64,000 nt of DNA, taken from NCBI RefSeq assembly GCF_000013865.1, contig NC_007948.1:310001-374000 (forward strand), in the 5' to 3' direction. The number at the start of each line of letters is the position of its first letter. Positions within the stretch are counted from its first letter, which is position 1. The position numbers and the translations under genes are program-made. The notes beneath the pieces are model-generated. The model did not search any database, was not told the origin of the DNA, and saw only the letters and a program-made list of their open reading frames with translations. The stretch is from Polaromonas sp. JS666. Lineage in GTDB: Bacteria > Pseudomonadota > Gammaproteobacteria > Burkholderiales > Burkholderiaceae_C. This document shows, piece by piece, positions 1 to 64,000 of this stretch.

Positions 1-40
1 CGAGGCCACGCATGTCGGGCAGGAGGGTGTCTTCAACCAT
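1..40 (-). CDS. 5' end of an unidentified gene, cut by window edge
   Basis: On the minus strand an ATG at 40 opens a frame running off the window and reading MVEDTLLPDMRGL. Thirteen residues are too few to assign a family. An AGGAG-like Shine-Dalgarno stands at 43-48. A sigma-54-type promoter lies so close (52-68) that the transcript would begin at about 42, so either the message is almost leaderless or translation starts at the second ATG (13). Three GCACC boxes upstream recall nitrogen-control (NtrC) half-sites. A nitrogen-regulated gene is therefore possible, but this is inference. Confidence 0.35.
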   Translation of the reverse strand, partial: MVEDTLLPDMRGL

Positions 41-51
41 GCACTCCTAAT

Positions 52-68
52 AGCAAGCATCGTGCCCA
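52..68 (-). promoter_or_regulatory. sigma-54 (-24/-12) promoter candidate
   Basis: The minus strand reads GGGCACG-ATGC-TTGCT, matching the sigma-54 consensus TGGCACG-N4-TTGCW at all but the first base, with the required GG-N10-GC spacing. Further upstream (73-112) are three GGTGC/GCACC boxes which could be activator half-sites. The promoter points away from the lipoprotein gene at 241 and toward the partial gene at the window edge. Confidence 0.55.
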
Positions 69-240
69 GATTGGTGCAAAAACAGGCCCTGTATTGGTGC
101 CATAGTGGTGCATTGACCCGCCCGTATGGCCGAGGCCACCCACCGCCCGGCCCCAGGATGGCGCGCGAATGGCTGTAAAGTGCGATGCTTGCTGACCTAC
201 CTCCCACCACGACCTGACCCAAGAGAGCTGAGAGCGCCTG

Positions 241-825
241 ATGCCACGACAGACCCGGACCTTTTCAATTGTTGCCATGACGGCGTTGCTGGCGCTGGCC
301 CTCACGGCCTGCAGCCCCGCCTTCAACTGGCGCGAGGTACGCCCCGACAACACCCGCCTCAGCCTGTTGTTGCCCTGCAAGCCGGACAAGGCGCAAAAAA
401 CCGTGCCGCTGGGCGGCCAGCCGACCGTGCTGGCCATGCTGGGCTGCGATGCCGGCGGCGCGACTTTTGCCGTGGCAGTGGCCGACCTGGGGGATGCGGC
501 CAAGGTTGGCCCCGTTCTGGCCCAGTGGCAGAGCCTGACACTGGCCAACATGAAAGCCGGGCCGCGGGCTGCCGGCCCCGGGCCGGGGGGCACACAGGTT
601 GTGCCGCTCAAGCTTCCCGGCGCATCGGCGGAGCCCGCACCCCTGCTGGTGAGCGCCCAGGGGCAGCGCGCTGACGGAACGGCCGTGATGGGCCGGGCCG
701 CCTACTTCGCCCAGGGATCGCAGGTCTTTCAGGTGGTGATGTATGCGGGGGCAACCAAGCGGGACGCAGCGCCCCAGGCGGTCGAAGTGGCCGAGACTTT
801 TTTCGCAAGCCTCAAGTTCGAATAA
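241..825 (+). CDS. putative lipoprotein, 194 aa
   Basis: The N-terminus has a basic start (MPRQTRT), a hydrophobic stretch and the lipobox LTAC at about residues 21-24, so the mature protein should be lipid-anchored at Cys24. The remainder is a compact soluble domain with two further cysteines (near 46 and 69) and a C-terminal VAETFFASLKF motif. Charge and length suit a periplasmic or outer-membrane-anchored protein. I recognise no enzymatic motif. It is separated by about 100 bp from the downstream MFS gene and has a purine-rich site (GAGAG) before the ATG. Confidence 0.8.
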   Translation: MPRQTRTFSIVAMTALLALALTACSPAFNWREVRPDNTRLSLLLPCKPDKAQKTVPLGGQPTVLAMLGCDAGGATFAVAVADLGDAAKVGPVLAQWQSLTLANMKAGPRAAGPGPGGTQVVPLKLPGASAEPAPLLVSAQGQRADGTAVMGRAAYFAQGSQVFQVVMYAGATKRDAAPQAVEVAETFFASLKFE

Positions 826-923
826 ATCCGACACACGCCCCAAACACGCATCCCCACGCGCACATTCCTAAACACAAGTCCATAAGATAAAGACGTAAAG
901 ATGCGGACGAGACCCCCTGCTTT

Positions 924-2219
924 ATGACAAAGGCCCAGAACGCCTCGCCAGCGATGCCGGTGGCAACAGCTTGCCCGGCCTCGTCTCTCCCGCTGGACAG
1001 GAAAACCGCCGCCATCGTGTTCCTGGCCTTTGCGGCTGCCTATTTCTGTTCTGCGCTGGTGCGGGCCATCACGGCCACGCTGTCGCCCGTGTTGAGTCAG
1101 GACTTTGCCCTGCAGGCACGTGACTTGGGGCTGCTGGGGGCGGGCTATTTCCTGGGGTTTGCGTCCACTCAGTTGCCGCTGGGAGCCTGGCTGGACCGCC
1201 ATGGCCCCAAGCGGGTGATCCTGTGTTTCCTGAGCCTGGCCGTGCTGGGTTGCCTGGCGTTTTCGCTGGCGGGTACCTTTGCCTGGCTGCTTGCCGCCCG
1301 CGTGCTGGTGGGCATGGGCGTCAGCGCCTGTCTGATGGCCCCTCTGACGGGCTATCGCCGCTGGTTTGACGGGCCTGCCGTTTTGCGCGCCAATTCCTGG
1401 ATGCTGATGACGGGCTCGCTCGGCATGCTGGCTTCCACCCTGCCGGTGCAATGGCTGATGCCGTTGACGGGCTGGCGTCCGCTGTTCTGGATTCTGGCGG
1501 CGATGATTTTGCTGTCGATGGGCGTGATCGCCTGGGTGGTGCCTGCATGGCAGAAGAATGCCGACGCAACCCCCGGAGCTCCCGGGACGGCGGGCGCAGA
1601 GGCAAGCTACGCAATGGTCTGGCGCAGCCGGTATTTCCAGAAAATGTCGCCGCTGGCTTTCTTCAATTACGGCGGCCTGGTGGCCGTGCAGACGCTGTGG
1701 GCCGGCCCGTGGATGGTCAAGGTGGCGGGCTATACCCCGCTGGAAGCGGCCACCGGTCTTTTCTACATCAACGCCGCCATGCTGGTGACTTTCTGGGCCT
1801 GGGGCATGGTCAACCCCTGGCTGGTCGGACGAGGCTGGAGCGCCAACCGGCTGATCGGCTGGGGCGTGCCCGTCAGCCTGCTGGTGCTGGCCGCCAACAT
1901 CTTCGCCGGCAGCGCCACCGGGTGGCTGGGCTGGGCTCTTTTTTGCATGAGTTCCAGCGCCCTGGGCCTGGCCCAGCCGGCGGTGGGCATGGCGTTCAGC
2001 CCTTCACTGGCCGGGCGCGCCATGTCGGCCTACAACCTGATGATCTTTGGCGGCGTGTTTGTGGTGCAATGGGGCATTGGGCTGGCTGTCGACGCATTCA
2101 GGGCCGCCGGGCTGACCGAAGTGGCCAGCTTTCAGGCGGCCATGGGCGTGTTTTTATGTTGCTGTATCGCCTCATATGGGTATTTCCTCAGTGTGAACGC
2201 TGATAATTCACCGCAATGA
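924..2219 (+). CDS. MFS transporter, 431 aa
   Basis: A major facilitator superfamily permease of normal length (about 12 hydrophobic segments). The conserved loop between helices 2 and 3 is visible as GAWLDRHGPKRV near residues 88-99, and a GxGxS-like turn follows in helix 4 (VLVGMGVSACLMAPL). A cytoplasmic central loop (about 205-225) is rich in Ala, Gly and Pro. The substrate cannot be predicted. Its stop overlaps the start of the PTS EIIA gene (ATGA at 2216-2219), implying translational coupling, although MFS proteins are not part of the PTS phosphorelay. Confidence 0.85.
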   Translation: MTKAQNASPAMPVATACPASSLPLDRKTAAIVFLAFAAAYFCSALVRAITATLSPVLSQDFALQARDLGLLGAGYFLGFASTQLPLGAWLDRHGPKRVILCFLSLAVLGCLAFSLAGTFAWLLAARVLVGMGVSACLMAPLTGYRRWFDGPAVLRANSWMLMTGSLGMLASTLPVQWLMPLTGWRPLFWILAAMILLSMGVIAWVVPAWQKNADATPGAPGTAGAEASYAMVWRSRYFQKMSPLAFFNYGGLVAVQTLWAGPWMVKVAGYTPLEAATGLFYINAAMLVTFWAWGMVNPWLVGRGWSANRLIGWGVPVSLLVLAANIFAGSATGWLGWALFCMSSSALGLAQPAVGMAFSPSLAGRAMSAYNLMIFGGVFVVQWGIGLAVDAFRAAGLTEVASFQAAMGVFLCCCIASYGYFLSVNADNSPQ

Positions 2220-2659
2220 ACGGCATTTTCATCATCGCCCATGCCCCGCTGGCTTCCGCCCTGCGCCACTGCATGCTGCATGTGTTTCCCGACAACGCAG
2301 CGGGCGTTGCGGCGCTGGATGTGCAGCCCAACATGCCGCCCGAAGAAACACTGGCCCAGGCGCGCGTCATGCTGGAGCAGCTGGGCACCTCGCACGTCCT
2401 GGTGCTGGTGGATGTTTTTGGCGCCACCCCCTGCAATGTGGCGCAAAAACTGGTCGATGGCGTCCATTCCAAGCTGATCACTGGCGTGAATTTGCCCATG
2501 CTGCTGCGAACCGTGTCGTATCGGCACGAGTCGCTCGATGCACTGGTGGCGCGCGCGCTGGTCGGCGCCACACAGGGGGTGATGCAGGTGGCCATCACCG
2601 CGCCGCAAAATCAGGTACGCAGAACTCATGATCAAGACCAGCACGAACATCAACAATAA
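2216..2659 (+). CDS. PTS EIIA, mannose/fructose family, 147 aa
   Basis: The sequence begins MNGIFIIAHAPLA; His9 is the expected phosphorylation site of mannose-family EIIA domains, and the second signature LVLVDVFGATPCN follows near residue 60. No EIIB, EIIC or EIID partner is nearby. The protein therefore resembles the stand-alone EIIA of betaproteobacteria, which is thought to act in regulation and not in sugar import. The gene overlaps the MFS gene by 4 bp upstream and the HPr gene by 32 bp downstream, so the three are probably cotranscribed. Confidence 0.88.
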   Translation: MNGIFIIAHAPLASALRHCMLHVFPDNAAGVAALDVQPNMPPEETLAQARVMLEQLGTSHVLVLVDVFGATPCNVAQKLVDGVHSKLITGVNLPMLLRTVSYRHESLDALVARALVGATQGVMQVAITAPQNQVRRTHDQDQHEHQQ

Positions 2660-2897
2660 GCTGGGGCTGCATGCCCGGGCATCCGCAAAACTCACCAAAC
2701 TCGCCGGCAGCTTTCCCTGTGAGGTCTGGATGAGCCGGGGCGAGCGCCGAGTCAACGCCAAGAGCATCATGGGGGTGATGATGCTCGCGGCCGGGCTGGG
2801 AAGCGTTGTGGAGGTTGAAACCAACGGAGATCAGGAACAGGCTGCGATGGATGCCATTCTGGCGCTCATTGCCGACAAGTTCGGCGAAGGGGAATGA
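2628..2897 (+). CDS. ptsH: phosphocarrier protein HPr, 89 aa
   Basis: Complete HPr: LGLHARAS contains the active-site His15 that accepts phosphate from EI, and AKSIMGVMML contains the regulatory Ser near position 46. Length is usual for the family. The start codon lies inside the EIIA gene, 32 bp before its stop. The alternative of a shorter EIIA is unlikely because its frame is open through the overlap. Phosphate would pass from EI (gene at 3062) to HPr and then to the EIIA. Confidence 0.95.
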   Translation: MIKTSTNINNKLGLHARASAKLTKLAGSFPCEVWMSRGERRVNAKSIMGVMMLAAGLGSVVEVETNGDQEQAAMDAILALIADKFGEGE

Positions 2898-3061
2898 GCA
2901 TGTGCCCCCCAAGGGCTGCTTGCTGCGAGTCGTCACCCGCCTTCCGGGTGCTGACCTTCGCTGGGGCTGCCCCGCGGAAAATGATGTTGCCCTTCTTCGT
3001 GCCTGCCACACGTATTGACGTATTGAGCATGGCATCTGTTAATTGGAATAGGGGAATTTGA

Positions 3062-4864
3062 ATGACGTTCTCAGTCCACGGTCTGGCGGTCTCGCGGGGT
3101 ATTGCGATTGGCCGTGCCGTGCTCGTGGCGTCCAGCCGTGCCGATGTGGCGCACTACTTCGTCGACCCCGCCAGGGTCGTTGAAGAGATCACGCGCGCCC
3201 GGGTGGCCCGCAATGCCGTGGCGGAAGAAATTACCCGCCTGCAGCAGGAGCTGCCGCCGGATGCGCCGCACGAACTGGCTGCCCTGCTGGACGTTCACCT
3301 GATGCTGCTGCAGGACGAGCAGCTGATCAGCGGCGTGAAGCACTGGATCACCGAACGCCATTACAACGCCGAGTGGGCATTGGCCACGCAGTACGAAATC
3401 ATTGCCCGCCAGTTCGATGACATGGAAGACGAGTACCTGCGTGAGCGCAAGGCCGACCTGGAGCAGGTGGTGGAACGCATCCTGCGGTACATGAAAGGCG
3501 TGGCCTCACCGGTGCAGCCGGTGGGGCCTGCCGGCGCCGGCCGCAAGCTCTCGCAGGGGCTGCTGCTGGACGACACCATGGATGTGCCCCTGGTGCTGAT
3601 CGCGCACGACATCTCCCCGGCCGACATGCTGCAGTTCAAGAAGAGCCTGTTTGCCGGTTTTGCGACCGACGTTGGCGGCAAGACCTCGCACACGGCGATC
3701 GTGGCGCGCAGCATGGACATCCCGGCGGTGGTGGGCGCGCGCAGCGCCAGCCAGCTGATCGAGCAGGACGACTGGGTCATCATCGACGGCGACGCCGGTG
3801 TGCTGATTGTCGACCCTTCACCCATCATCCTGGCCGAGTACGGTTTCAAGCAGCGCCAGGGTGAGCTGGAGCGCGAGCGGCTGAACCGGCTCAAGCACAC
3901 CCCCGCCGTGACGATAGACGGACAGAGGGTGGAGCTGCTGGCCAATATTGAAATGCCCGAGGACACCGTGGGCGCGGTCAATGCGGGTGCCGTCGGCGTC
4001 GGGCTGTTCCGCAGCGAGTTCCTGTTCATGGGGCGCAGTGGCGACCTCCCCGATGAGGAGGAGCAGTACCAGGCTTACCGCAAAGCTGTTGAGGGCATGC
4101 ACGGCCTGCCGGTGACCATTCGCACCGTTGATGTGGGCTCGGACAAACCGCTGGACCGGATCGACAAGGCGCAGGACAGCCACCTCAATCCGGCGCTGGG
4201 CCTGCGCGCCATCCGCTGGAGCCTGGCCGACCCGCCGATGTTTTTGACGCAGCTGCGTGCCATCCTGCGCGCGGCGGCGCATGGCCAGGTCAATTTGCTG
4301 GTGCCCATGCTGGCCCACGGCACCGAGATTCGCCAGACCATGGCGATGATTGATCACGCACGCGCCACGCTGGACAACAAGGGCACGCCCTATGGCCCGG
4401 TGCGTCTGGGCGCCATGATCGAAATTCCGGCGGCTGCGCTCTCGCTCAAGCTTTTCCTCAAATACTTCGACTTTCTGTCCATAGGCACCAATGACCTCAT
4501 CCAGTACACACTGGCGATTGACCGGGCGGACGAGTCCGTGGCGCATTTGTACGACCCTTGCCATCCGGCGGTGCTGCGTCTGGTGGCCGACACGATCGCC
4601 GAATGCAATGCGCAGGGCAAAGGGGTCAGCGTGTGCGGGGAAATGGCTGGCGATGTGAGCATGACGCGGCTGCTGCTGGGGCTGGGATTGCGCAGCTTTT
4701 CCATGCATCCGTCGCGCATCCTGGCGGTCAAGCAGCAAATTTTGCGGGCTGATGCCGGCAAGCTCAGCGTCTGGGCCGCGCAGGTGCTGGATGCCGAGGA
4801 TCCGGCCGCCCTGATAAACCCTGCCTCAGCGCCCATGCCATCGCCTGTGCCAGCCAACGCCTAG
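3062..4864 (+). CDS. ptsI: PTS enzyme I, phosphoenolpyruvate-protein phosphotransferase, 600 aa
   Basis: Full-length EI. The swivelling phosphohistidine domain carries GGKTSHTAIVAR with active-site His210. The C-terminal PEP-binding TIM barrel shows RSEFLFMGR, DVGSDKPL and the Cys-containing motif SVCGEMAGD near residue 520. The gene follows HPr after a 164-bp spacer and is preceded by AATAGGGG-type purines before the ATG. EI autophosphorylates from PEP and feeds HPr. With no sugar permease in the window, the role is probably regulatory. Confidence 0.95.
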   Translation: MTFSVHGLAVSRGIAIGRAVLVASSRADVAHYFVDPARVVEEITRARVARNAVAEEITRLQQELPPDAPHELAALLDVHLMLLQDEQLISGVKHWITERHYNAEWALATQYEIIARQFDDMEDEYLRERKADLEQVVERILRYMKGVASPVQPVGPAGAGRKLSQGLLLDDTMDVPLVLIAHDISPADMLQFKKSLFAGFATDVGGKTSHTAIVARSMDIPAVVGARSASQLIEQDDWVIIDGDAGVLIVDPSPIILAEYGFKQRQGELERERLNRLKHTPAVTIDGQRVELLANIEMPEDTVGAVNAGAVGVGLFRSEFLFMGRSGDLPDEEEQYQAYRKAVEGMHGLPVTIRTVDVGSDKPLDRIDKAQDSHLNPALGLRAIRWSLADPPMFLTQLRAILRAAAHGQVNLLVPMLAHGTEIRQTMAMIDHARATLDNKGTPYGPVRLGAMIEIPAAALSLKLFLKYFDFLSIGTNDLIQYTLAIDRADESVAHLYDPCHPAVLRLVADTIAECNAQGKGVSVCGEMAGDVSMTRLLLGLGLRSFSMHPSRILAVKQQILRADAGKLSVWAAQVLDAEDPAALINPASAPMPSPVPANA

Positions 4865-5131
4865 CCGGTCGGGCCGGGGGATCGCCGGTTGAAAATCGAC
4901 CGCAGCGGTAATATTCCCGTTTTCCCCGTTTTTTTGCCCCATGGCGAGGCTACGAAACCGGGTCTACAAATCCGGCAAAAACTGCCCTTTTCAGAGGCGA
5001 TTTTCGCTTTCCACGCACCAAGCCCGAGGGCTCCTGGCCACCTTGTTCCAAGGGATCACGACTCTGGATGCTTCAGACATATCTTGTTACACTGAAACTG
5101 GAACTAGGTGTGTCGGTGAGCGGGAGGACAA

Positions 5132-7297
5132 ATGTCCATTGGTCAGATCTCAGGAGATGGAAAATCGGCCGCGGTGCTTTCCGCGCACGATGAGTTGCTC
5201 GCTTGCTTGCTGATTGTCGCGCGGGCCCATGGCGAAGTTTTGACGCGGGACGCCATCATGGCGGGTCTTCCGGCCGAACACCAGCGCCTGACGCCCAGCC
5301 TGTTTGTCCGCGCGGCCCGGCGGGCCCGGCTCAGCAGCCAGCTGGTCCGAAAAAACCTCGACCGGCTCAAGGATGCCTTGCTGCCCGCCATTGTGCTGCT
5401 GCATGGCCAGAAGGCGTGCGTGCTGCTGGGCTTCAATGAAGACCGCAGCGCCGCCCGCATGGTCTATCCCGAGCTCGGCGATGCGCCCGTGATGGTTCCC
5501 CTGGCGAATCTGCAGGCAGATTACACGGGCGTCTCCATCTATGTACGGCCCAGCCTGCGCTTTGACGCACGCGCCCCCGAAGTGCGCGCCGGCCGTCATG
5601 GCCACTGGTTCTGGAGCGTCATGGCCGAGAGCCGGCCGCTCTACCGCGACGTGCTGCTGGCCGCCTTGCTGGCCAACCTGTTTGCGCTCGGCCTGCCCCT
5701 GTTCGTCATGAATGTGTACGACCGGGTGGTGCCCAACCACGCGTTTGAAACCCTGTGGGTGCTGGCCATCGGGCTGATGCTGATGCTGGTGAGCGACCTG
5801 GTGCTGCGCACGCTGCGCAGCCGGTTTGTCGACCTCGCCAGCAGCCGCGCCGATGTCAAGTTGTCGGCCTTCATCATGGAGCGTGTGCTCGGCATGCGCA
5901 TGGAGCAGCGGCCGGTTTCCGCCGGCTCGTTTGCCTCCAACCTGCGGGCGTTTGAGTCTGTGCGCGATTTCATCGGCTCGGCCACCGTGGTGGCCTTCAT
6001 TGACCTGCCGTTCGCGCTCATTTTCATGATCGTGATTGGCTGGATCTCCTGGCCCATGCTGATTCCCCTTGGCGTGGGCGCGCTCATCATGCTGCTGTAC
6101 GCGCTGGCTGTGCAGGGGCGGATGCACGAACTGGCAGAAACCACCTACCGCGCGGCCGCGCAGCGCAACGCCACACTGATCGAAGGCCTGGTGGGCTTCG
6201 AAACCCTCAAGGCGCTGGGCGCCGAGTCAGCCATCCAGCACAAATGGGAAAAAAGCGCGGCGCTGCTGGCGCGGGTGGGCGCGCAGTTGCGTTTGCTGTC
6301 GTCCACCTCCAGCAATACCTCGGCATTTGTGCAGCAACTCATCAGCCTGGTCATCGTCATCATCGGCGTCTACGTGATTGCCGAGCGCGAGCTGACCGTC
6401 GGTGGCCTGATTGCCTGCACCATGCTGGCCTCGCGCGCCATGGCGCCGGTGGGGCAGGTGGCGGGCCTGCTGGTCCAGTACCACACGGCCGCCACCGCGT
6501 TGACGTCACTCAATGAAATGATGGCGCGCGACGTGGAGCGCCCCGACGACACCACCTTCATCAGCCGTGGCCACCTCAAGGGAGCCATCGACTTTCGCGA
6601 TGTGAGCTTCAACTACCCGGGCCAGGATACGCCGTCACTGCGCAACCTGACGTTCAGCATCAAGCCGGGGGAAAAGGTGGCCATCCTGGGGCGCATCGGC
6701 TCGGGCAAGACCACGCTGGAAAAACTCATTCTGGGCCTGTACCGGCCTACGGCCGGGGCTGTGTTGGTCGATGGCGTTGACCTGCGCCAGCTCGACCCCG
6801 CCGAACTGCGGCGCCAGATTGGCTACGTGCAGCAGGACGTGATGCTGTTCTACGGCAGCCTGAGGGACAACATCACCCTGGGCTCCCCGCTGGCAGAAGA
6901 TGCCGACATCGTGAAGGCGGCCGAAATCGGCGGCATCATCGGGCTGGTGAACCAGCATCCGCAGGGCTTCGACATGCTGGTCGGCGAGCGCGGCGAGTCG
7001 CTGTCTGGCGGGCAGCGCCAGGGCGTGGCCATCGCGCGTGCGGTCATCAACGACCCCCCCATCCTGTTGCTGGACGAGCCCACCTCGTCGATGGACTACT
7101 CCAGCGAAGAAGACATCAAGCGCCGCCTGAAGGAGTTTTCGGTCGGCAAGACCGTGCTGCTGATCAGCCACCGCACCTCGGTGCTGGAGCTGGCGGATCG
7201 CATCATTGTCATGGACGGCGGCCGCATCGTCGCGGACGGACCCAAGGACCAGGTGGTCACTGCACTGCGCCAGGGGCGCATTGGAAAGGCTGCGTGA
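5132..7297 (+). CDS. lapB: type I secretion ABC transporter, LapB-like, 721 aa
   Basis: The inner-membrane motor of a type I secretion system. Residues about 1-140 form a C39-peptidase-like domain without an obvious catalytic Cys, as in adhesin exporters. Five to six membrane helices follow (about 165-440), then the nucleotide-binding domain with Walker A GRIGSGKTTL near 520, signature LSGGQRQ near 623 and Walker B ILLLDEPTSS near 645. A strong GGGAGGAC Shine-Dalgarno precedes the ATG. The stop overlaps the adaptor gene (TGATG). With the adaptor, the TolC-type protein at 24155 and the adhesins at 10128 and 16088 it makes a complete export route. The gene symbol is by analogy with Pseudomonas lapB. 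Confidence 0.92.
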   Translation: MSIGQISGDGKSAAVLSAHDELLACLLIVARAHGEVLTRDAIMAGLPAEHQRLTPSLFVRAARRARLSSQLVRKNLDRLKDALLPAIVLLHGQKACVLLGFNEDRSAARMVYPELGDAPVMVPLANLQADYTGVSIYVRPSLRFDARAPEVRAGRHGHWFWSVMAESRPLYRDVLLAALLANLFALGLPLFVMNVYDRVVPNHAFETLWVLAIGLMLMLVSDLVLRTLRSRFVDLASSRADVKLSAFIMERVLGMRMEQRPVSAGSFASNLRAFESVRDFIGSATVVAFIDLPFALIFMIVIGWISWPMLIPLGVGALIMLLYALAVQGRMHELAETTYRAAAQRNATLIEGLVGFETLKALGAESAIQHKWEKSAALLARVGAQLRLLSSTSSNTSAFVQQLISLVIVIIGVYVIAERELTVGGLIACTMLASRAMAPVGQVAGLLVQYHTAATALTSLNEMMARDVERPDDTTFISRGHLKGAIDFRDVSFNYPGQDTPSLRNLTFSIKPGEKVAILGRIGSGKTTLEKLILGLYRPTAGAVLVDGVDLRQLDPAELRRQIGYVQQDVMLFYGSLRDNITLGSPLAEDADIVKAAEIGGIIGLVNQHPQGFDMLVGERGESLSGGQRQGVAIARAVINDPPILLLDEPTSSMDYSSEEDIKRRLKEFSVGKTVLLISHRTSVLELADRIIVMDGGRIVADGPKDQVVTALRQGRIGKAA

Positions 7298-8712
7298 TGG
7301 CCTGGCTTAGCGAAAAAGCTTTTGAACGTCTGGGCAGCTGGGTCAACCGGTCGGCAGAATCCAGCCCGAGGGCTTTCGATCCGCTGGTCAAGCGGCTCAC
7401 GCCGGTGGAGGAGCAGGACTCGCTCGACTGGGCCGGTGATGCCGACTGGGCCCGCCTGCAGCAGGAACCCCTGCGCGCCAGGCGGCTGCTGCGCCTGGCC
7501 GCCGGCGTCCTGGTTCTGCTGGTGATCTGGGCCTACTTTGCCGAGCTCGATGAAGTCACCCGGGGTGAGGCCCGCGTGGTGCCGACCAGCCAGGTGCAGA
7601 TCATCCAGAGTGTTGACGGCGGTGTCGTGGAGGCCCTGCTCGTCAGGGAGGGGCAGATCGTCGACGCCGGCCAGCTGCTGATGCGCGTGGACCCGACACG
7701 CTTTGTCTCCACCATGCAGGAAAGCCGCGCCGCCCAGCTGTCTTACCAGGCCAAGGCTTTGCGGCTGGAGGCACTGACGCGGGGCACGCCGTTCAATCCG
7801 CCTGCGGACCTGGTGCGTGAAGCGCCCGATGTCGTTGCGCAGGAGTTGCGCCTGTATGAATCACGCCGGGCCGAAATCGGTGCCCAGCTTTACATATCGC
7901 AGGCCCAGTTGTCCCAGCGCCAGCAGGAGCTCAATGAAGTCCTTGCCCGCCGTGACCAGGCCGAACGCAGCCTGGAACTGATGAACAGGGAGCTCAACGC
8001 CACGCGCCCCATGATCGCCACCGGCGCCGTCTCCGAGGTAGAGGTGTTGCGCCTCGAGCGCGACGTCGCCCGCTTGCGCGGCGACCGGGAGCAGGCCACG
8101 GCGCAAATCTCGCGCGTGCAGTCCTCCATCCTGGAGGCCACGCGCAAGATCGAGGAAGTGCAGCTCACCAGCCGCAACCAGATGAGCGGCGAGCTGTCAG
8201 AGACCATGAACAAGCTGGCCACCCTGTCGCAAGGGGGTCGGGCGCTTGAAGACAAAGTCAAGCATGCCGATATCAAGTCGCCCGTGCGCGGCACCGTGAA
8301 GCGCCTGCTGGTCAATACCATGGGGGCGGTGGTGCAACCCGGCAAGGAAGTGGTTGAGGTGGTCCCGCTGGACGACGCGCTGATCCTGGAGGTACAAATC
8401 ACCCCCAAGGACATTGCCTTCCTGCGTCCCGGGCAGCAGGCCATGGTGAAGTTCAGCGCCTATGACTTTTCCATTTACGGCGGACTGGAGGCGGATGTGA
8501 TCAACATTGGCGCAGACTCGGTCATCGACGAAAAAGGCAATGCCTTCTATCATGTGCGGGTGCGCACACACAAACCCAGCCTGGGGCCCAACCTCCCCAT
8601 CATTCCGGGCATGGTGGCGCAGGTTGACATCCTCACTGGCAAGAAGTCGGTGTTGGCTTATCTGCTCAAACCCGTACTGCGGGCCAGAGCCAACGCCCTG
8701 ACTGAGCGCTGA
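7297..8712 (+). CDS. lapC: type I secretion periplasmic adaptor, LapC/HlyD-like, 471 aa
   Basis: A HlyD-family membrane fusion protein: one N-terminal membrane helix (about residues 65-85, LLRLAAGVLVLLVIWAYF), a lipoyl half-motif (IIQSVDGGVVEALLVREGQIVDAG), a long coiled-coil hairpin rich in Gln, Arg and Glu (about 140-290), then the returning lipoyl and beta-barrel part (IKSPVRGTVKRLLV, GMVAQVDIL). It overlaps the exporter stop codon as TGATG. A GTG at 7294 directly before the ATG is an alternative start. It links the LapB-like ABC protein to an outer-membrane TolC partner. Confidence 0.92.
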   Translation: MAWLSEKAFERLGSWVNRSAESSPRAFDPLVKRLTPVEEQDSLDWAGDADWARLQQEPLRARRLLRLAAGVLVLLVIWAYFAELDEVTRGEARVVPTSQVQIIQSVDGGVVEALLVREGQIVDAGQLLMRVDPTRFVSTMQESRAAQLSYQAKALRLEALTRGTPFNPPADLVREAPDVVAQELRLYESRRAEIGAQLYISQAQLSQRQQELNEVLARRDQAERSLELMNRELNATRPMIATGAVSEVEVLRLERDVARLRGDREQATAQISRVQSSILEATRKIEEVQLTSRNQMSGELSETMNKLATLSQGGRALEDKVKHADIKSPVRGTVKRLLVNTMGAVVQPGKEVVEVVPLDDALILEVQITPKDIAFLRPGQQAMVKFSAYDFSIYGGLEADVINIGADSVIDEKGNAFYHVRVRTHKPSLGPNLPIIPGMVAQVDILTGKKSVLAYLLKPVLRARANALTER

Positions 8713-8730
8713 GCAAGCGATGAACGAGCG

Positions 8731-9414
8731 ATGAGTATCGAGCACCTGTTCCTCACCACGCCCGCCGCGCCCGTGCCGGAGCGCTGGTGCGAGGCGTTTC
8801 CCGCCGGGCGGGTGCACGAGGCGCCGGCCATGCTGGCCCATTTGCGCGGTCGGCCAGCGAATGCCAGCCTGATATGGCTCAGCACCGCCGATGCGCAGTG
8901 GGCCGTGCAGCTGCGCCAGGTTTTGCAGGCCCTGCCCGGAGTGCCTGTCGTGGTGGTGTCCGGCCGGCCCCACCCCCTCGAAGGCCTGGATGCCCTCGAC
9001 AAGGGTGCGCGCGGCTATACCCATGCCTATGCCGTGCCTGCACTGTTGCAGGAGGTCGCCCTGGTCGTCGAGCATGGCGGCCTGTGGGTGGGCCCGGACC
9101 TGATGCGCCGGCTGGTCGCCTCGACCCATGCGGCGCTGGCACGCCTCCCTGCGGCACCCGCTGCCGCGGTGGCGCCTGACCAGAACGCCTGGGCCCAATT
9201 GTCCGCACGGGAGGCCGAAGTGGCCCACGCCGTCTCGGCCGGGCGCTCCAACAAGGAGGTGGCCACCCTGATGCATATTTCAGAGCGCACCGTCAAAGCC
9301 CACCTCGGCGCCGTGTTCGAGAAACTGGGCGTGCGCGATCGCCTGCAACTGGTGCTGCGCCTTGCAGCCTCCGCTGATACGGCGCAGACCCCTGAGCGGG
9401 AGCTATTGTCATGA
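8731..9414 (+). CDS. LuxR/FixJ-type response regulator with degenerate receiver, 227 aa
   Basis: The C-terminal domain is a clear LuxR-type helix-turn-helix (LSAREAEVAHAVSAGRSNKEVATLMHI..TVKAHL, about residues 155-220). The N-terminal domain has the length and GARGY signature of a receiver, but the strand that normally carries the phosphoacceptor Asp reads SLIWLSTADAQW, so classical phosphorylation seems unlikely. It follows lapC by 18 bp and overlaps the next gene by 4 bp, and is therefore part of the lap operon. Location suggests control of adhesin or export genes. Both adhesin leaders share a palindrome that could be its operator (inference). Confidence 0.85.
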   Translation: MSIEHLFLTTPAAPVPERWCEAFPAGRVHEAPAMLAHLRGRPANASLIWLSTADAQWAVQLRQVLQALPGVPVVVVSGRPHPLEGLDALDKGARGYTHAYAVPALLQEVALVVEHGGLWVGPDLMRRLVASTHAALARLPAAPAAAVAPDQNAWAQLSAREAEVAHAVSAGRSNKEVATLMHISERTVKAHLGAVFEKLGVRDRLQLVLRLAASADTAQTPERELLS

Positions 9415-9791
9415 CTGATACACCGCCACCCTCAAGCGCGCTGCTGTGCCGTCGCGATGCCGCGGGACGCATCGTCGCCGTGACCCGGCAAGCCCTGAGC
9501 GCGCAAGACGCGCTGGCCGCAGGCTGGGAGGCCGTGCATGCGGCCGATCCCGGGGTGGAACAGTTCTTACGTGAAGTGTCCAGCCAGACCAATCCATTGA
9601 GCCAGACCGATGCCGGCCTGGCCCGCGTGCTTGAGGACCTGATCGACGTGCTCATCAACCGGGGGCTCATTCAGTTCACCGACCTGCCCGCTGCGGCCCA
9701 GGCCAAGCTGCTTGAGCGACGCCAGACCCGGGCCAGCCTGGCCAACCGGCTGGAACTGCTGCCCGACGACGGCGACAGCTTCCCGCTTTGA
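9411..9791 (+). CDS. conserved small protein of the adhesin locus, 126 aa
   Basis: Soluble, no signal peptide or membrane helix. The middle part (LSQTDAGLARVLEDLIDVLINRGLIQFTDLP, described by position about 65-95) is predicted helical, and the C-terminal AAAQAKLLERRQTRASLANRLELLP is amphipathic. It overlaps the LuxR-type gene by 4 bp (ATGA) and ends 336 bp before adhesin 1, so it closes the lapBC operon. The last 80-odd bases of this gene are duplicated at 15818-15905, where they are fused to a fragment of the transglycosylase gene. Function unknown; an accessory role in adhesin export or regulation is inferred only from position. Confidence 0.75.
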   Translation: MTDTPPPSSALLCRRDAAGRIVAVTRQALSAQDALAAGWEAVHAADPGVEQFLREVSSQTNPLSQTDAGLARVLEDLIDVLINRGLIQFTDLPAAAQAKLLERRQTRASLANRLELLPDDGDSFPL

Positions 9792-9812
9792 TGCGGCGCA
9801 CGGGGTAGCGCC

Positions 9813-9955
9813 AAAACGGTTCAGTTAATCCCTTGCCCCTGGCTTGTCATCCCGGACTTTGATCCGGGATCCATGGATTGCGGGTTAAGCCCGCCATGAC
9901 AAGTCAAGGTTTTGGTCATTCCGATTCAGGGTGAATAACTTGACTGAACCGTATT
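9813..9955. repeat. MITE-like nested inverted-repeat element
   Basis: Outer inverted repeats ACGGTTCAGT (9816-9825) and ACTGAACCGT (9943-9952) match perfectly and extend to 16 bp with two mismatches. Inside lies a second palindromic block (9843-9903) bounded by CTTGTCAT and ATGACAAG and containing the hairpin CCCGGA-CTTTGA-TCCGGG. The block resembles intergenic palindromes common in proteobacteria. The element is non-coding and absent from the corresponding leader of adhesin 2. It occupies much of the 336-bp gap between the small protein and adhesin 1. Confidence 0.55.
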
Positions 9956-10017
9956 GGGGACAGCGCCGCCCCACGTAGTCGCGGAATTGCGGAATTATTA
10001 CCGGATAGCCCAAGATA

Positions 10018-10031
10018 TGGACCTAAGTCCA
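10018..10031. promoter_or_regulatory. candidate operator upstream of adhesin 1
   Basis: TGGACCTAAGTCCA is a 5-bp inverted repeat with a 4-bp spacer. The same site, TGGACCAAAGTCCA, occurs at the same place before adhesin 2 (15978), within otherwise diverged surroundings, and the downstream bases AATAGAC are kept as well. Conservation and symmetry suggest a dimeric regulator. The LuxR-type protein encoded at 8731 is the nearest candidate (inference). Confidence 0.5.
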
Positions 10032-10082
10032 ATAGACGGGCCGGCAACACCCCCTTAATCTTCAGGCCATCAGTGTTGATAA

Positions 10083-10112
10083 CCTGGGCTCACGGGCCCA
10101 GGCTCTTTTTTC
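10083..10112 (+). terminator. terminator-like hairpin in the adhesin 1 leader
   Basis: A 7-bp stem (CCTGGGC / GCCCAGG) with a 6-base loop followed by CTCTTTTTT, ending only about 15 bases before the adhesin ATG and next to its Shine-Dalgarno (CCGGAGAG). It is either the terminator of the upstream operon or an attenuator inside the adhesin leader. The second adhesin has the same structure with an 8-bp stem (16043-16074). Confidence 0.6.
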
Positions 10113-10127
10113 TTACCGGAGAGCATC

Positions 10128-13100
10128 ATGGCCCAATTCGCAACCGTCGCCGCCATCACGGGAAATGGCTCGGTCCTCGCTGTCGACGTGCAGGGCAGGA
10201 CCCGCGTCCTCAAGGTTGGTGACACCCTGCAAAAGGGTGAAACCGTGCGCACCGTGGGCGACGTCCGGGTCGAGCTCCTGATGGAAGACGGCAGCCTGCT
10301 GGCTGTTGCGCCCGCGCAAAGCATCCGCCTGGATGAAAACGTGGTCCAGTCCGACCAGCGACCCACGGCCCAGGACAGCGCGGTCACCACGCCGGCCACG
10401 GCAGACGCCGTCATCCAGGCGCTCGAACGCGGGACCGATCTGAACCAGTCACTCGAAGCCACCGCGGCCGGTTTGGTCCCCGGCGGCGGTGTTGACGGCG
10501 GCAGCAGCTTTGTGCAGTTGCTGCGCATCGCCGAGGGTGTGAGCCCGCTGGCCTACGAGTACAACTTTGTGCCGCCCGAGCTGCAGCCTGATATTGAGTC
10601 GATTCCCGAGCCGGTGCCACCCACGGTCAGCGTCGGCGTTACCGTGGGTGTGCAGGTCGGTGTAGGCGAGGGCGGCCCGGGCCTGATCACCGGCGAAATG
10701 ATCCAGGGCACAGTCTCGACCGCCGATGTGATCGAGGGCTCCGGCGGCGGCAGCAAGGCCGTCACCTTCCTGATTACCCTGAACCAGGTCTCCACGACCG
10801 ATGTGACGGTCACCTACACCATCGTGCCCGGCACCGCGAGCAATCCGGCGGACTATTTCGACGGTGCGGTCACCGGCACGGTTACCATCCCGGCCGGCTA
10901 TATCGGCTTCTTCGTGACTGAAAACATTGTGGGAGACATCCTGGTCGAAGGCAATGAAACCTTCACCATTGTCCTGAGCAATCCGATCGGGGCCACCCTG
11001 ATCAACGACACGGCGACCGTGACCATCATTGACGATGACCACGCACCGGTGGCGGTCGACGACAGCAACAGCCTGACTGAAGACCAGATCTCCGTCTCGG
11101 GCAACGTGATCCCCAACGATACCGATGCAGACGGCCAGACCCTGTCCGTGGTCGGCCCCTCGATCACGGCGACCAATGCCTACGGCACGCTGGTCATCGA
11201 CAGCGCGACGGGCGGCTACACCTTCACGCTGAACGAAGCCACCCAGGCAGCGGCGCAGGCACTGGACGACGGCGAATCCATCAACATGGTGTTTGCCGAT
11301 GTCTACCAGGTGACCGATGGCGCCAACCTGAGCAATCTGGCCGATGTGAGCATCACCATCACCGGCACCAATGACGGGCCAATTATCACCGCCGATCCCG
11401 GCAATGAAGGCGGCAACGACGTGGTGTACGAGTCTGGTCTGGCAATCGGTTCCGATGCGGCGGCCGGCACCGAATTTGCATTCGGCACCTTCACGGTATC
11501 GGATGCGGACGGCCTGGACGACATCCAGAGCGTCACCATCAACGGCGTCACCGTCGCGATTGGCAGCCTGGTGGGCCAGAGCTTCGCGGGTACGAACGGC
11601 ACCCTGACGGTCACCGCCTACGATGCCGGCACCGGCGTCGCCAGCTACACCTATGAGCTGACCAGCCCGACCACGGATGTGGATGGCACGGAGACCGATG
11701 TCTTCACGCTGACCACGTCAGACGGCACGGCCACTTCGGCACCGGCCGCGATCACCATTGAGATCATTGACGACGTGCCGACGGCACGTGCGGACACGGA
11801 CAGCGTGGCCGAGGGCGCGGATACGACCGGCAACGTGCTGACGGGCGCGGGCACCACGAGCGGGGGCGCTGGCGCCGACACGGCCGGTGCCGATGGCTTT
11901 GGTGCCGGCGCGGTGGTGGGCGTGGCGGCGGGCAGCAACACAGCCGTGCCGGTGTCCGGTGGTGTGGGCGGAGGCATTGCCGGCACCTACGGCACGCTGA
12001 CGCTGAACGCGGACGGCAGCTACACCTACGAGGCCAATCCTGATGCGGTGACGAGCAACCAGACCGACACGTTCGTGTACACCATCGTGGATGGCGACGG
12101 CGACCTGTCGACCACGACGCTGACGATCAGCGTGAACAACGTCACGGTGACGGCAAGCGACACGGACGCGCTGGTCAACGAAGCGGGCCTGCCCGTGGTG
12201 GGCAGCGATGCGGCGAGCAACAGCGAAATCTTCAACGGCGCGATCACCCCGTCGGGCGGCACGGGCCCGTACACCTACACGCTGACCAGCACCGCCAACG
12301 GTGCCTATGGCAACCTGGTGCTCAATGCCGACGGCACTTACACCTACACGCTGGACACGACCTTCGACGGTGCGACGCTCAACAACGGCGTCACCACCGA
12401 GCAGGACAAGGACAGCTTCAGCTACACGGTGACGGACGCCAACGGCAACACCACCACCGGCACCATCCTGGTGGACATCATTGACGACGTGCCGACGGCA
12501 CGTGCGGACACGGACAGCGTGAACGAGGGCGCGGATACGACCGGCAACGTGCTGACGGGCGCGGGCACCACGAGCGGGGGCGCTGGCGCCGACACGGCCG
12601 GTGCCGATGGCTTTGGTGCCGGCGCGGTGGTGGGCGTGGCGGCGGGCAGCAACACAGCCGTGCCGGTGTCCGGTGGTGTGGGCGGAGGCATTGCCGGCAC
12701 CTACGGCACGCTGACGCTGAACGCGGACGGCAGCTACACCTACGAGGCCAATCCTGATGCGGTGACGAGCAACCAGACCGACACGTTCGTGTACACCATC
12801 GTGGATGGCGACGGCGACCTGTCGACCACGACGCTGACGATCAGCGTGAACAACGTCACGGTGACGGCAAGCGACACGGACGCGCTGGTCAACGAAGCGG
12901 GCCTGCCCGTGGTGGGCAGCGATGCGGCGAGCAACAGCGAAATCTTCAACGGCGCGATCACCCCGTCGGGCGGCACGGGCCCGTACACCTACACGCTGAC
13001 CAGCACCGCCAACGGTGCCTACGGCAACCTGGTGCTCAATGCCGACGGCACCTACACCTACACGCTGGACACGACCTTCGACGGTGCGACGCTCAACAAC

Positions 13101-15548
13101 GGCGTCACCACCGAGCAGGACAAGGACAGCTTCAGCTACACGGTGACGGACGCCAACGGCAACAGCACCACCGGCACCATCCTGGTGGACATCATTGACG
13201 ACGTGCCGACGGCGCGTGCGGACACGGACAGCGTGAACGAGGGCGCGGATACGACCGGCAACGTGCTGACGGGCGCGGGCACCACGAGCGGGGGCGCTGG
13301 CGCCGACACGGCCGGTGCCGATGGCTTTGGTGCCGGCGCGGTGGTGGGCGTGGCGGCGGGCAGCAACACAGCCGTGCCGGTGTCCGGTGGTGTGGGCGGA
13401 GGCATTGCCGGCACCTACGGCACGCTGACGCTGAACGCGGACGGCAGCTACACCTACGAGGCCAATCCTGATGCGGTGACGAGCAACCAGACCGACACGT
13501 TCGTGTACACCATCGTGGATGGCGACGGCGACCTGTCGACCACGACGCTGACGATCAGCGTGAACAACGTCACGGTGACGGCAAGCGACACGGACGCGCT
13601 GGTCAACGAAGCGGGCCTGCCCGTGGTGGGCAGCGATGCGGCGAGCAACAGCGAAATCTTCAACGGCGCGATCACCCCGTCGGGCGGCACGGGCCCGTAC
13701 ACCTACACGCTGACCAGCACCGCCAACGGTGCCTATGGCAACCTGGTGCTCAATGCCGACGGCACTTACACCTACACGCTGGACACGACCTTCGACGGTG
13801 CGACGCTCAACAACGGCGTCACCACCGAGCAGGACAAGGACAGCTTCAGCTACACGGTGACGGACGCCAACGGCAACACCACCACCGGCACCATCCTGGT
13901 GGACATCATTGACGATGTGCCCGTTGTTCTGGATAAGACGGATCTTATTTATTCGAATTCCAGCAATCCGTCTCCTGGTGGCACGGGCGTTTTCGACTAC
14001 ATCATCGGCGCGGACAGCCGGACGACGTTCAGTTCATCCGACTCCGATTTTTCGGCAATCACGCTGGCCGGCATGGTCGGCGCGACGGCAATTTCCACAC
14101 CATCCGTGACCTGGGCTTCCGAAGATTCGAACGAGGCGGTCTTCGATGTGCAGTTCTCCTATGCAGCGAATCCGCTCACCCCTGGCGTACTGACAGAGGC
14201 CAATGGGACGCTCACCTTCGACAAGGTAAGCGGTACCTATGAGCTAACGCTGGATGAGCCGATCGAAAGCTTCAGCATTCTGACCACCAGCGGTACGCTT
14301 TCCAAAGAAAGCTACAACCTGGTTGGGCCGTCGGAAGCTCAGCCGGAAATCGTGGTGTCCAAGCTGGCAGAAGAGTTCTTTGTGCGGTTTACCGGTGGCG
14401 AAGAGCAGGGCGGCGGCCCGGTGGATTTCAAATCGAGCGACGGCAATACGGCGTTCACTAACGGCGAGACTTTTGTCGGTGCACAGGCGTGGGTGAGTAT
14501 TTCAGGTAGCTCCAACGGCGTTTCCAGCGATACCTTGCAAGCCGGCGAAGTGCTCAATATGGATTTCTACAACTCCAGCCCTGGGTCAAACGGTACCCCC
14601 GGACCCGGTACTGCAACGGCGAACGGTATCTATCTCAAGCTCGATCAGCTCGGTGCTGGCGAGGATTTCGTTGTGATCCTCAAGCTCGTCGATGCCAGCG
14701 ACCCGACAATTACAACAACCAGAGCTATCGTGATCGATTATGCTGATATTTACCTGTCTTCGGAATCGAACCCTTATGGGATTACGTTTGTGGACGACAG
14801 CGATGGCGTGGTGATCATTGAAAGCAATGACTACAACAGCGGTGGCAGCAATTGGGTGATCAACGGCGTGCAACTGCTGGTTTCGACCGAAACCGTGACC
14901 GGCTCGGGCATCGACCTCAATCGTGCTACGGGTGATGCCGGCGGATCGAGCGGGACAGATGTATTCGGGAGCGATACCGTCGACAATGACGTGATCAAAA
15001 TTTCCGATATTGGCATCATCTCGACCACGAGCGACACGCAGGATGCTTCGCTGGACTTTAGCTTCACCCTCGTGGATGCCGATGGAGACAACACGGCAAG
15101 CCAGACGCTGAGTGTCACGATCGAAGGAAGTTCCACCTTCGAAGGTACGGCCAGCGCCGAATCCATTACGGGAGATGGCAGTGCCAACGTTCTGATCGGC
15201 GGTGCCGGCAACGACATCCTGGAGGGTGGCGGCGGCGCCGACGTCTTCAAATGGAGCTTGACTGATCAAGGTACCGTCGGAACGCCGGCTGCCGATGTCG
15301 TGACAGATTTTGCTGCAGGAGACACGTTGAATCTTCTGGATCTGCTGCCGGGCGCGCCTGGAACGGATCTAACGCAGTATCTGGATGTTACGCAAGAGGC
15401 TGGCGGGATCATGATCCATGTGACGGATGGCACCGGAGCTGCATCGACGAACGATGTGCAGACAATTCTTCTTGCGAGCTACACCACGACAGATACGGTG
15501 ACGGACATACTGAACGAGTTGAAAGCGACCCAACAGTACACAGGGTAA
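10128..15548 (+). CDS. LapA-like giant adhesin 1 with retention module, 1806 aa
   Basis: A type I-secreted RTX-type adhesin. Residues 1-110 form the retention module that plugs the outer-membrane pore. TAAG at 112-115 matches the LapG cleavage motif, followed by a Gly-rich linker. Then come a Calx-beta-like domain (about 195-310), a VCBS/cadherin-like domain (about 310-420), a further Ig-like domain and three near-identical 238-residue VCBS-type units (548-785, 786-1023, 1024-1261). A non-repetitive region follows, then a Ca-binding RTX nonapeptide (GGAGNDILEGGGGADVF, about 1690) and a C-terminal secretion domain ending ELKATQQYTG. There is no signal peptide, as expected for this route. It is small for the LapA class. 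The first 4.5 kb matches adhesin 2 apart from repeat number; the last 80 residues do not. Confidence 0.92.
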   Translation: MAQFATVAAITGNGSVLAVDVQGRTRVLKVGDTLQKGETVRTVGDVRVELLMEDGSLLAVAPAQSIRLDENVVQSDQRPTAQDSAVTTPATADAVIQALERGTDLNQSLEATAAGLVPGGGVDGGSSFVQLLRIAEGVSPLAYEYNFVPPELQPDIESIPEPVPPTVSVGVTVGVQVGVGEGGPGLITGEMIQGTVSTADVIEGSGGGSKAVTFLITLNQVSTTDVTVTYTIVPGTASNPADYFDGAVTGTVTIPAGYIGFFVTENIVGDILVEGNETFTIVLSNPIGATLINDTATVTIIDDDHAPVAVDDSNSLTEDQISVSGNVIPNDTDADGQTLSVVGPSITATNAYGTLVIDSATGGYTFTLNEATQAAAQALDDGESINMVFADVYQVTDGANLSNLADVSITITGTNDGPIITADPGNEGGNDVVYESGLAIGSDAAAGTEFAFGTFTVSDADGLDDIQSVTINGVTVAIGSLVGQSFAGTNGTLTVTAYDAGTGVASYTYELTSPTTDVDGTETDVFTLTTSDGTATSAPAAITIEIIDDVPTARADTDSVAEGADTTGNVLTGAGTTSGGAGADTAGADGFGAGAVVGVAAGSNTAVPVSGGVGGGIAGTYGTLTLNADGSYTYEANPDAVTSNQTDTFVYTIVDGDGDLSTTTLTISVNNVTVTASDTDALVNEAGLPVVGSDAASNSEIFNGAITPSGGTGPYTYTLTSTANGAYGNLVLNADGTYTYTLDTTFDGATLNNGVTTEQDKDSFSYTVTDANGNTTTGTILVDIIDDVPTARADTDSVNEGADTTGNVLTGAGTTSGGAGADTAGADGFGAGAVVGVAAGSNTAVPVSGGVGGGIAGTYGTLTLNADGSYTYEANPDAVTSNQTDTFVYTIVDGDGDLSTTTLTISVNNVTVTASDTDALVNEAGLPVVGSDAASNSEIFNGAITPSGGTGPYTYTLTSTANGAYGNLVLNADGTYTYTLDTTFDGATLNNGVTTEQDKDSFSYTVTDANGNSTTGTILVDIIDDVPTARADTDSVNEGADTTGNVLTGAGTTSGGAGADTAGADGFGAGAVVGVAAGSNTAVPVSGGVGGGIAGTYGTLTLNADGSYTYEANPDAVTSNQTDTFVYTIVDGDGDLSTTTLTISVNNVTVTASDTDALVNEAGLPVVGSDAASNSEIFNGAITPSGGTGPYTYTLTSTANGAYGNLVLNADGTYTYTLDTTFDGATLNNGVTTEQDKDSFSYTVTDANGNTTTGTILVDIIDDVPVVLDKTDLIYSNSSNPSPGGTGVFDYIIGADSRTTFSSSDSDFSAITLAGMVGATAISTPSVTWASEDSNEAVFDVQFSYAANPLTPGVLTEANGTLTFDKVSGTYELTLDEPIESFSILTTSGTLSKESYNLVGPSEAQPEIVVSKLAEEFFVRFTGGEEQGGGPVDFKSSDGNTAFTNGETFVGAQAWVSISGSSNGVSSDTLQAGEVLNMDFYNSSPGSNGTPGPGTATANGIYLKLDQLGAGEDFVVILKLVDASDPTITTTRAIVIDYADIYLSSESNPYGITFVDDSDGVVIIESNDYNSGGSNWVINGVQLLVSTETVTGSGIDLNRATGDAGGSSGTDVFGSDTVDNDVIKISDIGIISTTSDTQDASLDFSFTLVDADGDNTASQTLSVTIEGSSTFEGTASAESITGDGSANVLIGGAGNDILEGGGGADVFKWSLTDQGTVGTPAADVVTDFAAGDTLNLLDLLPGAPGTDLTQYLDVTQEAGGIMIHVTDGTGAASTNDVQTILLASYTTTDTVTDILNELKATQQYTG
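11769..13910 (+). repeat. three tandem 714-bp coding repeats in adhesin 1
   Basis: Units 11769-12482, 12483-13196 and 13197-13910 each encode 238 residues starting DDVPTARADTDS. They differ at only a few bases (for example SVAEG in unit 1 against SVNEG in units 2 and 3; NGNSTTG at the end of unit 2 against NGNTTTG in units 1 and 3). Adhesin 2 has a single unit whose start matches unit 1 and whose end matches units 1 and 3. Such near-identity predicts expansion and contraction by recombination. Confidence 0.95.
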
Positions 15549-15586
15549 CTTTCAACGCAATCCAAACAGCAAGTATTCAGTCCCAA

Positions 15587-15612
15587 CCCCGGCGCGCCAA
15601 CGCCGGGGTTTT
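15587..15612 (+). terminator. Rho-independent terminator after adhesin 1
   Basis: A perfect 8-bp stem CCCCGGCG / CGCCGGGG with a 6-base loop followed by TTTT, 38 bp after the adhesin 1 stop codon. It should end the adhesin 1 transcript and insulate adhesin 2. Confidence 0.8.
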
Positions 15613-15649
15613 CTTGCGTCCCGCGTGGCGCGCTCGCCAACCCGCCTCA

Positions 15650-15905
15650 ACGCCCCTTCGCCTCCAGCCAGGGCGAGACATCGGTGATGTTCTCGTCAAA
15701 CTCGTGGCTTCCGCGCCCATTGAAGCGCTCGGCGGTGTCGGGAATTACCCAGCGCTTGCTGCGGGCCTGCAGAAGGCAGTTGATCGACGGGGAGGCGCCC
15801 GACGCCATGTCGAACTGCAGGCCAAGCTGCTGGAGCGGCGCCAAACCCGGGCCAGGCTGGCCAACCGGCTGAATTGCTGCCCGGCGACGGCGACAATGTC
15901 CGGCT
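15650..15905. pseudogene. chimeric gene debris between the two adhesins
   Basis: Bases about 15655-15820 match, on the minus strand, the 3' part of the lytic transglycosylase gene (20259-21266), but with two internal deletions: one joins the equivalents of about 20331 and 20530, the other about 20552 and 20685. At 15818-15820 this joins, through a shared CAG, to about 85 bp from the 3' end of the small plus-strand gene (9699 onward, AKLLERRQTRA..). Neither fragment can encode a product. The arrangement is what a tandem duplication of the unit small gene-adhesin-transglycosylase would leave after deletions. Confidence 0.85.
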
Positions 15906-15977
15906 TTGAGGGGGGCGTCCGCGGGGTTGAGCTACCGCCCAAACAGCCCAAAAACAGCCCAAAAGTAGCCTCAAATA

Positions 15978-15991
15978 TGGACCAAAGTCCA
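15978..15991. promoter_or_regulatory. candidate operator upstream of adhesin 2
   Basis: TGGACCAAAGTCCA, the counterpart of the palindrome at 10018 and placed about 100 bp before the ATG as in copy 1. Flanking ATA and AATAGAC are conserved while bases further upstream are not. Confidence 0.5.
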
Positions 15992-16042
15992 ATAGACAGG
16001 CCGGTGGCGCAACCTTAGTCTTTGAGTTATCAGGGGTGATAC

Positions 16043-16074
16043 CCTGGGCCTGCGGGCCCAGGCTCTTTTTCTTT
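16043..16074 (+). terminator. terminator-like hairpin in the adhesin 2 leader
   Basis: A perfect 8-bp stem CCTGGGCC / GGCCCAGG with a TGCG loop and a following CTCTTTTTCTTT, directly before the Shine-Dalgarno CCGGAGAG and ATG of adhesin 2. Because adhesin 1 already has its own terminator at 15587, a second terminator here serves no obvious purpose unless it controls entry into adhesin 2. Confidence 0.6.
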
Positions 16075-16087
16075 ACCGGAGAGCATC

Positions 16088-19000
16088 ATGGCCCAATTCG
16101 CAACCGTCGCCGCCATCACGGGAAATGGCTCGGTCCTCGCTGTCGACGTGCAGGGCAGGACCCGCGTCCTCAAGGTTGGTGACACCCTGCAAAAGGGTGA
16201 AACCGTGCGCACCGTGGGCGACGTCCGGGTCGAGCTCCTGATGGAAGACGGCAGCCTGCTGGCTGTTGCGCCCGCGCAAAGCATCCGCCTGGATGAAAAC
16301 GTGGTCCAGTCCGACCAGCGACCCACGGCCCAGGACAGCGCGGTCACCACGCCGGCCACGGCAGACGCCGTCATCCAGGCGCTCGAACGCGGGACCGATC
16401 TGAACCAGTCACTCGAAGCCACCGCGGCCGGTTTGGTCCCCGGCGGCGGTGTTGACGGCGGCAGCAGCTTTGTGCAGTTGCTGCGCATCGCCGAGGGTGT
16501 GAGCCCGCTGGCCTACGAGTACAACTTTGTGCCGCCCGAGCTGCAGCCTGATATTGAGTCGATTCCCGAGCCGGTGCCACCCACGGTCAGCGTCGGCGTT
16601 ACCGTGGGTGTGCAGGTCGGTGTAGGCGAGGGCGGCCCGGGCCTGATCACCGGCGAAATGATCCAGGGCACAGTCTCGACCGCCGATGTGATCGAGGGCT
16701 CCGGCGGCGGCAGCAAGGCCGTCACCTTCCTGATTACCCTGAACCAGGTCTCCACGACCGATGTGACGGTCACCTACACCATCGTGCCCGGCACCGCGAG
16801 CAATCCGGCGGACTATTTCGACGGTGCGGTCACCGGCACGGTTACCATCCCGGCCGGCTATATCGGCTTCTTCGTGACTGAAAACATTGTGGGAGACATC
16901 CTGGTCGAAGGCAATGAAACCTTCACCATTGTCCTGAGCAATCCGATCGGGGCCACCCTGATCAACGACACGGCGACCGTGACCATCATTGACGATGACC
17001 ACGCACCGGTGGCGGTCGACGACAGCAACAGCCTGACTGAAGACCAGATCTCCGTCTCGGGCAACGTGATCCCCAACGATACCGATGCAGACGGCCAGAC
17101 CCTGTCCGTGGTCGGCCCCTCGATCACGGCGACCAATGCCTACGGCACGCTGGTCATCGACAGCGCGACGGGCGGCTACACCTTCACGCTGAACGAAGCC
17201 ACCCAGGCAGCGGCGCAGGCACTGGACGACGGCGAATCCATCAACATGGTGTTTGCCGATGTCTACCAGGTGACCGATGGCGCCAACCTGAGCAATCTGG
17301 CCGATGTGAGCATCACCATCACCGGCACCAATGACGGGCCAATTATCACCGCCGATCCCGGCAATGAAGGCGGCAACGACGTGGTGTACGAGTCTGGTCT
17401 GGCAATCGGTTCCGATGCGGCGGCCGGCACCGAATTTGCATTCGGCACCTTCACGGTATCGGATGCGGACGGCCTGGACGACATCCAGAGCGTCACCATC
17501 AACGGCGTCACCGTCGCGATTGGCAGCCTGGTGGGCCAGAGCTTCGCGGGTACGAACGGCACCCTGACGGTCACCGCCTACGATGCCGGCACCGGCGTCG
17601 CCAGCTACACCTATGAGCTGACCAGCCCGACCACGGATGTGGATGGCACGGAGACCGATGTCTTCACGCTGACCACGTCAGACGGCACGGCCACTTCGGC
17701 ACCGGCCGCGATCACCATTGAGATCATTGACGACGTGCCGACGGCACGTGCGGACACGGACAGCGTGGCCGAGGGCGCGGATACGACCGGCAACGTGCTG
17801 ACGGGCGCGGGCACCACGAGCGGGGGCGCTGGCGCCGACACGGCCGGTGCCGATGGCTTTGGTGCCGGCGCGGTGGTGGGCGTGGCGGCGGGCAGCAACA
17901 CAGCCGTGCCGGTGTCCGGTGGTGTGGGCGGAGGCATTGCCGGCACCTACGGCACGCTGACGCTGAACGCGGACGGCAGCTACACCTACGAGGCCAATCC
18001 TGATGCGGTGACGAGCAACCAGACCGACACGTTCGTGTACACCATCGTGGATGGCGACGGCGACCTGTCGACCACGACGCTGACGATCAGCGTGAACAAC
18101 GTCACGGTGACGGCAAGCGACACGGACGCGCTGGTCAACGAAGCGGGCCTGCCCGTGGTGGGCAGCGATGCGGCGAGCAACAGCGAAATCTTCAACGGCG
18201 CGATCACCCCGTCGGGCGGCACGGGCCCGTACACCTACACGCTGACCAGCACCGCCAACGGTGCCTATGGCAACCTGGTGCTCAATGCCGACGGCACTTA
18301 CACCTACACGCTGGACACGACCTTCGACGGTGCGACGCTCAACAACGGCGTCACCACCGAGCAGGACAAGGACAGCTTCAGCTACACGGTGACGGACGCC
18401 AACGGCAACACCACCACCGGCACCATCCTGGTGGACATCATTGACGATGTGCCCGTTGTTCTGGATAAGACGGATCTTATTTATTCGAATTCCAGCAATC
18501 CGTCTCCTGGTGGCACGGGCGTTTTCGACTACATCATCGGCGCGGACAGCCGGACGACGTTCAGTTCATCCGACTCCGATTTTTCGGCAATCACGCTGGC
18601 CGGCATGGTCGGCGCGACGGCAATTTCCACACCATCCGTGACCTGGGCTTCCGAAGATTCGAACGAGGCGGTCTTCGATGTGCAGTTCTCCTATGCAGCG
18701 AATCCGCTCACCCCTGGCGTACTGACAGAGGCCAATGGGACGCTCACCTTCGACAAGGTAAGCGGTACCTATGAGCTAACGCTGGATGAGCCGATCGAAA
18801 GCTTCAGCATTCTGACCACCAGCGGTACGCTTTCCAAAGAAAGCTACAACCTGGTTGGGCCGTCGGAAGCTCAGCCGGAAATCGTGGTGTCCAAGCTGGC
18901 AGAAGAGTTCTTTGTGCGGTTTACCGGTGGCGAAGAGCAGGGCGGCGGCCCGGTGGATTTCAAATCGAGCGACGGCAATACGGCGTTCACTAACGGCGAG

Positions 19001-20140
19001 ACTTTTGTCGGTGCACAGGCGTGGGTGAGTATTTCAGGTAGCTCCAACGGCGTTTCCAGCGATACCTTGCAAGCCGGCGAAGTGCTCAATATGGATTTCT
19101 ACAACTCCAGCCCTGGGTCAAACGGTACCCCCGGACCCGGTACTGCAACGGCGAACGGTATCTACCTCAAGCTCGACCAGCTCGGTGTTGGCGAGGATTT
19201 CGTGGTGATCCTCAAGCTTATCAATCCCGATACGCTGGAAACAACCACCAGAGCCATCGTGATCGATTACTCGGATATTTACCTGTCTTCGGAATCGAAC
19301 CCTTATGGGATTACGTTCGTGGACGACAGCGATGGCGTGGTGATCATTGAAAGCAATGACTACAACACCGGCAGCAGCAATTGGGTGATCAACGGCGCGC
19401 AGTTGCTGGTTTCGACTGAAACCGTGACCGGCGAGGGCATCGACCTCAATCGTGATACTGGAGACACCGGTGGATCGAGCGGGACAGATGCATTCGGGGG
19501 CGATACCGTCGACAATGACGTGATCAAAATTTCCGATATTGGCATCATCTCGACCACGAGCGACACGCAGGATGCTTCGCTGGACTTTAGCTTCACCCTC
19601 GTGGATGCCGATGGAGACAACACGGCAAGCCAGACGCTGAGTGTCACGATCGAAGGAAGTTCCACCTTCGAAGGTACGGCCAGCGCCGAATCCATTACGG
19701 GAGATGGCAGTGCCAACGTTCTGATCGGCGGTGCCGGCAACGACATCCTGGAGGGTGGCGGCGGCGCCGACGTCTTCAAATGGAGCTTGACTGATCAAGG
19801 TACCGTCGGAACGCCGGCTGCCGATGTCATCAAGGACTTCACGCTGGGCGGCGGAGGCGATGTGCTCGATCTGCGTGATTTGCTGCAAGGCGAACTGGCT
19901 GGAACAGACGCTGCTTCTGCAACCAGCCTGAGCCAGTACCTGCACTTTTCGGAGGTGGGTGGCAAGGCCGTCTTGTCGGTGGACCATGACGGAGGAAGCT
20001 TCGCGGCGACGCAAACCATCACGTTCGACAACATGAGCCTGGATGGTTTGAAGAGCGGACTGGGTCTCGCCCCTTCTGCAACCGACACCAATATCATTCA
20101 AAAGCTGCTGGATAACGGCAACCTGAACAACACCCCCTGA
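16088..20140 (+). CDS. LapA-like giant adhesin 2 with retention module, 1350 aa
   Basis: A paralogue of adhesin 1 with the same order: retention module, TAAG site at residues 112-115, Calx-beta-like and VCBS-like domains, but only one 238-residue unit (548-785). A non-repetitive region, an RTX nonapeptide and a secretion domain follow. By eye the DNA is identical to adhesin 1 from the ATG to about 19100 apart from the two missing units. It differs at scattered sites over the next 340 bp, matches again, and then turns into an unrelated C-terminus (DVIKDFTLGGGGDVLDLRDLL to the end, about 110 residues). It should use the same LapB/LapC exporter and be a substrate of the same LapG-type protease. 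Confidence 0.92.
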   Translation: MAQFATVAAITGNGSVLAVDVQGRTRVLKVGDTLQKGETVRTVGDVRVELLMEDGSLLAVAPAQSIRLDENVVQSDQRPTAQDSAVTTPATADAVIQALERGTDLNQSLEATAAGLVPGGGVDGGSSFVQLLRIAEGVSPLAYEYNFVPPELQPDIESIPEPVPPTVSVGVTVGVQVGVGEGGPGLITGEMIQGTVSTADVIEGSGGGSKAVTFLITLNQVSTTDVTVTYTIVPGTASNPADYFDGAVTGTVTIPAGYIGFFVTENIVGDILVEGNETFTIVLSNPIGATLINDTATVTIIDDDHAPVAVDDSNSLTEDQISVSGNVIPNDTDADGQTLSVVGPSITATNAYGTLVIDSATGGYTFTLNEATQAAAQALDDGESINMVFADVYQVTDGANLSNLADVSITITGTNDGPIITADPGNEGGNDVVYESGLAIGSDAAAGTEFAFGTFTVSDADGLDDIQSVTINGVTVAIGSLVGQSFAGTNGTLTVTAYDAGTGVASYTYELTSPTTDVDGTETDVFTLTTSDGTATSAPAAITIEIIDDVPTARADTDSVAEGADTTGNVLTGAGTTSGGAGADTAGADGFGAGAVVGVAAGSNTAVPVSGGVGGGIAGTYGTLTLNADGSYTYEANPDAVTSNQTDTFVYTIVDGDGDLSTTTLTISVNNVTVTASDTDALVNEAGLPVVGSDAASNSEIFNGAITPSGGTGPYTYTLTSTANGAYGNLVLNADGTYTYTLDTTFDGATLNNGVTTEQDKDSFSYTVTDANGNTTTGTILVDIIDDVPVVLDKTDLIYSNSSNPSPGGTGVFDYIIGADSRTTFSSSDSDFSAITLAGMVGATAISTPSVTWASEDSNEAVFDVQFSYAANPLTPGVLTEANGTLTFDKVSGTYELTLDEPIESFSILTTSGTLSKESYNLVGPSEAQPEIVVSKLAEEFFVRFTGGEEQGGGPVDFKSSDGNTAFTNGETFVGAQAWVSISGSSNGVSSDTLQAGEVLNMDFYNSSPGSNGTPGPGTATANGIYLKLDQLGVGEDFVVILKLINPDTLETTTRAIVIDYSDIYLSSESNPYGITFVDDSDGVVIIESNDYNTGSSNWVINGAQLLVSTETVTGEGIDLNRDTGDTGGSSGTDAFGGDTVDNDVIKISDIGIISTTSDTQDASLDFSFTLVDADGDNTASQTLSVTIEGSSTFEGTASAESITGDGSANVLIGGAGNDILEGGGGADVFKWSLTDQGTVGTPAADVIKDFTLGGGGDVLDLRDLLQGELAGTDAASATSLSQYLHFSEVGGKAVLSVDHDGGSFAATQTITFDNMSLDGLKSGLGLAPSATDTNIIQKLLDNGNLNNTP
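17729..18442 (+). repeat. single 714-bp coding repeat unit in adhesin 2
   Basis: One copy of the unit present three times in adhesin 1 (11769-13910), in the same frame and context. The missing two units account exactly for the 1428-bp length difference between the two genes upstream of their divergent ends. Confidence 0.95.
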
Positions 20141-20186
20141 TTGAGAACCGTCCGGCCTGTTTCCGCAGGCCGGGCTGATCTTCTCC

Positions 20187-20219
20187 GGGCAGACCGCGCA
20201 GGCGGCCAGCCCTTTTTTT
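20187..20219 (+). terminator. terminator after adhesin 2
   Basis: GGGC ... GCCC with an inner CCGC-GCAG-GCGG stem followed by seven T residues, 47 bp after the adhesin 2 stop. A second hairpin (CGGCCTG / CAGGCCG, about 20153-20172) lies just before it. It separates adhesin 2 from the converging transglycosylase gene. Confidence 0.65.
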
Positions 20220-20258
20220 ATGCGCTTGAGACTGGGCTGAACGGTTCAGGGGACTGTG

Positions 20259-21266
20259 TCAGGGGACTTTGGGTCGCAGCCAGGGCGAGGCATCGGTGAT
20301 GTTCTCGTCAAACTCGTGGCTGCTGCGCCCGTACAGGCCCATCACGCGGCGCACATAGGCACGGGTTTCAGGGTAGGGCGGTATGCCCTTGTAGCGGTCT
20401 ACCCGGCCCTCTCCGGCGTTGTAGGCGGCCAGCGTATAGGCGATATTGCCGCGGTAGTAGGCGAGCAGCCAGCGCAGGTAGGCCATGCCGCCGCGCATGT
20501 TCTGGGTGGCGTTGTAGGCGTTGCGCACATTGAAGCGCTCGGCGGTGCCGGGAATCAGCTGCATGAGCCCCATGGCCGCCTTGGGCGACTGGGCGCCGGA
20601 CTCGAAGTTGGACTCCACCGCAATGACGGAGAGGACCAGCCGGGGATCGAGCGAATACCAGGCGCTCAGCGTTGTTGCCAGCGGAATCACCCAGCGTTTG
20701 CGGGCCGGCAGGGCCTGCAGAAAGTGCTCGATGGAGGGCATGTTGCCAGACGCCATGTCGAGTTGCAGATCCTGAAAAACGCGTGTTGGCGCCTTCTCGG
20801 GCAATTGGGCCTGCGTCACACAGGCGGGCAGTTCGGCCGAACTCAACTGAATGCTGTCGAGCATCTGGCCTGCCTGCGCATGGCCCTGCGAGGCGGCTTG
20901 GGAGAACAGGGCAGCAGCGAGCGGCCGGCTTTCGGGGACGCCTTTGCCAAAGGCATAGAGCACGCCCAGGCGGTATTGCCCCTCAATGCTGCCTGAGCGG
21001 GATGCTTCGCAATAGAGTACGGCGGCGCGCCAGGCGTTGTCGTTCGTGTCGACCGCCGACTCCAGCTCGCCGGCTTGCTGCATCAGACGGCGCAGCGCGG
21101 GTGGCTCGTCCGCCAGTACGGCCGCTGGTGTTTGCAGGGCCGCTGCTTCCAAAGCCCGGGGAGCCTGTGCCAGCGCGGAGCCTGCAGCCCAGACCAGGCC
21201 AATTGCCCCAATGACCCCCATGGACCCAAGGGGCCATCCGGCAGGCACGGACTTCATGCAGTTCAC
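20259..21266 (-). CDS. lytic transglycosylase with Sel1-like repeats, 335 aa
   Basis: A signal peptide (about residues 1-34, ending ALAQA) precedes two Sel1/TPR-like repeats (about 94-135). A C-terminal SLT domain follows with catalytic Glu218 in AVESNFESGAQSP, then GLMQLIPGTAERF and the AAYNAGEGRV motif. It would cleave peptidoglycan glycan strands in the periplasm. The start is a GTG with a GGAA site 5 bases away; an ATG nine bases further in is the alternative. It lies 62 bp downstream of lapD on the same strand, so it may be expressed with lapG-lapD. A role in letting the secretion apparatus through the cell wall is inference. A damaged copy of its 3' end lies between the adhesins. Confidence 0.88.
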   Translation of the reverse strand: MNCMKSVPAGWPLGSMGVIGAIGLVWAAGSALAQAPRALEAAALQTPAAVLADEPPALRRLMQQAGELESAVDTNDNAWRAAVLYCEASRSGSIEGQYRLGVLYAFGKGVPESRPLAAALFSQAASQGHAQAGQMLDSIQLSSAELPACVTQAQLPEKAPTRVFQDLQLDMASGNMPSIEHFLQALPARKRWVIPLATTLSAWYSLDPRLVLSVIAVESNFESGAQSPKAAMGLMQLIPGTAERFNVRNAYNATQNMRGGMAYLRWLLAYYRGNIAYTLAAYNAGEGRVDRYKGIPPYPETRAYVRRVMGLYGRSSHEFDENITDASPWLRPKVP

Positions 21267-21328
21267 GGCAATTCCGATCGATAGGGCGTGGCATGAATGA
21301 ACCGGCCACCGCCTTCAGCACAACTGAC

Positions 21329-23242
21329 TCACTTTACACCCGGCCCTGTCACCCCGTCAAATCCGAGCGAGGCCAGCAGCGGCAGGTCGCTGTCGGACTC
21401 GACGCCGAGCGCTATCACCACGATGCCGAAATTGCGTGCCACCTTGCACAGGCCCTTGAGGAATTCCTGGTTACCCGGGTTGTGGGCAATGTCGCGCACA
21501 TAGCTGGGGTGGACCTTGATGTAGTCCAGGCCCAGGTCGGCGAGTTTGTCACCCTCGGCAAAGCGCTGGCCGAAGTATTCGATGCCGACGCGACAGCCCA
21601 GTGGCTTGAGGGTGAGCACCAGGTCGCGGAAGGCATTGAACTGTTTGAAGACGCCTTGCTCGGGTACCTCGAACAGCAGACGCTTGCAGATCTCGGGGTG
21701 GAATTCCAGCAGCATCCTGAGCTCATAGCGGAAGCTGAAGTCGGCGATGGTTTCGGCCGACAGGTTGACCGCGATGTCGCCGGGCGTGGTGCGCAGATGG
21801 GCTATGGCGAGCCTGACCACCTCGAGGTCTATCGGCGCGCTGAGGTTGAGGTGCGCGGCCATCGGCATGAAGTCACGGGCGGGCAGCAGGGTGCCTGTGT
21901 CGTCGATTTGCAGGCGGATCACGCCTTCCTGGTGAATGGCGTTCTGGCTGCCGCTGCCGACCACGCGGTAGAAGGCGAGCCTTAGCTTGCCGCTGGCGAC
22001 GGCTTCGGTGAGCAGGCTGCGCCACTGCTCGGCGGGGCGTGCGGTGCTGCCGCTGTCCGCTTCGCTGGCATGCCAGCTGTTCGGCCCCTCGGCCTCGGCA
22101 CGGGCCAGGGCCTCGTCGGCGCGGCTCAGCAGATCGCCTATGCTTTCTGCGCGCTGATAGGGTACGGCCGCCAGATGGAACAGGTCAGGCACTTCGGCCA
22201 CCCAGTTGGGCAGCCAGGCCTGGTTCAGGCGCTGGTGCAGCTCGCTGGCCGCTTGTGCCGGGGAGGTGATGCCCGGGCAGGCCAGGGCAAAATCACCGCC
22301 CTTGAGCCTCCCCGCCTGCTGGCCGCTGTGCTCCCGCATGCTGTCCTTGAGCACGCCACCGAGTTGCTGCAGCAGCGTATCTGCACGCTGGTGGCCAAGA
22401 CGGGCATTCAGCATGTTCAGGTCGTTTACGCGCAGCATGACCAGCACGCCCTCGGCGCCAGAGTCCTCGCCCACCAGCAACTCGCGCAGCTGCGACAGGA
22501 AATGCTCGCGCCCGGACAGCCCGGTTAGCGCGTCGAGGTTGACCTTCTGGCGCAGTGCTTCGAGGCGGGCGGCCTCCTCGCTGAACAGGGCTTTGAGGCG
22601 CTCCACCATGCTGTTCATGGCGCGCACCACGCTGCGCAGTTCGGGCGTGCGGGGTTCTGCGATGCGCAGGAAGCGGCGCTCGGCAATGGCCTCGGCCTGG
22701 CCCACCACATCGCCCAGCGGCCGGGTGATGAAGCGTATGGCCAGCGTGCCGGCGATGCCGGTGATCACGCTGCCGAGCACAAACCACAGCAGCAGCTCCA
22801 GCGTGCCGTCCCACAGGCTCTTGTACACATACTGCTCGTGGCTGGCCAGGGTCAGCGTTCCGTACTGTTTCCAGCCATCCTGGATCAGCGCCTGGCCGGG
22901 CACTGCGCGGATCGGGATGAGCCGGGCGAACCAGGCCGGTGCGCCTTGCAGCTGACCGGTGAAGACGCGCTCCACCACCGTCTGGCCGGTGGGCGAAACG
23001 ATGCGGATGAAGCGGTAGTGCCCGGCGTCAAACTGCGTCGCCACCTGCAGCTCGACCGTGACTGGGTCCTTGGGCAACTGCGACAGCGACAGGGCCAGCG
23101 CCGTGGCGTTGTCGATGTTCTTCACTTGCAGCTGCTGCTCCAGGTAGTGGCGTGCAGACAACACACTGACGACCATGCTGCCGCCGAAGGCAATGGTCAT
23201 GACCACGATGATGGCGATCCAGAGCTGTTTGATAAGGGACAT
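21329..23242 (-). CDS. lapD: LapD-like c-di-GMP receptor with degenerate GGDEF and EAL domains, 637 aa
   Basis: Two membrane helices (about 8-30 and 148-170) enclose a periplasmic domain of roughly 115 residues of LapD/MoxY type. A HAMP linker follows (about 170-225), then a GGDEF-like domain in which the active motif is reduced to KGGDF (315-318), and an EAL-like domain in which EAL has become EGV (439-441) and the DDFG loop reads EYFG. Loss of both catalytic motifs is the hallmark of LapD, which binds c-di-GMP through the EAL domain and holds LapG in the periplasm. The gene follows lapG by 76 bp. The symbol is assigned by analogy. Confidence 0.9.
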   Translation of the reverse strand: MSLIKQLWIAIIVVMTIAFGGSMVVSVLSARHYLEQQLQVKNIDNATALALSLSQLPKDPVTVELQVATQFDAGHYRFIRIVSPTGQTVVERVFTGQLQGAPAWFARLIPIRAVPGQALIQDGWKQYGTLTLASHEQYVYKSLWDGTLELLLWFVLGSVITGIAGTLAIRFITRPLGDVVGQAEAIAERRFLRIAEPRTPELRSVVRAMNSMVERLKALFSEEAARLEALRQKVNLDALTGLSGREHFLSQLRELLVGEDSGAEGVLVMLRVNDLNMLNARLGHQRADTLLQQLGGVLKDSMREHSGQQAGRLKGGDFALACPGITSPAQAASELHQRLNQAWLPNWVAEVPDLFHLAAVPYQRAESIGDLLSRADEALARAEAEGPNSWHASEADSGSTARPAEQWRSLLTEAVASGKLRLAFYRVVGSGSQNAIHQEGVIRLQIDDTGTLLPARDFMPMAAHLNLSAPIDLEVVRLAIAHLRTTPGDIAVNLSAETIADFSFRYELRMLLEFHPEICKRLLFEVPEQGVFKQFNAFRDLVLTLKPLGCRVGIEYFGQRFAEGDKLADLGLDYIKVHPSYVRDIAHNPGNQEFLKGLCKVARNFGIVVIALGVESDSDLPLLASLGFDGVTGPGVK

Positions 23243-23318
23243 GGTGGTAACTCGCTGAGTGAGGGAATGAATCAGGGCGTAAATGGTCAGGGCAGGAACG
23301 GATCAGGGGGTGAGGAGA

Positions 23319-23999
23319 TCATGGCGACAGGCCTTCCTGGCGCATGCGGTCAAGCACATCGCGCCAGCGCGACAGGCGTGTGGTGGGGTCGGCCAGGGAG
23401 GACGTGCCGCCACCCACCCACAAACCGGCGCTGTTGAAACTGAAGACCGGTGCAAGGTCGCTGCGCATCGAGGCAGGGCGCACGCTGCTGATCAGGTTGT
23501 CGAGAATCAGCGGTTCGTCGGTCGGCTGGGGATAGAAACCCAGCACCATGTGGGCCACGGTCGTGGTCGAACCGATGCGGGCGCGGACGTAAATCAGGCG
23601 CAAGCGGTCGTTGCCGATGCCCAGCATTTGCAGCGTGAGGTACTTGGCTATCGAGAAATCTTCGCAATCTCCGGCACCGCGGCCCATGAACTCGAGCGGC
23701 GTGGCCCAGTAATCCTCCTGCTGCCAGATGGCTATGTCGCTTTCAAACAACACGCGTCGATTGAAGAAGGTGTTGACCTTGTCGAGCTTGTCCGCATCGG
23801 GCAGCGCGCGCGATTCTTCGATCAGCCGGCGCCACGCCACCACCGTCTCTGAAGCCCGCGAGCCGTAGCGCTGCAGGGCCAGGGCCTGTGTTTTGTCGAG
23901 GTCAGGTGCCGCGATTGACGCGCCCAGCGCCACCAGCAGGGCGAGCAAGCACCCTCTGCCCCAAGGCACGAGACGGGCGCGAAGGGCCTGACGTGTCAT
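23319..23999 (-). CDS. lapG: LapG-like periplasmic cysteine protease, about 226 aa
   Basis: A bacterial transglutaminase-like cysteine proteinase: catalytic Cys112 in GAGDCEDF, His150 in TVAHMVLGF and Asp167 in LILDNL (numbered from the ATG at 23999). The N-terminus is basic then hydrophobic (WGRGCLLALLVALGASIA), a signal peptide. An in-frame ATG at 24014 adds five residues and is equally possible; longer versions start at a TTG and are unlikely. The substrate should be the TAAG motif at residues 112-115 of both adhesins. LapD, encoded downstream, would inhibit it when c-di-GMP is high. Confidence 0.9.
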   Translation of the reverse strand: MTRQALRARLVPWGRGCLLALLVALGASIAAPDLDKTQALALQRYGSRASETVVAWRRLIEESRALPDADKLDKVNTFFNRRVLFESDIAIWQQEDYWATPLEFMGRGAGDCEDFSIAKYLTLQMLGIGNDRLRLIYVRARIGSTTTVAHMVLGFYPQPTDEPLILDNLISSVRPASMRSDLAPVFSFNSAGLWVGGGTSSLADPTTRLSRWRDVLDRMRQEGLSP

Positions 24000-24154
24000 G
24001 GCAGCGGTCCACATGGCGGCAAGCCTAACCCAAAGCCGGCGGGGCAGCAAACCCTGCGCGGCGCGTGATGCGCATCCCAAGAATAGGGGATATCCAAACC
24101 AACATTTTGAGGCTATAACCAATACCCCGAAACACTAACTAACAAGGTGGTTGC

Positions 24155-25978
24155 ATGAAAGCGAACTTCTCAATAATCGCTGCGGCCGTGTTGACGAGCC
24201 TGGCAGCGCAGGCACAGACATTGCCCGAGCCCATGATTGACGCAGCACGCAAGGCGGTAGTCAGCAACCCCGAGGTGCAGGCCCGCTGGCACGGCTTCCA
24301 GGCTGCCGGCAACGAGCGAGACGTGGCCCGTGGCGGCTACTTTCCCCAGATCGACCTGCGCGCCGGCACCGGCCGCGAGAGCCGCGAGACGCCATTGACC
24401 GACTATGGCCGTTACAACTTCCGTGGCACGACGCTCACGCTCAACCAGATGCTGTTTGACGGGCTGTTCACGCCCAACGAAGTCAAGCGCCTGGGCTACG
24501 CCAAGCTCACCCGCTACTACGAACTGCAGGAAGTCTCCGAGACCGCCGCGCTCGAAGCCGTGCGCGCCTACGCCGACGTCGTGCGCTACCGCGAGCTGGT
24601 CGATACGGCCACGCAAAACTACGTCGTGCACAAGCAGACCACCGGCCAGGTCGAAGAGCGCTCCAGTGCCGGCGTGGGCCGCCGCGTCGACGTCGAGCAG
24701 GCCACCGGCCGTCTCGCGCTGGCCGAGGCCAACCTGCTGACCGAGCTGACCAACTTGCACGATGTGAGTGCACGCTACCTGCGCATTGTTGGCGAGAAGC
24801 CGCCGGAGGCCCTGCCCAAGCTGCCCGCCAAGTTTCAGATCGGCCCCATGCCCGCCTCCACCGAAATGTTGATGAAAGACGGCCTGCCCAACAGCCCCAC
24901 CATCAATGCCGCGCTGGAGAACGTGCGCTCCATGAAAACGGCCATCGCCTCACGCAAGGCCGCCTACATGCCGCGCGTGGACCTGCGGCTGTATGACTCG
25001 CGGGACCGCAACCTGCAGGGCGTGACCGGCACCACCCGCGTCAATGGCATCGAGCTGGTGCTCAACTACAACCTGTTTCGCGGCGGCGCCGACAAGGCGC
25101 GCGAGCGCCAGGCGGTCGACCTGCACGAGCAGGCGCGCGACCTGAAGGAAAAGGCCTGCCGCGACGTGCGCCAGACCCTGTCGATCGCCTTCAGCGATGT
25201 GAGAACCCTCAACGAGCAGCTGGCCTACCGCGACCAGCACCGGCTGTCGACCGAGAAATCGCGCGAAGCCTACCTGCAGCAGTTCGAGCTGGGCCAGCGC
25301 ACGCTGCTGGACCTGCTGGACAGCCAGAACGAATACTTCCAGGCCAACCGCTCCTACGTCAACGCCAGCTACGACCAGATCATTGCGCAGGCGCGCACGC
25401 TGGCGGGCATGGGGCAGTTGGTGACGGCGCTCAACGTCAAGCGCGGCGATGTGCCCAGCGCCCAGGATGCCGGGCAGGACCGCACCGGCATCGACCCGGC
25501 CGAGCTGTGCCCGCAGGATGAGACCGTGGTCGATACCATGGAGAAAATCAAGGCGGGGACGGTCATTCCGCCGCGCGCACGTGCGACGGTGGCACCCGCA
25601 CCCGGACAGGCGCTTCCCGCCAAGATCAGCTTGTCGGCCGATACGCTGTTTGACTTTGACAAGTCGACCATCAAGGCCGGTGGCACGGGCAAGCTCGACG
25701 CGCTGGTGGACCGCCTCAAGGGCGTCAACGTCGACGTGGTGATCGCCGTGGGCCATACCGATTCCGTGGGCACGGATGCCTACAACCAGCGCCTGTCACT
25801 GGCACGCGCCGATTCGGTCAAGGCCTACCTGGTCAGCAAAGGCGTGGATCGCCAGCGCATTCGTACCGAGGGGCGCGGTGAAAGCCAGCCAGTGGCCGAC
25901 AACGCCACGGCAGAAGGCCGCGCCAAAAACCGCCGTGTGGACATTGAAGTGGTAGAGGCACGGCCTGCAGCCAAATAA
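24155..25978 (+). CDS. lapE: TolC-family outer-membrane channel fused to an OmpA domain, 607 aa
   Basis: A signal peptide (MKANFSIIAAAVLTSLAAQAQT) precedes two outer-membrane-efflux repeats (about 30-440) with the long helical hairpins of TolC proteins, including ELGQRTLLDLLDSQNEYFQANRSYVNA. After a Pro/Ala-rich linker (about 470-490), residues 495-600 form an OmpA-C peptidoglycan-binding domain with TLFDFDKSTIK, VGHTDSVGTDAYNQRLSLARA and the NRRVDIEV end. It would be the outer-membrane partner of LapB/LapC. The OmpA part suggests anchoring to peptidoglycan. It is transcribed divergently from lapG across about 140-155 bp. Confidence 0.9.
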   Translation: MKANFSIIAAAVLTSLAAQAQTLPEPMIDAARKAVVSNPEVQARWHGFQAAGNERDVARGGYFPQIDLRAGTGRESRETPLTDYGRYNFRGTTLTLNQMLFDGLFTPNEVKRLGYAKLTRYYELQEVSETAALEAVRAYADVVRYRELVDTATQNYVVHKQTTGQVEERSSAGVGRRVDVEQATGRLALAEANLLTELTNLHDVSARYLRIVGEKPPEALPKLPAKFQIGPMPASTEMLMKDGLPNSPTINAALENVRSMKTAIASRKAAYMPRVDLRLYDSRDRNLQGVTGTTRVNGIELVLNYNLFRGGADKARERQAVDLHEQARDLKEKACRDVRQTLSIAFSDVRTLNEQLAYRDQHRLSTEKSREAYLQQFELGQRTLLDLLDSQNEYFQANRSYVNASYDQIIAQARTLAGMGQLVTALNVKRGDVPSAQDAGQDRTGIDPAELCPQDETVVDTMEKIKAGTVIPPRARATVAPAPGQALPAKISLSADTLFDFDKSTIKAGGTGKLDALVDRLKGVNVDVVIAVGHTDSVGTDAYNQRLSLARADSVKAYLVSKGVDRQRIRTEGRGESQPVADNATAEGRAKNRRVDIEVVEARPAAK

Positions 25979-26024
25979 GATGCCCGCGGACTGAACCCGG
26001 CGCTTTGAACCGGGTAGGGAGGAG

Positions 26025-26064
26025 GGTGGTGATGGCGCGCAGCCGTCGCCACCCTTTCTTTATT
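26025..26064. terminator. terminator between the TolC-OmpA and EamA genes
   Basis: An 11-bp stem with two G-T wobbles (GGTGGTGATGG / CCGTCGCCACC) and a 7-base loop, followed by CTTTCTTTATT. It lies between converging genes and may serve both directions. Confidence 0.75.
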
Positions 26065-26103
26065 GCCCGATCGTACGTTTTGTGGGGGCCTGACTTGCCT
26101 TGG

Positions 26104-26955
26104 CTATCTTGAGCGGGTGCCCAATACCGCAGCGCCCAGAATCAACAAGGCGGCAACGGCGATGCTGGTGGTCAAGGCCCTGCCACTGACCACCAACAGC
26201 AAGGCGGTGGAGCCCAAGGGGGTCAGGTAACTCAGGATGCCGATTTGCCGCACATCGCCTGATTTGAGCGCTTTGTCCCACAGAAAAAAAGCGGCGCCCA
26301 GCGGACCCAGGCCTGTCACGGCCAGCAGCAGCCAGTCCTGGCCAGACAATGCCACCTGCGGCTCCAGCAGAAAATGACACAGCAGCGACAGCAGCCCCGA
26401 GACCATGCCAAAAAGCCCGATGGCGGCGGTGGGAAAGGCTGGTACGCGCCGGGTCAGCAGCGAGTAACTGGCCCAGATCAAGGCCGCGCCCAGCGCAGGC
26501 AGGTAACCCCAAGACCAGCCATGCGCTCCGCTTCCTCCCGCCAGGCCCTGGTCGGCGCCGAGGATGGCAATCGCCGCGCCGGCAAAACCCAGCAGCGCCG
26601 CGATCACATGCAGGACGCGCAGTCGCACACCTGGCAGGAACAACGGCGCGAGCACCACCATCAACAGCGGCCACAGGTAGTTGACCAGGTTGGCCTCCAC
26701 GGGTGGCGCGTGGCGCAGGGCGATGAAGAGCAGGAAGTGGTAGCCGAACAGGCCATAAATGCCCATCACAAAGGTCCTGGCGGGCACCTTCCACAACTGT
26801 CTGTCTTTCAGCACCAACGGCAATGCCAGCAGGCTACCCATCAGCAGCGCCATGCCGGTCAGCAAAAAGGGCGGAATGTGTTTGAGCGAGACGCCGAGCG
26901 AGGCCAGGGAGATCCATAGCGCGATGGCGCCCAGTGCATATAAATTGGCGGGCAT
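26104..26955 (-). CDS. EamA/DMT-family transporter, 283 aa
   Basis: Ten hydrophobic segments in two EamA halves, typical of drug/metabolite exporters. The start is set at the ATG at 26955 (MPANLYALGAIALW), since the upstream in-frame extension is Arg/Pro-rich and unlike the family. No substrate can be named. The AraC-family regulator at 27118-27855 is on the same strand about 160 bp upstream and may control it, a common pairing. Confidence 0.85.
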   Translation of the reverse strand: MPANLYALGAIALWISLASLGVSLKHIPPFLLTGMALLMGSLLALPLVLKDRQLWKVPARTFVMGIYGLFGYHFLLFIALRHAPPVEANLVNYLWPLLMVVLAPLFLPGVRLRVLHVIAALLGFAGAAIAILGADQGLAGGSGAHGWSWGYLPALGAALIWASYSLLTRRVPAFPTAAIGLFGMVSGLLSLLCHFLLEPQVALSGQDWLLLAVTGLGPLGAAFFLWDKALKSGDVRQIGILSYLTPLGSTALLLVVSGRALTTSIAVAALLILGAAVLGTRSR

Positions 26956-27117
26956 GGCGCAAGCATAGGGTGTTTGGGTTGTGCGATCGTCGCGCAAGCA
27001 CGGTCTCGCCAGTGCGCAACGACGCCCGGGCCGCCTGCATTCGGTCACCGGTCTCCGATAACCCGTTCCGCGGGGCGGGGGCTGGGCAGGCAAATGCCGC
27101 CCGAATGATCCGTGCCG

Positions 27118-27855
27118 TTATTGGTCGGCCTTGTCGGCCTGGTTGGACTCGGTGAGCTTCTGGCGCCGCAGCGCCGCTGTCAGTGCCGAGGGCGACTGGT
27201 AGCCGCATCGCAGGGCCGTGTCTGCAACCGTCACGCCGCGCCCCTGCAATTGCAAAGCCAGTGCCAGACGCTGGCTGCGCAGCCATTGCATGACGCTCTG
27301 GCCGGTTTCGCGACGGCACCGCGCTGCGAACTGGGTCGGGCTCAGGAAAGCCTGCGCGGCGAGCTGCGCAACGCTCAGGGGTTCGTGCAGCCGCAGCTGC
27401 GTCCAGCCAGCCAGCTGGTGCCAGTCAATGGCGCGCTGATGTCGCGCTGGCCGCGCCGTCTTCTCGGCGAGAGCTGCCGGCCTTTGCCATGCCTGCAGCA
27501 ACAACAGCGGGCCGCAGTGGTGGGCCAGGCTGCCCTGCTGCTGCAAGGCCTGCTCCAGATAATGGGCCAGGGCGATGGCTTCTGTGCTTTGTGCCGGCGA
27601 CGGGTCGCAATACGACCAGCCGGCGTGGTGCGTGTCCAGCACCAGGCAGCGGCTGCCCTGCTTCGATTCAAAGTCGTGCCGCTCGCCTGGAATAATCACG
27701 CAGCCCTCGCCGGCGGCAATGCGCCTGCCGCGGCCCTGCACCTCGAGCTCCAGCACGCCCTCCAGTCCGAGCAGCACCTGAAAGTGCGCATGCGCATGGC
27801 TGCCGTGCGAGGCGCCGTAGCGGCGTAGCGACAGCGAGCCCTGCGGCCTGTCCAT
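27118..27855 (-). CDS. AraC-family transcriptional regulator, 245 aa
   Basis: The N-terminal part is a cupin-type sensor (HAHAHFQVLLGLEGVLELEVQGRGRRIAAGEG by position about 18-50, with His-rich metal-like motif). The C-terminal 100 residues form the paired AraC helix-turn-helix (LSVAQLAAQAFLSPTQFAARCRRETG and VADTALRCGYQSPSALTAALRR). It lies three bases downstream of the lipA stop and upstream of the EamA transporter gene, which is its likely target. Confidence 0.85.
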   Translation of the reverse strand: MDRPQGSLSLRRYGASHGSHAHAHFQVLLGLEGVLELEVQGRGRRIAAGEGCVIIPGERHDFESKQGSRCLVLDTHHAGWSYCDPSPAQSTEAIALAHYLEQALQQQGSLAHHCGPLLLLQAWQRPAALAEKTARPARHQRAIDWHQLAGWTQLRLHEPLSVAQLAAQAFLSPTQFAARCRRETGQSVMQWLRSQRLALALQLQGRGVTVADTALRCGYQSPSALTAALRRQKLTESNQADKADQ

Positions 27856-27858
27856 GGG

Positions 27859-28881
27859 TCAGGGCGCCGATGCGGCGTCGGCCTTGTCGGCGACACCCGC
27901 GGCGTGGGCCTGCTGGTCGGCGTGGTAGCTGGAGCGCACCATTGCACCCACGGCGGCGTGGGTAAAGCCCATCTTGTAGGCTTCCTCTTCAAACATCCTG
28001 AAGGTGTCGGGGTGCACATAGCGGCGCACCGGCAGGTGGCTGGTCGACGGTGCCAGGTACTGGCCAATGGTCAGCATGTCGATGTTGTGGGTGCGCATGT
28101 CACGCATGACCTGCAAAATCTCTTCGTCGGTTTCACCCAGGCCGACCATGATGCCGCTCTTGGTGGGCACGTTGGGGTGTAGCGCCTTGAATTTCTTGAG
28201 CAGGTTCAGGGAGAACTGATAGTCGCTGCCGGGACGCGCTTCCTTGTACAGGCGCGGCGCGGTCTCGAGGTTGTGGTTCATCACGTCAGGCGGTGCAGCC
28301 TTGAGGATTTCCAGCGCGCGGTCGTCGCGGCCGCGGAAGTCGGGCACCAGGATTTCGATGGTGGTGCCGGGCGACAGTTCACGAATTTTCTGGATGCATT
28401 CGACAAAATGCCCGCTGCCGCCGTCGCGCAGGTCGTCGCGGTCCACGCTGGTGATCACGACGTATTTGAGCCTGAGTGCGGCAATGGTTTTGGCCAGGTT
28501 CTCGGGCTCATTCACGTCCAGCGGATCGGGCCGGCCGTGGCCGACGTCGCAAAACGGGCAGCGGCGCGTGCATTTGTCGCCCATGATCATGAAGGTGGCG
28601 GTGCCCTTGCCGAAACACTCGCCGATGTTGGGGCAACTGGCTTCTTCGCACACGGTGTTGAGCTTGTTTTCCCGCAGGATCTGCTTGATCTCGTAAAAGC
28701 GGGTGGTTGGGCTGCCGGCCTTGACGCGAATCCAGTCGGGCTTCTTCAGCACCTCGGCGCGTTCCACCTTGACCGGAATGCGCGACAGCTTGGCCGCCGC
28801 CTTCTGCTTGGCCAGCGGGTTGTAGGTTTCCAGGGCCTGGACGTCGCGGACAACTGGATTGGTGGCTTCTGATGTGCTCAT
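27859..28881 (-). CDS. lipA: lipoyl synthase, 340 aa
   Basis: A radical-SAM enzyme inserting sulfur into octanoyl groups on lipoyl domains. Both iron-sulfur motifs are present: the auxiliary cluster cysteines in [12 protein letters not shown] and the radical-[11 protein letters not shown]. The family end [16 protein letters not shown] is followed by a short Ala/Asp-rich tail. The start is taken at MSTSEATNP (28881). The longer frame to 28932 runs through a dispersed repeat (SPSTGSGQ..) and is not likely to be translated. The gene pairs with lipB upstream. Confidence 0.96.
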
Positions 28882-28898
28882 GTCGGGTGCCGTTTGCC

Positions 28899-28975
28899 CT
28901 GAGCCTGTCGAAGGGCTGGGTAATCCGCTCATGGCCGGTGTGAACCGGGGGCTTGGACAGGCTCAGCCCGAGCGG
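28899..28975. repeat. REP-like inverted repeat between lipB and lipA
   Basis: Two copies of a CCTGAGCCTGTC / GACAGGCTCAG motif in opposite orientation separated by about 40 bp. The motif belongs to the widespread intergenic family recognised by the core TTCGACAGGCTCAG. It could form a large hairpin in the lipB-lipA message. Confidence 0.7.
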
Positions 28976-28979
28976 GAAA

Positions 28980-29735
28980 TCAGGGTGCCAGATAACTTGA
29001 CAGCTTCTGCCCCAACACGTCCGCAGCCTCTTGCCACGTGACAGATACCCCGATTGTACGAAGGTCGACCGTTTTCAGTCCGGCATAGCCGCAAGGGTTG
29101 ATGCGTGAGAAGGGTTCCAGGTCCATGGCCACGTTGAGCGCCACGCCGTGGTAGGTGCAGTGGCGGCTGACCTTGATGCCCAGTGCGGCGATTTTCCCCA
29201 GGCTGTGGAAAGGGTCGGGATCGGGCCCTCCCCCCCCCCCGCCCTCCCCCGGAAGGGGAGGGAGTAAAACCGGGGTGCTGCTCCCTCTCCCTTTGGGAGA
29301 GGGTTGGGGTGAGGGCCGCAGCCGTGCATGGCTAAACGGATCATCCAGCCGCACATAAATCCCCGGCGCGCCGGGTACGCGGTGCCCTGTGACGCCAAAA
29401 TGCGACAGGGTCCTGATGACCGCTTCCTCGATGCGGTAGACATATTCCTTGACGTAGTAGCCGGCCTGCTTGAGGTCGATCAGCGGGTAAGCCACCACCT
29501 GCCCGGGGCCATGGTAGGTCACCTGGCCGCCGCGGTTGGTTTGCACCACGGGGATGTCGCCGGGATTCAATACATGTTCTATTTTTCCCGCCAGCCCTTG
29601 TGTATAGACCGGTGGGTGCTCACAAATCCATAGCGAATTCGGCGTTGCCGCGGTGCGCTCAAGCGTGAAGGCCTGCATGGCCTCGTAGGTGGGCAGGTAA
29701 TCGACCCGACCCAGGTGACGTATTTCCATATTCAT
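28980..29735 (-). CDS. lipB: octanoyltransferase with an inserted repeat, 251 aa
   Basis: Transfers octanoate from acyl carrier protein to lipoyl domains. Family motifs are present: [14 protein letters not shown], catalytic Lys in [14 protein letters not shown] and catalytic Cys in [10 protein letters not shown]. Between [12 protein letters not shown] and LGKIAALG about 36 residues ([12 protein letters not shown].. to the poly-Gly run) are added. They are encoded by a dispersed DNA repeat at 29226-29316 that includes eleven consecutive C on the plus strand. The insertion keeps the frame and lies in a loop where the family varies in length, so the enzyme may still work. Confidence 0.92.
29226..29316. 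repeat. dispersed hairpin repeat inserted in lipB
   Basis: Two adjacent hairpins: CCCTCCCC / GGGGAGGG (about 29243-29263) and CCCTCTCCC / GGGAGAGGG (29283-29303), the familiar short repeat usually seen between genes. A run of 11 C (29230-29240) borders it. Here it lies inside the lipB reading frame. Confidence 0.8.
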
Positions 29736-29905
29736 GCAAGCAAGGCGTCCAGTTGCCCGGACATTCCCACGCCGTCCCGTTCAGGCTGTGACGTTTCGGT
29801 TTTGGTGGTTGGTGTATGTATCGATACTTCTTCCAGCAGGCGGTAAGGAACGCAGCCGGAAGTGGTGAAGGCTTGAGCGCGGTTGAGCCAGTCGAGGGTA
29901 GGCAT
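29732..29905 (-). pseudogene. relic of an adenine DNA methyltransferase N-terminus, 57 codons
   Basis: The frame starts MPTLDWLNRAQAF and continues to VPYRLLEE, an opening I associate with Mod-type site-specific DNA methyltransferases, but it stops after 57 codons without any catalytic motif. Its TGA overlaps the lipB ATG. It is too short to be functional as a methyltransferase. It may be the remains of a restriction-modification islet which also brought the Fic gene. The family assignment rests on memory of the N-terminal motif only. Confidence 0.45.
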
Positions 29906-29925
29906 GTGTGATCGGTGTCCGTTGT

Positions 29926-31122
29926 TCAGCTGACGCCGACGCTTGTTTGAATGGGAGACTGCGCTGCAAAGGTGGCCTCCACGGTTTCGCGGTGGAAGAG
30001 TTCCATATAGGGCTGGTAGCGATACAGGCGATTTCGCTCAAAGCCAGTGACTTCACGCAGCCAGCCGCGTTCTTCCAGGTCGCGCGCGAGTTTGACGGCA
30101 GTGGGGTGGGTGCAACCCACAATTTCTGCAATGCGGTTGGGTGAAACCAGTGGCTGCTGGAAGAGGCTGTCCAGCAGCTTGAGTGCTTTGGGGCTTTTCA
30201 TGAGGGCGTTACGGTGCGCCTCGCGCATTTTGACGATGTCAGTGGCTGTCTGTGTGGCCGCCCGAGCCGTCTGGCTGACGCCACGCAGGAAGAATTTGAG
30301 CCACTGTTCCCAATGGCCGTGGTCCCGGATGGCGGTAAGACGGTCGTAATACTCGCTGCGATGCGCCTTGAGAAAAACAGACAGGTAGAGCAAAGGGCGT
30401 GACAGCGCCTGCTCCTCGCACAGGATGAGCGTGATCAGCAGGCGACCTACGCGGCCGTTGCCATCCAGAAAAGGATGAATGGTTTCAAACTGCGCATGTG
30501 CCAGACCGCAGCGAATGAGCAGAGGAACTGTGGATTTGCCTTCATGCAGGAATTTCTCAAGCATGCCCAAAGCGTTCATCAACTCATGAGGTGGGGGCGG
30601 CACAAAGGAGGCATTGGCGAGCGTGCTGCCGGCTGATCCGATCCAGTTTTGCGATGTGCGGAATTCGCCTGGCGTTTTTTCGCCACCGCGCACGTTCTGC
30701 ATGAGCTCGCCATGGATCTCTTTGAGCAGGCGCAGACTCAACGGCAGCTCATTCAGACGCCGCAGGCCGTGGTTCATGGCGCGCACGTAGTTAATGACTT
30801 CTTCTACGTCTTTGGGCGTGTCGTTGCTCGTGCCCTGCGCCTCAAAAGCCAGTACGTCTTCCAATGTGCTCTGAGTACCTTCGATTTGTGACGACAGCAC
30901 AGCCTCGTGGCGCACGTACATGGCGACAAACAAGTCCGGGTTGGGGAGCAAAGTGGCGATAGCGTCAAGGCGGGCGATGTCCCGGTCGGCGGCGGACAGC
31001 AAGGTGCGCAGTTCTCCGTCGAATTCAATGTCCGGATTCGGGGGCAAGCCTTCGGGGACAAAAGCTCTGTAGCCCGTTAGTTGTTGGATGTAGCGCCCAG
31101 CTCTTTGCGTTTGTTCTGCCAT
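29926..31122 (-). CDS. Fic-family protein with winged-helix C-terminus, 398 aa
   Basis: The Fic active site HPFLDGNGRVGR (near residue 200) predicts AMP transfer or a related nucleotidyl reaction onto target proteins. An N-terminal inhibitory helix is visible as SSQIEGTQS (about 75-83), the (S/T)xxxE(G/N) pattern that blocks the ATP site. The C-terminal region (about 315-370, ALKLLDSLFQQPLVSPNRIAEIVGCTHPTAVKLARDLEERG) looks like a winged helix that could bind DNA. The gene sits between lipB and ybeD, which are neighbours in related genomes, and so looks inserted. Two inverted repeats precede it. Confidence 0.9.
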   Translation of the reverse strand: MAEQTQRAGRYIQQLTGYRAFVPEGLPPNPDIEFDGELRTLLSAADRDIARLDAIATLLPNPDLFVAMYVRHEAVLSSQIEGTQSTLEDVLAFEAQGTSNDTPKDVEEVINYVRAMNHGLRRLNELPLSLRLLKEIHGELMQNVRGGEKTPGEFRTSQNWIGSAGSTLANASFVPPPPHELMNALGMLEKFLHEGKSTVPLLIRCGLAHAQFETIHPFLDGNGRVGRLLITLILCEEQALSRPLLYLSVFLKAHRSEYYDRLTAIRDHGHWEQWLKFFLRGVSQTARAATQTATDIVKMREAHRNALMKSPKALKLLDSLFQQPLVSPNRIAEIVGCTHPTAVKLARDLEERGWLREVTGFERNRLYRYQPYMELFHRETVEATFAAQSPIQTSVGVS

Positions 31123-31153
31123 GGGAATTTTTATAAGAATTCCATGATGATAA

Positions 31154-31189
31154 TCTTGTGAAAATAAGTGTCAAATTATTTTCACAAGA
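31154..31189. promoter_or_regulatory. 14-bp perfect inverted repeat upstream of the Fic gene
   Basis: TCTTGTGAAAATAA and its exact complement TTATTTTCACAAGA flank an 8-base spacer. A second, shorter repeat GGAATT-N8-AATTCC (31124-31143) touches the Fic start codon. The surroundings are AT-rich, unlike neighbouring core DNA. Size and symmetry suggest an operator, possibly for the Fic protein's own winged helix. Confidence 0.6.
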
Positions 31190-31238
31190 ATTGTGGCGCT
31201 ATTCCTTATGAAATTTTGAGCGGTAAAACTGATGCGAT

Positions 31239-31562
31239 TTACAGAACCACCTTGACCATCGGATGGGTGGACAGTGTGCGGTAGAGCTCGTCCAGCTGCT
31301 CGCGACTGGTGGCGGTCACCGTGATGGTGACGCCCAGGTATTTGCCGCCCTTGCTTTCGCGCAGCTCGATGGTGGTGGCGTCAAACACGGGGTCGAACTG
31401 GTGCGCCACGGAGGTGATTGCCGCCACCAGCCCATCGACTTTTTCGCCCATGACCTTGATGGGGAAGAGCGAAGGGTAGTCGATCAGCGACTCCTGACGC
31501 GGTGCGGGTTCGGGCGCGGCGTTCGGCGGGGTTGTCGGCGGGTTTTTCGGTGAAGTCGTCAT
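31239..31562 (-). CDS. ybeD: DUF493/YbeD-family protein, 107 aa
   Basis: A small ferredoxin-like-fold protein with the family core YPSLFPIKVMGEKVDGLVAAITSVA, a middle strand GGKYLGVTITVTATS and the end LSTHPMVKVVL. YbeD has been linked to lipoate metabolism by its constant placement near lipB. Here a Fic islet separates the two. The start overlaps the stop of the aminotransferase gene (ATGA), so both are in one operon reading toward lipB. The first 25 residues are Pro-rich and probably disordered. Confidence 0.88.
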   Translation of the reverse strand: MTTSPKNPPTTPPNAAPEPAPRQESLIDYPSLFPIKVMGEKVDGLVAAITSVAHQFDPVFDATTIELRESKGGKYLGVTITVTATSREQLDELYRTLSTHPMVKVVL

Positions 31563-32461
31563 GTTGATTGCTCTCGCTTGGCCTGCTGGTATGCAGCATA
31601 CAAGCTGGCATAGATGGGGCCGGGCTTGCCATTTCCAACCGGTTGACCGTCCAGCAGGGTGACGGGCAGTACCTCCTTGGTGGCCGACGACAGCAGCAAC
31701 TCGTCGGCCGCCAGTACTTCGGCGCGCGTGATGCGGCGCAGCTCAAACCCCAGGCCCAGGGCCCGGCACATTTCCTCCATCAGGCCGTAACGGATGCCCT
31801 CGAGCACCAGCTGGTCCTTCGGCGGTCCCATCACCGTGCCGTTCTTGACGACCCAGACGTTGCTGGAGGCTGCTTCGCTCAGGTAGTTGTCACGGAACAT
31901 CACGGTTTCGACCGCGCCGGCGTCCACGCTGATCTGGCGCGAGAACACCGCACCCAGCAGGCTGACGCTTTTGATGTGGGCCTTTTCCCAACGGAAGTCG
32001 TCAGCGGTCACGCAGGCCACGCCCTGCTCGCGCTGCTGCGCGCCGGGCAACTTCAGGGCGTTGGTCATGACGAAGACGGTGGGCGTCAGGCCGGGCGGCA
32101 TGGGGTGGTCGCGCATGGCCACGCCGCGGGTGACCTGGATGTAGATCAGCTGGTTGCCTTTCTCCATGTCGGCCGGCATGGATTGGTCGTAAGACGCTAT
32201 CAGTTTGAGCGTGAGTTCGCGCCACTCGGCGTGTGTCATGGGGTTGGCGATGCGCAGTTCCGCCAGGCTGCGGCTAAGGCGCGCCATGTGCTGCTCAAAG
32301 CGGAACAGCTTGCCCGCGTAGGCCGGCACGACCTCATACACCCCATCGCCAAAGATGAAGCCCCGGTCCAGCACGCTGATCTTGGCGTCTTTCAGGCTGG
32401 TGAACTCGCCGTTGAGGTAGCACGGTGTGTCGGGCAGGGTAGAGGGGGAAGAGGACGTCAT
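31559..32461 (-). CDS. dat: D-amino acid aminotransferase-like class IV enzyme, 300 aa
   Basis: A PLP-dependent fold-type IV transaminase. VLDRGFIFGDGVYEVVPAY marks the N-terminal domain, the PLP Lys is in AHIKSVSLLGAV, and the cofactor phosphate loop reads SEAASSNVWVVKNG. The C-terminus matches D-alanine/branched-chain class IV enzymes (LLSSATKEVLPVTLLDGQPVG). The start at 32461 gives MTSSSPSTLPDTPCYLNGEF. A longer open frame upstream runs through the DUF2062 gene in another frame and is not coding. Activity on D-Ala/D-Glu is likely, though aminodeoxychorismate lyase or branched-chain activity cannot be excluded. Confidence 0.9.
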   Translation of the reverse strand: MTSSSPSTLPDTPCYLNGEFTSLKDAKISVLDRGFIFGDGVYEVVPAYAGKLFRFEQHMARLSRSLAELRIANPMTHAEWRELTLKLIASYDQSMPADMEKGNQLIYIQVTRGVAMRDHPMPPGLTPTVFVMTNALKLPGAQQREQGVACVTADDFRWEKAHIKSVSLLGAVFSRQISVDAGAVETVMFRDNYLSEAASSNVWVVKNGTVMGPPKDQLVLEGIRYGLMEEMCRALGLGFELRRITRAEVLAADELLLSSATKEVLPVTLLDGQPVGNGKPGPIYASLYAAYQQAKREQST

Positions 32462-32553
32462 GATGAACGGGAAAAAGTAAGGTCGGAGGACTGATTGGAG
32501 GCGGTGAAGGCGATGGAGGCGGATGGGGCGGTGTTGCGGGCGAAGCTGATTGT

Positions 32554-33084
32554 CTATCGATGGCGGCGCTTGAACCAGATGCGCAGGCGCCAGACAAGCT
32601 TGACGAGCATGTAGCTGGTAATCGAGCCGCCTACGGCAAAGATGCCCATGCCAAGAATGGCGGGGGCGCCGAAGGACGTCAGCCAGGCGACTACGCCGGC
32701 TCCCTCCGCCACGGTCGGCGGCGGCGGGGCGTCCAGCAAGGGGCGGCCCACCTGGTAGGCCAGCCAGAGCCAGAAGCCTATGGTGAATGGGTTGGTGATC
32801 AGTGTGACGCCGGCGGCTACCGGGATATTGGCGCGCCACCATACGCTGTGGGCCGCCGCCACCAGGAATTGCGCGAACGGAATGGCGAAGGCCCAGAAGA
32901 TGCCAATGGCCACGCCGCGTGCCACCGATTCGTGGTGCGGCCGCCACAACTGGGGGTCCAGCAGCCGATGGGCCACAGGCTTGAGCCAGGGGTGGGCCGA
33001 CAGCGTTTCGCGGGTGGGCAGCAAGGCCTTCAGCCGACCGGTCCATCCTGTGCGACGTGGCGCCGTGCTTTTCTGTGCTCTCAC
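32554..33084 (-). CDS. DUF2062 membrane protein, 176 aa
   Basis: Basic N-terminus, then at least two hydrophobic segments (about residues 58-80 and 135-160) and the motif VTLITNPFTIGFWLWLAYQVG typical of DUF2062 proteins. Function of the family is unknown. It is the gene before dat on the same strand with a gap of about 90 bp. Confidence 0.85.
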   Translation of the reverse strand: MRAQKSTAPRRTGWTGRLKALLPTRETLSAHPWLKPVAHRLLDPQLWRPHHESVARGVAIGIFWAFAIPFAQFLVAAAHSVWWRANIPVAAGVTLITNPFTIGFWLWLAYQVGRPLLDAPPPPTVAEGAGVVAWLTSFGAPAILGMGIFAVGGSITSYMLVKLVWRLRIWFKRRHR

Positions 33085-33121
33085 AGCAAGGACCGGAAAA
33101 AAATATTGACCTGCACCATAT

Positions 33122-33568
33122 TCAGACCAGGAAGATGACCGCAGCGATGGCCAGGGCGCCCAACGCCAGGTTGGTGATGGCCAGGGTGGCGATCTGTCCG
33201 GCGCGGCGGCCGCCTTCCGGCCAGTTCGAATTGCCGAGGGCCTGTTTCATGCGGCGAAAAGGTCCGAAGTAAAGATGGCCAAACAGCGCAAACATCACAA
33301 GCCCGATGCCGAGCATCAGGTGCCAGCCGAGCGGCGCGTTTTTCATTCCGATGCCCAGCAGCATGGCCAGGCCGCTCAGGAGCAGGATGCCGATGGCGGG
33401 CCATACCAGCCAAAAAAAACGGCGCAGCACTTGCGCAATGAGGGGTAGCCGCTGGGGCGGAGCCAGCAGTTCAGCCGCCGCAGGGCGCAGGGCAAACAGC
33501 ATGAAACTCACGCCGCCCAGCCAGGCGATAGCGGCAACGACATGGAGAAATTTCATCAGGGCGTGCAT
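33122..33568 (-). CDS. CopD-like membrane protein, 148 aa
   Basis: Four hydrophobic helices with the opening MHALMKFLHVVAAIAWLGGVSFMLFALRPAA, in which the His and the HVVAAIAWLGG motif match the CopD/YcnJ-type domain. The start is set at the internal ATG (33568) because the upstream twelve codons are not conserved in style. Copper handling is not implied for the short stand-alone members. It is transcribed divergently from the ATP synthase operon. Confidence 0.75.
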   Translation of the reverse strand: MHALMKFLHVVAAIAWLGGVSFMLFALRPAAAELLAPPQRLPLIAQVLRRFFWLVWPAIGILLLSGLAMLLGIGMKNAPLGWHLMLGIGLVMFALFGHLYFGPFRRMKQALGNSNWPEGGRRAGQIATLAITNLALGALAIAAVIFLV

Positions 33569-33696
33569 GGCAGATATTCTTTCGCGAATGAGGGGGACGG
33601 CCATGGGGGCAGCCCAAAACCCCGATTGTGGACCACCCGGCTACACCCCTGGCCGGGCGTGTCAATCGCCCCTAATTCAGATTCAAATTCCGGGTT

Positions 33697-33727
33697 TTGT
33701 CGGCGCGCTGGGGTTTCTACGTATAAT
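33697..33727 (+). promoter_or_regulatory. promoter candidate of the ATP synthase operon
   Basis: A perfect -10 hexamer TATAAT (33722-33727) stands about 45 bp before the atpI start. The best -35 is TTGTCG (33697-33702) at a long spacing of 19 bp. Confidence 0.55.
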
Positions 33728-33773
33728 CAAGGGCTTTGCTGGCAACGGCCCTGTAACTTTCCCGTAATTTGTG

Positions 33774-34295
33774 ATGTCCAAAATAGCAAGTTCGGCCGAA
33801 AACTCCAGAGCCCGGCACTCCGCGCAGGACGCGTGGGAGAGAGATGAAGATGGCGCGCTCGACGAGGGTTTCAAGCCCCTGACGCGCGAGGAAGCCCAAA
33901 AGCTTCGTGAAGCGAAGCCTTCCATCTCTCCGTGGGCTGTGTTGGCGGGGCAGTTGGTGGTCGGTGTTCTGGTGGCGTGTGCCGCCTGGCTGCTGACCGG
34001 AAGGCCAAGTGTGGGCTGGTCGGCGATGTATGGGGTGCTGGCTGTGGTTGTGCCGGGTGCCTTGTTTGCACGCGGCCTGACCAGCAAGGTGTCGGCCATG
34101 AATCCGGGCGCTGCGGTGGCTGGATTTTTTTTGTGGGAAATGGTCAAGATTGGCCTGACGGTGGCGATGTTGTTTGCCGCCCCCCGCATGGTTTCGGATT
34201 TGAGCTGGCCAGCCCTGCTGGTCGGTTTGGTGGTGACAATGAAGGTGGTCTGGCTGGTGCTCTGGTTCCAGTCCCGATCGAACAGATTAGCCTAA
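33774..34295 (+). CDS. atpI: ATP synthase subunit I, 173 aa
   Basis: The first gene of the ATP synthase operon. The N-terminal 55 residues are charged, then four membrane helices follow (from about 60). AtpI proteins are accessory factors for c-ring assembly or Mg uptake and are poorly conserved, so identification rests on topology and position. A GTG immediately before the ATG is an alternative start. It ends 23 bp before atpB. Confidence 0.85.
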   Translation: MSKIASSAENSRARHSAQDAWERDEDGALDEGFKPLTREEAQKLREAKPSISPWAVLAGQLVVGVLVACAAWLLTGRPSVGWSAMYGVLAVVVPGALFARGLTSKVSAMNPGAAVAGFFLWEMVKIGLTVAMLFAAPRMVSDLSWPALLVGLVVTMKVVWLVLWFQSRSNRLA

Positions 34296-34318
34296 TCAAT
34301 ATTAAGAAGAGTTGAGTG

Positions 34319-35197
34319 ATGAGTTCTGAAGCCACTTTAGCTACGACTGCCCAAGGCCCGACCGCCGGTGAGTACATCGGTCACCACCTGACGCATTGGC
34401 AAAACAAGCCCATGAGCGGCGTCATCGATTTTTCGGTGTACAACCTAGACTCCATTTTCTGGGCGCTGCTGTTGGGCATCACTGGCAGCTTTTTCATGTG
34501 GTGGGCCGCGCGGTCCGCAACGGCGGGTGCTCCTGGGCGCTTTCAGGCTGCGGTGGAAATTCTGGTGGAAATGGTGGACACCCAGGCCCGCGGCATCATC
34601 AAGAACACCCACAGCCGCAAGCTGGTCGCGCCGCTGGCCCTGAGCGTCTTTGTCTGGATTTTCCTGATGAACGCCATGGACTTGCTGCCCGTGGACTTGC
34701 TGCCCAGGATCTGGGCGGCGATTTATGGCGCCGCCGGGCATGACCCGCACCACGCCTACATGCGGGTTGTGCCTACCGCCGATCTTTCCACCACGCTGGG
34801 CCTGTCGACCTCGGTCTTGCTGGTCTGCATTGCCTACAACATCAAGATCAAAGGCGCAGGCGGCTGGCTGCATGAGCTTTTCACGGCGCCGTTCGGTAGC
34901 CACCCGGTGCTGTGGCCGGTCAACTTCCTGATGCAGATGATCGAGTTCGCGGCCAAAACGGTTTCGCATGGCATGCGACTGTTTGGCAACATGTATGCGG
35001 GCGAACTGGTGTTCATGCTGATCGCGCTCATGGGCGGCGCTGCCGCTGCCTCGCTGTCGGGCGTCCTGTTGCCGGTCGGCCAGATCCTGACCGGCGCTGT
35101 CTGGGCCATTTTCCATATTCTGATCATCACCTTGCAGGCCTTCATTTTCATGATGCTGGCGCTGGTGTATGTGGGCCAGGCCCACGATCACCACTAG
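34319..35197 (+). CDS. atpB: ATP synthase F0 subunit a, 292 aa
   Basis: A polytopic subunit carrying the proton half-channels. The essential Arg is in SHGMRLFGNMYAGEL, and the terminal helix (LQAFIFMMLALVYVGQAHDHH) is characteristic. The ATG at 34319 directly follows a GTG at 34316 and has a GAAGAG Shine-Dalgarno. The region about residues 130-160 (IYGAAGHDPHHAYMRVVPT) is the usual betaproteobacterial periplasmic loop. Confidence 0.96.
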   Translation: MSSEATLATTAQGPTAGEYIGHHLTHWQNKPMSGVIDFSVYNLDSIFWALLLGITGSFFMWWAARSATAGAPGRFQAAVEILVEMVDTQARGIIKNTHSRKLVAPLALSVFVWIFLMNAMDLLPVDLLPRIWAAIYGAAGHDPHHAYMRVVPTADLSTTLGLSTSVLLVCIAYNIKIKGAGGWLHELFTAPFGSHPVLWPVNFLMQMIEFAAKTVSHGMRLFGNMYAGELVFMLIALMGGAAAASLSGVLLPVGQILTGAVWAIFHILIITLQAFIFMMLALVYVGQAHDHH

Positions 35198-35268
35198 GTT
35201 TTGTCGGTCTGGTTTTCTTTTCCTTTTTTCTTTTGTTTGTTAGTTAATTAAATCCATAGGAGCTTTAA

Positions 35269-35517
<249 letters not shown>

Positions 35518-35548
35518 TCATCACAACATTCGACAGAAAGGCGTTGCC

Positions 35549-36019
35549 GTGAGTATTAATGCAACCCTGTTCGTCCAGGCGATCGTTTTCGCGATCCTGG
35601 TGTGGTTCACAATGAAATTTGTGTGGCCACCCATTATGAAAGCGCTGGACGAGCGTGCCCAAAAAATCGCTGACGGCCTCGCCGCTGCCGACAAGGCCAA
35701 ATCCGAACTCTCCGTTGCCAACAAGCGCGTCGAAGAAGAGCTGGCCAAATCGCGTGGCGAATCGGCGGTGCGCCTGGCTGAGGCCGAGCGCCGTGCCCAG
35801 GCCCTGATCGAAGAAGCCAAAGCCAAGGCGACCGAAGAGGGCAGCAAGATCATTGCCGCCGCCAAGGTCGAAGCCGAGCAGCAAACCGTCAAGGCCCGCG
35901 AGACCCTGCGCGAGCAGGTGGCCGCACTGGCCGTCAAGGGTGCCGAGCAGATTCTGCGCAAGGAAGTCAATGCCGGCGTGCATGCTGACTTGCTGGGCCG
36001 CCTGAAGACCGAACTTTAA
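35549..36019 (+). CDS. atpF: ATP synthase F0 subunit b, 156 aa
   Basis: One N-terminal membrane helix ([26 protein letters not shown]) and a long charged coiled coil rich in Ala, Glu and Lys that forms the peripheral stalk. Length matches the standard b subunit, and only one b gene is present. Confidence 0.96.
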
Positions 36020-36031
36020 GCGAGCGTATAC

Positions 36032-36562
36032 ATGGCCGAACTAGCCACCATTGCCCGTCCCTACGCTGAAGCGCTGTTCAAGGCCTCCGGGTCTGATCTG
36101 GGCGCCGCCGCTGCCTGGCTCGATGAACTGGCGGCCATTGCCGCCAACGTGCAACTGCAGCAGTTTGCCGGCAATCCCGGCGTCACGGTGACCCAGACTT
36201 TTGACGTGATCTCCGGCGTTGCCAAAAGCCAGCTGCCGGACGCCGCGAAGAATTTCCTGCGCACCGTCATCGAGAACGGCCGCATCAGCGTCCTGCCGGA
36301 AATTGCCGCCCAGTTCCGCGTGCTGAAAAATGCGCAGAGCGGTTCCTCCGATGCCACCGTATACAGCGCATTTCCGCTGGAAGGTCCGGCATTGGCTGAT
36401 CTGGCTGCAACGCTGGAAAAGCGCTTCGGCCGCAAGCTCAACTTCGCGGTGGAGCTGGAGCCGGCCCTGATTGGCGGCGTACGTGTCGTGGTGGGTGACG
36501 AGGTGCTGGACACCTCGGTGAAAGCCCGTTTAGAGCAAATGAAAGTGGCGCTGATTTCTTGA
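36032..36562 (+). CDS. atpH: ATP synthase F1 subunit delta, 176 aa
   Basis: Standard OSCP/delta subunit: [15 protein letters not shown] at the N-terminus and the conserved C-terminal pattern [22 protein letters not shown]. It joins F1 to the b stalk. It starts 12 bp after atpF. Confidence 0.96.
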
Positions 36563-36623
36563 GCCGGCGCCTTCGCGCATCTCCCAAGTCTTTAGCCAAC
36601 AACCTAGAAAGAAGGAAAGAGTC

Positions 36624-38177
36624 ATGCAACTCAATCCCGCAGAAATTTCTGAACTGATCAAGAGCCGTATCGAAGGCCTGACTGTCAGTGCCGACATTCG
36701 CAACCAGGGCACCGTGGTTTCGGTGACCGACGGTATTGTCCGCATCCACGGCCTGTCCGATGTGATGCAGGGCGAGATGCTGGAATTCCCCGCGACCGCC
36801 GACGGCACGCCTACTTACGGCCTGGCGCTGAACCTCGAGCGTGACTCGGTCGGCTCCGTGATTCTGGGCGAGTACGAGCACATTGCCGAAGGCGACACCG
36901 TCAAGTGCACGGGCCGCATTCTGGAAGTACCGGTCGGACCGGAGCTGCTGGGCCGTGTGGTCAACGCGCTGGGCCAGCCGATCGACGGCAAAGGCCCGAT
37001 CAATGCCAAGATGACCGACGTGATCGAAAAGGTGGCGCCCGGGGTGATCGCCCGTAAATCCGTTGACCAGCCCCTGCAGACCGGCCTGAAGTCCATCGAC
37101 TCCATGGTGCCCGTCGGCCGTGGCCAGCGCGAACTGATCATCGGCGACCGCCAGACCGGCAAGACCGCCGTGGCCATCGACGCCATCATCAACCAGAAGG
37201 GCAAAGGCGTTTCCTGCGTCTATGTCGCGATCGGCCAGAAGGCCTCCTCGATCAAGAACGTGGTTCGCTCGCTGGAGCAGGCCGGCGCGATGGAGTACAC
37301 CATTGTGGTGGCGGCTTCCGCTTCCGAGTCGGCCGCCATGCAATATGTGAGCGCCTACTCCGGCTGTACGATGGGCGAATACTTCCGCGATCGTGGTGAA
37401 GATGCGCTGATTGTGTATGACGATCTGTCCAAGCAGGCCGTGGCTTACCGCCAGGTCTCGTTGCTGCTGCGCCGTCCACCCGGCCGCGAAGCCTACCCTG
37501 GCGACGTGTTCTATCTGCACAGCCGCCTGCTCGAGCGCGCAGCCCGCGTGAACGAGAAGTATGTTGAAGACTTCACCAAAGGCGCCGTCAAGGGCAAGAC
37601 CGGCTCGCTGACCGCACTGCCGATCATCGAAACGCAGGCTGGCGACGTGTCCGCTTTCGTGCCGACCAACGTGATCTCGATCACCGACGGCCAGATCTTC
37701 CTGGAAACCAGCCTGTTCAACGCCGGTATCCGTCCCGCGATCAACGCCGGTATCTCGGTGTCCCGCGTCGGTGGCGCCGCCCAGACCAAGCTGATCAAGA
37801 ACCTGTCCGGCGGTATCCGTACCGACCTGGCCCAGTACCGTGAACTGGCCGCTTTTGCGCAGTTCGCTTCCGACCTGGATGAAGCCACCCGCAAGCAGCT
37901 GGACCGCGGTGCCCGCGTGACCGAGTTGCTCAAGCAGGCCCAGTACTCGCCCCTGTCCATCTCCAACATGGCCGCCACGCTGTTCGCTGTGAACAAGGGC
38001 TTCATGGATGACGTGGAAGTCAAGAAGGTCCTGGCTTTCGAGCACGGCCTGCATGCCTGGCTCAAGGACAAGAACGCTGCGCTGATGGCCAAGCTGGAAG
38101 CCAACAAGGCCATGGACAAGGACGCCGAGGCCGAGTTGAACACGGCAGTGGCTGCGTTCAAGAAGGCGTTTGCCTGA
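36624..38177 (+). CDS. atpA: ATP synthase F1 subunit alpha, 517 aa
   Basis: The non-catalytic nucleotide-binding subunit. The P-loop [13 protein letters not shown] lies near residue 170, with [18 protein letters not shown] and the Arg-containing [10 protein letters not shown] motif downstream. Full length. AAGAAGGAAAG provides a strong ribosome binding site. Confidence 0.98.
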
Positions 38178-38230
38178 GCCAGCCTGAACAGTAGCCCTCA
38201 AGAAACCATCAGGAACCCTTAGGACCAACT

Positions 38231-39097
38231 ATGGCAGCAGGCAAGGAAATACGCGGCAAGATCAAATCGGTGGAAAACACCAAGAAGATCACCAAGGCCA
38301 TGGAAATGGTGGCCGCCTCCAAAATGCGCAAGGCGCAGGAACGGATGCGCGCCGCCCGTCCTTACAGCGACAAGATTCGCAACGTCGCGGCCAACCTGAG
38401 TCAGGCCAACCCCGAATACACCCATGCCTTCATGGAGTCCAACGACGCCAAGGCCACCGGGTTTATCGTGGTGACGACTGACAAGGGCCTGTGCGGCGGT
38501 TTGAACACCAATGTACTCCGGGCGGTCACCAGCAAGCTCAAGGATCTGCAGGCTGCGGGACATGATGCGCTGGCCGTGGCCATTGGAAACAAGGGCCTGG
38601 GTTTCCTTAACCGGGTCGGCGCCAAAGTGGTGTCGCATGCCACCCAGCTGGGTGACAAGCCGCACCTCGAAAAACTGATTGGCCCCGTCAAGGTGCTGCT
38701 CGACGCCTACAGCGAAGGCAAGATCAATGCGGTCTACCTGTGCTACACCAAGTTCATCAACACCATGCGCCAGGAACCGGTGGTTGAGCAGTTGCTGCCG
38801 TTGACGGCGGCTCATCTGCAGGCCGACAAGGACCAGCATGGCTGGGACTATATCTACGAGCCGGACGCGCAGACCGTGATTGACGACCTGCTGCTCCGCT
38901 ATGTGGAGGCGCTGATTTACCAGGCCGTGGCCGAAAACATGGCGTCCGAGCAGTCGGCCCGCATGGTGGCCATGAAGGCTGCAACCGACAACGCCGGCAG
39001 CGTCATTGGCGAACTCAAGCTGATCTACAACAAAACGCGTCAAGCGGCGATCACGAAAGAACTTTCGGAAATCGTTGCCGGTGCAGCAGCTGTCTGA
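38231..39097 (+). CDS. atpG: ATP synthase F1 subunit gamma, 288 aa
   Basis: The rotor shaft subunit: N-terminal [32 protein letters not shown] and C-terminal [35 protein letters not shown] are the two conserved helices of the coiled coil. Normal length and operon position. Confidence 0.97.
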
Positions 39098-39126
39098 CCC
39101 CGGGTCAACAGCGATTCAAGATTTAA

Positions 39127-40551
<1,425 letters not shown>

Positions 40552-40563
40552 CGGGCGGTTCAT

Positions 40564-40980
40564 ATGAATACCATCCACGTCGACGTCGTCAGCGCAGAAG
40601 AGTCCATCTTCTCCGGTGAAGCCAGGTTTGTGGCTTTACCCGGTGAGGCCGGCGAGCTGGGGATTTACCCGCGCCACACGCCGCTGATCACCCGCATCAA
40701 GCCGGGTGCCGTGCGCATTGAAAAAGAGGATGGCACGGAAGAGTTTGTGTTTGTGGCCGGTGGACTGCTGGAAGTGCAGCCCAATTGCGTGACGGTCTTG
40801 AGCGACACCGCCATTCGTGGCAAGGACCTGGACGAGACCAAGGCCAGCGAAGCCAAGGCAGCCGCGGAAGAGGCACTGAAAAACGCCAGAAGCGACATTG
40901 ACATCGCCATGGCCCAGTCTGAACTCACCGTCATGGCCGCCCAGATTGCCGCACTGCGCAAATACCGCCAGAAAAAATAA
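40564..40980 (+). CDS. atpC: ATP synthase F1 subunit epsilon, 138 aa
   Basis: N-terminal beta-sandwich ([40 protein letters not shown] by position 3-42) and a C-terminal helical hairpin that can inhibit ATP hydrolysis. Last gene of the operon, followed by a terminator at 41040. Confidence 0.96.
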
Positions 40981-41039
40981 AAATAAAGGCGTACAGCGGG
41001 TCAAGCCTGTTGCGCCGGTTCCCTCGATGGAGCCGTACG

Positions 41040-41069
41040 AGCCCCTCCCGCAAGGTGAGGGGCTTTTTT
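41040..41069 (+). terminator. terminator of the ATP synthase operon
   Basis: An 8-bp perfect stem AGCCCCTC / GAGGGGCT with a 9-base loop followed by six T, 60 bp after atpC. The next 250 bp (41070-41325) contain no supported feature. Confidence 0.88.
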
Positions 41070-41325
41070 ATGGCAGCCCGCTAGTGCTCATGGCGGGCGG
41101 GCTGCAAGTCAGTTTCCACAACAGGCCGGCACGCCATCTTCTGATTCAGATGGCTATGTCCCACCATACAGGCACTACCAGCGAGTCAATCTGGAGTGCC
41201 CGCTGCTCCGCTTAACAGGGATTATGCAGCCTATCCGGTAACAACTGGATACCCAAACTGACAATGACTCACGACGCGGCGCCTTATCGTATGACGGCTC
41301 CAAACTTGTCGACGAGGTAACACAT

Positions 41326-41469
41326 ATGGACAGTGCACTGGACAGCTTGGCAGGGGTAGACCGGCTTTCGCCCCGGCGCAAGGCCAAGCGGTCGCGCAAA
41401 ACATGGTTCCGGCGAGTGGCGCTGGTGTTGACTGCGCTGTTTGTTCTGGGTGTGCTGTTCGCGCGTTGA
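41326..41469 (+). CDS. small single-helix membrane protein, 47 aa
   Basis: The frame encodes a basic N-terminal half (RRKAKRSRKTWFRR) followed by one hydrophobic helix (VALVLTALFVLGVLFAR) and stops. GAGGTAA stands 9 bases before the ATG. The positive-inside rule puts the N-terminus in the cytoplasm. No family is recognised. Its neighbours are the atp terminator and the TPM-domain gene, which converges on it. Confidence 0.55.
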   Translation: MDSALDSLAGVDRLSPRRKAKRSRKTWFRRVALVLTALFVLGVLFAR

Positions 41470-41505
41470 ACGGGTCCCGCGAAGGTTCGCGTATCCGATG
41501 GCGGC

Positions 41506-42048
41506 TTACTGAAGCAGGGGGGTGTCCGGCAACTCGTTTGACTGGCCGGGCGAACCGTTCTGCGTCGCATTCACCGCGAAGTGCGTCATCAAGACGGCCG
41601 AGGTTTCTTCAAGCGCCTGGGTCAGCCCGTCTTCATAGCGCTTTTCCCGGAACGCGCTGGCCATGCGTGCCACCATGGCCTGCCACTGCGCCGGGCTCAC
41701 ATGCCGGGCCACGCCGCGGTCCGCCACAATTTCGATGGCATGCTCGGCCAGCAGCACATAAATGAGCACACCGTTGTTGTGCTCGGTGTCCCAGACGCGC
41801 AGCTTGCCAAACAGGCTCAGCGCACGCTGCCGCGTCAGGGCGCTGATGGGTTGCTGCTGGCTCAATCGCCACAGATAGCTGGCTGGCAAAGACGCTTCCA
41901 CGCAAATGCGGATTTCGCCGCTGTGGCGACGCTCGCTGGCAGCCACCCGCTGTGTCACGCGCTGCAGCATGTCGGGCGGGATCGCGCGCCGGGCATCGGA
42001 GGCGTCCATCCACAGGTGCTTGATAAAGGTTTTGAGCTTGTTCGCCAT
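41506..42048 (-). CDS. TPM-domain protein, 180 aa
   Basis: A soluble TPM (TLP18.3/Psb32/MOLO-1) domain: RVAASERRHSGEIRICVEASLP, RALSLFGKLRVWDTEHNNGVLIYVLLAEHAIEIVADRGV and the C-terminal helix with EETSAVLMTHF. Residues MDASDARRAIPPDM near the start match stand-alone TPM proteins encoded beside LemA. The stop of the longer TPM protein lies 6 bp upstream, so the three genes lemA, tpm and this one form an operon. Confidence 0.85.
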   Translation of the reverse strand: MANKLKTFIKHLWMDASDARRAIPPDMLQRVTQRVAASERRHSGEIRICVEASLPASYLWRLSQQQPISALTRQRALSLFGKLRVWDTEHNNGVLIYVLLAEHAIEIVADRGVARHVSPAQWQAMVARMASAFREKRYEDGLTQALEETSAVLMTHFAVNATQNGSPGQSNELPDTPLLQ

Positions 42049-42054
42049 GAGGGT

Positions 42055-42990
42055 CTACCAGTCACCCGAGGCGCCGCCGCCCCCAAAGTCTCCACCGCCA
42101 CCGCTGCTGAAGCCGCCGCCGCTGCTGCCGCCCCAACTGCCACCGCCACTACCAAAGCCTCCCATGGTGCCCGGGCCACCCCAGCCCGAAGAGCGGCTAC
42201 CCCGGCCCAGCGAGCCCAGGCTTGCAAACAGGGCGAATACCAGGCCCACCAGCGCGGCGATGCCGGCGACAACCAAGCTGCTGGTGAATATCCAGGCCAG
42301 CACGCCAACCGCGCCGCCGGTGGCCACCGAACCGGCCTTGCGCCCCAGCACACCGGAAATGATGCGGGCGCCAATGGGCACTGCAAAAAACAGGAAGACG
42401 GCCAGGTCCATCCAGTCGAAGCCGCTGTCCTGCTGGCGGCTTGCGCTCTTGCTCTCGGGGGTGGGCAGGTTCTCCCCACTGATGCGCGCCATGATCTGGT
42501 CCGCGGCAGCGTTCAGACCGCCGGCAAAGTCGCCCTGCCTGAAGCGTGGGGTAATCGCGCTCTCGATGATCTGGCGCGCCGCCAGGTCGGGAATGGCGCC
42601 TTCAAGGGCTTTGGTGGTTTCGATCCGGACCTTTCGGTCGTTCTTTGCGACCACCAGCAGCAGGCCATCACCGATATCCTTGCGCCCTATCTTCCAGGTG
42701 TCGCCCACCCGCTGGGCGTAGGCGGCGATGTCTTCGGGCTGGGTGGTCGCCACGATCAGCATCACGACCTGGGCGCCGCGCGCTTGCTCAAAGGCCGTCA
42801 GCTTGGCCTCAAGCGCCGCGCGCTGGGCCGCGTCCAGCGTACCGGTACTGTCCATGACATGGGCCGTCAGGGCCGGCACCGCCTGCACGCCTTGCGCCCA
42901 CGCCAGCGACAGCCAGCCGGCCAGCAGCATGGCCAGCATCAGGAGGACGCCGCCCCGAATTGGAAAACCCGCAAAACGACGCACGGTCAA
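42055..42990 (-). CDS. YgcG-like TPM-domain membrane protein, 311 aa
   Basis: A signal peptide or helix (about 12-33) is followed by a TPM domain (VMDSTGTLDAAQRAALEAKLTAFEQARGAQVVMLIV and DGLLLVVAKNDRKVRIETTKALEG). Two membrane helices follow (about 185-245) and the C-terminal tail is almost only Gly and Ser, ending GGGGASGDW. This architecture is typical of proteins encoded with LemA. It probably acts at the inner membrane; the molecular function is not established. Confidence 0.88.
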   Translation of the reverse strand: MTVRRFAGFPIRGGVLLMLAMLLAGWLSLAWAQGVQAVPALTAHVMDSTGTLDAAQRAALEAKLTAFEQARGAQVVMLIVATTQPEDIAAYAQRVGDTWKIGRKDIGDGLLLVVAKNDRKVRIETTKALEGAIPDLAARQIIESAITPRFRQGDFAGGLNAAADQIMARISGENLPTPESKSASRQQDSGFDWMDLAVFLFFAVPIGARIISGVLGRKAGSVATGGAVGVLAWIFTSSLVVAGIAALVGLVFALFASLGSLGRGSRSSGWGGPGTMGGFGSGGGSWGGSSGGGFSSGGGGDFGGGGASGDW

Positions 42991-43004
42991 TCCCAGGGTA
43001 ACGC

Positions 43005-43610
43005 TTATTTCTTGAAGTCAACGACAGGCGGTGTGGAGATCTGTGCCTCGTTCTGCACATTGAAGTTGGGTTTGACGCTGTAGCTGAACACCATGGCCGT
43101 CAGGTTGCTGGGGAAGCTGCGTGTCAGCACGTTGTACTCCTGCACCGCCTGGATGTAGCGATTGCGCGCCACCGTGATGCGGTTTTCGGTGCCTTCCAGC
43201 TGTACCCGCAAGTCACGAAAACCCTGGTTGGCCTTGAGTTCGGGATAGCGCTCGCTGACCACCATCAGCCGGCTGAGCGCGCTGCCGAGTTCGCCCTGGG
43301 CCTGCTGGAATTTGTTGAAGGCGGCCGGGTCGTTCAGGGTTTCGGGCGTGACCTGGATGGATGTGGCCTTGGCGCGCGCCTCTATGACCTTGGTCAACGT
43401 GTCCTGCTCGAAAGCGGCCTCGCCCTTGACAGTGGCGACAATGTTGGGGACCAGGTCAGCGCGGCGCTGGTACTGGTTCAGCACCTCGGACCAGGCGGAT
43501 TTGGTCTGCTCGTCCAGGCGCTGAAAGTCGTTGTAGCCGCAACCGGTGAGCAGCGCGCTCAGCGCGGCCGCCATCATCCAGCCGGCAAAACTAAAACTAC
43601 GGGATTTCAT
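43005..43610 (-). CDS. lemA: LemA-family lipoprotein, 201 aa
   Basis: Lipobox LLTGCGYN near residue 24 is followed by the LemA core: LDEQTKSAWSEVLNQYQRRADLVPNIVATVKGEAAFEQ, long helices, and RNRYIQAVQEYNVLTRSFPSNL. The start is taken at MKSRSFSF (43610) rather than 21 bases further up. It is the first gene of the lemA-TPM-TPM operon. Confidence 0.9.
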   Translation of the reverse strand: MKSRSFSFAGWMMAAALSALLTGCGYNDFQRLDEQTKSAWSEVLNQYQRRADLVPNIVATVKGEAAFEQDTLTKVIEARAKATSIQVTPETLNDPAAFNKFQQAQGELGSALSRLMVVSERYPELKANQGFRDLRVQLEGTENRITVARNRYIQAVQEYNVLTRSFPSNLTAMVFSYSVKPNFNVQNEAQISTPPVVDFKK

Positions 43611-43653
43611 GGAAGGGCCTCCAAAATACAAGCCGCAACACTAACATAGTCGA

Positions 43654-44544
43654 ATGTCGTCCACTCCTTCCGCACCTCGCAGCACCTTGCCGGTGGGCAA
43701 TCCGCTGCAGGCGCTGCAGGCGTCACTGCATCCACCTGCATTCGCCCAGCCGGCCAGGCCCCGGCTGCTCGTGGCAGGGGTTGCTGGCGTCCTGGGCAGC
43801 GAGGTCTTGCGCCGCCTTGTGGGCAGTGGCCGGTTTGCGCATACGGAAGTGCTGGTTTCCGAACCCATGGCCACCGGCCTGCCGGCGGTGGGTATTGCGC
43901 TGGCCGCTCCCCTGCCGATTGAGCAGTGGCCCGCCAGACCGCAACCGGTGCACACCGGCCTGGTCATGTTCGAGCCGCCCCGGCTTTACAACGGACGTGA
44001 ACGCACGCTCTGGACGCCAGCCCCTGAGCAATTGCCAGCGCTGGCCCGCTGGCTCAAGCGCTGCGGCGTGCAAACCCTGGTCATCGTGGTGCCGCACGCG
44101 TCGGGGCGTTTGCCCGATGCGCTCAAACGCGGCCTCGCCAATCTGGACGAGCAGGCCGTTGTCGCCCTCGGCTTTGAGCGCGTGCTGCTGGTTCGTTCGG
44201 CCCGCAAGGCTGAAGCGCCGGCGGTTTCGGGTCTGCTGGAGAAGACGGCGGGCTGGATGCTCTCCACCTTGAAGTACATGGTCCCGGCGAGCGAGCAGCC
44301 GGTGCGCCCGGCCAAGCTGGCCGAGTTTGTGGATGCTGCCTTGCGCGTGTTGCCCCCGGGCACACATGTGGCTGCGCCGGAACTGCTATGGCAGGCGGGC
44401 CAGAGCACCACCACAGGCCAAAGTGCCGGCCAGGCCCGGAGCATGCAGGGCGTGGTTCAAGCCTGGCTTGCTGCAGGGCACAATCCCAAGAAGAACTCAG
44501 CACCGGACTCAACACCGGCTCTCCATCGCCCATCGCCAGATTGA
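43654..44544 (+). CDS. conserved hypothetical protein, nucleotide-binding-like fold, 296 aa
   Basis: Residues about 36-55 read RPRLLVAGVAGVLGSEVLRRLVGSG, a Rossmann-like start similar to NAD-binding epimerases, but the classical TGxxGxxG is replaced by AGVAGVLG and no catalytic YxxxK is visible. A second strand (TLVIVVPHAS) and an LVRSARKAEAP segment follow. It is transcribed divergently from lemA with a gap of about 40 bp and is followed by an NTF2-like gene. Specific function unknown. Confidence 0.7.
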   Translation: MSSTPSAPRSTLPVGNPLQALQASLHPPAFAQPARPRLLVAGVAGVLGSEVLRRLVGSGRFAHTEVLVSEPMATGLPAVGIALAAPLPIEQWPARPQPVHTGLVMFEPPRLYNGRERTLWTPAPEQLPALARWLKRCGVQTLVIVVPHASGRLPDALKRGLANLDEQAVVALGFERVLLVRSARKAEAPAVSGLLEKTAGWMLSTLKYMVPASEQPVRPAKLAEFVDAALRVLPPGTHVAAPELLWQAGQSTTTGQSAGQARSMQGVVQAWLAAGHNPKKNSAPDSTPALHRPSPD

Positions 44545-44548
44545 CTCC

Positions 44549-44995
44549 ATGTCCAAACCCAAAGTCCCACCCGCCACTACCGGTAACGCCGACGACATCG
44601 AGGCTGCTTTTTACGAAGCATTGCAAAGCGGGGACATCGAAAAGCTCATGGCCTGCTGGGGTGATGAAGACGAGATCATTTGTGTACACCCCGGCGGCGC
44701 GCGGCTGGTAGGCGCTGCCGCCATACGCGCCACGTTTGATGCCATGTTCTCCAACGGCAGCATTCAGGCCCACGCCATCAAGGTGCGCAAGCTGGAAACC
44801 ATGAGCGCCAGCGTGCACAGCGTGCTCGAGCGCATTGATGTGCTGACCAACGAAGGCCCGCGCCACGCCTACGTGATTGCTACGAACGTGTATCACAAGA
44901 CCGCGCAAGGCTGGCGCCTGGTCGCTCACCATGCCAGCCCGGGTACTCCGCGCGAAATGCAGGAAGTCTCTGACATCCCGCCCGTTCTTCATTGA
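44549..44995 (+). CDS. SnoaL/NTF2-like protein, 148 aa
   Basis: A cone-shaped NTF2-like fold is suggested by the pattern ADDIEAAFYEALQSGDIEKLMACWGDEDEIICVHPGG and a final HKTAQGWRLVAHHASP. This matches the DUF4440/SnoaL group of small ligand-binding or isomerase-like proteins. It starts a few bases after the preceding gene and ends 13 bp before the hydrolase gene, hence one operon. Substrate unknown. Confidence 0.82.
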   Translation: MSKPKVPPATTGNADDIEAAFYEALQSGDIEKLMACWGDEDEIICVHPGGARLVGAAAIRATFDAMFSNGSIQAHAIKVRKLETMSASVHSVLERIDVLTNEGPRHAYVIATNVYHKTAQGWRLVAHHASPGTPREMQEVSDIPPVLH

Positions 44996-45008
44996 GGGGG
45001 CCGCAGCG

Positions 45009-46172
45009 ATGAATTACTCAGCGCCCTGGTGGCTTCCAGGCGGCAATCTCCAGACCATCTGGGCCGCGTTGCATTCGCGCCGCTTCCTGGGACCGCCGCC
45101 GCAGTTTCGCCGCGAGCGCTGGACCACGCCCGATAGCGATTTTGTGGATGTGGACTGGCTGGTGAGTAATGCCCCCACGCTCCCCGCTTTGGGTGGTTTG
45201 CTGCTCTCCGAGGGCGCTGGCCCTGCTGGGGGCGGCCCGGCGCTGTGGCCGTCCCCGCCGATACCTGCGAGTGCAAGCATCCCGATGCAAGAGGCGGTGA
45301 GCGCAGGCGCAACACAATTTTCCGCCGAGCCGCGGCCTGCAAGGCCTCGCGAATTACACGCAGTGAAGAGCGTGGAGGCTCCACTGCTGGTCGTGTTTCA
45401 CGGCCTGGAGGGTTCTTCGGCCAGCCACTATGCCGAGGCCTTTGCCGATGTGGCCCGCAGCCACGGATGGGCTTGCGCCGTGCCGCATTTTCGCGGTTGC
45501 TCGGGTGAGCTCAACCTGGCGCCGCGCGCCTACCACTCGGGCGACTTTGCCGAGATCGACTGGATACTCAGGCGCTTTGCGCAGCGGCATGCCGGGCCGG
45601 TGGTGGCCGTGGGCATCTCGCTGGGCGGCAATGCCCTGATGCGCTGGGCGGGTGAGTGGGGCGCCGACGCCCGCCAGGTCGTCGCGGGCATCGCCTCCGT
45701 CTGCTCGCCGCTGGATCTGGCGGCCAGCGGCTGGGCCATTGGCCGGGGTTTCAACCGTCAGGTGTACGCCCGCATGTTCCTCAAAACCATGGTGCCCAAG
45801 GCGCTGAAAAAGCTGGAGCAGCATCCGGGGCTTTTTGACCGCGAGAAATTGCTGGCGGCCCGCGACCTCTACGCTTTTGACAATGTGTTCACCGCGCCGC
45901 TCCACGGGTTCAGTAACACGGAAGACTACTGGGCGCGCGCCTCGGCCAAGCCACACCTGTACAAGATCGGGGTGCCGGCGTTGGTGTTGAATGCGCTGAA
46001 CGACCCTTTCATTCCCGTCAGCAGCCTGCCGCAGGCTGCAGATGTGAGCGGCCACATCACCCTCTGGCAGCCTGCGGAGGGCGGCCATGTGGGCTTCCCC
46101 TCGACGCCATTTCCCGGCCATGTGCGCGTCATGCCGGAGGCGGTCGCCGCTTTTCTGGCTGCGCAGCTTTGA
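45009..46172 (+). CDS. YheT-like alpha/beta hydrolase with an unusual insert, 387 aa
   Basis: The family opening (WWLPGGNLQTIWAAL) is followed by a split region. Residues about 60-120 (LSEGAGPAGGGPALWPSPPIPASASIPM.. by position) are Pro/Ala-rich and absent from typical YheT. The hydrolase core then continues with FHGLEGSSASHYA, the nucleophile Ser in GISLGGNALMRW, Asp in LNALNDPFIP and His in EGGHVGF. The complete catalytic triad suggests an active esterase or hydrolase. The start at 45009 was chosen for its GCAGCG site and the conserved N-terminus. Confidence 0.85.
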   Translation: MNYSAPWWLPGGNLQTIWAALHSRRFLGPPPQFRRERWTTPDSDFVDVDWLVSNAPTLPALGGLLLSEGAGPAGGGPALWPSPPIPASASIPMQEAVSAGATQFSAEPRPARPRELHAVKSVEAPLLVVFHGLEGSSASHYAEAFADVARSHGWACAVPHFRGCSGELNLAPRAYHSGDFAEIDWILRRFAQRHAGPVVAVGISLGGNALMRWAGEWGADARQVVAGIASVCSPLDLAASGWAIGRGFNRQVYARMFLKTMVPKALKKLEQHPGLFDREKLLAARDLYAFDNVFTAPLHGFSNTEDYWARASAKPHLYKIGVPALVLNALNDPFIPVSSLPQAADVSGHITLWQPAEGGHVGFPSTPFPGHVRVMPEAVAAFLAAQL

Positions 46173-46229
46173 CCCTGTGTGCATCAGGCGGTATGGGCAA
46201 AGCAGGCCGGGACAGCGCAAAATAGCCGC

Positions 46230-46802
46230 ATGGATGACATTGTTCGCCAGGCCATCGCGAAATGGCCCAACGTTCCCAACTGCTACGGCTGGCTCGGGCT
46301 GGATGCGCGCGGCAACTGGTACATGCGTGACGACAAGGCTCAGGCTGCCGGACCTTTCACATCCGCGGGGACGTCAGGCAGCTTGGCCGGCAAGGGCTCG
46401 CTGCTCAAGCACGACAAGCTCATTGACTTTATCCAGCGCAACTACGAAAGCGATGCCGGCGGCCAGTGGTTTTTCCAGAACGGCCCGCAGCGCGTCTATG
46501 TCGAGCTGGAAGCTACCCCGCTGATCTGGCGCATTGACGTGGCGCCCGGCTTTGCGGTGACAGCGCACACCGGCCAGCCGGCCCGGGTCCAGCGCTGTAT
46601 CGTGGACGAGCATGGCCGGCTGTACCTGGACACGGACCTGGGTTTCGGCCTGGTCCACACGCAGGACATGGCTTGCGCAGCCGATGCGGTGGAACAGGGG
46701 CTGTGGGTGCCCGACGAACTCCCCACTCGCGACCTGCCTGTGCGATTCGGCTATGTGCGCAGCCCGCAGCTGCTGCAAAAAAGTAGCGGCATGCGCCTGT
46801 AA
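46230..46802 (+). CDS. conserved hypothetical protein, 190 aa
   Basis: Soluble, no signal peptide. The pattern MDDIVRQAIAKWPNVPNCYGWLGLDARGNWYMRDD and QWFFQNGPQRVYVELEATPLIWR is one I have seen as a conserved betaproteobacterial DUF, but I cannot give its number reliably. No catalytic motif seen. It follows the YheT-like gene by 57 bp and ends before a bidirectional terminator. Confidence 0.75.
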   Translation: MDDIVRQAIAKWPNVPNCYGWLGLDARGNWYMRDDKAQAAGPFTSAGTSGSLAGKGSLLKHDKLIDFIQRNYESDAGGQWFFQNGPQRVYVELEATPLIWRIDVAPGFAVTAHTGQPARVQRCIVDEHGRLYLDTDLGFGLVHTQDMACAADAVEQGLWVPDELPTRDLPVRFGYVRSPQLLQKSSGMRL

Positions 46803-46834
46803 TGTTGGAGCTACAGGCATTTTTCCCCGCCAAT

Positions 46835-46858
46835 AAAAAAGCCGGTCAGTGACCGGCT
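46835..46858. terminator. bidirectional terminator
   Basis: AGCCGGT / ACCGGCT stem with a 5-base loop, A6 on its left (a T-tract for the minus strand) and TCTTT on its right. It lies between two converging genes (190-aa protein and cytochrome c). Confidence 0.75.
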
Positions 46859-46884
46859 CTTTGATGAGATGGCAGCCGCGCTGA

Positions 46885-47751
46885 CTATTTGGCCGCGCTC
46901 ACCATGTATTCAACGGCTGAACGGATGTCAGCGTCAGCGGCTGTGGAACCGCCTTTGGGAGGCATGGCACCCTTGCCCTTGATGACACTGGCAGTCAGGG
47001 CGTCCAGGCCGGTCTTGATGCGGGGTGCCCAGGCTGCCTTGTCACCGAATTTGGGTGCGTTGGCCACGCCGGCGGCATGGCAGGCCACGCAAGCCTGCTT
47101 GTACAGTGCTTCGCCTGCACCTGCTGCCGCAGGCGCGCTACCAGCCGCCGCCTGCGCGGGTTTGTTGGCTGCTGCCAGCGCTGCCACCACGGAGGCCGGT
47201 GGGCTCGCCGCAGCTTCTGCGGCCGGTGCCTGAGCTGCTGCCGCCGGGGCCGCCGGCTCGGCAAATTTGCCGCCGACAGCAGCAGCCATGTACACCACGG
47301 CACGGCCGATTTCGACGTCTTCGAAGTCGCCACCGCCCTGCGCACCCATGGCACCCTTGCCTTTCAGTGCGGAATTCCAGAGAGCCGCAAAACCACTTGG
47401 GAGGCGCGGCGCCCAGGCGGCCGTGTCGCCGAATTTGGGAGCACCTGCTGCGCCTGCAGCGTGGCAGGCAACGCATTGCGCCTTGTAGACCTCCTCGCCC
47501 GATTTGAGGGGGCGGTTGGCATCCCGGATTTCGACCATGCCAATTTTCTGGATGCGTTGCGCAACTGCTTTTTCGGCATCAACGGCGCCGGCTGAGGGCC
47601 CTCTGGCGGAGGTCACGTAGTAAACCAGCCCGATGATGGCAAAAATGGGAATGACGAAAGAGAAAAAAACCGCGGCCAGCAGCTGCTGTGGGGTCTTGAT
47701 CGGGCCGGTGTGGGCTTCTTCGTGGGCCGTGGTGTGATCGTTAGCGCTCAT
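46885..47751 (-). CDS. membrane-anchored diheme cytochrome c5 family protein, 288 aa
   Basis: One N-terminal membrane helix (about residues 25-48) and two cytochrome c domains, each with a CVACHAAG heme-binding site. An Ala/Pro-rich linker (about 165-215) joins them. The domains are similar to each other (PKFGDxAAWAPR, KGKGAM) and so arose by internal duplication. The protein faces the periplasm and should carry electrons to a terminal oxidase. It is the last core gene before the disrupted tRNA. Confidence 0.92.
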   Translation of the reverse strand: MSANDHTTAHEEAHTGPIKTPQQLLAAVFFSFVIPIFAIIGLVYYVTSARGPSAGAVDAEKAVAQRIQKIGMVEIRDANRPLKSGEEVYKAQCVACHAAGAAGAPKFGDTAAWAPRLPSGFAALWNSALKGKGAMGAQGGGDFEDVEIGRAVVYMAAAVGGKFAEPAAPAAAAQAPAAEAAASPPASVVAALAAANKPAQAAAGSAPAAAGAGEALYKQACVACHAAGVANAPKFGDKAAWAPRIKTGLDALTASVIKGKGAMPPKGGSTAADADIRSAVEYMVSAAK

Positions 47752-47970
47752 GGCGTCCTCAAAAAACTAAAAATCGGGGGGCTATCGCGGGCTGAGGAAG
47801 GCGTCTGCTCAGCAACCTCGCATTATAGCCGGGGGTGCTGTAAATCCCGGGCAGGCGGCGCATCGCTGATAGAATCCTGCGCGCTGTGCGCCGGGAACCA
47901 TACGCACAGCGCATGAGATTGCAGAGTTCGCAAGTGTCGTGAATCCCCGGTTCTCGTCATTTTCCAGCGT

Positions 47971-47987
47971 TGCGGCTGTAGCTCAGT
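47971..47987 (+). pseudogene. 5' fragment of a tRNA gene, probably tRNA-Arg
   Basis: TGCGGCTGTAGCTCAGT equals the acceptor strand and start of the D arm of a betaproteobacterial tRNA (recalled as tRNA-Arg-ACG). The sequence then breaks into unrelated AT-rich DNA (ATGAAATCTTTTTAATG). No remaining D loop, anticodon or T arm follows. The gap 47752-48128 holds otherwise only the cytochrome c promoter region and, near 47870, a TAGAAT that might be the tRNA promoter. Confidence 0.6.
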
Positions 47988-48128
47988 ATGAAATCTTTTT
48001 AATGTGATGAACCGTTTCGGCATGACCAGGGAAAGCGCATGGCGTTTGCTCAACTGCGAAGCGCATCGAAAGCCAAGGCACTGTTGGCTACCGCTGAGAA
48101 GGCCGCGAGGAGGCTGCGTTCTTCGCGA

Positions 48129-49457
48129 TCAGGAGACGTTGGCGGCCTCTGATAGAAATCTCTCCGCTTGACTTCGCATTCCTTGCGAGATCGGTTCCCA
48201 GATGCGTTCGGGAAAGCTCTGGGGCAGTTGTGCCTCGACGGTGTCGAGGGCCAGCACGACGCGATCAACCAAGCCTAGCATCGCTTCCCAGACGAAGGGG
48301 CCACCGTTCTTCATGGCAAGGTCGTGCCAATGGCGGGCGCGGATGGTGTGGATGTCGTAGTGCGTGTTCTTTGAACGCAGCGCCATGGCAAGACGCGCGT
48401 TGCGCAGATGCAGTTGCCCGCGGCCTTTGCCCACATAGGGCCACACGGACAGGACGTCGTACAGTGGCGTCATGTCGTAGGCATTGCCTTGGCGCAGGAA
48501 GATCGAAAAGTTCTTGGCATGACCGTCGGGCGCCGCCATGAGCCAGAAGGCCAACTGGGCGAGTTGGAAGGCAGTTCTGTCCGTTTGCGCGTCCGCGCTG
48601 CCAGACAGCAGCTTGAGGCCATCGGCGACGGACGGGCCCCCATCGTCTTCGTACTTCAGACGGGGAGGCAGGCCCAGCGCCTGGCAGAAGTCTTCCTGGG
48701 GAAGCCGGGCAATCCACTTCCCCTCCTTCATCCATCCCCGGTCGAAGCGCTCCACGACCAGCGCGCGCTGGTCGCCAAACATGGCCATCTCAGTGTGCGC
48801 CATGGGCAGCCCGAGCGCCTGGATGATCTGCGCGCACAGCCATTCGTTCTCGACGGAGTCGAACATTTCCACCCTGGTCGTGTTGGCGATCACTCCGAGT
48901 GGGAGCTTGAAGATATGAGTGCTCGGGGTGGCCCCGAGGGGCCTGCACCACTGGCCGTCGACCTGCACGAAGGCGGTTTTTTCCTGGGCGCCCGCCAGGG
49001 AAATGCGGAACGGTGGGGCTTCATTCACTTGGCGCGCAACCGGGTCGCCGGGGACGGCGCGAAGGGCGTCGGCGACCTGTTCTTCGGTCAACGGCTCGCA
49101 CTCGACGTGGTTCCACCCGTCGGGCACCGTTCCTTCCGGAAGCAACTGCACGGCGCCGACGCAGTCACGGCCGATGGCCTCCAGCAAGGCGAAGGCATCG
49201 AGCGTCTTGGTTCTGAACCTCCGGCCGATGCGCTCGCGGATCTTGTCGTTGTCAGGCAGCAAATTGTCGAAATAGTTCGCAACGACCTCCCCCTTGATCT
49301 CCAGGGTGCGGGTGAGAGGCAGAGACAGGGACAGCGGCCGGGATTTCTCGGACTCCAGCCATGACGGTGCGTACGAAAAGTTGTGGGTTCCGCGGTTGAC
49401 CTGCCAGGCACCGACGAATTCGCCATTCATCCACGCGTTGAGCGCCGCCATCACCAC
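48129..49457 (-). CDS. hipA: HipA-family toxin kinase, 442 aa
   Basis: A Ser/Thr-kinase-type toxin. The ATP-loop region ISLAGAQEKTAFVQVDGQW (near residue 155) and the catalytic loop MAAPDGHAKNFSIFL (near 310, with Asp, His, Lys and Asn in place) followed by TPLYDVLS match HipA. Length is normal. The start overlaps the stop of the antitoxin gene by 7 bp. Targets in this family are usually aminoacyl-tRNA synthetases; the specific target is unknown. Confidence 0.9.
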   Translation of the reverse strand: MVMAALNAWMNGEFVGAWQVNRGTHNFSYAPSWLESEKSRPLSLSLPLTRTLEIKGEVVANYFDNLLPDNDKIRERIGRRFRTKTLDAFALLEAIGRDCVGAVQLLPEGTVPDGWNHVECEPLTEEQVADALRAVPGDPVARQVNEAPPFRISLAGAQEKTAFVQVDGQWCRPLGATPSTHIFKLPLGVIANTTRVEMFDSVENEWLCAQIIQALGLPMAHTEMAMFGDQRALVVERFDRGWMKEGKWIARLPQEDFCQALGLPPRLKYEDDGGPSVADGLKLLSGSADAQTDRTAFQLAQLAFWLMAAPDGHAKNFSIFLRQGNAYDMTPLYDVLSVWPYVGKGRGQLHLRNARLAMALRSKNTHYDIHTIRARHWHDLAMKNGGPFVWEAMLGLVDRVVLALDTVEAQLPQSFPERIWEPISQGMRSQAERFLSEAANVS

Positions 49458-49966
49458 GAGCCTTTCTTAGGCCGGATGACGAAGTTGCGCTTGGATGTTG
49501 CTGTGACATCGGCGTGTGGATTCGCATCCCGCAGCGCTTGCGCGTCCGACGGGGTTTTTGTGTCGCTGCGACTGACTAGAACCGACTTCGCTGGGTGCCC
49601 GCCGCCTCCGGTCAAGGGCACCGTGCGCCACTGGCCCGTCGGCGGGATATTGACCGACGGTTGCTTGGCAGGTTTTTTGGGCTTACTTGCCTGGGGGGTG
49701 GCATGCAAGGCTGCCGCATTCGGTCGGTCCGCGACCACCTCGACAACGTCGTCCCTCAACACCAGGGAGGCGCGCAGCGCTGAGAGCACCTTCATCAACT
49801 GGTCGACGCTCACGGCGCCTGGATTGTTTTCGATCTCCGCGACACGGGCCTGCCCGACGCCGAGCAGCCGTCCGAGTGCGGCCTGGGTTAGGCCGTGCGT
49901 CTTCCTGAGCGAACGCAGGTGCTCACGAAGCTGGCTGGTCAGGTGGATGGGGAAGTCCATGTGCAT
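49451..49966 (-). CDS. hipB: HipB-like antitoxin, XRE family, 171 aa
   Basis: N-terminal helix-turn-helix (LTSQLREHLRSLRKTHGLTQAALGRLLGVGQARVAEIENN, about 9-48) with a long Pro/Lys-rich C-terminal tail ending FVIRPKKGSW. It is longer than E. coli HipB. Translationally coupled to hipA. The second ATG (two codons in) is an alternative start. It should bind and neutralise the toxin and repress the operon, probably at the inverted repeat 49995-50025. Confidence 0.85.
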   Translation of the reverse strand: MHMDFPIHLTSQLREHLRSLRKTHGLTQAALGRLLGVGQARVAEIENNPGAVSVDQLMKVLSALRASLVLRDDVVEVVADRPNAAALHATPQASKPKKPAKQPSVNIPPTGQWRTVPLTGGGGHPAKSVLVSRSDTKTPSDAQALRDANPHADVTATSKRNFVIRPKKGSW

Positions 49967-49994
49967 CTCTATCGGGAAACACCAATATATATGT

Positions 49995-50025
49995 CAAAGC
50001 AAGTTTATGCAAGATACTTGCTTTG
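49995..50025. promoter_or_regulatory. inverted repeat upstream of hipBA
   Basis: CAAAGCAAGT and its exact complement ACTTGCTTTG flank an 11-base spacer, about 30 bases before the hipB start. A 12-bp palindrome GCGATATATCGC lies further out (50054-50065). Both are plausible autoregulatory operators. The rest of the 200-bp gap to the IS element holds nothing else. Confidence 0.6.
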
Positions 50026-50169
50026 GTGTATGAAGTTGATTTATCGGAGATATGCGATATATCGCTCGCTTCGGAGGCGGGCGATGAACACGTGCCGAAG
50101 AGGACGTTCAACGCGGCGTTCACTGCCGTCTGTGGTCATCCTGTTGGCGCCGACACCAAATTGATCAGG

Positions 50170-51787
50170 TGGGGGTGCGGATGAAAACTTGGACTGGTTT
50201 ATGCCGTAAGTCCAAGACTCTCTCGGTATTCGATGGGGCTAAGAGAGCCAAGAGATATCTTGATCCGCTTCTCGTTGTACCAGCGGATGTAGGAATCGAC
50301 TACCTGAATGAACTGTTCAATGGTTGTGGTCTTCCAGTCCCGAGGGTAGAACAGTTCCGTTTTCAATCGCCCGAAGAAACCCTCGCAGGCCGCGTTGTCA
50401 GGCGAACACCCCTTGCGCGACATCGAGCGAATCAACTTCGCGTCACCGATCCTCGATAGCCAACCGGGCCAGCGATAGTGTGCTCCACGATCAGAGTGGA
50501 CGACGGGCCGGTCATTGCCGCCGGCCACCGTCTCGATGGCTGCATCCAGCATCGTGTTGACGAGCTCAGCGTCGGGATGCGTCCCAATGGTCCAGCTGAT
50601 GACCAGGCCATCGAAGCAGTCGATGATGGGCGATAGGTACACCTTGCCGGCCGGGATCTGGAACTCTGTGATGTCGGTGAGCCACTTCTCGTTCGGGGCC
50701 GCTGCGTGGAAGTCGCGATTGATGAGGTTCTCGGGCGCTGGGCTGATTTCGCCCAAGTAGGAGCCGTACCGACGCCGCTTAGGCTTGGCAACGACCAAGC
50801 TCTCTTGTTTCATCAACCGCTGCACGACCTTCTCAGAGATGGTGACGCACTGCCTGGTCAACGAAGCCTGCAGCCTGCGGTAGCCGTAACAGCGGTGGTT
50901 CAGCTCGAAGATGTCGGTGAGGGTTTGCCGCACTGCAAGGTACTTGTCCGCCATCTTTACACGGGCTCGATGGTAGAAGTACGAGCTGCGCGCCAGATCC
51001 AACTGAGCAAGGAGCTCTGGCAGGGCATAGAGCTCTTTGAGGGCGTCAACCAGCAATGTCTTCTCCCGGTTGGTCAGGAGTTGCATATCGACGCCCAGGC
51101 CTTTTTTTAACAGTTCATTGGCCTTCTTTAATAGGTCATGTTCAAGCTGCAAACGCCGGATGTCACGTTCGAGCAACTCAACTTGCTGCTGTAGTTCCGT
51201 GAGTTCTTTCGGCTTGGGAGTTGACCCGGAATCGTTACTTCGCTTCATGGATGCGGGAGCCTCTCGACCGAGTAGTTGATTTTTCCACTTGTACAACGTT
51301 GGTCGAGTCACGCCAAGCTTTTGAGCAATTGCTTGCGCGCTTACCTGCCGAGTGCACAGCTCGATGACTGCCGCCTGCTTTGCTTCTCTGGGGAGCAGCA
51401 CGGCCTGCGCCTTGCCGACAACTTTTCTTCGTGTTTCGGGGAGCAACTCGTGGACCCAGGCTGCGAGAGTATCGCGGCACGGATATCCCAGTGCTTTTCG
51501 AGTTCCAGCAAGAAAGCGATCGTGGTTTAGGTAATGCTCGACGGCAACTCTTTTCTGTTCGGCTGAGTATTTTGATCTTGAACGCACATGGCCCACCCGC
51601 AAATTGCCACCTTGCTCGTATTCTCGATGCCAGCTCTTAAGCGCATTCTTTGTCGGGTAACCCAATTGCCGAATGGTCGCACCTGTGCGTTTCCCGAGTT
51701 TTATGTAGAGCCTAACTGCTCGAATGCGATCTTCGTATGAATACATGAACTACCTCCAAGTAGTCCAAGTTTTTGTCCGCACCCCCA
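50170..51787. mobile_element. complete IS3-family insertion sequence, 1618 bp
   Basis: Terminal inverted repeats of 26 bp with two mismatches begin TGGGGGTGCGGA at 50170 and end TCCGCACCCCCA at 51787. One transposase gene fills the element on the minus strand. Flanking bases (AGG on the left, GGT on the right) do not give a clean 3-bp target duplication. Confidence 0.9.
50199..51746 (-). CDS. IS3-family transposase, single ORF, 515 aa
   Basis: The N-terminal part (about 1-215) has two helix-turn-helix segments and a leucine-zipper-like helix (OrfA type). The rest is an rve/DDE integrase domain with LTDITEF, the second Asp in VVHSDRGAHY and Glu in NAACEGFFGRLKTE. Most IS3 elements make this fusion by frameshifting between two frames; here both parts are in one frame, joined near an A7G run (51102-51108). 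All DDE residues are present, so it could be active. Confidence 0.92.
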   Translation of the reverse strand: MYSYEDRIRAVRLYIKLGKRTGATIRQLGYPTKNALKSWHREYEQGGNLRVGHVRSRSKYSAEQKRVAVEHYLNHDRFLAGTRKALGYPCRDTLAAWVHELLPETRRKVVGKAQAVLLPREAKQAAVIELCTRQVSAQAIAQKLGVTRPTLYKWKNQLLGREAPASMKRSNDSGSTPKPKELTELQQQVELLERDIRRLQLEHDLLKKANELLKKGLGVDMQLLTNREKTLLVDALKELYALPELLAQLDLARSSYFYHRARVKMADKYLAVRQTLTDIFELNHRCYGYRRLQASLTRQCVTISEKVVQRLMKQESLVVAKPKRRRYGSYLGEISPAPENLINRDFHAAAPNEKWLTDITEFQIPAGKVYLSPIIDCFDGLVISWTIGTHPDAELVNTMLDAAIETVAGGNDRPVVHSDRGAHYRWPGWLSRIGDAKLIRSMSRKGCSPDNAACEGFFGRLKTELFYPRDWKTTTIEQFIQVVDSYIRWYNEKRIKISLGSLSPIEYRESLGLTA

Positions 51788-52085
51788 GGTTCCGACTTCG
51801 CACTGACCCAGGACATTACCTCGCAATCCCACTGCAGGCAACGGTTTGCATAAACAATGCATGGGTCAACGAAAGCTCGGCACCTGGGTCAATTCTTGGG
51901 TGGCACGCAACAGGCGTGCTCTCTCACCCGCTTCAATATCATTCCAGCCATGGCTGGAGTACGCTGAAGTCTTCTCAGAAAATGCGAAGACATAACTTGT
52001 TAGTGACTAGAACAGTGATATCCAAGTAAGCGTCCGCCCGGTACCGTTCTTGTCATCTCATAGGTGACCTGAGAGCACGGCCTGC

Positions 52086-52540
52086 ATGACAACACCTGCA
52101 GGCACCCCCTCCGAATCCGCCGTCACGCCAGCAGCACCGATGCTGGTGCTGGACCGCAAGAGCAACGGCCGCGCCATCTACGACCCCGAAGCCAAACGAG
52201 CCTTGGTGCAGCAGTGCCTGCAGCCCGGCGTATCGGTGGCGGCCACAGCCCTGCGCGCCGGCGTGAACGCCAATCTGTTGCGCAAGTGGATCACCAAACA
52301 CCAGCGCGGCATCGGCGAGCGAGCATCTGCGCCGCCCAGCACCATCGCTGGCGACCGGATGCCCGTCGTGCTGCGCTGCGATACTGCTGCCGCGATGACC
52401 GCCGCACCAGCGCCTGGCAGCTTGGCGGGCGCGCCGGCTCCCATCACTATCGAACTGCACGGTGCGCGCGTGCACGTTGCCAGCGGCGTCGATCCTACAA
52501 CGCTCGCAGCCGGGTGCGGGCGTTGCGCACCACCGCATGA
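52086..52540 (+). pseudogene. IS66 TnpA accessory protein, frameshifted near its end
   Basis: The frame carries a helix-turn-helix (AKRALVQQCLQPGVSVAATALRAGVNANLLRKWI) typical of IS66 TnpA. Near 52512 the conserved end VRALRTTA appears in another frame, so a single-base change has shifted the reading. As it stands, translation continues to 52589 and overlaps tnpB. In the correct frame its TGA would overlap the tnpB ATG (ATGA). Confidence 0.75.
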
Positions 52541-52884
52541 TCGCGCCCCCATCGGGCACGCGGGTGTGGCTGGCCGCCGGCATCACTGACATGCGCTGCG
52601 GCTTTGACAGCCTGGCCGCCAGGATCCAGACCGCCCTGACCGAGAATCCCTTCTCGGGCCACATCTTTGTCTACCGTGGCCGCCGCGGTGACCTCATCAA
52701 GCTGCTGTGGTGGGATGGCGACGGCCTGTGCCTGCTGGCCAAGCGCCTGGAGCGCGGCCGCTTCATCTGGCCCCAGGCCGAATCCGGCGTGATCTCACTC
52801 ACATCAGCCCAGCTGTCCATGCTGCTCGAAGGCATCGACTGGCGCCGTCCCGAGCGCACCTGGGTGCCGCAGCGGGCCGTCTGA
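52537..52884 (+). CDS. IS66 TnpB accessory protein, 115 aa
   Basis: Intact: [66 protein letters not shown] and [13 protein letters not shown] are the TnpB signatures. Part of a dead element. Confidence 0.9.
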   Translation: [115 protein letters not shown]

Positions 52885-52962
52885 GCACCTGCTGCTGGCC
52901 CGGTTCGGTTGACAGTGAATCTCCCGTGGCACGGGCCGCGCCGTGCTGGCAAAGTTCTGGGC

Positions 52963-53375
52963 GTGACACAAGCCACGCAGCAGCAACTCCTTGACCGCAT
53001 CGCCCAACTCGAGCAAATCGTCAGCCGGCGCGATGCCGAGGTGGTGCTGATGCAGACCCTCATCGAGAAACTCAAGCTGCAGATCGCGCGCTTCAAGCGA
53101 GACAAGTTCGGCGCCTCCAGCGGGAAGGCCGGCGAGCTCGCCCAGATGGAGCTGCTGCTCGAGGAACTGGAGACCACCCAGGCGCAACTGGACAGAGCCG
53201 CGTCAGAGGCAAGTGCGCCGCCTCGCCCGGCACGCCGGTCCAGCGTGCGCAAGCCGCTGCCCGAGCACCTGCCCCGGGAAACCCAGGTGCATGAGAGTGC
53301 CTGCGGTTGCCCCGAATGCGGATCCGCCGATCTGCTCAAGATTGGCGAAGACGTGTCCGAACAACTGGAACTGGT
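52963..53375 (+). pseudogene. IS66 TnpC transposase, N-terminal fragment
   Basis: Starting at a GTG (VTQATQQQLLDRIAQLEQ) it shows the leucine-rich helix, RFKRDKFGASSGK and the zinc-finger-like CGCPECGS, then breaks after GEDVSEQLELV. The whole catalytic domain is missing. Confidence 0.85.
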
Positions 53376-53380
53376 GGCTG

Positions 53381-53590
53381 CGTCGGCGCCAGGCCGTCGA
53401 GCCGGCGATCGGACACCTGAAGTCCGATCACCGAATGGATCGCTGCTGGTTGCAGGGGGCACTGGGCAACGCGTTGCATTCGATCAGTTGTGCGGCCGGC
53501 TACAACCTGCGCTGGCTGCTGCGCGCGATCGCTCGCCTGGACTTGGGAACAGTTTTTTTTTTGCCTGTTGCAGGCGGCGTTGTCGCTGGC
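53381..53590 (+). pseudogene. IS5-type transposase, C-terminal fragment
   Basis: In a frame different from the IS66 fragment, RRRQAVEPAIGHLKSDHRMDRCWL and AAGYNLRWLLRAIARL match the C-terminal end of IS5-family transposases (the Glu of VEP is the DDE Glu). It directly abuts the truncated tnpC. The following 150 bp up to the lacI stop contain nothing else recognisable. Confidence 0.75.
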
Positions 53591-53739
53591 GCAGGCCATA
53601 CCAACGTCGTCTGGCGCACATGAACGCACACAGGTTCGCGTCTGAACACTTCTGTCCTCGGCGCAACGACAGCGTGAGGTGCGGCTTCGGGACGCGTCAT
53701 GGACGGTGCGTGATCCGCAAGCCGATTTTGCAGGGCCGA

Positions 53740-54756
53740 CTAATCTTGTTTTCGTGGAGACCTTGTGGACTGCCGAACTACCAGCTCGGGCTTCAGCCTA
53801 ATTTCCGCTTCACCATCTTGACCTTGCTGGATTCGCCGGAGAATCAGCTGAGCTGCTTGAATGCCCATTTCGTGGTGGCGAATACGAACTGTCGTCAGCG
53901 CCGGCGAGACCAAGTCCACGAAGGGCATGTCGTTGTATCCCACGATTGACATGTCCCGTGGGCATTTGATCTTCTTTTCCAGGAGGACGTCGTAGCAGCC
54001 TAGAGCCACAAGGTCATTGCCGGCTAGCACGGCAGTGGTTTTTGGAAAAGTCTTGAGGAGGGTTTGGCACGCAACTCTGCCGGCCTCACGTGTGTAGGCG
54101 GTGCAATCGACCATGTTGAGCTTGCTCTTTTGCCAGCCGTTGGCGACTGCAGCTTGAATGAACCCGGCACGACGCAAATAGCCTGTAGAGAGATTTTGCG
54201 GGCCGACGATATGCACGATTTCTGTATGCCCAAGGGACACGAGATGATCAAACGCCAAGCGCATGCCTAACAGCTCGTCGTTCATGACGCTCGATACCCG
54301 CCCATGATCCTCGCCTCGGTTGATGGTGACAACGACAGTATTCTTGGAAAGGCAATGGTCGATCAGGCGATCTTTGCGCGTTGCGGTCGCCAAAATCAAG
54401 GCGTCGACTTGGCGCGCCAGTAGTTGATCAACCACCGTGCGTTGTTGCTTAGGATCTTCCCCGCCGTTCGCCAGCAGTGCCACGAGGCCGTGCTTTCGGA
54501 GCTCGGTCTCGATGCCCAGAAGGATGGGGGGGAAAACGGGGTTCGAAATATCCGGCAGAACGATGCCAACAATATTGGAACGGCGCGTACGAAGAGACGA
54601 AGCAACATTGTTTGGCGTGAAATTGTGGCGGGCCGCTGCAGCTAACACTTTGGCAGCGACCTCCTTTCCAACCATGTGCCGAGTTGCCGGATTCAATACT
54701 CGGGACACAGTGGACGCGTGGACTCCCAGGGACTTAGCAAGTTCTTTCAGATTCAT
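53740..54756 (-). CDS. LacI-family transcriptional regulator, 338 aa
   Basis: The N-terminal helix-turn-helix MNLKELAKSLGVHASTVSRVLNPATRHMVG and hinge VASSLRTRRSNIVGIVLPDI are typical, followed by a periplasmic-binding-protein-like effector domain. LacI-type sites TGCAAnCGnnTGCA occur before this gene, the SDR gene, the yciI gene and the dioxygenase gene, so it most likely represses the catabolic cluster and itself. An IS481-like element lies between it and the divergent SDR gene. The effector is unknown, presumably the substrate or an intermediate. Confidence 0.92.
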   Translation of the reverse strand: MNLKELAKSLGVHASTVSRVLNPATRHMVGKEVAAKVLAAAARHNFTPNNVASSLRTRRSNIVGIVLPDISNPVFPPILLGIETELRKHGLVALLANGGEDPKQQRTVVDQLLARQVDALILATATRKDRLIDHCLSKNTVVVTINRGEDHGRVSSVMNDELLGMRLAFDHLVSLGHTEIVHIVGPQNLSTGYLRRAGFIQAAVANGWQKSKLNMVDCTAYTREAGRVACQTLLKTFPKTTAVLAGNDLVALGCYDVLLEKKIKCPRDMSIVGYNDMPFVDLVSPALTTVRIRHHEMGIQAAQLILRRIQQGQDGEAEIRLKPELVVRQSTRSPRKQD

Positions 54757-54769
54757 CGGATAACCATTT

Positions 54770-54785
54770 ATGCAAACGAATGCAA
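54770..54785. promoter_or_regulatory. LacI-type operator upstream of lacI
   Basis: ATGCAAACGAATGCAA, 14 bases before the lacI start codon. The left half-site TGCAAACG is perfect and the right one deviates at two bases. Suggests autoregulation. Confidence 0.7.
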
Positions 54786-54824
54786 GCTTACCAGCTGTCG
54801 AGAAGTATTTTCCAAATCAGGTAA

Positions 54825-56151
54825 TGAGCCTGAGCGAAGGCCGGACGGGAGGCTGAATCAGGCGGCGGTTTTGGATCGTCGGTGGAACATCTCGAAGAGA
54901 TTAAGGCGGGCAGCATTCATGGCGTTGGCGGCGTCCAGGTCACTCTGGGCATGGGCCTGTTCTTGAAGACGTTTGATGGTGATGCCCTTGCACAGGAACT
55001 TGCCCGCGCCGTCCAGGCTGGCCAGCTTCTCCAGCGGGGTTTTCACCATGTCGTGCGGGTAAGTCTTGCTGATCTTGCCTTTGTCATCGATCACCTCCTT
55101 GGCAAACAGACAGGGGCGGTGCAGGTTCACGTAGGGGTTGAGATGCGCGCGGCAGAACGCGTTGATGGCAGCGGCAAAGCGCTGCGGGATGTGGCTATAG
55201 CCAAAGGCCTTCCTGATCACCGCGCCGTTCTTGCCCTCGGCCAGGGCGTTGTCGTTGGAATGGCGGGCGCGTGATTTGGTCTGCTCCACGCGCAGCTTCT
55301 CCAGCAGCTGCGCCACCGCCCGGTTGATGAACTCGCTGCCGTTGTCCGAGTGAAATCCCAGGATCTTGAGCGGAAACTGCTCGATGAGGTCCTCGAGCAC
55401 GGGCAGCAAATAGGCCTCGCTGATGCGCTCACAGGTGGCCACGACTTCCCACTGGGTGACGACGTCCACCGCATTGACGTGATAGACCCCTTGGTGCCGT
55501 CCGGATCGCCCTGGTGAACCGAGTCGATGCGAATGAAGCCCGCTCGGCCCTGCGGGCGTGGCGCGCGCCGTATGCCGATTGGGTCGACCACCGCACGGGT
55601 CTTGGTCAAGCTCACGCGCTGGCCCTGGTAGGTCTTGCCGCGGCGCAGGTTGTACAGGTGCGACACCGACAGGCCGGCCAGGCGCTCGAAGCGGCTGTCG
55701 CCATGCGCCAATGCCCGCTTGAGCAAGTGCACGGTGGCCGGGCCCGACAGCGTGCCGTGGGCGCGGTCCACCTCGGCCAGCAGCAGGGCATCAGCCGTGG
55801 TGTAGCGCCGCGCAAACACATGAGCCGGGCTGCGGTAGCGCTTGTGCAGGCTCTGGCCGTCCAGCACGCGTGCCAGCAGCCGGGTGAGCTGGGTGCGCGA
55901 GTAGCCGCTGGTGTGCCCCAGATAGCGCAGCACCACGCCTTTATCGGGCCGATTCAAGCGGGCATAGCCCAAGAGCTGGGCCACCGAGACGATGTGGGCG
56001 TAGCGCGCCTCATCGCTGTCGGGCACGCAAAAGCGCACCTCCAGTGTGCCGGCCAGGAAGGCCTGAAGTTGGGGGGTTGTTTGCAGACGGGTTTCGTTCA
56101 CGTCGATCACCATGCGAAAAATGATCGACCCAACCCAGCCGCTCAGGCTCA
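54825..56151. mobile_element. IS481-like insertion sequence, about 1.33 kb
   Basis: Ends TGAGCCTGAGCG (54825) and CGCTCAGGCTCA (56151) form 12-bp perfect inverted repeats with TG..CA termini. A frameshifted transposase on the minus strand fills the element. No target duplication is evident. It sits in the intergenic region of divergent lacI and SDR genes. Confidence 0.8.
54858..56113 (-). pseudogene. rve-type (DDE) transposase, frameshifted
   Basis: Starting at MVIDVNETRLQTTPQ, the first frame has a helix-turn-helix region and runs to IRIDSVHQGDPDGTKG (with the first catalytic Asp). A one-base deletion near 55490 shifts the continuation VYHVNAVDVVTQW into another frame, which has the second Asp in GFHSDNGSEF and Glu in NDNALAEGKNG. 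Without frameshifting no active transposase is made. Confidence 0.85.
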
Positions 56152-56175
56152 CACCTCGTTGGATAAGACTTGTCG

Positions 56176-56204
56176 TTGACAGGACCGAATGAAAGAACTA
56201 CCAT
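56176..56204 (+). promoter_or_regulatory. promoter of the SDR-doxX transcript
   Basis: TTGACA (56176-56181), 17-base spacer, TACCAT (56199-56204). The predicted start of transcription coincides with the LacI-type operator at 56212, which fits repression. Confidence 0.65.
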
Positions 56205-56211
56205 TGAGTTT

Positions 56212-56227
56212 ATGCAAACGTTTGCAT
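56212..56227. promoter_or_regulatory. LacI-type operator upstream of the SDR gene
   Basis: ATGCAAACGTTTGCAT is a perfect 16-bp palindrome with the central CG characteristic of LacI-family sites, 20 bases before the SDR start codon. Confidence 0.85.
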
Positions 56228-56247
56228 GATTCAATTAAGGTGTTGAT

Positions 56248-56976
56248 ATGACTAAGGGAATTGATCGCGTTGCTCTTGTTACAGGTGGCTCTGGCGGGAT
56301 TGGTAGGGCGGTGGCCGAAAAGTTGGCCAGCCAAGGTGTCGCCGTTGGGATTGCCTACGGCAACAGCGAAACCAAAGCTGCGGAAACCGTTGAAAAAATC
56401 ATTGCCGAAGGTGGCCGTGCATTTGCCATCAAGGGGGATGTAACGCATGCAGCGGACGTCAAACGTCTATTTGACGAGACGGAAAAGAAATTTGGAAAGA
56501 TAAGCGTCGTCGTCAGTGTTACCGGTTCGTTCCTTATGAGGCCATTTGCAGAAGCTTCGGAAGCAGATTACGACACCGGAATGACCGTCAACGCGAAGGG
56601 CACGTATTTGGTTTATTCGGAAGCGGCTCGACGAGTTGTAGACGGCGGACGGATCATTGGCATATCGTCGAATCTGGTTTTATCGGGCCGGCCAGGCCTC
56701 GGATTGTACGTGGCCGGCAAAGCTGCAGTGGAGCAGTTTTCGAAGATTCTCGCAAAGGAGCTGGGATCGCGGCAAATCACTGTTAACGCCGTCGCTCCAG
56801 GTCCAACGGATACCGAGATGCTTTCTGAAGCTGGTAGGAAAAGTGCGCCGACCATCACTCCGTTGGGTCGAATCGCGCAGCCGATCGAAATTGCAAACGT
56901 TGTCGCATTCCTCGCCTCGCCCGAGGGCGGATGGGTGAATGGTCAAGTTGTCGGCGTCAACGGCGGCATCATTTAA
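56248..56976 (+). CDS. short-chain dehydrogenase/reductase, 242 aa
   Basis: A classical SDR: nucleotide-binding TGGSGGIGRAVAEKL, the Asn-containing NAKGTYLV, catalytic Ser in GISSNL, Tyr and Lys in LYVAGKAAVEQ and the end VNGQVVGVNGGII. It resembles FabG-type reductases, but its place behind a LacI operator points to catabolism: oxidation or reduction of a hydroxy or keto group of the unknown substrate. Followed after 32 bp by the DoxX gene. Confidence 0.9.
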   Translation: MTKGIDRVALVTGGSGGIGRAVAEKLASQGVAVGIAYGNSETKAAETVEKIIAEGGRAFAIKGDVTHAADVKRLFDETEKKFGKISVVVSVTGSFLMRPFAEASEADYDTGMTVNAKGTYLVYSEAARRVVDGGRIIGISSNLVLSGRPGLGLYVAGKAAVEQFSKILAKELGSRQITVNAVAPGPTDTEMLSEAGRKSAPTITPLGRIAQPIEIANVVAFLASPEGGWVNGQVVGVNGGII

Positions 56977-57008
56977 CGCCTAACTACAGTGAGCACGCGG
57001 TTACGACT

Positions 57009-57401
57009 ATGCAGAACACCCTCAGCACCGTTGACTTGGTCATACTTGCAACTAGGCTCACCTACGGCGCCTCGAGCGTCTTTCATGGCTACTCTAAGCT
57101 GAGAGGAGGGCCCAAGCAGTTTGCCGCAGCTTGGGGCCTCCCACCTCCTGTCGCCTACGTGGTGGTTTTCACACAAATCATTTGCGGCGCGCTGTTCGCA
57201 GCCGGTGTGCTTACTGCGTATGCAGGTCTGGGACTCATGATGATTGCGGCTGGCGCACTTGGAGCAATGCTGAAGCGGGGGGCGCCTTTTGCGGCGCCGG
57301 GTAAGTTGGGATGGGACTATCCCCTGATGCACCTAATCGTTCCGCTCGTGCTGGTGGTCATTGGCCCCGGCCGCTATTCCCTTCAAGCACTCGTCAATTA
57401 A
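57009..57401 (+). CDS. DoxX-family membrane protein, 130 aa
   Basis: Four hydrophobic helices with the DoxX pattern: ATRLTYGASSVFHGYSKLRGGPKQFAAAWGLPPP and a second half IAAGALGAMLKRGAPF followed by a terminal hydrophobic helix. DoxX-like proteins are often found with oxygenase or quinone-linked genes; the exact role is unknown. The start was set at the ATG at 57009. It converges on the ABM gene at 57407. Confidence 0.82.
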   Translation: MQNTLSTVDLVILATRLTYGASSVFHGYSKLRGGPKQFAAAWGLPPPVAYVVVFTQIICGALFAAGVLTAYAGLGLMMIAAGALGAMLKRGAPFAAPGKLGWDYPLMHLIVPLVLVVIGPGRYSLQALVN

Positions 57402-57406
57402 CTTAA

Positions 57407-57790
57407 TTAGCGCGGCGTCCCCTGCATCCAGCCGTTCCCGAATGAGAAATCACCTCTTATCGGTGTCCAGAAGGCGAGCTCTCTCTTCTCCAGGAGCATA
57501 TAGCCAAGTCGCTCCTCGTGGGGCACGCGGTAAGCGCGCTTCAGTTCTGTCGTCATGAAGTGCTCCCGATTCAGCCAAGTCTCGAACAACAAAAAACTGT
57601 TCGGGTCATCGGGGCTGCGGCAGGCAATTGTGTTTACGAAAGTGGTCTCAAGCCGCATGGCATCAAGAACCTCGTTTAGAGAGTTCAGAAACTCTTCGAG
57701 ATATTCACTTTTCACCTTGAGAGAAACGATCACAACAAACGGTTGCTGATCGCTTGCATCGCTTGAAATAGAGGTGGATTTGTTGTCCAT
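57407..57790 (-). CDS. antibiotic biosynthesis monooxygenase (ABM)-domain protein, 127 aa
   Basis: A dimeric alpha/beta-barrel-type ABM domain: FVVIVSLKVKSEYLEEFLNSLNEVLDAMRLE, then CRSPDDPNSFLLFETWLNREHF. Members oxidise quinols or act on polyketide-like aromatics without cofactors. Its reading direction is opposite to the rest of the cluster and its start lies 20 bp from the promoter/operator at 57811-57840, so it is probably controlled by the same regulator. It has a longer N-terminus than the second ABM gene at 59736. Confidence 0.82.
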   Translation of the reverse strand: MDNKSTSISSDASDQQPFVVIVSLKVKSEYLEEFLNSLNEVLDAMRLETTFVNTIACRSPDDPNSFLLFETWLNREHFMTTELKRAYRVPHEERLGYMLLEKRELAFWTPIRGDFSFGNGWMQGTPR

Positions 57791-57810
57791 AAAAACCTTT
57801 CACAAAAGTA

Positions 57811-57840
57811 TTGACAGTTTAATGCAATCGTTTGCATAAT
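57811..57840 (+). promoter_or_regulatory. promoter with embedded LacI-type operator for yciI-liv operon
   Basis: TTGACA (57811-57816), 18-base spacer, CATAAT (57835-57840). The operator ATGCAATCGTTTGCAT (57822-57837) fills the spacer and touches the -10, so a bound repressor would exclude RNA polymerase. It also lies upstream of the divergent ABM gene. Confidence 0.8.
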
Positions 57841-57870
57841 AAATTTACCGAAACAGAATCGAGCAAGTAA

Positions 57871-58152
57871 ATGCTGTTTGCAATTCATGCCCTGGATAAA
57901 AAAAATTCCGGCTCCCTGCGTGCGGATGCGGCGCAAGAACATGGCGCATTTCTGGGCAACGCTGCAGCGTGGGGGCTGGAAATCGTGTTTTCCGGGCCTT
58001 TGGTGGATGCAAATTCACCCATCGGTAGCTTGCTGGTTGTCGAGGCGCAAGAGATTGGTATCGCCAAGAAATTTATCGAGGCCGATCCTCTGGCGAAGGC
58101 GGGTGTCTATGAAAAAGTGAGCGTGACGGGATTCCTCAAAAAGAGGGGTTGA
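57871..58152 (+). CDS. YciI-like protein, 93 aa
   Basis: The family pattern MLFAIHALDKKN, EHGAFL (His of the putative active site), FSGPLVD and a C-terminal EADPLAKAGVYEKVSVTGF identify a YCII-related dimeric alpha/beta protein. In other pathways such proteins act as lactone isomerases or dehalogenase-like enzymes. First gene of the transport operon. Confidence 0.88.
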   Translation: MLFAIHALDKKNSGSLRADAAQEHGAFLGNAAAWGLEIVFSGPLVDANSPIGSLLVVEAQEIGIAKKFIEADPLAKAGVYEKVSVTGFLKKRG

Positions 58153-58185
58153 GTAAGTTCGATCAATTGAAAAAGGACCATTGAT

Positions 58186-59316
58186 ATGTTTGCGACCAGA
58201 TTCTCAAAGTTACAAGCCTGCGTGATGTTTGCTGGGGTGGCGCTTGCCTTCTCAGCCGGAGCGCAAGTGAAAGTGGGTGTATTTGTCCCTCTTACGGGAG
58301 ATGCGGCCGGGTACGGCCAGAGTGCTTTGGAGGCGATTCAGCTTGCAGTTAAACAGAAAAATGATGCCGGCGGGGTGCTCGGCCAAAAGATCGAATTGGT
58401 AGTGCGAGACGATGGCGCCAAGCCCGAGCAATCGGTAACCGTTGCCAAGCGCTTGGCCACGAGCGATGGAGTACTGGTCATGCTGGGTAGCATCTCCAGC
58501 CCTGCCAGCTTTGCGGCAACACAAGTGGCGCTTCAGACCGGCACGCCGCAAATCGTGTTGTTGGGTACCGCTCAGCGGATTACCACCCAAGGCAACCCAT
58601 GGGTCTTTCGTGGAACCATCCCCGATACGAAGCTGTCGGGAGATCTGGTTGAGTTCATCATCCGTAAATATCCGGGCAAGAAGAAAGTCGGCTACCTGTA
58701 CGTGAACGACGATTTTGGTCGTGGCGGCTTTGAGGCTTTCAAGGCACGTGCTGAAAGCTCCGGACTGACTATCGTCGCGGAGGAAAAGTACGCTCCAGGT
58801 GACTTGGACTTCACCAGCCAACTGACCAAGATTCAGAGCGAAAATCCGGACGTATTTGTTGATTGGTCCCGCTACACTGAAGGCGCGCTGGTGGCGATTC
58901 AGGCCAAGCGCAAGGGCATGACATTGCCGCACTTCGGCTCAGAGGGACTCTCGCACCCCAACTTCATCAAACTTGCCGGGGACGCAAGCGACGGCATGAT
59001 GTATCCCGTGCCTTTCAGCATGACCACGCAAAGCGGAAACAACATCGCCGTCACCTTGGCGCAGGATATCAAGAAGACCTACAACAAGGAGATTGAGTAC
59101 ACGCATGCCTTGGCCTATGACGCCATGCGGGCTGTCATCTTCGCGATTGAGAAATCCGGCACTACCACCGATAAGCTGAAATTCAGGGACGCCCTGAAGA
59201 GCCTGGAATTTGATTCAACCCGTGGAAAGTTCAAATTTGACGCGAAAGGCGATCCCACCTTGCTGCCTTCGATCGTCAAACTCTCAAGTGGTAAAGAGCA
59301 AGACGCCAACAAGTAA
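58186..59316 (+). CDS. ABC transporter substrate-binding protein, Liv/aromatic-acid type, 376 aa
   Basis: A signal peptide (about 1-27, ending AFSAGA) is followed by a two-lobed Peripla_BP_6 domain: VKVGVFVPLTGDAAGYGQSALEAIQLAVKQKNDAGGVLGQKIELVVRDD and GYLYVNDDFGRGGFEAFKARAE. Despite the branched-chain amino acid family name, members next to catabolic genes often bind aromatic acids. Works with the permeases and ATPases encoded at 60059-63447. Confidence 0.92.
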   Translation: MFATRFSKLQACVMFAGVALAFSAGAQVKVGVFVPLTGDAAGYGQSALEAIQLAVKQKNDAGGVLGQKIELVVRDDGAKPEQSVTVAKRLATSDGVLVMLGSISSPASFAATQVALQTGTPQIVLLGTAQRITTQGNPWVFRGTIPDTKLSGDLVEFIIRKYPGKKKVGYLYVNDDFGRGGFEAFKARAESSGLTIVAEEKYAPGDLDFTSQLTKIQSENPDVFVDWSRYTEGALVAIQAKRKGMTLPHFGSEGLSHPNFIKLAGDASDGMMYPVPFSMTTQSGNNIAVTLAQDIKKTYNKEIEYTHALAYDAMRAVIFAIEKSGTTTDKLKFRDALKSLEFDSTRGKFKFDAKGDPTLLPSIVKLSSGKEQDANK

Positions 59317-59334
59317 ACGACGAAGGAAACAGTC

Positions 59335-59733
59335 ATGAAAAAAGAATTTATCCGCGGAACCTGGCAGAAGACGCGTGCCTTCTCTCCTGCGGTGATCACA
59401 GAGGGCGGAAAAACGATCTGGATTGCGGGCCACACCGGCCAGAAGGATGATCAAGGCAATTCCCTTGCGGCCAACTTTGACGCTCAAACGCGCCAAACCT
59501 TCCGCAATATAGAAGCGACGCTGGCGCAGGCCGGCGCCACTTTGAAGGACATTGTCACTGTCACGGTTTTTCTGACGGACGTGCGCAACACCACCCGTAT
59601 GACTGAAATCCGGGCGGAGGTCTTTGGAAGCGAGTTCCCTGCGAGTGCGGCCATCACCGTTACGGCATTTGCCGACCCAACCATGATGATCGAGATCCAG
59701 GGCGTTGCGGTTGTGCCAGCGAAAGGCGTCTGA
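59335..59733 (+). CDS. RidA-family protein, 132 aa
   Basis: A YjgF/YER057c/UK114 trimer-forming protein: IWIAGHTGQKDD, QTRQTFRNIEATLAQAGATLKDIVTVTVFLTDV and AAITVTAFADPTMMIEIQGVAVVP. The usual catalytic Arg region reads FGSEFPASAAITV, lacking the R of the RPARxxV motif, so simple enamine deaminase activity is doubtful. It may act as a hydrolase on a pathway intermediate. Confidence 0.9.
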   Translation: MKKEFIRGTWQKTRAFSPAVITEGGKTIWIAGHTGQKDDQGNSLAANFDAQTRQTFRNIEATLAQAGATLKDIVTVTVFLTDVRNTTRMTEIRAEVFGSEFPASAAITVTAFADPTMMIEIQGVAVVPAKGV

Positions 59734-59735
59734 TC

Positions 59736-60059
59736 ATGACATCTCCCACCCCGGTTTGCGTCGAAATTCAATTCCAGATCAAGCCGGAGTTGGAAGAAGA
59801 ATTTTTTCGGCAGCTAACCGCATTCAGCCATGTCGTCGCAAGCGAGCCGGAGTGCCTCGAGTTCCGGATCTACCGTGACATGGCTGACAAGGCCAAATTT
59901 CGCGTTAGCGAGACTTGGGTGAGTCTGGCGCACTTTGAAACCGTTCAGATGGCCAAGGACTATTACCCGCCGTATTTCGAAAAAGTTCGCGATATGTGGG
60001 CAGTCCCCATCCAAATGACCAAATGGACGCCACTGGTGACGCATCAAAAGGCTGACTGA
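59736..60059 (+). CDS. second ABM-domain protein, 107 aa
   Basis: TPVCVEIQFQIKPELEEEFFRQLTAFSHVVASEPECLEFRIYRDMADKAKFRVSETWVSLAHFE (by position about 4-67) is an ABM domain closer to the short monooxygenase type than the protein at 57407. It follows the RidA gene by 2 bp and its stop overlaps the permease start (TGATG). Two ABM genes in one regulon suggest oxidative steps or quinol handling. Confidence 0.85.
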   Translation: MTSPTPVCVEIQFQIKPELEEEFFRQLTAFSHVVASEPECLEFRIYRDMADKAKFRVSETWVSLAHFETVQMAKDYYPPYFEKVRDMWAVPIQMTKWTPLVTHQKAD

Positions 60060-60943
60060 TGAACTTATCTCAAATATCTGAGCTCGCGGTAGCGGGGTTC
60101 GCGATCGGGTGCATCTATGCCTTGATAGCTCTGGGGTTCACCATGATCATACGGACTACTGGTGTTTTGCATTTTGCGCAAGGCGAGGTCGTCATGCTTG
60201 GCGCCATGGCTGGCCTGACGGCGCTCCAATTCGCACAACTTCCATTCATTGTTGTGCTGCTCGTTGGGATGCTTTTTGGAGGACTTGTTGCCGTTGTGGT
60301 TGAGGTAACCGTCTATCGGTGGCTCAACTACCGCAAAGCTCCGTTGGCAAACGTGATTATCGCCACCGTTGGCGTGTCCATTGTTTTGCAGAACGTCGCG
60401 CGGCTGGTGTGGGGGTCGGAGGCTAGAGCCTATCCAAAACTGTTCGAAGTGGATACCTACACCCTGGGTTCCGCACACATACCGCCGCAGCTGATTTGGA
60501 TCATTGTCCTTGGCGCTATGGTGATGATTGTGCTGCAACTGTTCCTCTCGAAAACGCAAACCGGCCGGGCTCTGCAAGCTTGTGCGCAGGACGCTGACGC
60601 TGCCTATTTGATGGGTATTGATGTTCGCAGAATGACAACCTACACCTATGGGATTGCAGGCCTTCTGGGGGGCGGGGCAGGGGTGTTGTTGGGATCGATG
60701 TTTTATGCCTCCTTTGGCATGGGCTTCATCGTCGGTATCAAGGCTTTCGTCGCTGCAACGGTGGGCGGCTTGGGCAGTATTGGCGGCGCGGTGCTTGGCG
60801 GGCTTGTTTTCGGGCTCGTTGAGACTGCGACCTCCGTTGTCATCTCAAGCGCCTATCGAGACGCAATCGGGATGATTCTCCTGATCCTCATTCTCCTGGT
60901 TTCCCCTGGCGGCCTTGCGGGTCTCCGCCGCCCTCAAAGGTAA
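60059..60943 (+). CDS. ABC transporter permease, LivH family, 294 aa
   Basis: Eight or so membrane helices. The family motif AVGGFGSIxGAVLGG appears as ATVGGLGSIGGAVLGGLVFGLVE. The cytoplasmic coupling segment LQACAQDADAAYLMGIDVRRMTTYTYGIAG is clear. Start overlaps the preceding stop. Confidence 0.93.
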   Translation: MNLSQISELAVAGFAIGCIYALIALGFTMIIRTTGVLHFAQGEVVMLGAMAGLTALQFAQLPFIVVLLVGMLFGGLVAVVVEVTVYRWLNYRKAPLANVIIATVGVSIVLQNVARLVWGSEARAYPKLFEVDTYTLGSAHIPPQLIWIIVLGAMVMIVLQLFLSKTQTGRALQACAQDADAAYLMGIDVRRMTTYTYGIAGLLGGGAGVLLGSMFYASFGMGFIVGIKAFVAATVGGLGSIGGAVLGGLVFGLVETATSVVISSAYRDAIGMILLILILLVSPGGLAGLRRPQR

Positions 60944-60946
60944 GTT

Positions 60947-61945
60947 GTGACAACAGAAAAATTCAATACGAGCTGGTTGTGGGCGGGGCGGCTATCGCTT
61001 GCCGCTGTCATGTGCGCCATCCCACTCTTTATCCAGCAAAAATACCTGCTGCACGTGATTAGCCTCGCTATGATTTTCGGCATCGCTGCGCTCTCGCTTC
61101 AGTTGCTTTTGGGATTCACGGGCTTGTTATCTATGGGGCAGGCGGCCTTTCTCGGGGTTGGGGCTTACACGGCGGGTATCCTTGCGGTCAAGCTGCAGTA
61201 TCCATTCCTCGTCTGCTTTGTGGCTGCGGGTGTGGTCAGCGGGCTGATCAGTTTGATCCTCGTTCCCATCACCAGGCTAAAAGGGGTCTACCTTTCAGTC
61301 GCAACGCTCGGTTTCACGATCGCCATCCATTTAGTGTTTCTGAATGAAGAGTGGCTGACCGGTGGATCACAAGGGCTGTCTTCAATACCGCCACCAGCGA
61401 TAGGCTCGTTGGCAATCGGCGGTGAGCAAGGCATTTACTACTTGTGTCTGGCGGTTGCCATCGGAAGCTTCGCCGCCTTTCACTTGCTTGTTTCAAGCCG
61501 CTTCGGCCGTGCACTGCAAGCGATCAAACTTGACGAGGATGCTGCTCGTGCAAGCGGCATCAACGTCACTTTGTATAAAAGCCAGGCGTTTGTCACTGCT
61601 GCGGTCTTCACCGGGTGGGCCGGCGCTCTTTTCACTTATCACAACCAGTACCTCAATCCCAACGATTTCACTTTCTGGAAGTCAATTGAGATCGTCATCA
61701 TGGTGGCGGTAGGCGGGATCGGCAGCCTTGCAGGAGCCGTCTTTGGCGCTTTCGCGGTAACGCTGTTGCCTGAGGTCCTGGGCGACCTGGAAAACTACCG
61801 CATGATCATTTTTGGATCTTTGGTGGTCCTTTGCATGGGTCTCGGCCATAGCGGTCTAGCTGGCCTGATTGGTAGTGGTTTTCGTAAATGGATTTACTTC
61901 AGAGCTGCCGCGCCAGCCGCGGATCTGCAGGAGGTTCCGCAATGA
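60947..61945 (+). CDS. ABC transporter permease, LivM family, 332 aa
   Basis: Begins with GTG 4 bases after the LivH stop. Signatures GLLSMGQAAFLGVGAYTAGIL, RFGRALQAIKLDEDAARASGINVTLYK and VAVGGIGSLAGAVFGA. The last residues overlap the LivG start by 4 bp. Confidence 0.93.
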   Translation: MTTEKFNTSWLWAGRLSLAAVMCAIPLFIQQKYLLHVISLAMIFGIAALSLQLLLGFTGLLSMGQAAFLGVGAYTAGILAVKLQYPFLVCFVAAGVVSGLISLILVPITRLKGVYLSVATLGFTIAIHLVFLNEEWLTGGSQGLSSIPPPAIGSLAIGGEQGIYYLCLAVAIGSFAAFHLLVSSRFGRALQAIKLDEDAARASGINVTLYKSQAFVTAAVFTGWAGALFTYHNQYLNPNDFTFWKSIEIVIMVAVGGIGSLAGAVFGAFAVTLLPEVLGDLENYRMIIFGSLVVLCMGLGHSGLAGLIGSGFRKWIYFRAAAPAADLQEVPQ

Positions 61946-62718
61946 CCCAAATTCAAGTGAACGCGATGACACGCCGCTTTGGCGGCGTGTTCGCGGTCGA
62001 TCAGGTCTCGACGGCCATTCCGAAAGGAGAAATACGGGGGCTTATCGGGCCGAATGGCGCAGGTAAAACGACGTTGCTGAATCTGATCAGCGGCGCCTTG
62101 GCGCCCTCAAGTGGAGAGATGTTGATGGAAGGCAAGGTGCTTTCCAACCTGCGCGCAGACCAGCGTGCTGCACATGGAATTCGCCGCACCTTCCAGAACC
62201 TCAAGCTATTCGGCGAGTTGACGGTGTTGGAGAACGTGGTGCTCGGACTGCATTCCTCCACGGATTCGGGCATCCTGGACGCCATTTTTAGAACGCCCAG
62301 GCATCGCAGGGAAGAGCGGTGGGCTTTGGAGCAGTCACGCCAGGCCCTGGAAATGGTCGGTTTGGGCCGGGTTGCCGATTTGCAGGCGTCTTCTCTGGCA
62401 TACGGGCATCGGCGCCTCCTGGAGATCGCCCGGGCAATTGTGTCGCAACCTAAAGTTCTGCTTCTTGATGAGCCGGCGCAGGGGCTGAACCCCACGGAGG
62501 CCAGTGAGCTGGTTCAACTTCTGCGAAAGATCAATGAAACGGATATGACGGTTGTACTGGTCGAGCACCATATGGACGTCATCATGAAGGCCTGCTCACG
62601 CATCACCGTTCTCAACTATGGGCGGGTTTTGGCCGAGGGTACGCCGGCGGAAATCAAAAACGATGCCTCGGTGGTTAGCGCCTATCTGGGCGGGCCGGTC
62701 AAACTCGCGGAGGTCTGA
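61942..62718 (+). CDS. ABC transporter ATP-binding protein, LivG family, 258 aa
   Basis: Walker A GPNGAGKTTLLNLISG, Walker B VLLLDEPAQGLNPTE, signature ASSLAYGHRRLLEIARA (SYG-type as in LivG) and the H-loop LVEHHMD. The ATG at 61942 overlaps the LivM stop and has AGGAGG upstream; a longer version without conserved N-terminus is rejected. Confidence 0.95.
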   Translation: MTQIQVNAMTRRFGGVFAVDQVSTAIPKGEIRGLIGPNGAGKTTLLNLISGALAPSSGEMLMEGKVLSNLRADQRAAHGIRRTFQNLKLFGELTVLENVVLGLHSSTDSGILDAIFRTPRHRREERWALEQSRQALEMVGLGRVADLQASSLAYGHRRLLEIARAIVSQPKVLLLDEPAQGLNPTEASELVQLLRKINETDMTVVLVEHHMDVIMKACSRITVLNYGRVLAEGTPAEIKNDASVVSAYLGGPVKLAEV

Positions 62719-63447
62719 ATGCTTGATGTTAAAGATCTGAAAGTCAGCTACGGCGAGGTTCCCGCATTGCGCGGCGTCTCACTTGTCGTCAAGAAGAACG
62801 AAATTGTCACCGTGATCGGCGCCAACGGAGCGGGCAAGTCCACGCTGCTCAGGACCATCTCCGGACTTTCCAAAGTCAAAGGCGGGACCATTGAGTTTGA
62901 TGGAATTGCGGTGGGATCAAAGCAGCCACAGGACGTGGTGAAACTTGGTATTGCCCACGTGCCCGAAGGGCGGCATGTATTTCCCTTGCTGAGTGTTGAG
63001 GACAACCTCAAAGTGGGCGCTTATTTGAATCGTCGAAAGCAGGTCATTGCGGAAGACCTCGACCGCGCTTTTTCGATGTTTCCACGCCTTGCTGAGAGAC
63101 GCCATCAGGCGGCGGGAACTCTGTCTGGCGGAGAGCAGCAAATGCTCGCGCTGGGTCGAGCCATGATGACTCGCCCGAGGCTTCTTCTTCTGGATGAGCC
63201 GTCTCTGGGTCTGGCCCCAAAAATCGTCGATGAAGTTATCCAGACGATTGTGAAGTTTCGCAGCGAGGGCGTCACCATTCTTTTGGTGGAGCAAAACGCC
63301 AACCTCGCCTTGGCTATTGCTGACAGAGCCTATGTGATGACCTTGGGCCAGGTCACCCTGTCTGGAAGTGCCAGCGAAGTGCAGGCTGATCCTGCCGTTA
63401 GAGCTAGTTATTTGGGCGAAATTGCAAACGATTGCATGAAAGATTGA
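62719..63447 (+). CDS. ABC transporter ATP-binding protein, LivF family, 242 aa
   Basis: Walker A GANGAGKSTLLRTISG, signature LSGGEQQMLALGRAMM, Walker B LLLLDEPSLGLAPK. The LivF-typical ALRGVSL start and SYLG end are present. Its last codons carry the LacI-type operator of the next gene (63422-63437). Confidence 0.95.
   Translation: MLDVKDLKVSYGEVPALRGVSLVVKKNEIVTVIGANGAGKSTLLRTISGLSKVKGGTIEFDGIAVGSKQPQDVVKLGIAHVPEGRHVFPLLSVEDNLKVGAYLNRRKQVIAEDLDRAFSMFPRLAERRHQAAGTLSGGEQQMLALGRAMMTRPRLLLLDEPSLGLAPKIVDEVIQTIVKFRSEGVTILLVEQNANLALAIADRAYVMTLGQVTLSGSASEVQADPAVRASYLGEIANDCMKD
63422..63437. promoter_or_regulatory. LacI-type operator upstream of the dioxygenase gene
   Basis: TTGCAAACGATTGCAT lies within the last codons of livF, 16 bases before the dioxygenase ATG. 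It keeps both TGCA arms and the central CG of the other three sites. Suggests separate regulation of the ring-cleavage gene or a roadblock within the operon. Confidence 0.65.
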
Positions 63448-63452
63448 TTTAA

Positions 63453-64000
63453 ATGAACCACCACCTTATTGATAGCGAAGCAAGCGTCACCCGGTTTGTA
63501 ATTGCCGCAATGTCCGACACCCAGGATCCTCGCCTCAAACGGATCATGGAGTGCGCTGTGCAGCATTTGCACGCATTTGCTCGCGAATGCGATCTGTCTG
63601 AAGATGAGCTTGAAGCCGGACTGCGATTCATTACAGAAATAGGACAGCAAACTCACCATAGCCATAACGAGGTTGTGCTGGCGGCTGATGTGCTTGGTCT
63701 GTCTACTCTGGTTGCCTTACGAAACAACCCCTCAGCTCATGGGCAAACCGCAGCGGCACTATTGGGGCCGTTCTGGCGTAAGGACGCTCCAATCTGTACC
63801 AATGGGGAAAGTATTGCGAGGACGCCATCCAGTCACCCTTCTCTAGAGGTTTCAGGCTACGTTAGGGACGATGCGGGTAATCCTATAACGCAGGCGCAGG
63901 TTGACGTTTGGCAGGCCTCGCCAACGGGACTATATGAGAACCAAGACGCTGCCCAAGAAGACATGAATCTGCGCGGCCGATTCTTAACGGACGACAAAGG
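63453..64000 (+). CDS. intradiol ring-cleavage dioxygenase, N-terminal part, cut by window end
   Basis: 182 codons are visible. The N-terminal helical domain (MSDTQDPRLKRIMECAVQHLHAFARE, EIGQQTHHSHNEVVLAADVLGLSTLV) is followed by LLGPFWRKDAP and the catalytic barrel start VSGYVRDDAGNPITQAQVDVWQASPTGLYENQD. The Tyr of GLYENQD is an expected Fe(III) ligand, and MNLRGRFLTDD follows. The style is that of hydroxyquinol 1,2-dioxygenases; catechol 1,2-dioxygenase is the alternative. It would open a di- or trihydroxybenzene ring between the hydroxyl groups. The rest of the gene and probably maleylacetate or muconate steps lie beyond the window. Confidence 0.9.
   Translation, partial: MNHHLIDSEASVTRFVIAAMSDTQDPRLKRIMECAVQHLHAFARECDLSEDELEAGLRFITEIGQQTHHSHNEVVLAADVLGLSTLVALRNNPSAHGQTAAALLGPFWRKDAPICTNGESIARTPSSHPSLEVSGYVRDDAGNPITQAQVDVWQASPTGLYENQDAAQEDMNLRGRFLTDDK

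Follow-up and report, generated by a model that had tools for sequence, protein, structure and literature searches.

Pfam searches in the window (the whole 64,000-nucleotide stretch of Polaromonas sp. JS666 DNA analysed here) confirmed every protein, with its stated domain, that the initial annotation had named between 56248 and 64000, namely an SDR, a DoxX protein, two ABM proteins, YciI, RidA, a Liv importer and an intradiol dioxygenase. The gene content likewise supported its description as a catabolic cluster without an assigned substrate. The span itself proved to be a truncated version of the system, with the regulator lying outside it, upstream and behind an insertion sequence, and the core operon running on downstream of the window (Table 1).

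Table 1. Features of the locus (window positions unless prefixed C1)
Feature	Position	Strand	Remarks
LacI-family regulator, presumed for the cluster	53740..54756	-	Pfam LacI + Peripla_BP
Degenerate LacI-type operator	54770..54785	.	3 mismatches; directly upstream of lacI
Insertion sequence, broken transposase	54804..56163	-	Family not settled; IS481-like by eye
Sigma-70-like promoter TTGACA-17-TACCAT	56176..56204	+	Ahead of SDR1; 10/12
Putative LacI operator	56212..56227	.	Perfect palindrome ATGCAAACGTTTGCAT; just 3′ of SDR1 promoter
SDR1, short-chain dehydrogenase	56248..56976	+	
DoxX-like membrane protein	57009..57401	+	ORF opens 56931, likely start 57009; Pfam DoxX 1.7e-8
ABM1, antibiotic-biosynthesis-monooxygenase-like	57407..57790	-	Divergent; Pfam ABM
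Sigma-70-like promoter TTGACA-18-CATAAT	57811..57840	+	Toward YciI; 11/12
Putative operator	57822-57837	.	1 mismatch; between ABM1 and YciI
YciI-family protein	57871..58152	+	Pfam YCII
Liv-type solute-binding protein	58186..59316	+	Pfam Peripla_BP_6
RidA-family protein	59335..59733	+	Pfam
ABM2	59736..60059	+	Pfam ABM
LivH-type permease	60059..60943	+	Pfam BPD_transp_2
LivM-type permease	60947..61945	+	Pfam BPD_transp_2
LivG-type ATPase	61942..62718	+	ORF opens 61888; Pfam ABC_tran + BCA_ABC_TP_C
LivF-type ATPase	62719..63447	+	Pfam ABC_tran + BCA_ABC_TP_C
Putative LacI-type operator	63422..63437	.	2 mismatches; before dioxygenase operon, inside livF end
Intradiol dioxygenase	63453..64000 (complete C1:373453-374319)	+	Opens core operon
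SDR2	C1:374331-375095		Core operon, downstream of window
BKACE (beta-keto acid cleavage enzyme)	C1:375107-375985		Core operon, downstream of window
MDR reductase	C1:376021-376998		Core operon, downstream of window
Cupin	C1:376995-377333		Cupin_2 23.6 bits, below cut-off 27.2; 72% identity to cupin of L063

The insertion sequence between lacI and SDR1 carries inverted repeats at 54825 and 56140 and a weak integrase-core match slightly below its cut-off. A second genome copy is 86% identical over 54804..56163, and the GC content of the element exceeds that of the cluster. Presumably, this element is a later arrival outside the pathway. No RNA elements were found at gathering score in 53700-64000.

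The palindrome ATGCAAACGTTTGCAT is the presumed LacI operator, and sites were counted with up to two mismatches for the three good sites and up to three elsewhere. At three mismatches or fewer the window held five matches, as opposed to a mean of 0.25 in shuffled sequences (0/100 shuffles reached five); the fifth, at 51836 (3 mismatches), was left uncounted for lying about 90 bases from a transposase ORF (50199-51746). The pattern TGCAAWCGNTTGCA, drawn to fit the three good sites, had no fourth match in the 5.9-Mb genome, and its reversed control had zero matches genome-wide. Two of the three good operators coincided with the highest-scoring promoter matches, in a region where sigma-70-like matches overall were not above chance (4 found, 4.7 expected). 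Most of the YciI promoter spacer lies within the operator between ABM1 and YciI, which also covers the first part of the second hexamer.

In homologous clusters, an operator (up to three mismatches) preceded the dioxygenase in 50/69 and LacI in 39/54 cases, compared to 1/71, 0/71 and 0/69 for control stretches upstream of SDR2, BKACE and MDR; the loci surveyed include many Variovorax, divergent gene pairs have one site in common, and the control stretches consist mostly of coding sequence. The remaining 19 dioxygenase and 15 LacI upstream stretches had no such site, which counts against the model proposed below. As in a LacI regulon, a palindrome with a central CG was thus found before the putatively regulated genes and conserved along with the regulator. 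Because sites precede SDR1, ABM1/YciI and the dioxygenase, have no further counterparts genome-wide and recur in homologous clusters, one dedicated regulon is a well-supported prediction for this locus. That the cluster is under one regulator had been stated earlier without demonstration, and this claim now draws good support from the operator sites.

The dioxygenase, SDR2, BKACE, MDR and cupin genes make up what is, by its gene order, a widely conserved core operon of soil, plant-associated and freshwater bacteria. Dioxygenase, SDR2 and BKACE occurred together in 71 of the 88 fetched loci, i.e. in 63/80 picked by BKACE and 8/8 picked by the dioxygenase, the latter being plasmid loci selected from 117 dioxygenase matches. 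Same-strand collinearity including MDR within 6 kb was seen in 66/71 loci, and the cupin in 70/72 (the 71 core loci plus L004). The notion of a unique system was consequently rejected for the core and kept for the front genes only. No description of the core together with its LacI regulator was found in the accessible portions of the literature searched. A common degradation module would gain a likely regulator and operator, and the search for its substrate becomes a search for what frees LacI from ATGCAAACGTTTGCAT.

Only 182 of the 288 amino acids of the dioxygenase lie in the window, and the gene is complete in the fetched stretch L004, which also holds a tRNA-Arg (L004:16406) and a phage-type integrase (11873-13450). 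Among the five solved structures closest to it (E 8e-52 to 1e-56) are three named as hydroxyquinol or 6-chlorohydroxyquinol dioxygenases, the next in rank being a chlorocatechol enzyme at 6e-32, and it scored below the NCBIfam cut-offs for catechol/chlorocatechol 1,2-dioxygenases (159.5 vs 359.25, 147.3 vs 392 and 137.9 vs 404.4 bits). Residues Y161, Y195, H219 and H221, conserved in 69/69 sequences including that of the window, align with Y164, Y197, H221 and H223 of 1TMX, which we take to be the iron ligands of hydroxyquinol dioxygenase. All 69 sequences, however, carry L103 and L104 in place of V107 and F108 of 1TMX, presumably pocket-lining positions, and this substitution speaks against a hydroxyquinol-like reaction. 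The same subfamily, marked by LLGPF(W/Y)R, appeared without BKACE in 11/20 loci, five of which were inspected by eye and shared no common partner; one of the 11, L043, adjoins apparent homoprotocatechuate genes.

The structural kinship of the dioxygenase would also fit an ordinary but reshuffled hydroxyquinol lower pathway of the resorcinol, nitrophenol or aminophenol type. In Noviherbaspirillum (L063), moreover, an operator lies ahead of a protein with two named maleylacetate reductases, 3hl0 and 3w5s, among its top solved matches, a point that also speaks for our own model, and such genes occurred somewhere in 5/71 core loci (47-100%; a sixth at 30% was not counted). The altered pocket positions argue against this reading, as does the recognition of neither a hydroxylase at the locus (a point that weighs against our own model as well) nor an iron-type maleylacetate reductase in the 19.6 kb downstream. 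That rightward extension, for which a maleylacetate reductase had been suggested, instead contained the SDR, BKACE, MDR reductase and cupin genes. Furthermore, this genome has a cluster of the resorcinol type by gene content at C1:2.14 Mb, comprising a MarR regulator, a flavin reductase, an amidohydrolase, a maleylacetate-reductase-like protein, a dioxygenase with a VFGPFY motif and an acyl-CoA-dehydrogenase-fold protein (taken as the hydroxylase); the best maleylacetate reductase homologue of the genome (C1:2144158) sits beside that dioxygenase. Because such a cluster exists elsewhere in the genome, we judge a canonical resorcinol/hydroxyquinol identity of the present one unlikely, in agreement with the initial annotation. 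Since L063 retains both MDR and the maleylacetate-reductase-like protein, MDR need not be a maleylacetate reductase, which is a further point against our model.

The regulator was assigned to the LacI family by its LacI and periplasmic-binding-like domains (Pfam). It is 40-56% identical to the LacI present in 54/71 module loci, while within its own genome the best of eight further LacI matches reached 32%. No LacI was seen in the other 17 core loci, which counts against our model. According to the accessible text of PMC4052901, LacI regulators belong to carbohydrate pathways in 176/182 groups, so that ring cleavage would extend a family known mainly for sugars. While this detracts from our model, it would suit a sugar- or cyclitol-derived substrate, in which case LacI would sense a sugar-like effector and the dioxygenase would cut an enediol or an SDR-aromatised ring. 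This might further be favored by the breakdown of deoxyribonate through an SDR and BKACE (PMC6365646, as far as accessible), by the lack of a recognised hydroxylase in the core, and by the sugar-type transporter genes (RbsA/C-like by eye) that L083 and L110 carry close to the core. However, the core has no recognised kinase or sugar isomerase, the iron ligands and nearest solved relatives of the dioxygenase are those of aromatic-ring enzymes, and a symporter closest to the aromatic acid family, though below family cut-offs, adjoins the operator in L074 and L068. We therefore consider a sugar-like substrate quite unlikely. In relatives, TctC, NMT1, a DctA-type carrier, porins and a PcaK-like symporter (below its family cut-offs) are found near the operator or core, in favor of our model.

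BKACE matched its domain PF05853 at 327.1 bits (cut-off 24.8), with zinc ligands H47, H49 and E246 in 89/89 sequences. Identity with the known 3-oxoadipate equivalog was rejected, as its score with the 3-oxoadipate:acetyl-CoA model NF053568, whose cut-off is 350 bits, was 169.5, a result unfavorable to our model. Equally unfavorable, the canonical Tyr (Tyr145 position of CcaKce, aligned with the Tyr of 2y7d), called catalytic in the accessible part of PMC12871164, is replaced by Phe165 in 89/89 sequences. The closest solved relative was BsfD (PDB 9ZSC; 3e-108, gap-free alignment), and Phe165 together with Arg90, invariant in the same 89, match its Phe166 and Arg91, the latter contacting the phosphonate of BsfD (PMC12871164, same part). 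The zinc ligands and this invariant Arg speak for our model. The Phe and Arg matches might in turn indicate a BsfD-like reaction, in which a beta-keto acid is acetylated without retro-Claisen cleavage and the core yields an acetylated product rather than acetoacetate and acyl-CoA. Phe by itself is no mark of such chemistry, however, given its presence in 3c6c, and a carboxylate is as likely a partner here for the Arg that serves a phosphonate in BsfD. Because importers and porins also accompany the core in many genomes, as for a catabolic operon, we deem a BsfD-like reaction highly improbable. As the present BKACE has both, the Phe and Arg marks, invoked to account for the unusual chemistry of BsfD, are, at the level of sequence, not specific to that enzyme, and their occurrence throughout a large, apparently catabolic subfamily bears on the origin of this chemistry. 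The same subfamily occurred without dioxygenase at 14 Bradyrhizobium loci among the 80 picked by BKACE, again contrary to our model, and four of these inspected by eye gave no substrate clue.

The genes from SDR1 to the Liv importer (SDR1, DoxX, ABM1, YciI, RidA, ABM2 and the importer itself) are, as far as the compared loci tell, additions special to this locus. Some ABM-fold proteins are not monooxygenases; ABM1 and ABM2 scored 39.6 and 43.4 bits (cut-off 23.1) and are 26% identical. For ABM1, a single protein (99%) came out of a word-based search across 5.8 billion proteins, and SDR-ABM pairs recurred in L163-L165, found via ABM2. Among 398 further genomes sampled from the order, with four candidates at most scored in each, none gave a match to the binding protein at E 1e-80. 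Whereas the core was widely found in other genomes, no second cluster with the front set emerged via ABM1, ABM2 or the binding protein, in searches that need shared exact words and that distant relatives could escape. At the DNA level, no plasmid record covered most of 56248-63998, and the best 10 of 155 matched the Liv ATPase stretch only. RidA relatives (46-50%) lie close to the core in L053, L066, L068 and L074 and adjoin an operator in L068 and L074. RidA excepted, front proteins were seen near the core among 118 loci searched only as DoxX and YciI at 33% in L083, where DoxX adjoins the dioxygenase; this scarcity tells against our model. A paper on paracetamol/aminophenol (PMC9420511, accessible part) offers a loose parallel only, with RidA and dioxygenases expressed but not clustered together.

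The best solved relative of YciI, the better of two PDB matches, was TftG, a 5-chloro-2-hydroxyhydroquinone dehydrochlorinase (weak, with E 2e-4 and 25 bits). For the earlier suggestion that ABM, YciI and RidA might process a quinone, lactone or imine, this weak match is the sole direct support. As TftG forms hydroxybenzoquinone (PMC3975901, accessible part) and the front proteins, RidA aside, hardly recur with the core, YciI, ABM, RidA, DoxX and SDR1 might merely detoxify auto-oxidised hydroxyquinones, leaving the core as the only true pathway. This seems very unlikely, as the front genes share LacI-type operators, two of which are devoted to them, and accompany an importer.

Taken as a whole, the locus resembles a catabolic island, gained by horizontal transfer, for a small ring-shaped compound. 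From the genes, operator-like sites and core operon seen in the sequence we infer its substrate and chemistry, and we see about an even chance that the island, under one dedicated LacI repressor, carries out a hydroxyquinol-like ring cleavage ending in BKACE. The Liv importer would take up a small, probably carboxylated ring compound, which the front enzymes would convert to a hydroxyquinol-like enediol. Like TftG, YciI may have a substituted hydroxyquinol or the corresponding quinone as its substrate, while SDR, ABM and RidA would deal with quinone or imine forms and SDR2 would work on the ring compound or its quinone. The dioxygenase would cleave the ring between two vicinal hydroxyls to a maleylacetate-type beta-keto dicarboxylate, whose double bond MDR would reduce, giving a 3-oxoadipate-type acid. 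BKACE would then combine this acid with acetyl-CoA to form acetoacetate and a succinyl-CoA-type thioester, so that MDR and BKACE would take over the roles of an iron-type maleylacetate reductase and of PcaIJ/PcaF. The ligand that makes LacI leave the DNA would be the substrate or one of its early products. A broader proposal, which we hold to be doubtful, is a LacI-switched pathway widespread in Proteobacteria in which the LLGPF(W/Y)R dioxygenase acts on a non-hydroxyquinol substrate, possibly from a sugar-like or cyclitol precursor, and a Phe/Arg BKACE finishes the route by non-canonical chemistry from which BsfD was recruited later.

Among known systems, the hydroxyquinol 1,2-dioxygenase/maleylacetate pathway (2,4,5-T, resorcinol, gamma-resorcylate) shares with the island the dioxygenase superfamily, iron ligands and N-terminal dioxygenase domain; a YciI protein accompanies the dioxygenase, which recalls the TftG route. 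In contrast, the island shows a Leu-Leu rather than Val-Phe pocket, LacI-type control, no recognised hydroxylase and, in place of an adjacent iron-type maleylacetate reductase, BKACE as the putative last step. TftG itself is of the same family (YCII) and has a hydroxyquinol-type dioxygenase in its pathway, but matches YciI at 25 bits only, and no halogen-related genes were recognised at the locus. BsfD serves the biosynthesis of flavophos and has a phosphonate as substrate (PMC12871164), unlike this apparently catabolic locus. BKACE has been proposed for beta-ketoadipate in Methylobacterium pca clusters (PMC8963497) and the Ralstonia eutropha H16 cat cluster (PMC6449761), in the accessible text of both. 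Such variants with a DUF849/BKACE gene likewise couple intradiol cleavage to BKACE, but with other dioxygenases and regulators, while the BKACE of the island falls short of the 3-oxoadipate NCBIfam model and is of the Phe/Arg subfamily. Deoxyribonate oxidation (PMC6365646), finally, resembles the island in an SDR beside BKACE and in the expected acetoacetate, and differs in operating without a dioxygenase on another substrate class.

The locus reads as a catabolic island under a single regulator, in which a widespread core is joined to front genes peculiar to this site, the regulon and the core both being very likely. All proteins listed in the initial annotation (SDR, DoxX, two ABM proteins, YciI, RidA, a Liv importer and an intradiol dioxygenase) were found again. 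The dioxygenase ORF is truncated at the window end and has a complete length of 288 aa. The rightward extension suggested earlier, to look for maleylacetate reductase or hydroxylase genes, was run over 19.6 kb of this 5.9 Mb genome (L004, starting at C1:373400, the window itself being C1:310001-374000) and revealed that the dioxygenase is followed by SDR2, a beta-keto acid cleavage enzyme (BKACE; PF05853 at 327 bits), an MDR reductase and a cupin-like protein, which scored 23.6 bits on Cupin_2, below the cut-off of 27.2.

Coordinates of selected features (window positions unless marked L004)
Feature	Position	Remark
LacI-type regulator	53740-54756	
DoxX	57009	probable start codon
ABM1	57407-57790	minus strand
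Putative operator	57822	ABM1/YciI divergent region; 1 mismatch (scan)
LivG	61942	probable start codon
Putative operator	63422	before dioxygenase; 2 mismatches (scan)
Cupin-like protein	L004:3596-3934	overlaps MDR end; 72% identity to the cupin of Noviherbaspirillum locus L063

The search for the cluster in other genomes, also proposed earlier, showed that this core recurs. Among 399 genomes from the family, this one counted, 87 had a dioxygenase match at 1e-60, the twelve best relatives other than its own being 53-59% identical, and dioxygenase, SDR2, BKACE and MDR occurred together in 9 of 20 fetched dioxygenase neighbourhoods. When genome contigs were scanned with a BKACE alignment, 63 of the 80 best matches, out of 561 relatives confirmed, had the dioxygenase (>48% identity) and SDR2 alongside; of the 17 loci without them, 14 were from Bradyrhizobium, and a contig end truncates at least one of the rest. 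Together with eight plasmid loci, hand-chosen among 117 dioxygenase matches on plasmids and all carrying the three genes (8/8), this yielded 71 core loci out of 88; since these samples were picked by similarity and are Variovorax-rich, the counts do not equal natural frequencies. The four genes dioxygenase, SDR2, BKACE and MDR were collinear within 6 kb in 66 of the 71, and 70 of 72 loci (the core loci plus L004) had a cupin. Hosts include Variovorax, Paraburkholderia, Cupriavidus, Noviherbaspirillum, Limnohabitans, Rhizobiaceae, Bosea and Skermanella. Among the matches listed, the closest loci were those of Noviherbaspirillum by BKACE (L063, 78%; L104, 77%) and that of Paraburkholderia sejongensis by full-length dioxygenase (L066, 65%). 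The transporter differs between core loci (Liv, TRAP, TctC, NMT1, DctA-type, or a PcaK-like symporter).

The initial annotation had placed the genes under one regulator, and this view was strengthened and narrowed to a LacI-type protein. LacI-type genes occur in 54 of the 71 core loci (drawn from a sample that includes the best 80 of 561 BKACE relatives), and the window LacI is 40-56% identical to the LacI proteins of core loci, versus at most 32% to the eight other LacI matches in its own genome. A repeat search revealed a 23-nt repeat on both sides of an insertion sequence, one copy being a degenerate site ahead of lacI and the other, ahead of SDR1, the perfect palindrome ATGCAAACGTTTGCAT; scanning added two putative operators at the front genes and before the dioxygenase (see table). 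Another site, the fifth, at 51836 with 3 mismatches and close to a transposase gene, was discounted. The pattern TGCAAWCGNTTGCA, composed once the sites were known and fitted to the best three, is confined to the cluster, with no further match in the genome besides those three and 0 matches when reversed. With the window palindrome as consensus, and stretches reaching from 300 bases upstream to 30 bases downstream of the protein-match start, a putative operator with at most 3 mismatches preceded 50 of 69 dioxygenase and 39 of 54 LacI genes of the relatives, versus 1/71 SDR2, 0/71 BKACE and 0/69 MDR control genes, counts in which one site can serve both genes of a divergent pair and in which most control sequence is coding. 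A 14-mer pattern yielded 71 sites over the 71 core loci, 59 of them near LacI or dioxygenase; the remaining 12 fall, among other places, ahead of a maleylacetate-reductase-like gene in L063, in the gap between PcaK-like symporter and RidA genes in L068 and L074, and ahead of NMT1 (two overlapping sites in L080), TctC (L104) and porin-like genes. The region's two best promoter matches coincide with the putative operators at 56212 and 57822, promoter matches in the region as a whole being not above chance. Given the operator distribution in the genome and relatives and these two promoter matches, lacI probably controls both front genes and core. Because the only operator match in a scan of L004 was the site before the dioxygenase, the genes after the cupin (NMT1-type binding protein, TctC protein, second Liv-type binding protein and gamma-carbonic-anhydrase-like protein) may or may not be cluster members.

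In a survey of LacI regulons (PMC4052901), carbohydrates account for 176 of 182 groups, and the terms aromatic, catechol and dioxygenase are absent from its main text. BKACE genes adjoining intradiol pathways, with a role on beta-ketoadipate, were proposed earlier (PMC8963497, PMC6449761), and so was SDR with BKACE in sugar-acid breakdown (PMC6365646). No description of the core or the regulon was found among the literature matches listed, which cover subscription journals thinly.

GC content is 51-57% in each kilobase from window 56 kb to L004 8 kb, compared with 60-67% at window 40-50 kb, and is mixed (52-63%) further right. The left flank carries transposase genes and the right flank a phage-type integrase, and no dioxygenase match at E 1e-60 was found in the 5 other genus members among the matches listed. 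On these grounds the cluster is interpreted as an island gained by horizontal transfer. A HipA-like protein with an HTH partner (PF07804, PF13657, PF01381) is encoded at window 48129-49966 (minus strand), on the left margin of the transposase region.

The iron ligands of the dioxygenase are conserved. Of the five solved proteins closest to it (E 8e-52 to 1e-56), three are named as hydroxyquinol or 6-chlorohydroxyquinol dioxygenases; a chlorocatechol enzyme comes next (6e-32). At two positions, which we take to be pocket-lining, Leu-Leu replaces the Val-Phe of the solved hydroxyquinol dioxygenase 1TMX in 69 of 69 sequences (the window's plus 68 relatives from the 71 core loci, kept after filtering by length and identity). 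Enzymes carrying LL or LM at these positions also occurred outside the core, in 11 of the 20 fetched neighbourhoods. A second dioxygenase was seen in L044 (38%), and near the core in L110:15010-17780 a second, distant one (39%) stands with a Dabb-domain protein and an amidohydrolase. Elsewhere in the same genome, L148 (C1:2136000-2153000) encodes MarR, flavin reductase, an acyl-CoA-dehydrogenase-fold protein, amidohydrolase, MFS (by eye), iron-type reductase and a hydroxyquinol-type dioxygenase, apparently a gamma-resorcylate/resorcinol cluster, the pathway name being inferred.

The operator-linked gene of L063 has two named maleylacetate reductases among its solved matches, the best being 3jzd, named only iron-containing alcohol dehydrogenase. 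In Shinella L056, a GST directly upstream of the dioxygenase is nearest to maleylacetoacetate isomerase (82 bits, below the cut-off of 171), with relatives in L057 and L059. The reductase-like gene and the Shinella GST thus point to a maleylacetate-type intermediate. The full proposed sequence (intradiol cleavage to a maleylacetate-type beta-keto acid, reduction, and BKACE cleavage with acetyl-CoA) has about even chances of being correct. Between the operator-linked gene and the dioxygenase, L063 alone of 72 loci searched carries a cystathionine gamma-synthase-family PLP enzyme (L063:6815-8068), and its core cupin (L063:12407-12757, 113 residues) matches an NCBIfam model puzzlingly named beta-D-galactosidase (114.4 of 175 bits).

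The BKACE has its zinc ligands and aligns without gaps to BsfD, a relative from flavophos synthesis. A Tyr said to occur in all BKACEs is Phe165 here, and Arg90 corresponds by position to BsfD Arg91, described as unique (PMC12871164). Both marks are invariant in 89 of 89 BKACE sequences (the window's plus those of the 88 loci, including Bradyrhizobium without dioxygenase) and hence are not specific to flavophos synthesis; 3c6c also has Phe at that position. Having an Arg near the distal end would fit the enzyme for a dicarboxylate such as 3-oxoadipate, but its score on the 3-oxoadipate NCBIfam model lies below the cut-off (169.5 of 350).

At E<=1, YciI matched two PDB entries, of which TftG scored better (2e-4); TftG is reported to convert chlorohydroxyquinol to hydroxybenzoquinone before ring cleavage (PMC3975901). 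ABM1 and ABM2 are distant paralogues (26%); in a word-based protein search, ABM1 matched only its own record and ABM2 had two matches (97 and 61%). Relatives of RidA (46-50%) occur close to the core in L053, L066, L068 and L074, and DoxX and YciI relatives (33%) only in L083 of 118 loci searched. Based on the YciI-TftG likeness and this recurrence, the front set weakly suggests a quinone-type intermediate and hardly at all an imine. In one other family, SDR is directly followed by ABM with an adjoining pirin gene (L163, L164, L165; pirin by Pfam in L164).

In L066:6842-9839, downstream of two LacI-type operators, the BKACE is preceded by a 515-aa protein that matches no Pfam or NCBIfam model and by a berberine-type FAD oxidase; these may reveal an upstream step. 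Further left in the window, neighbouring giant repeat proteins of 1806 and 1350 aa with identical starting sequence (10128-15548 and 16088-20140) lie near LapD (PF16448), LapG-type peptidase (PF06035) and, by eye, type I secretion-like genes, and are apparently a duplicated large surface adhesin.
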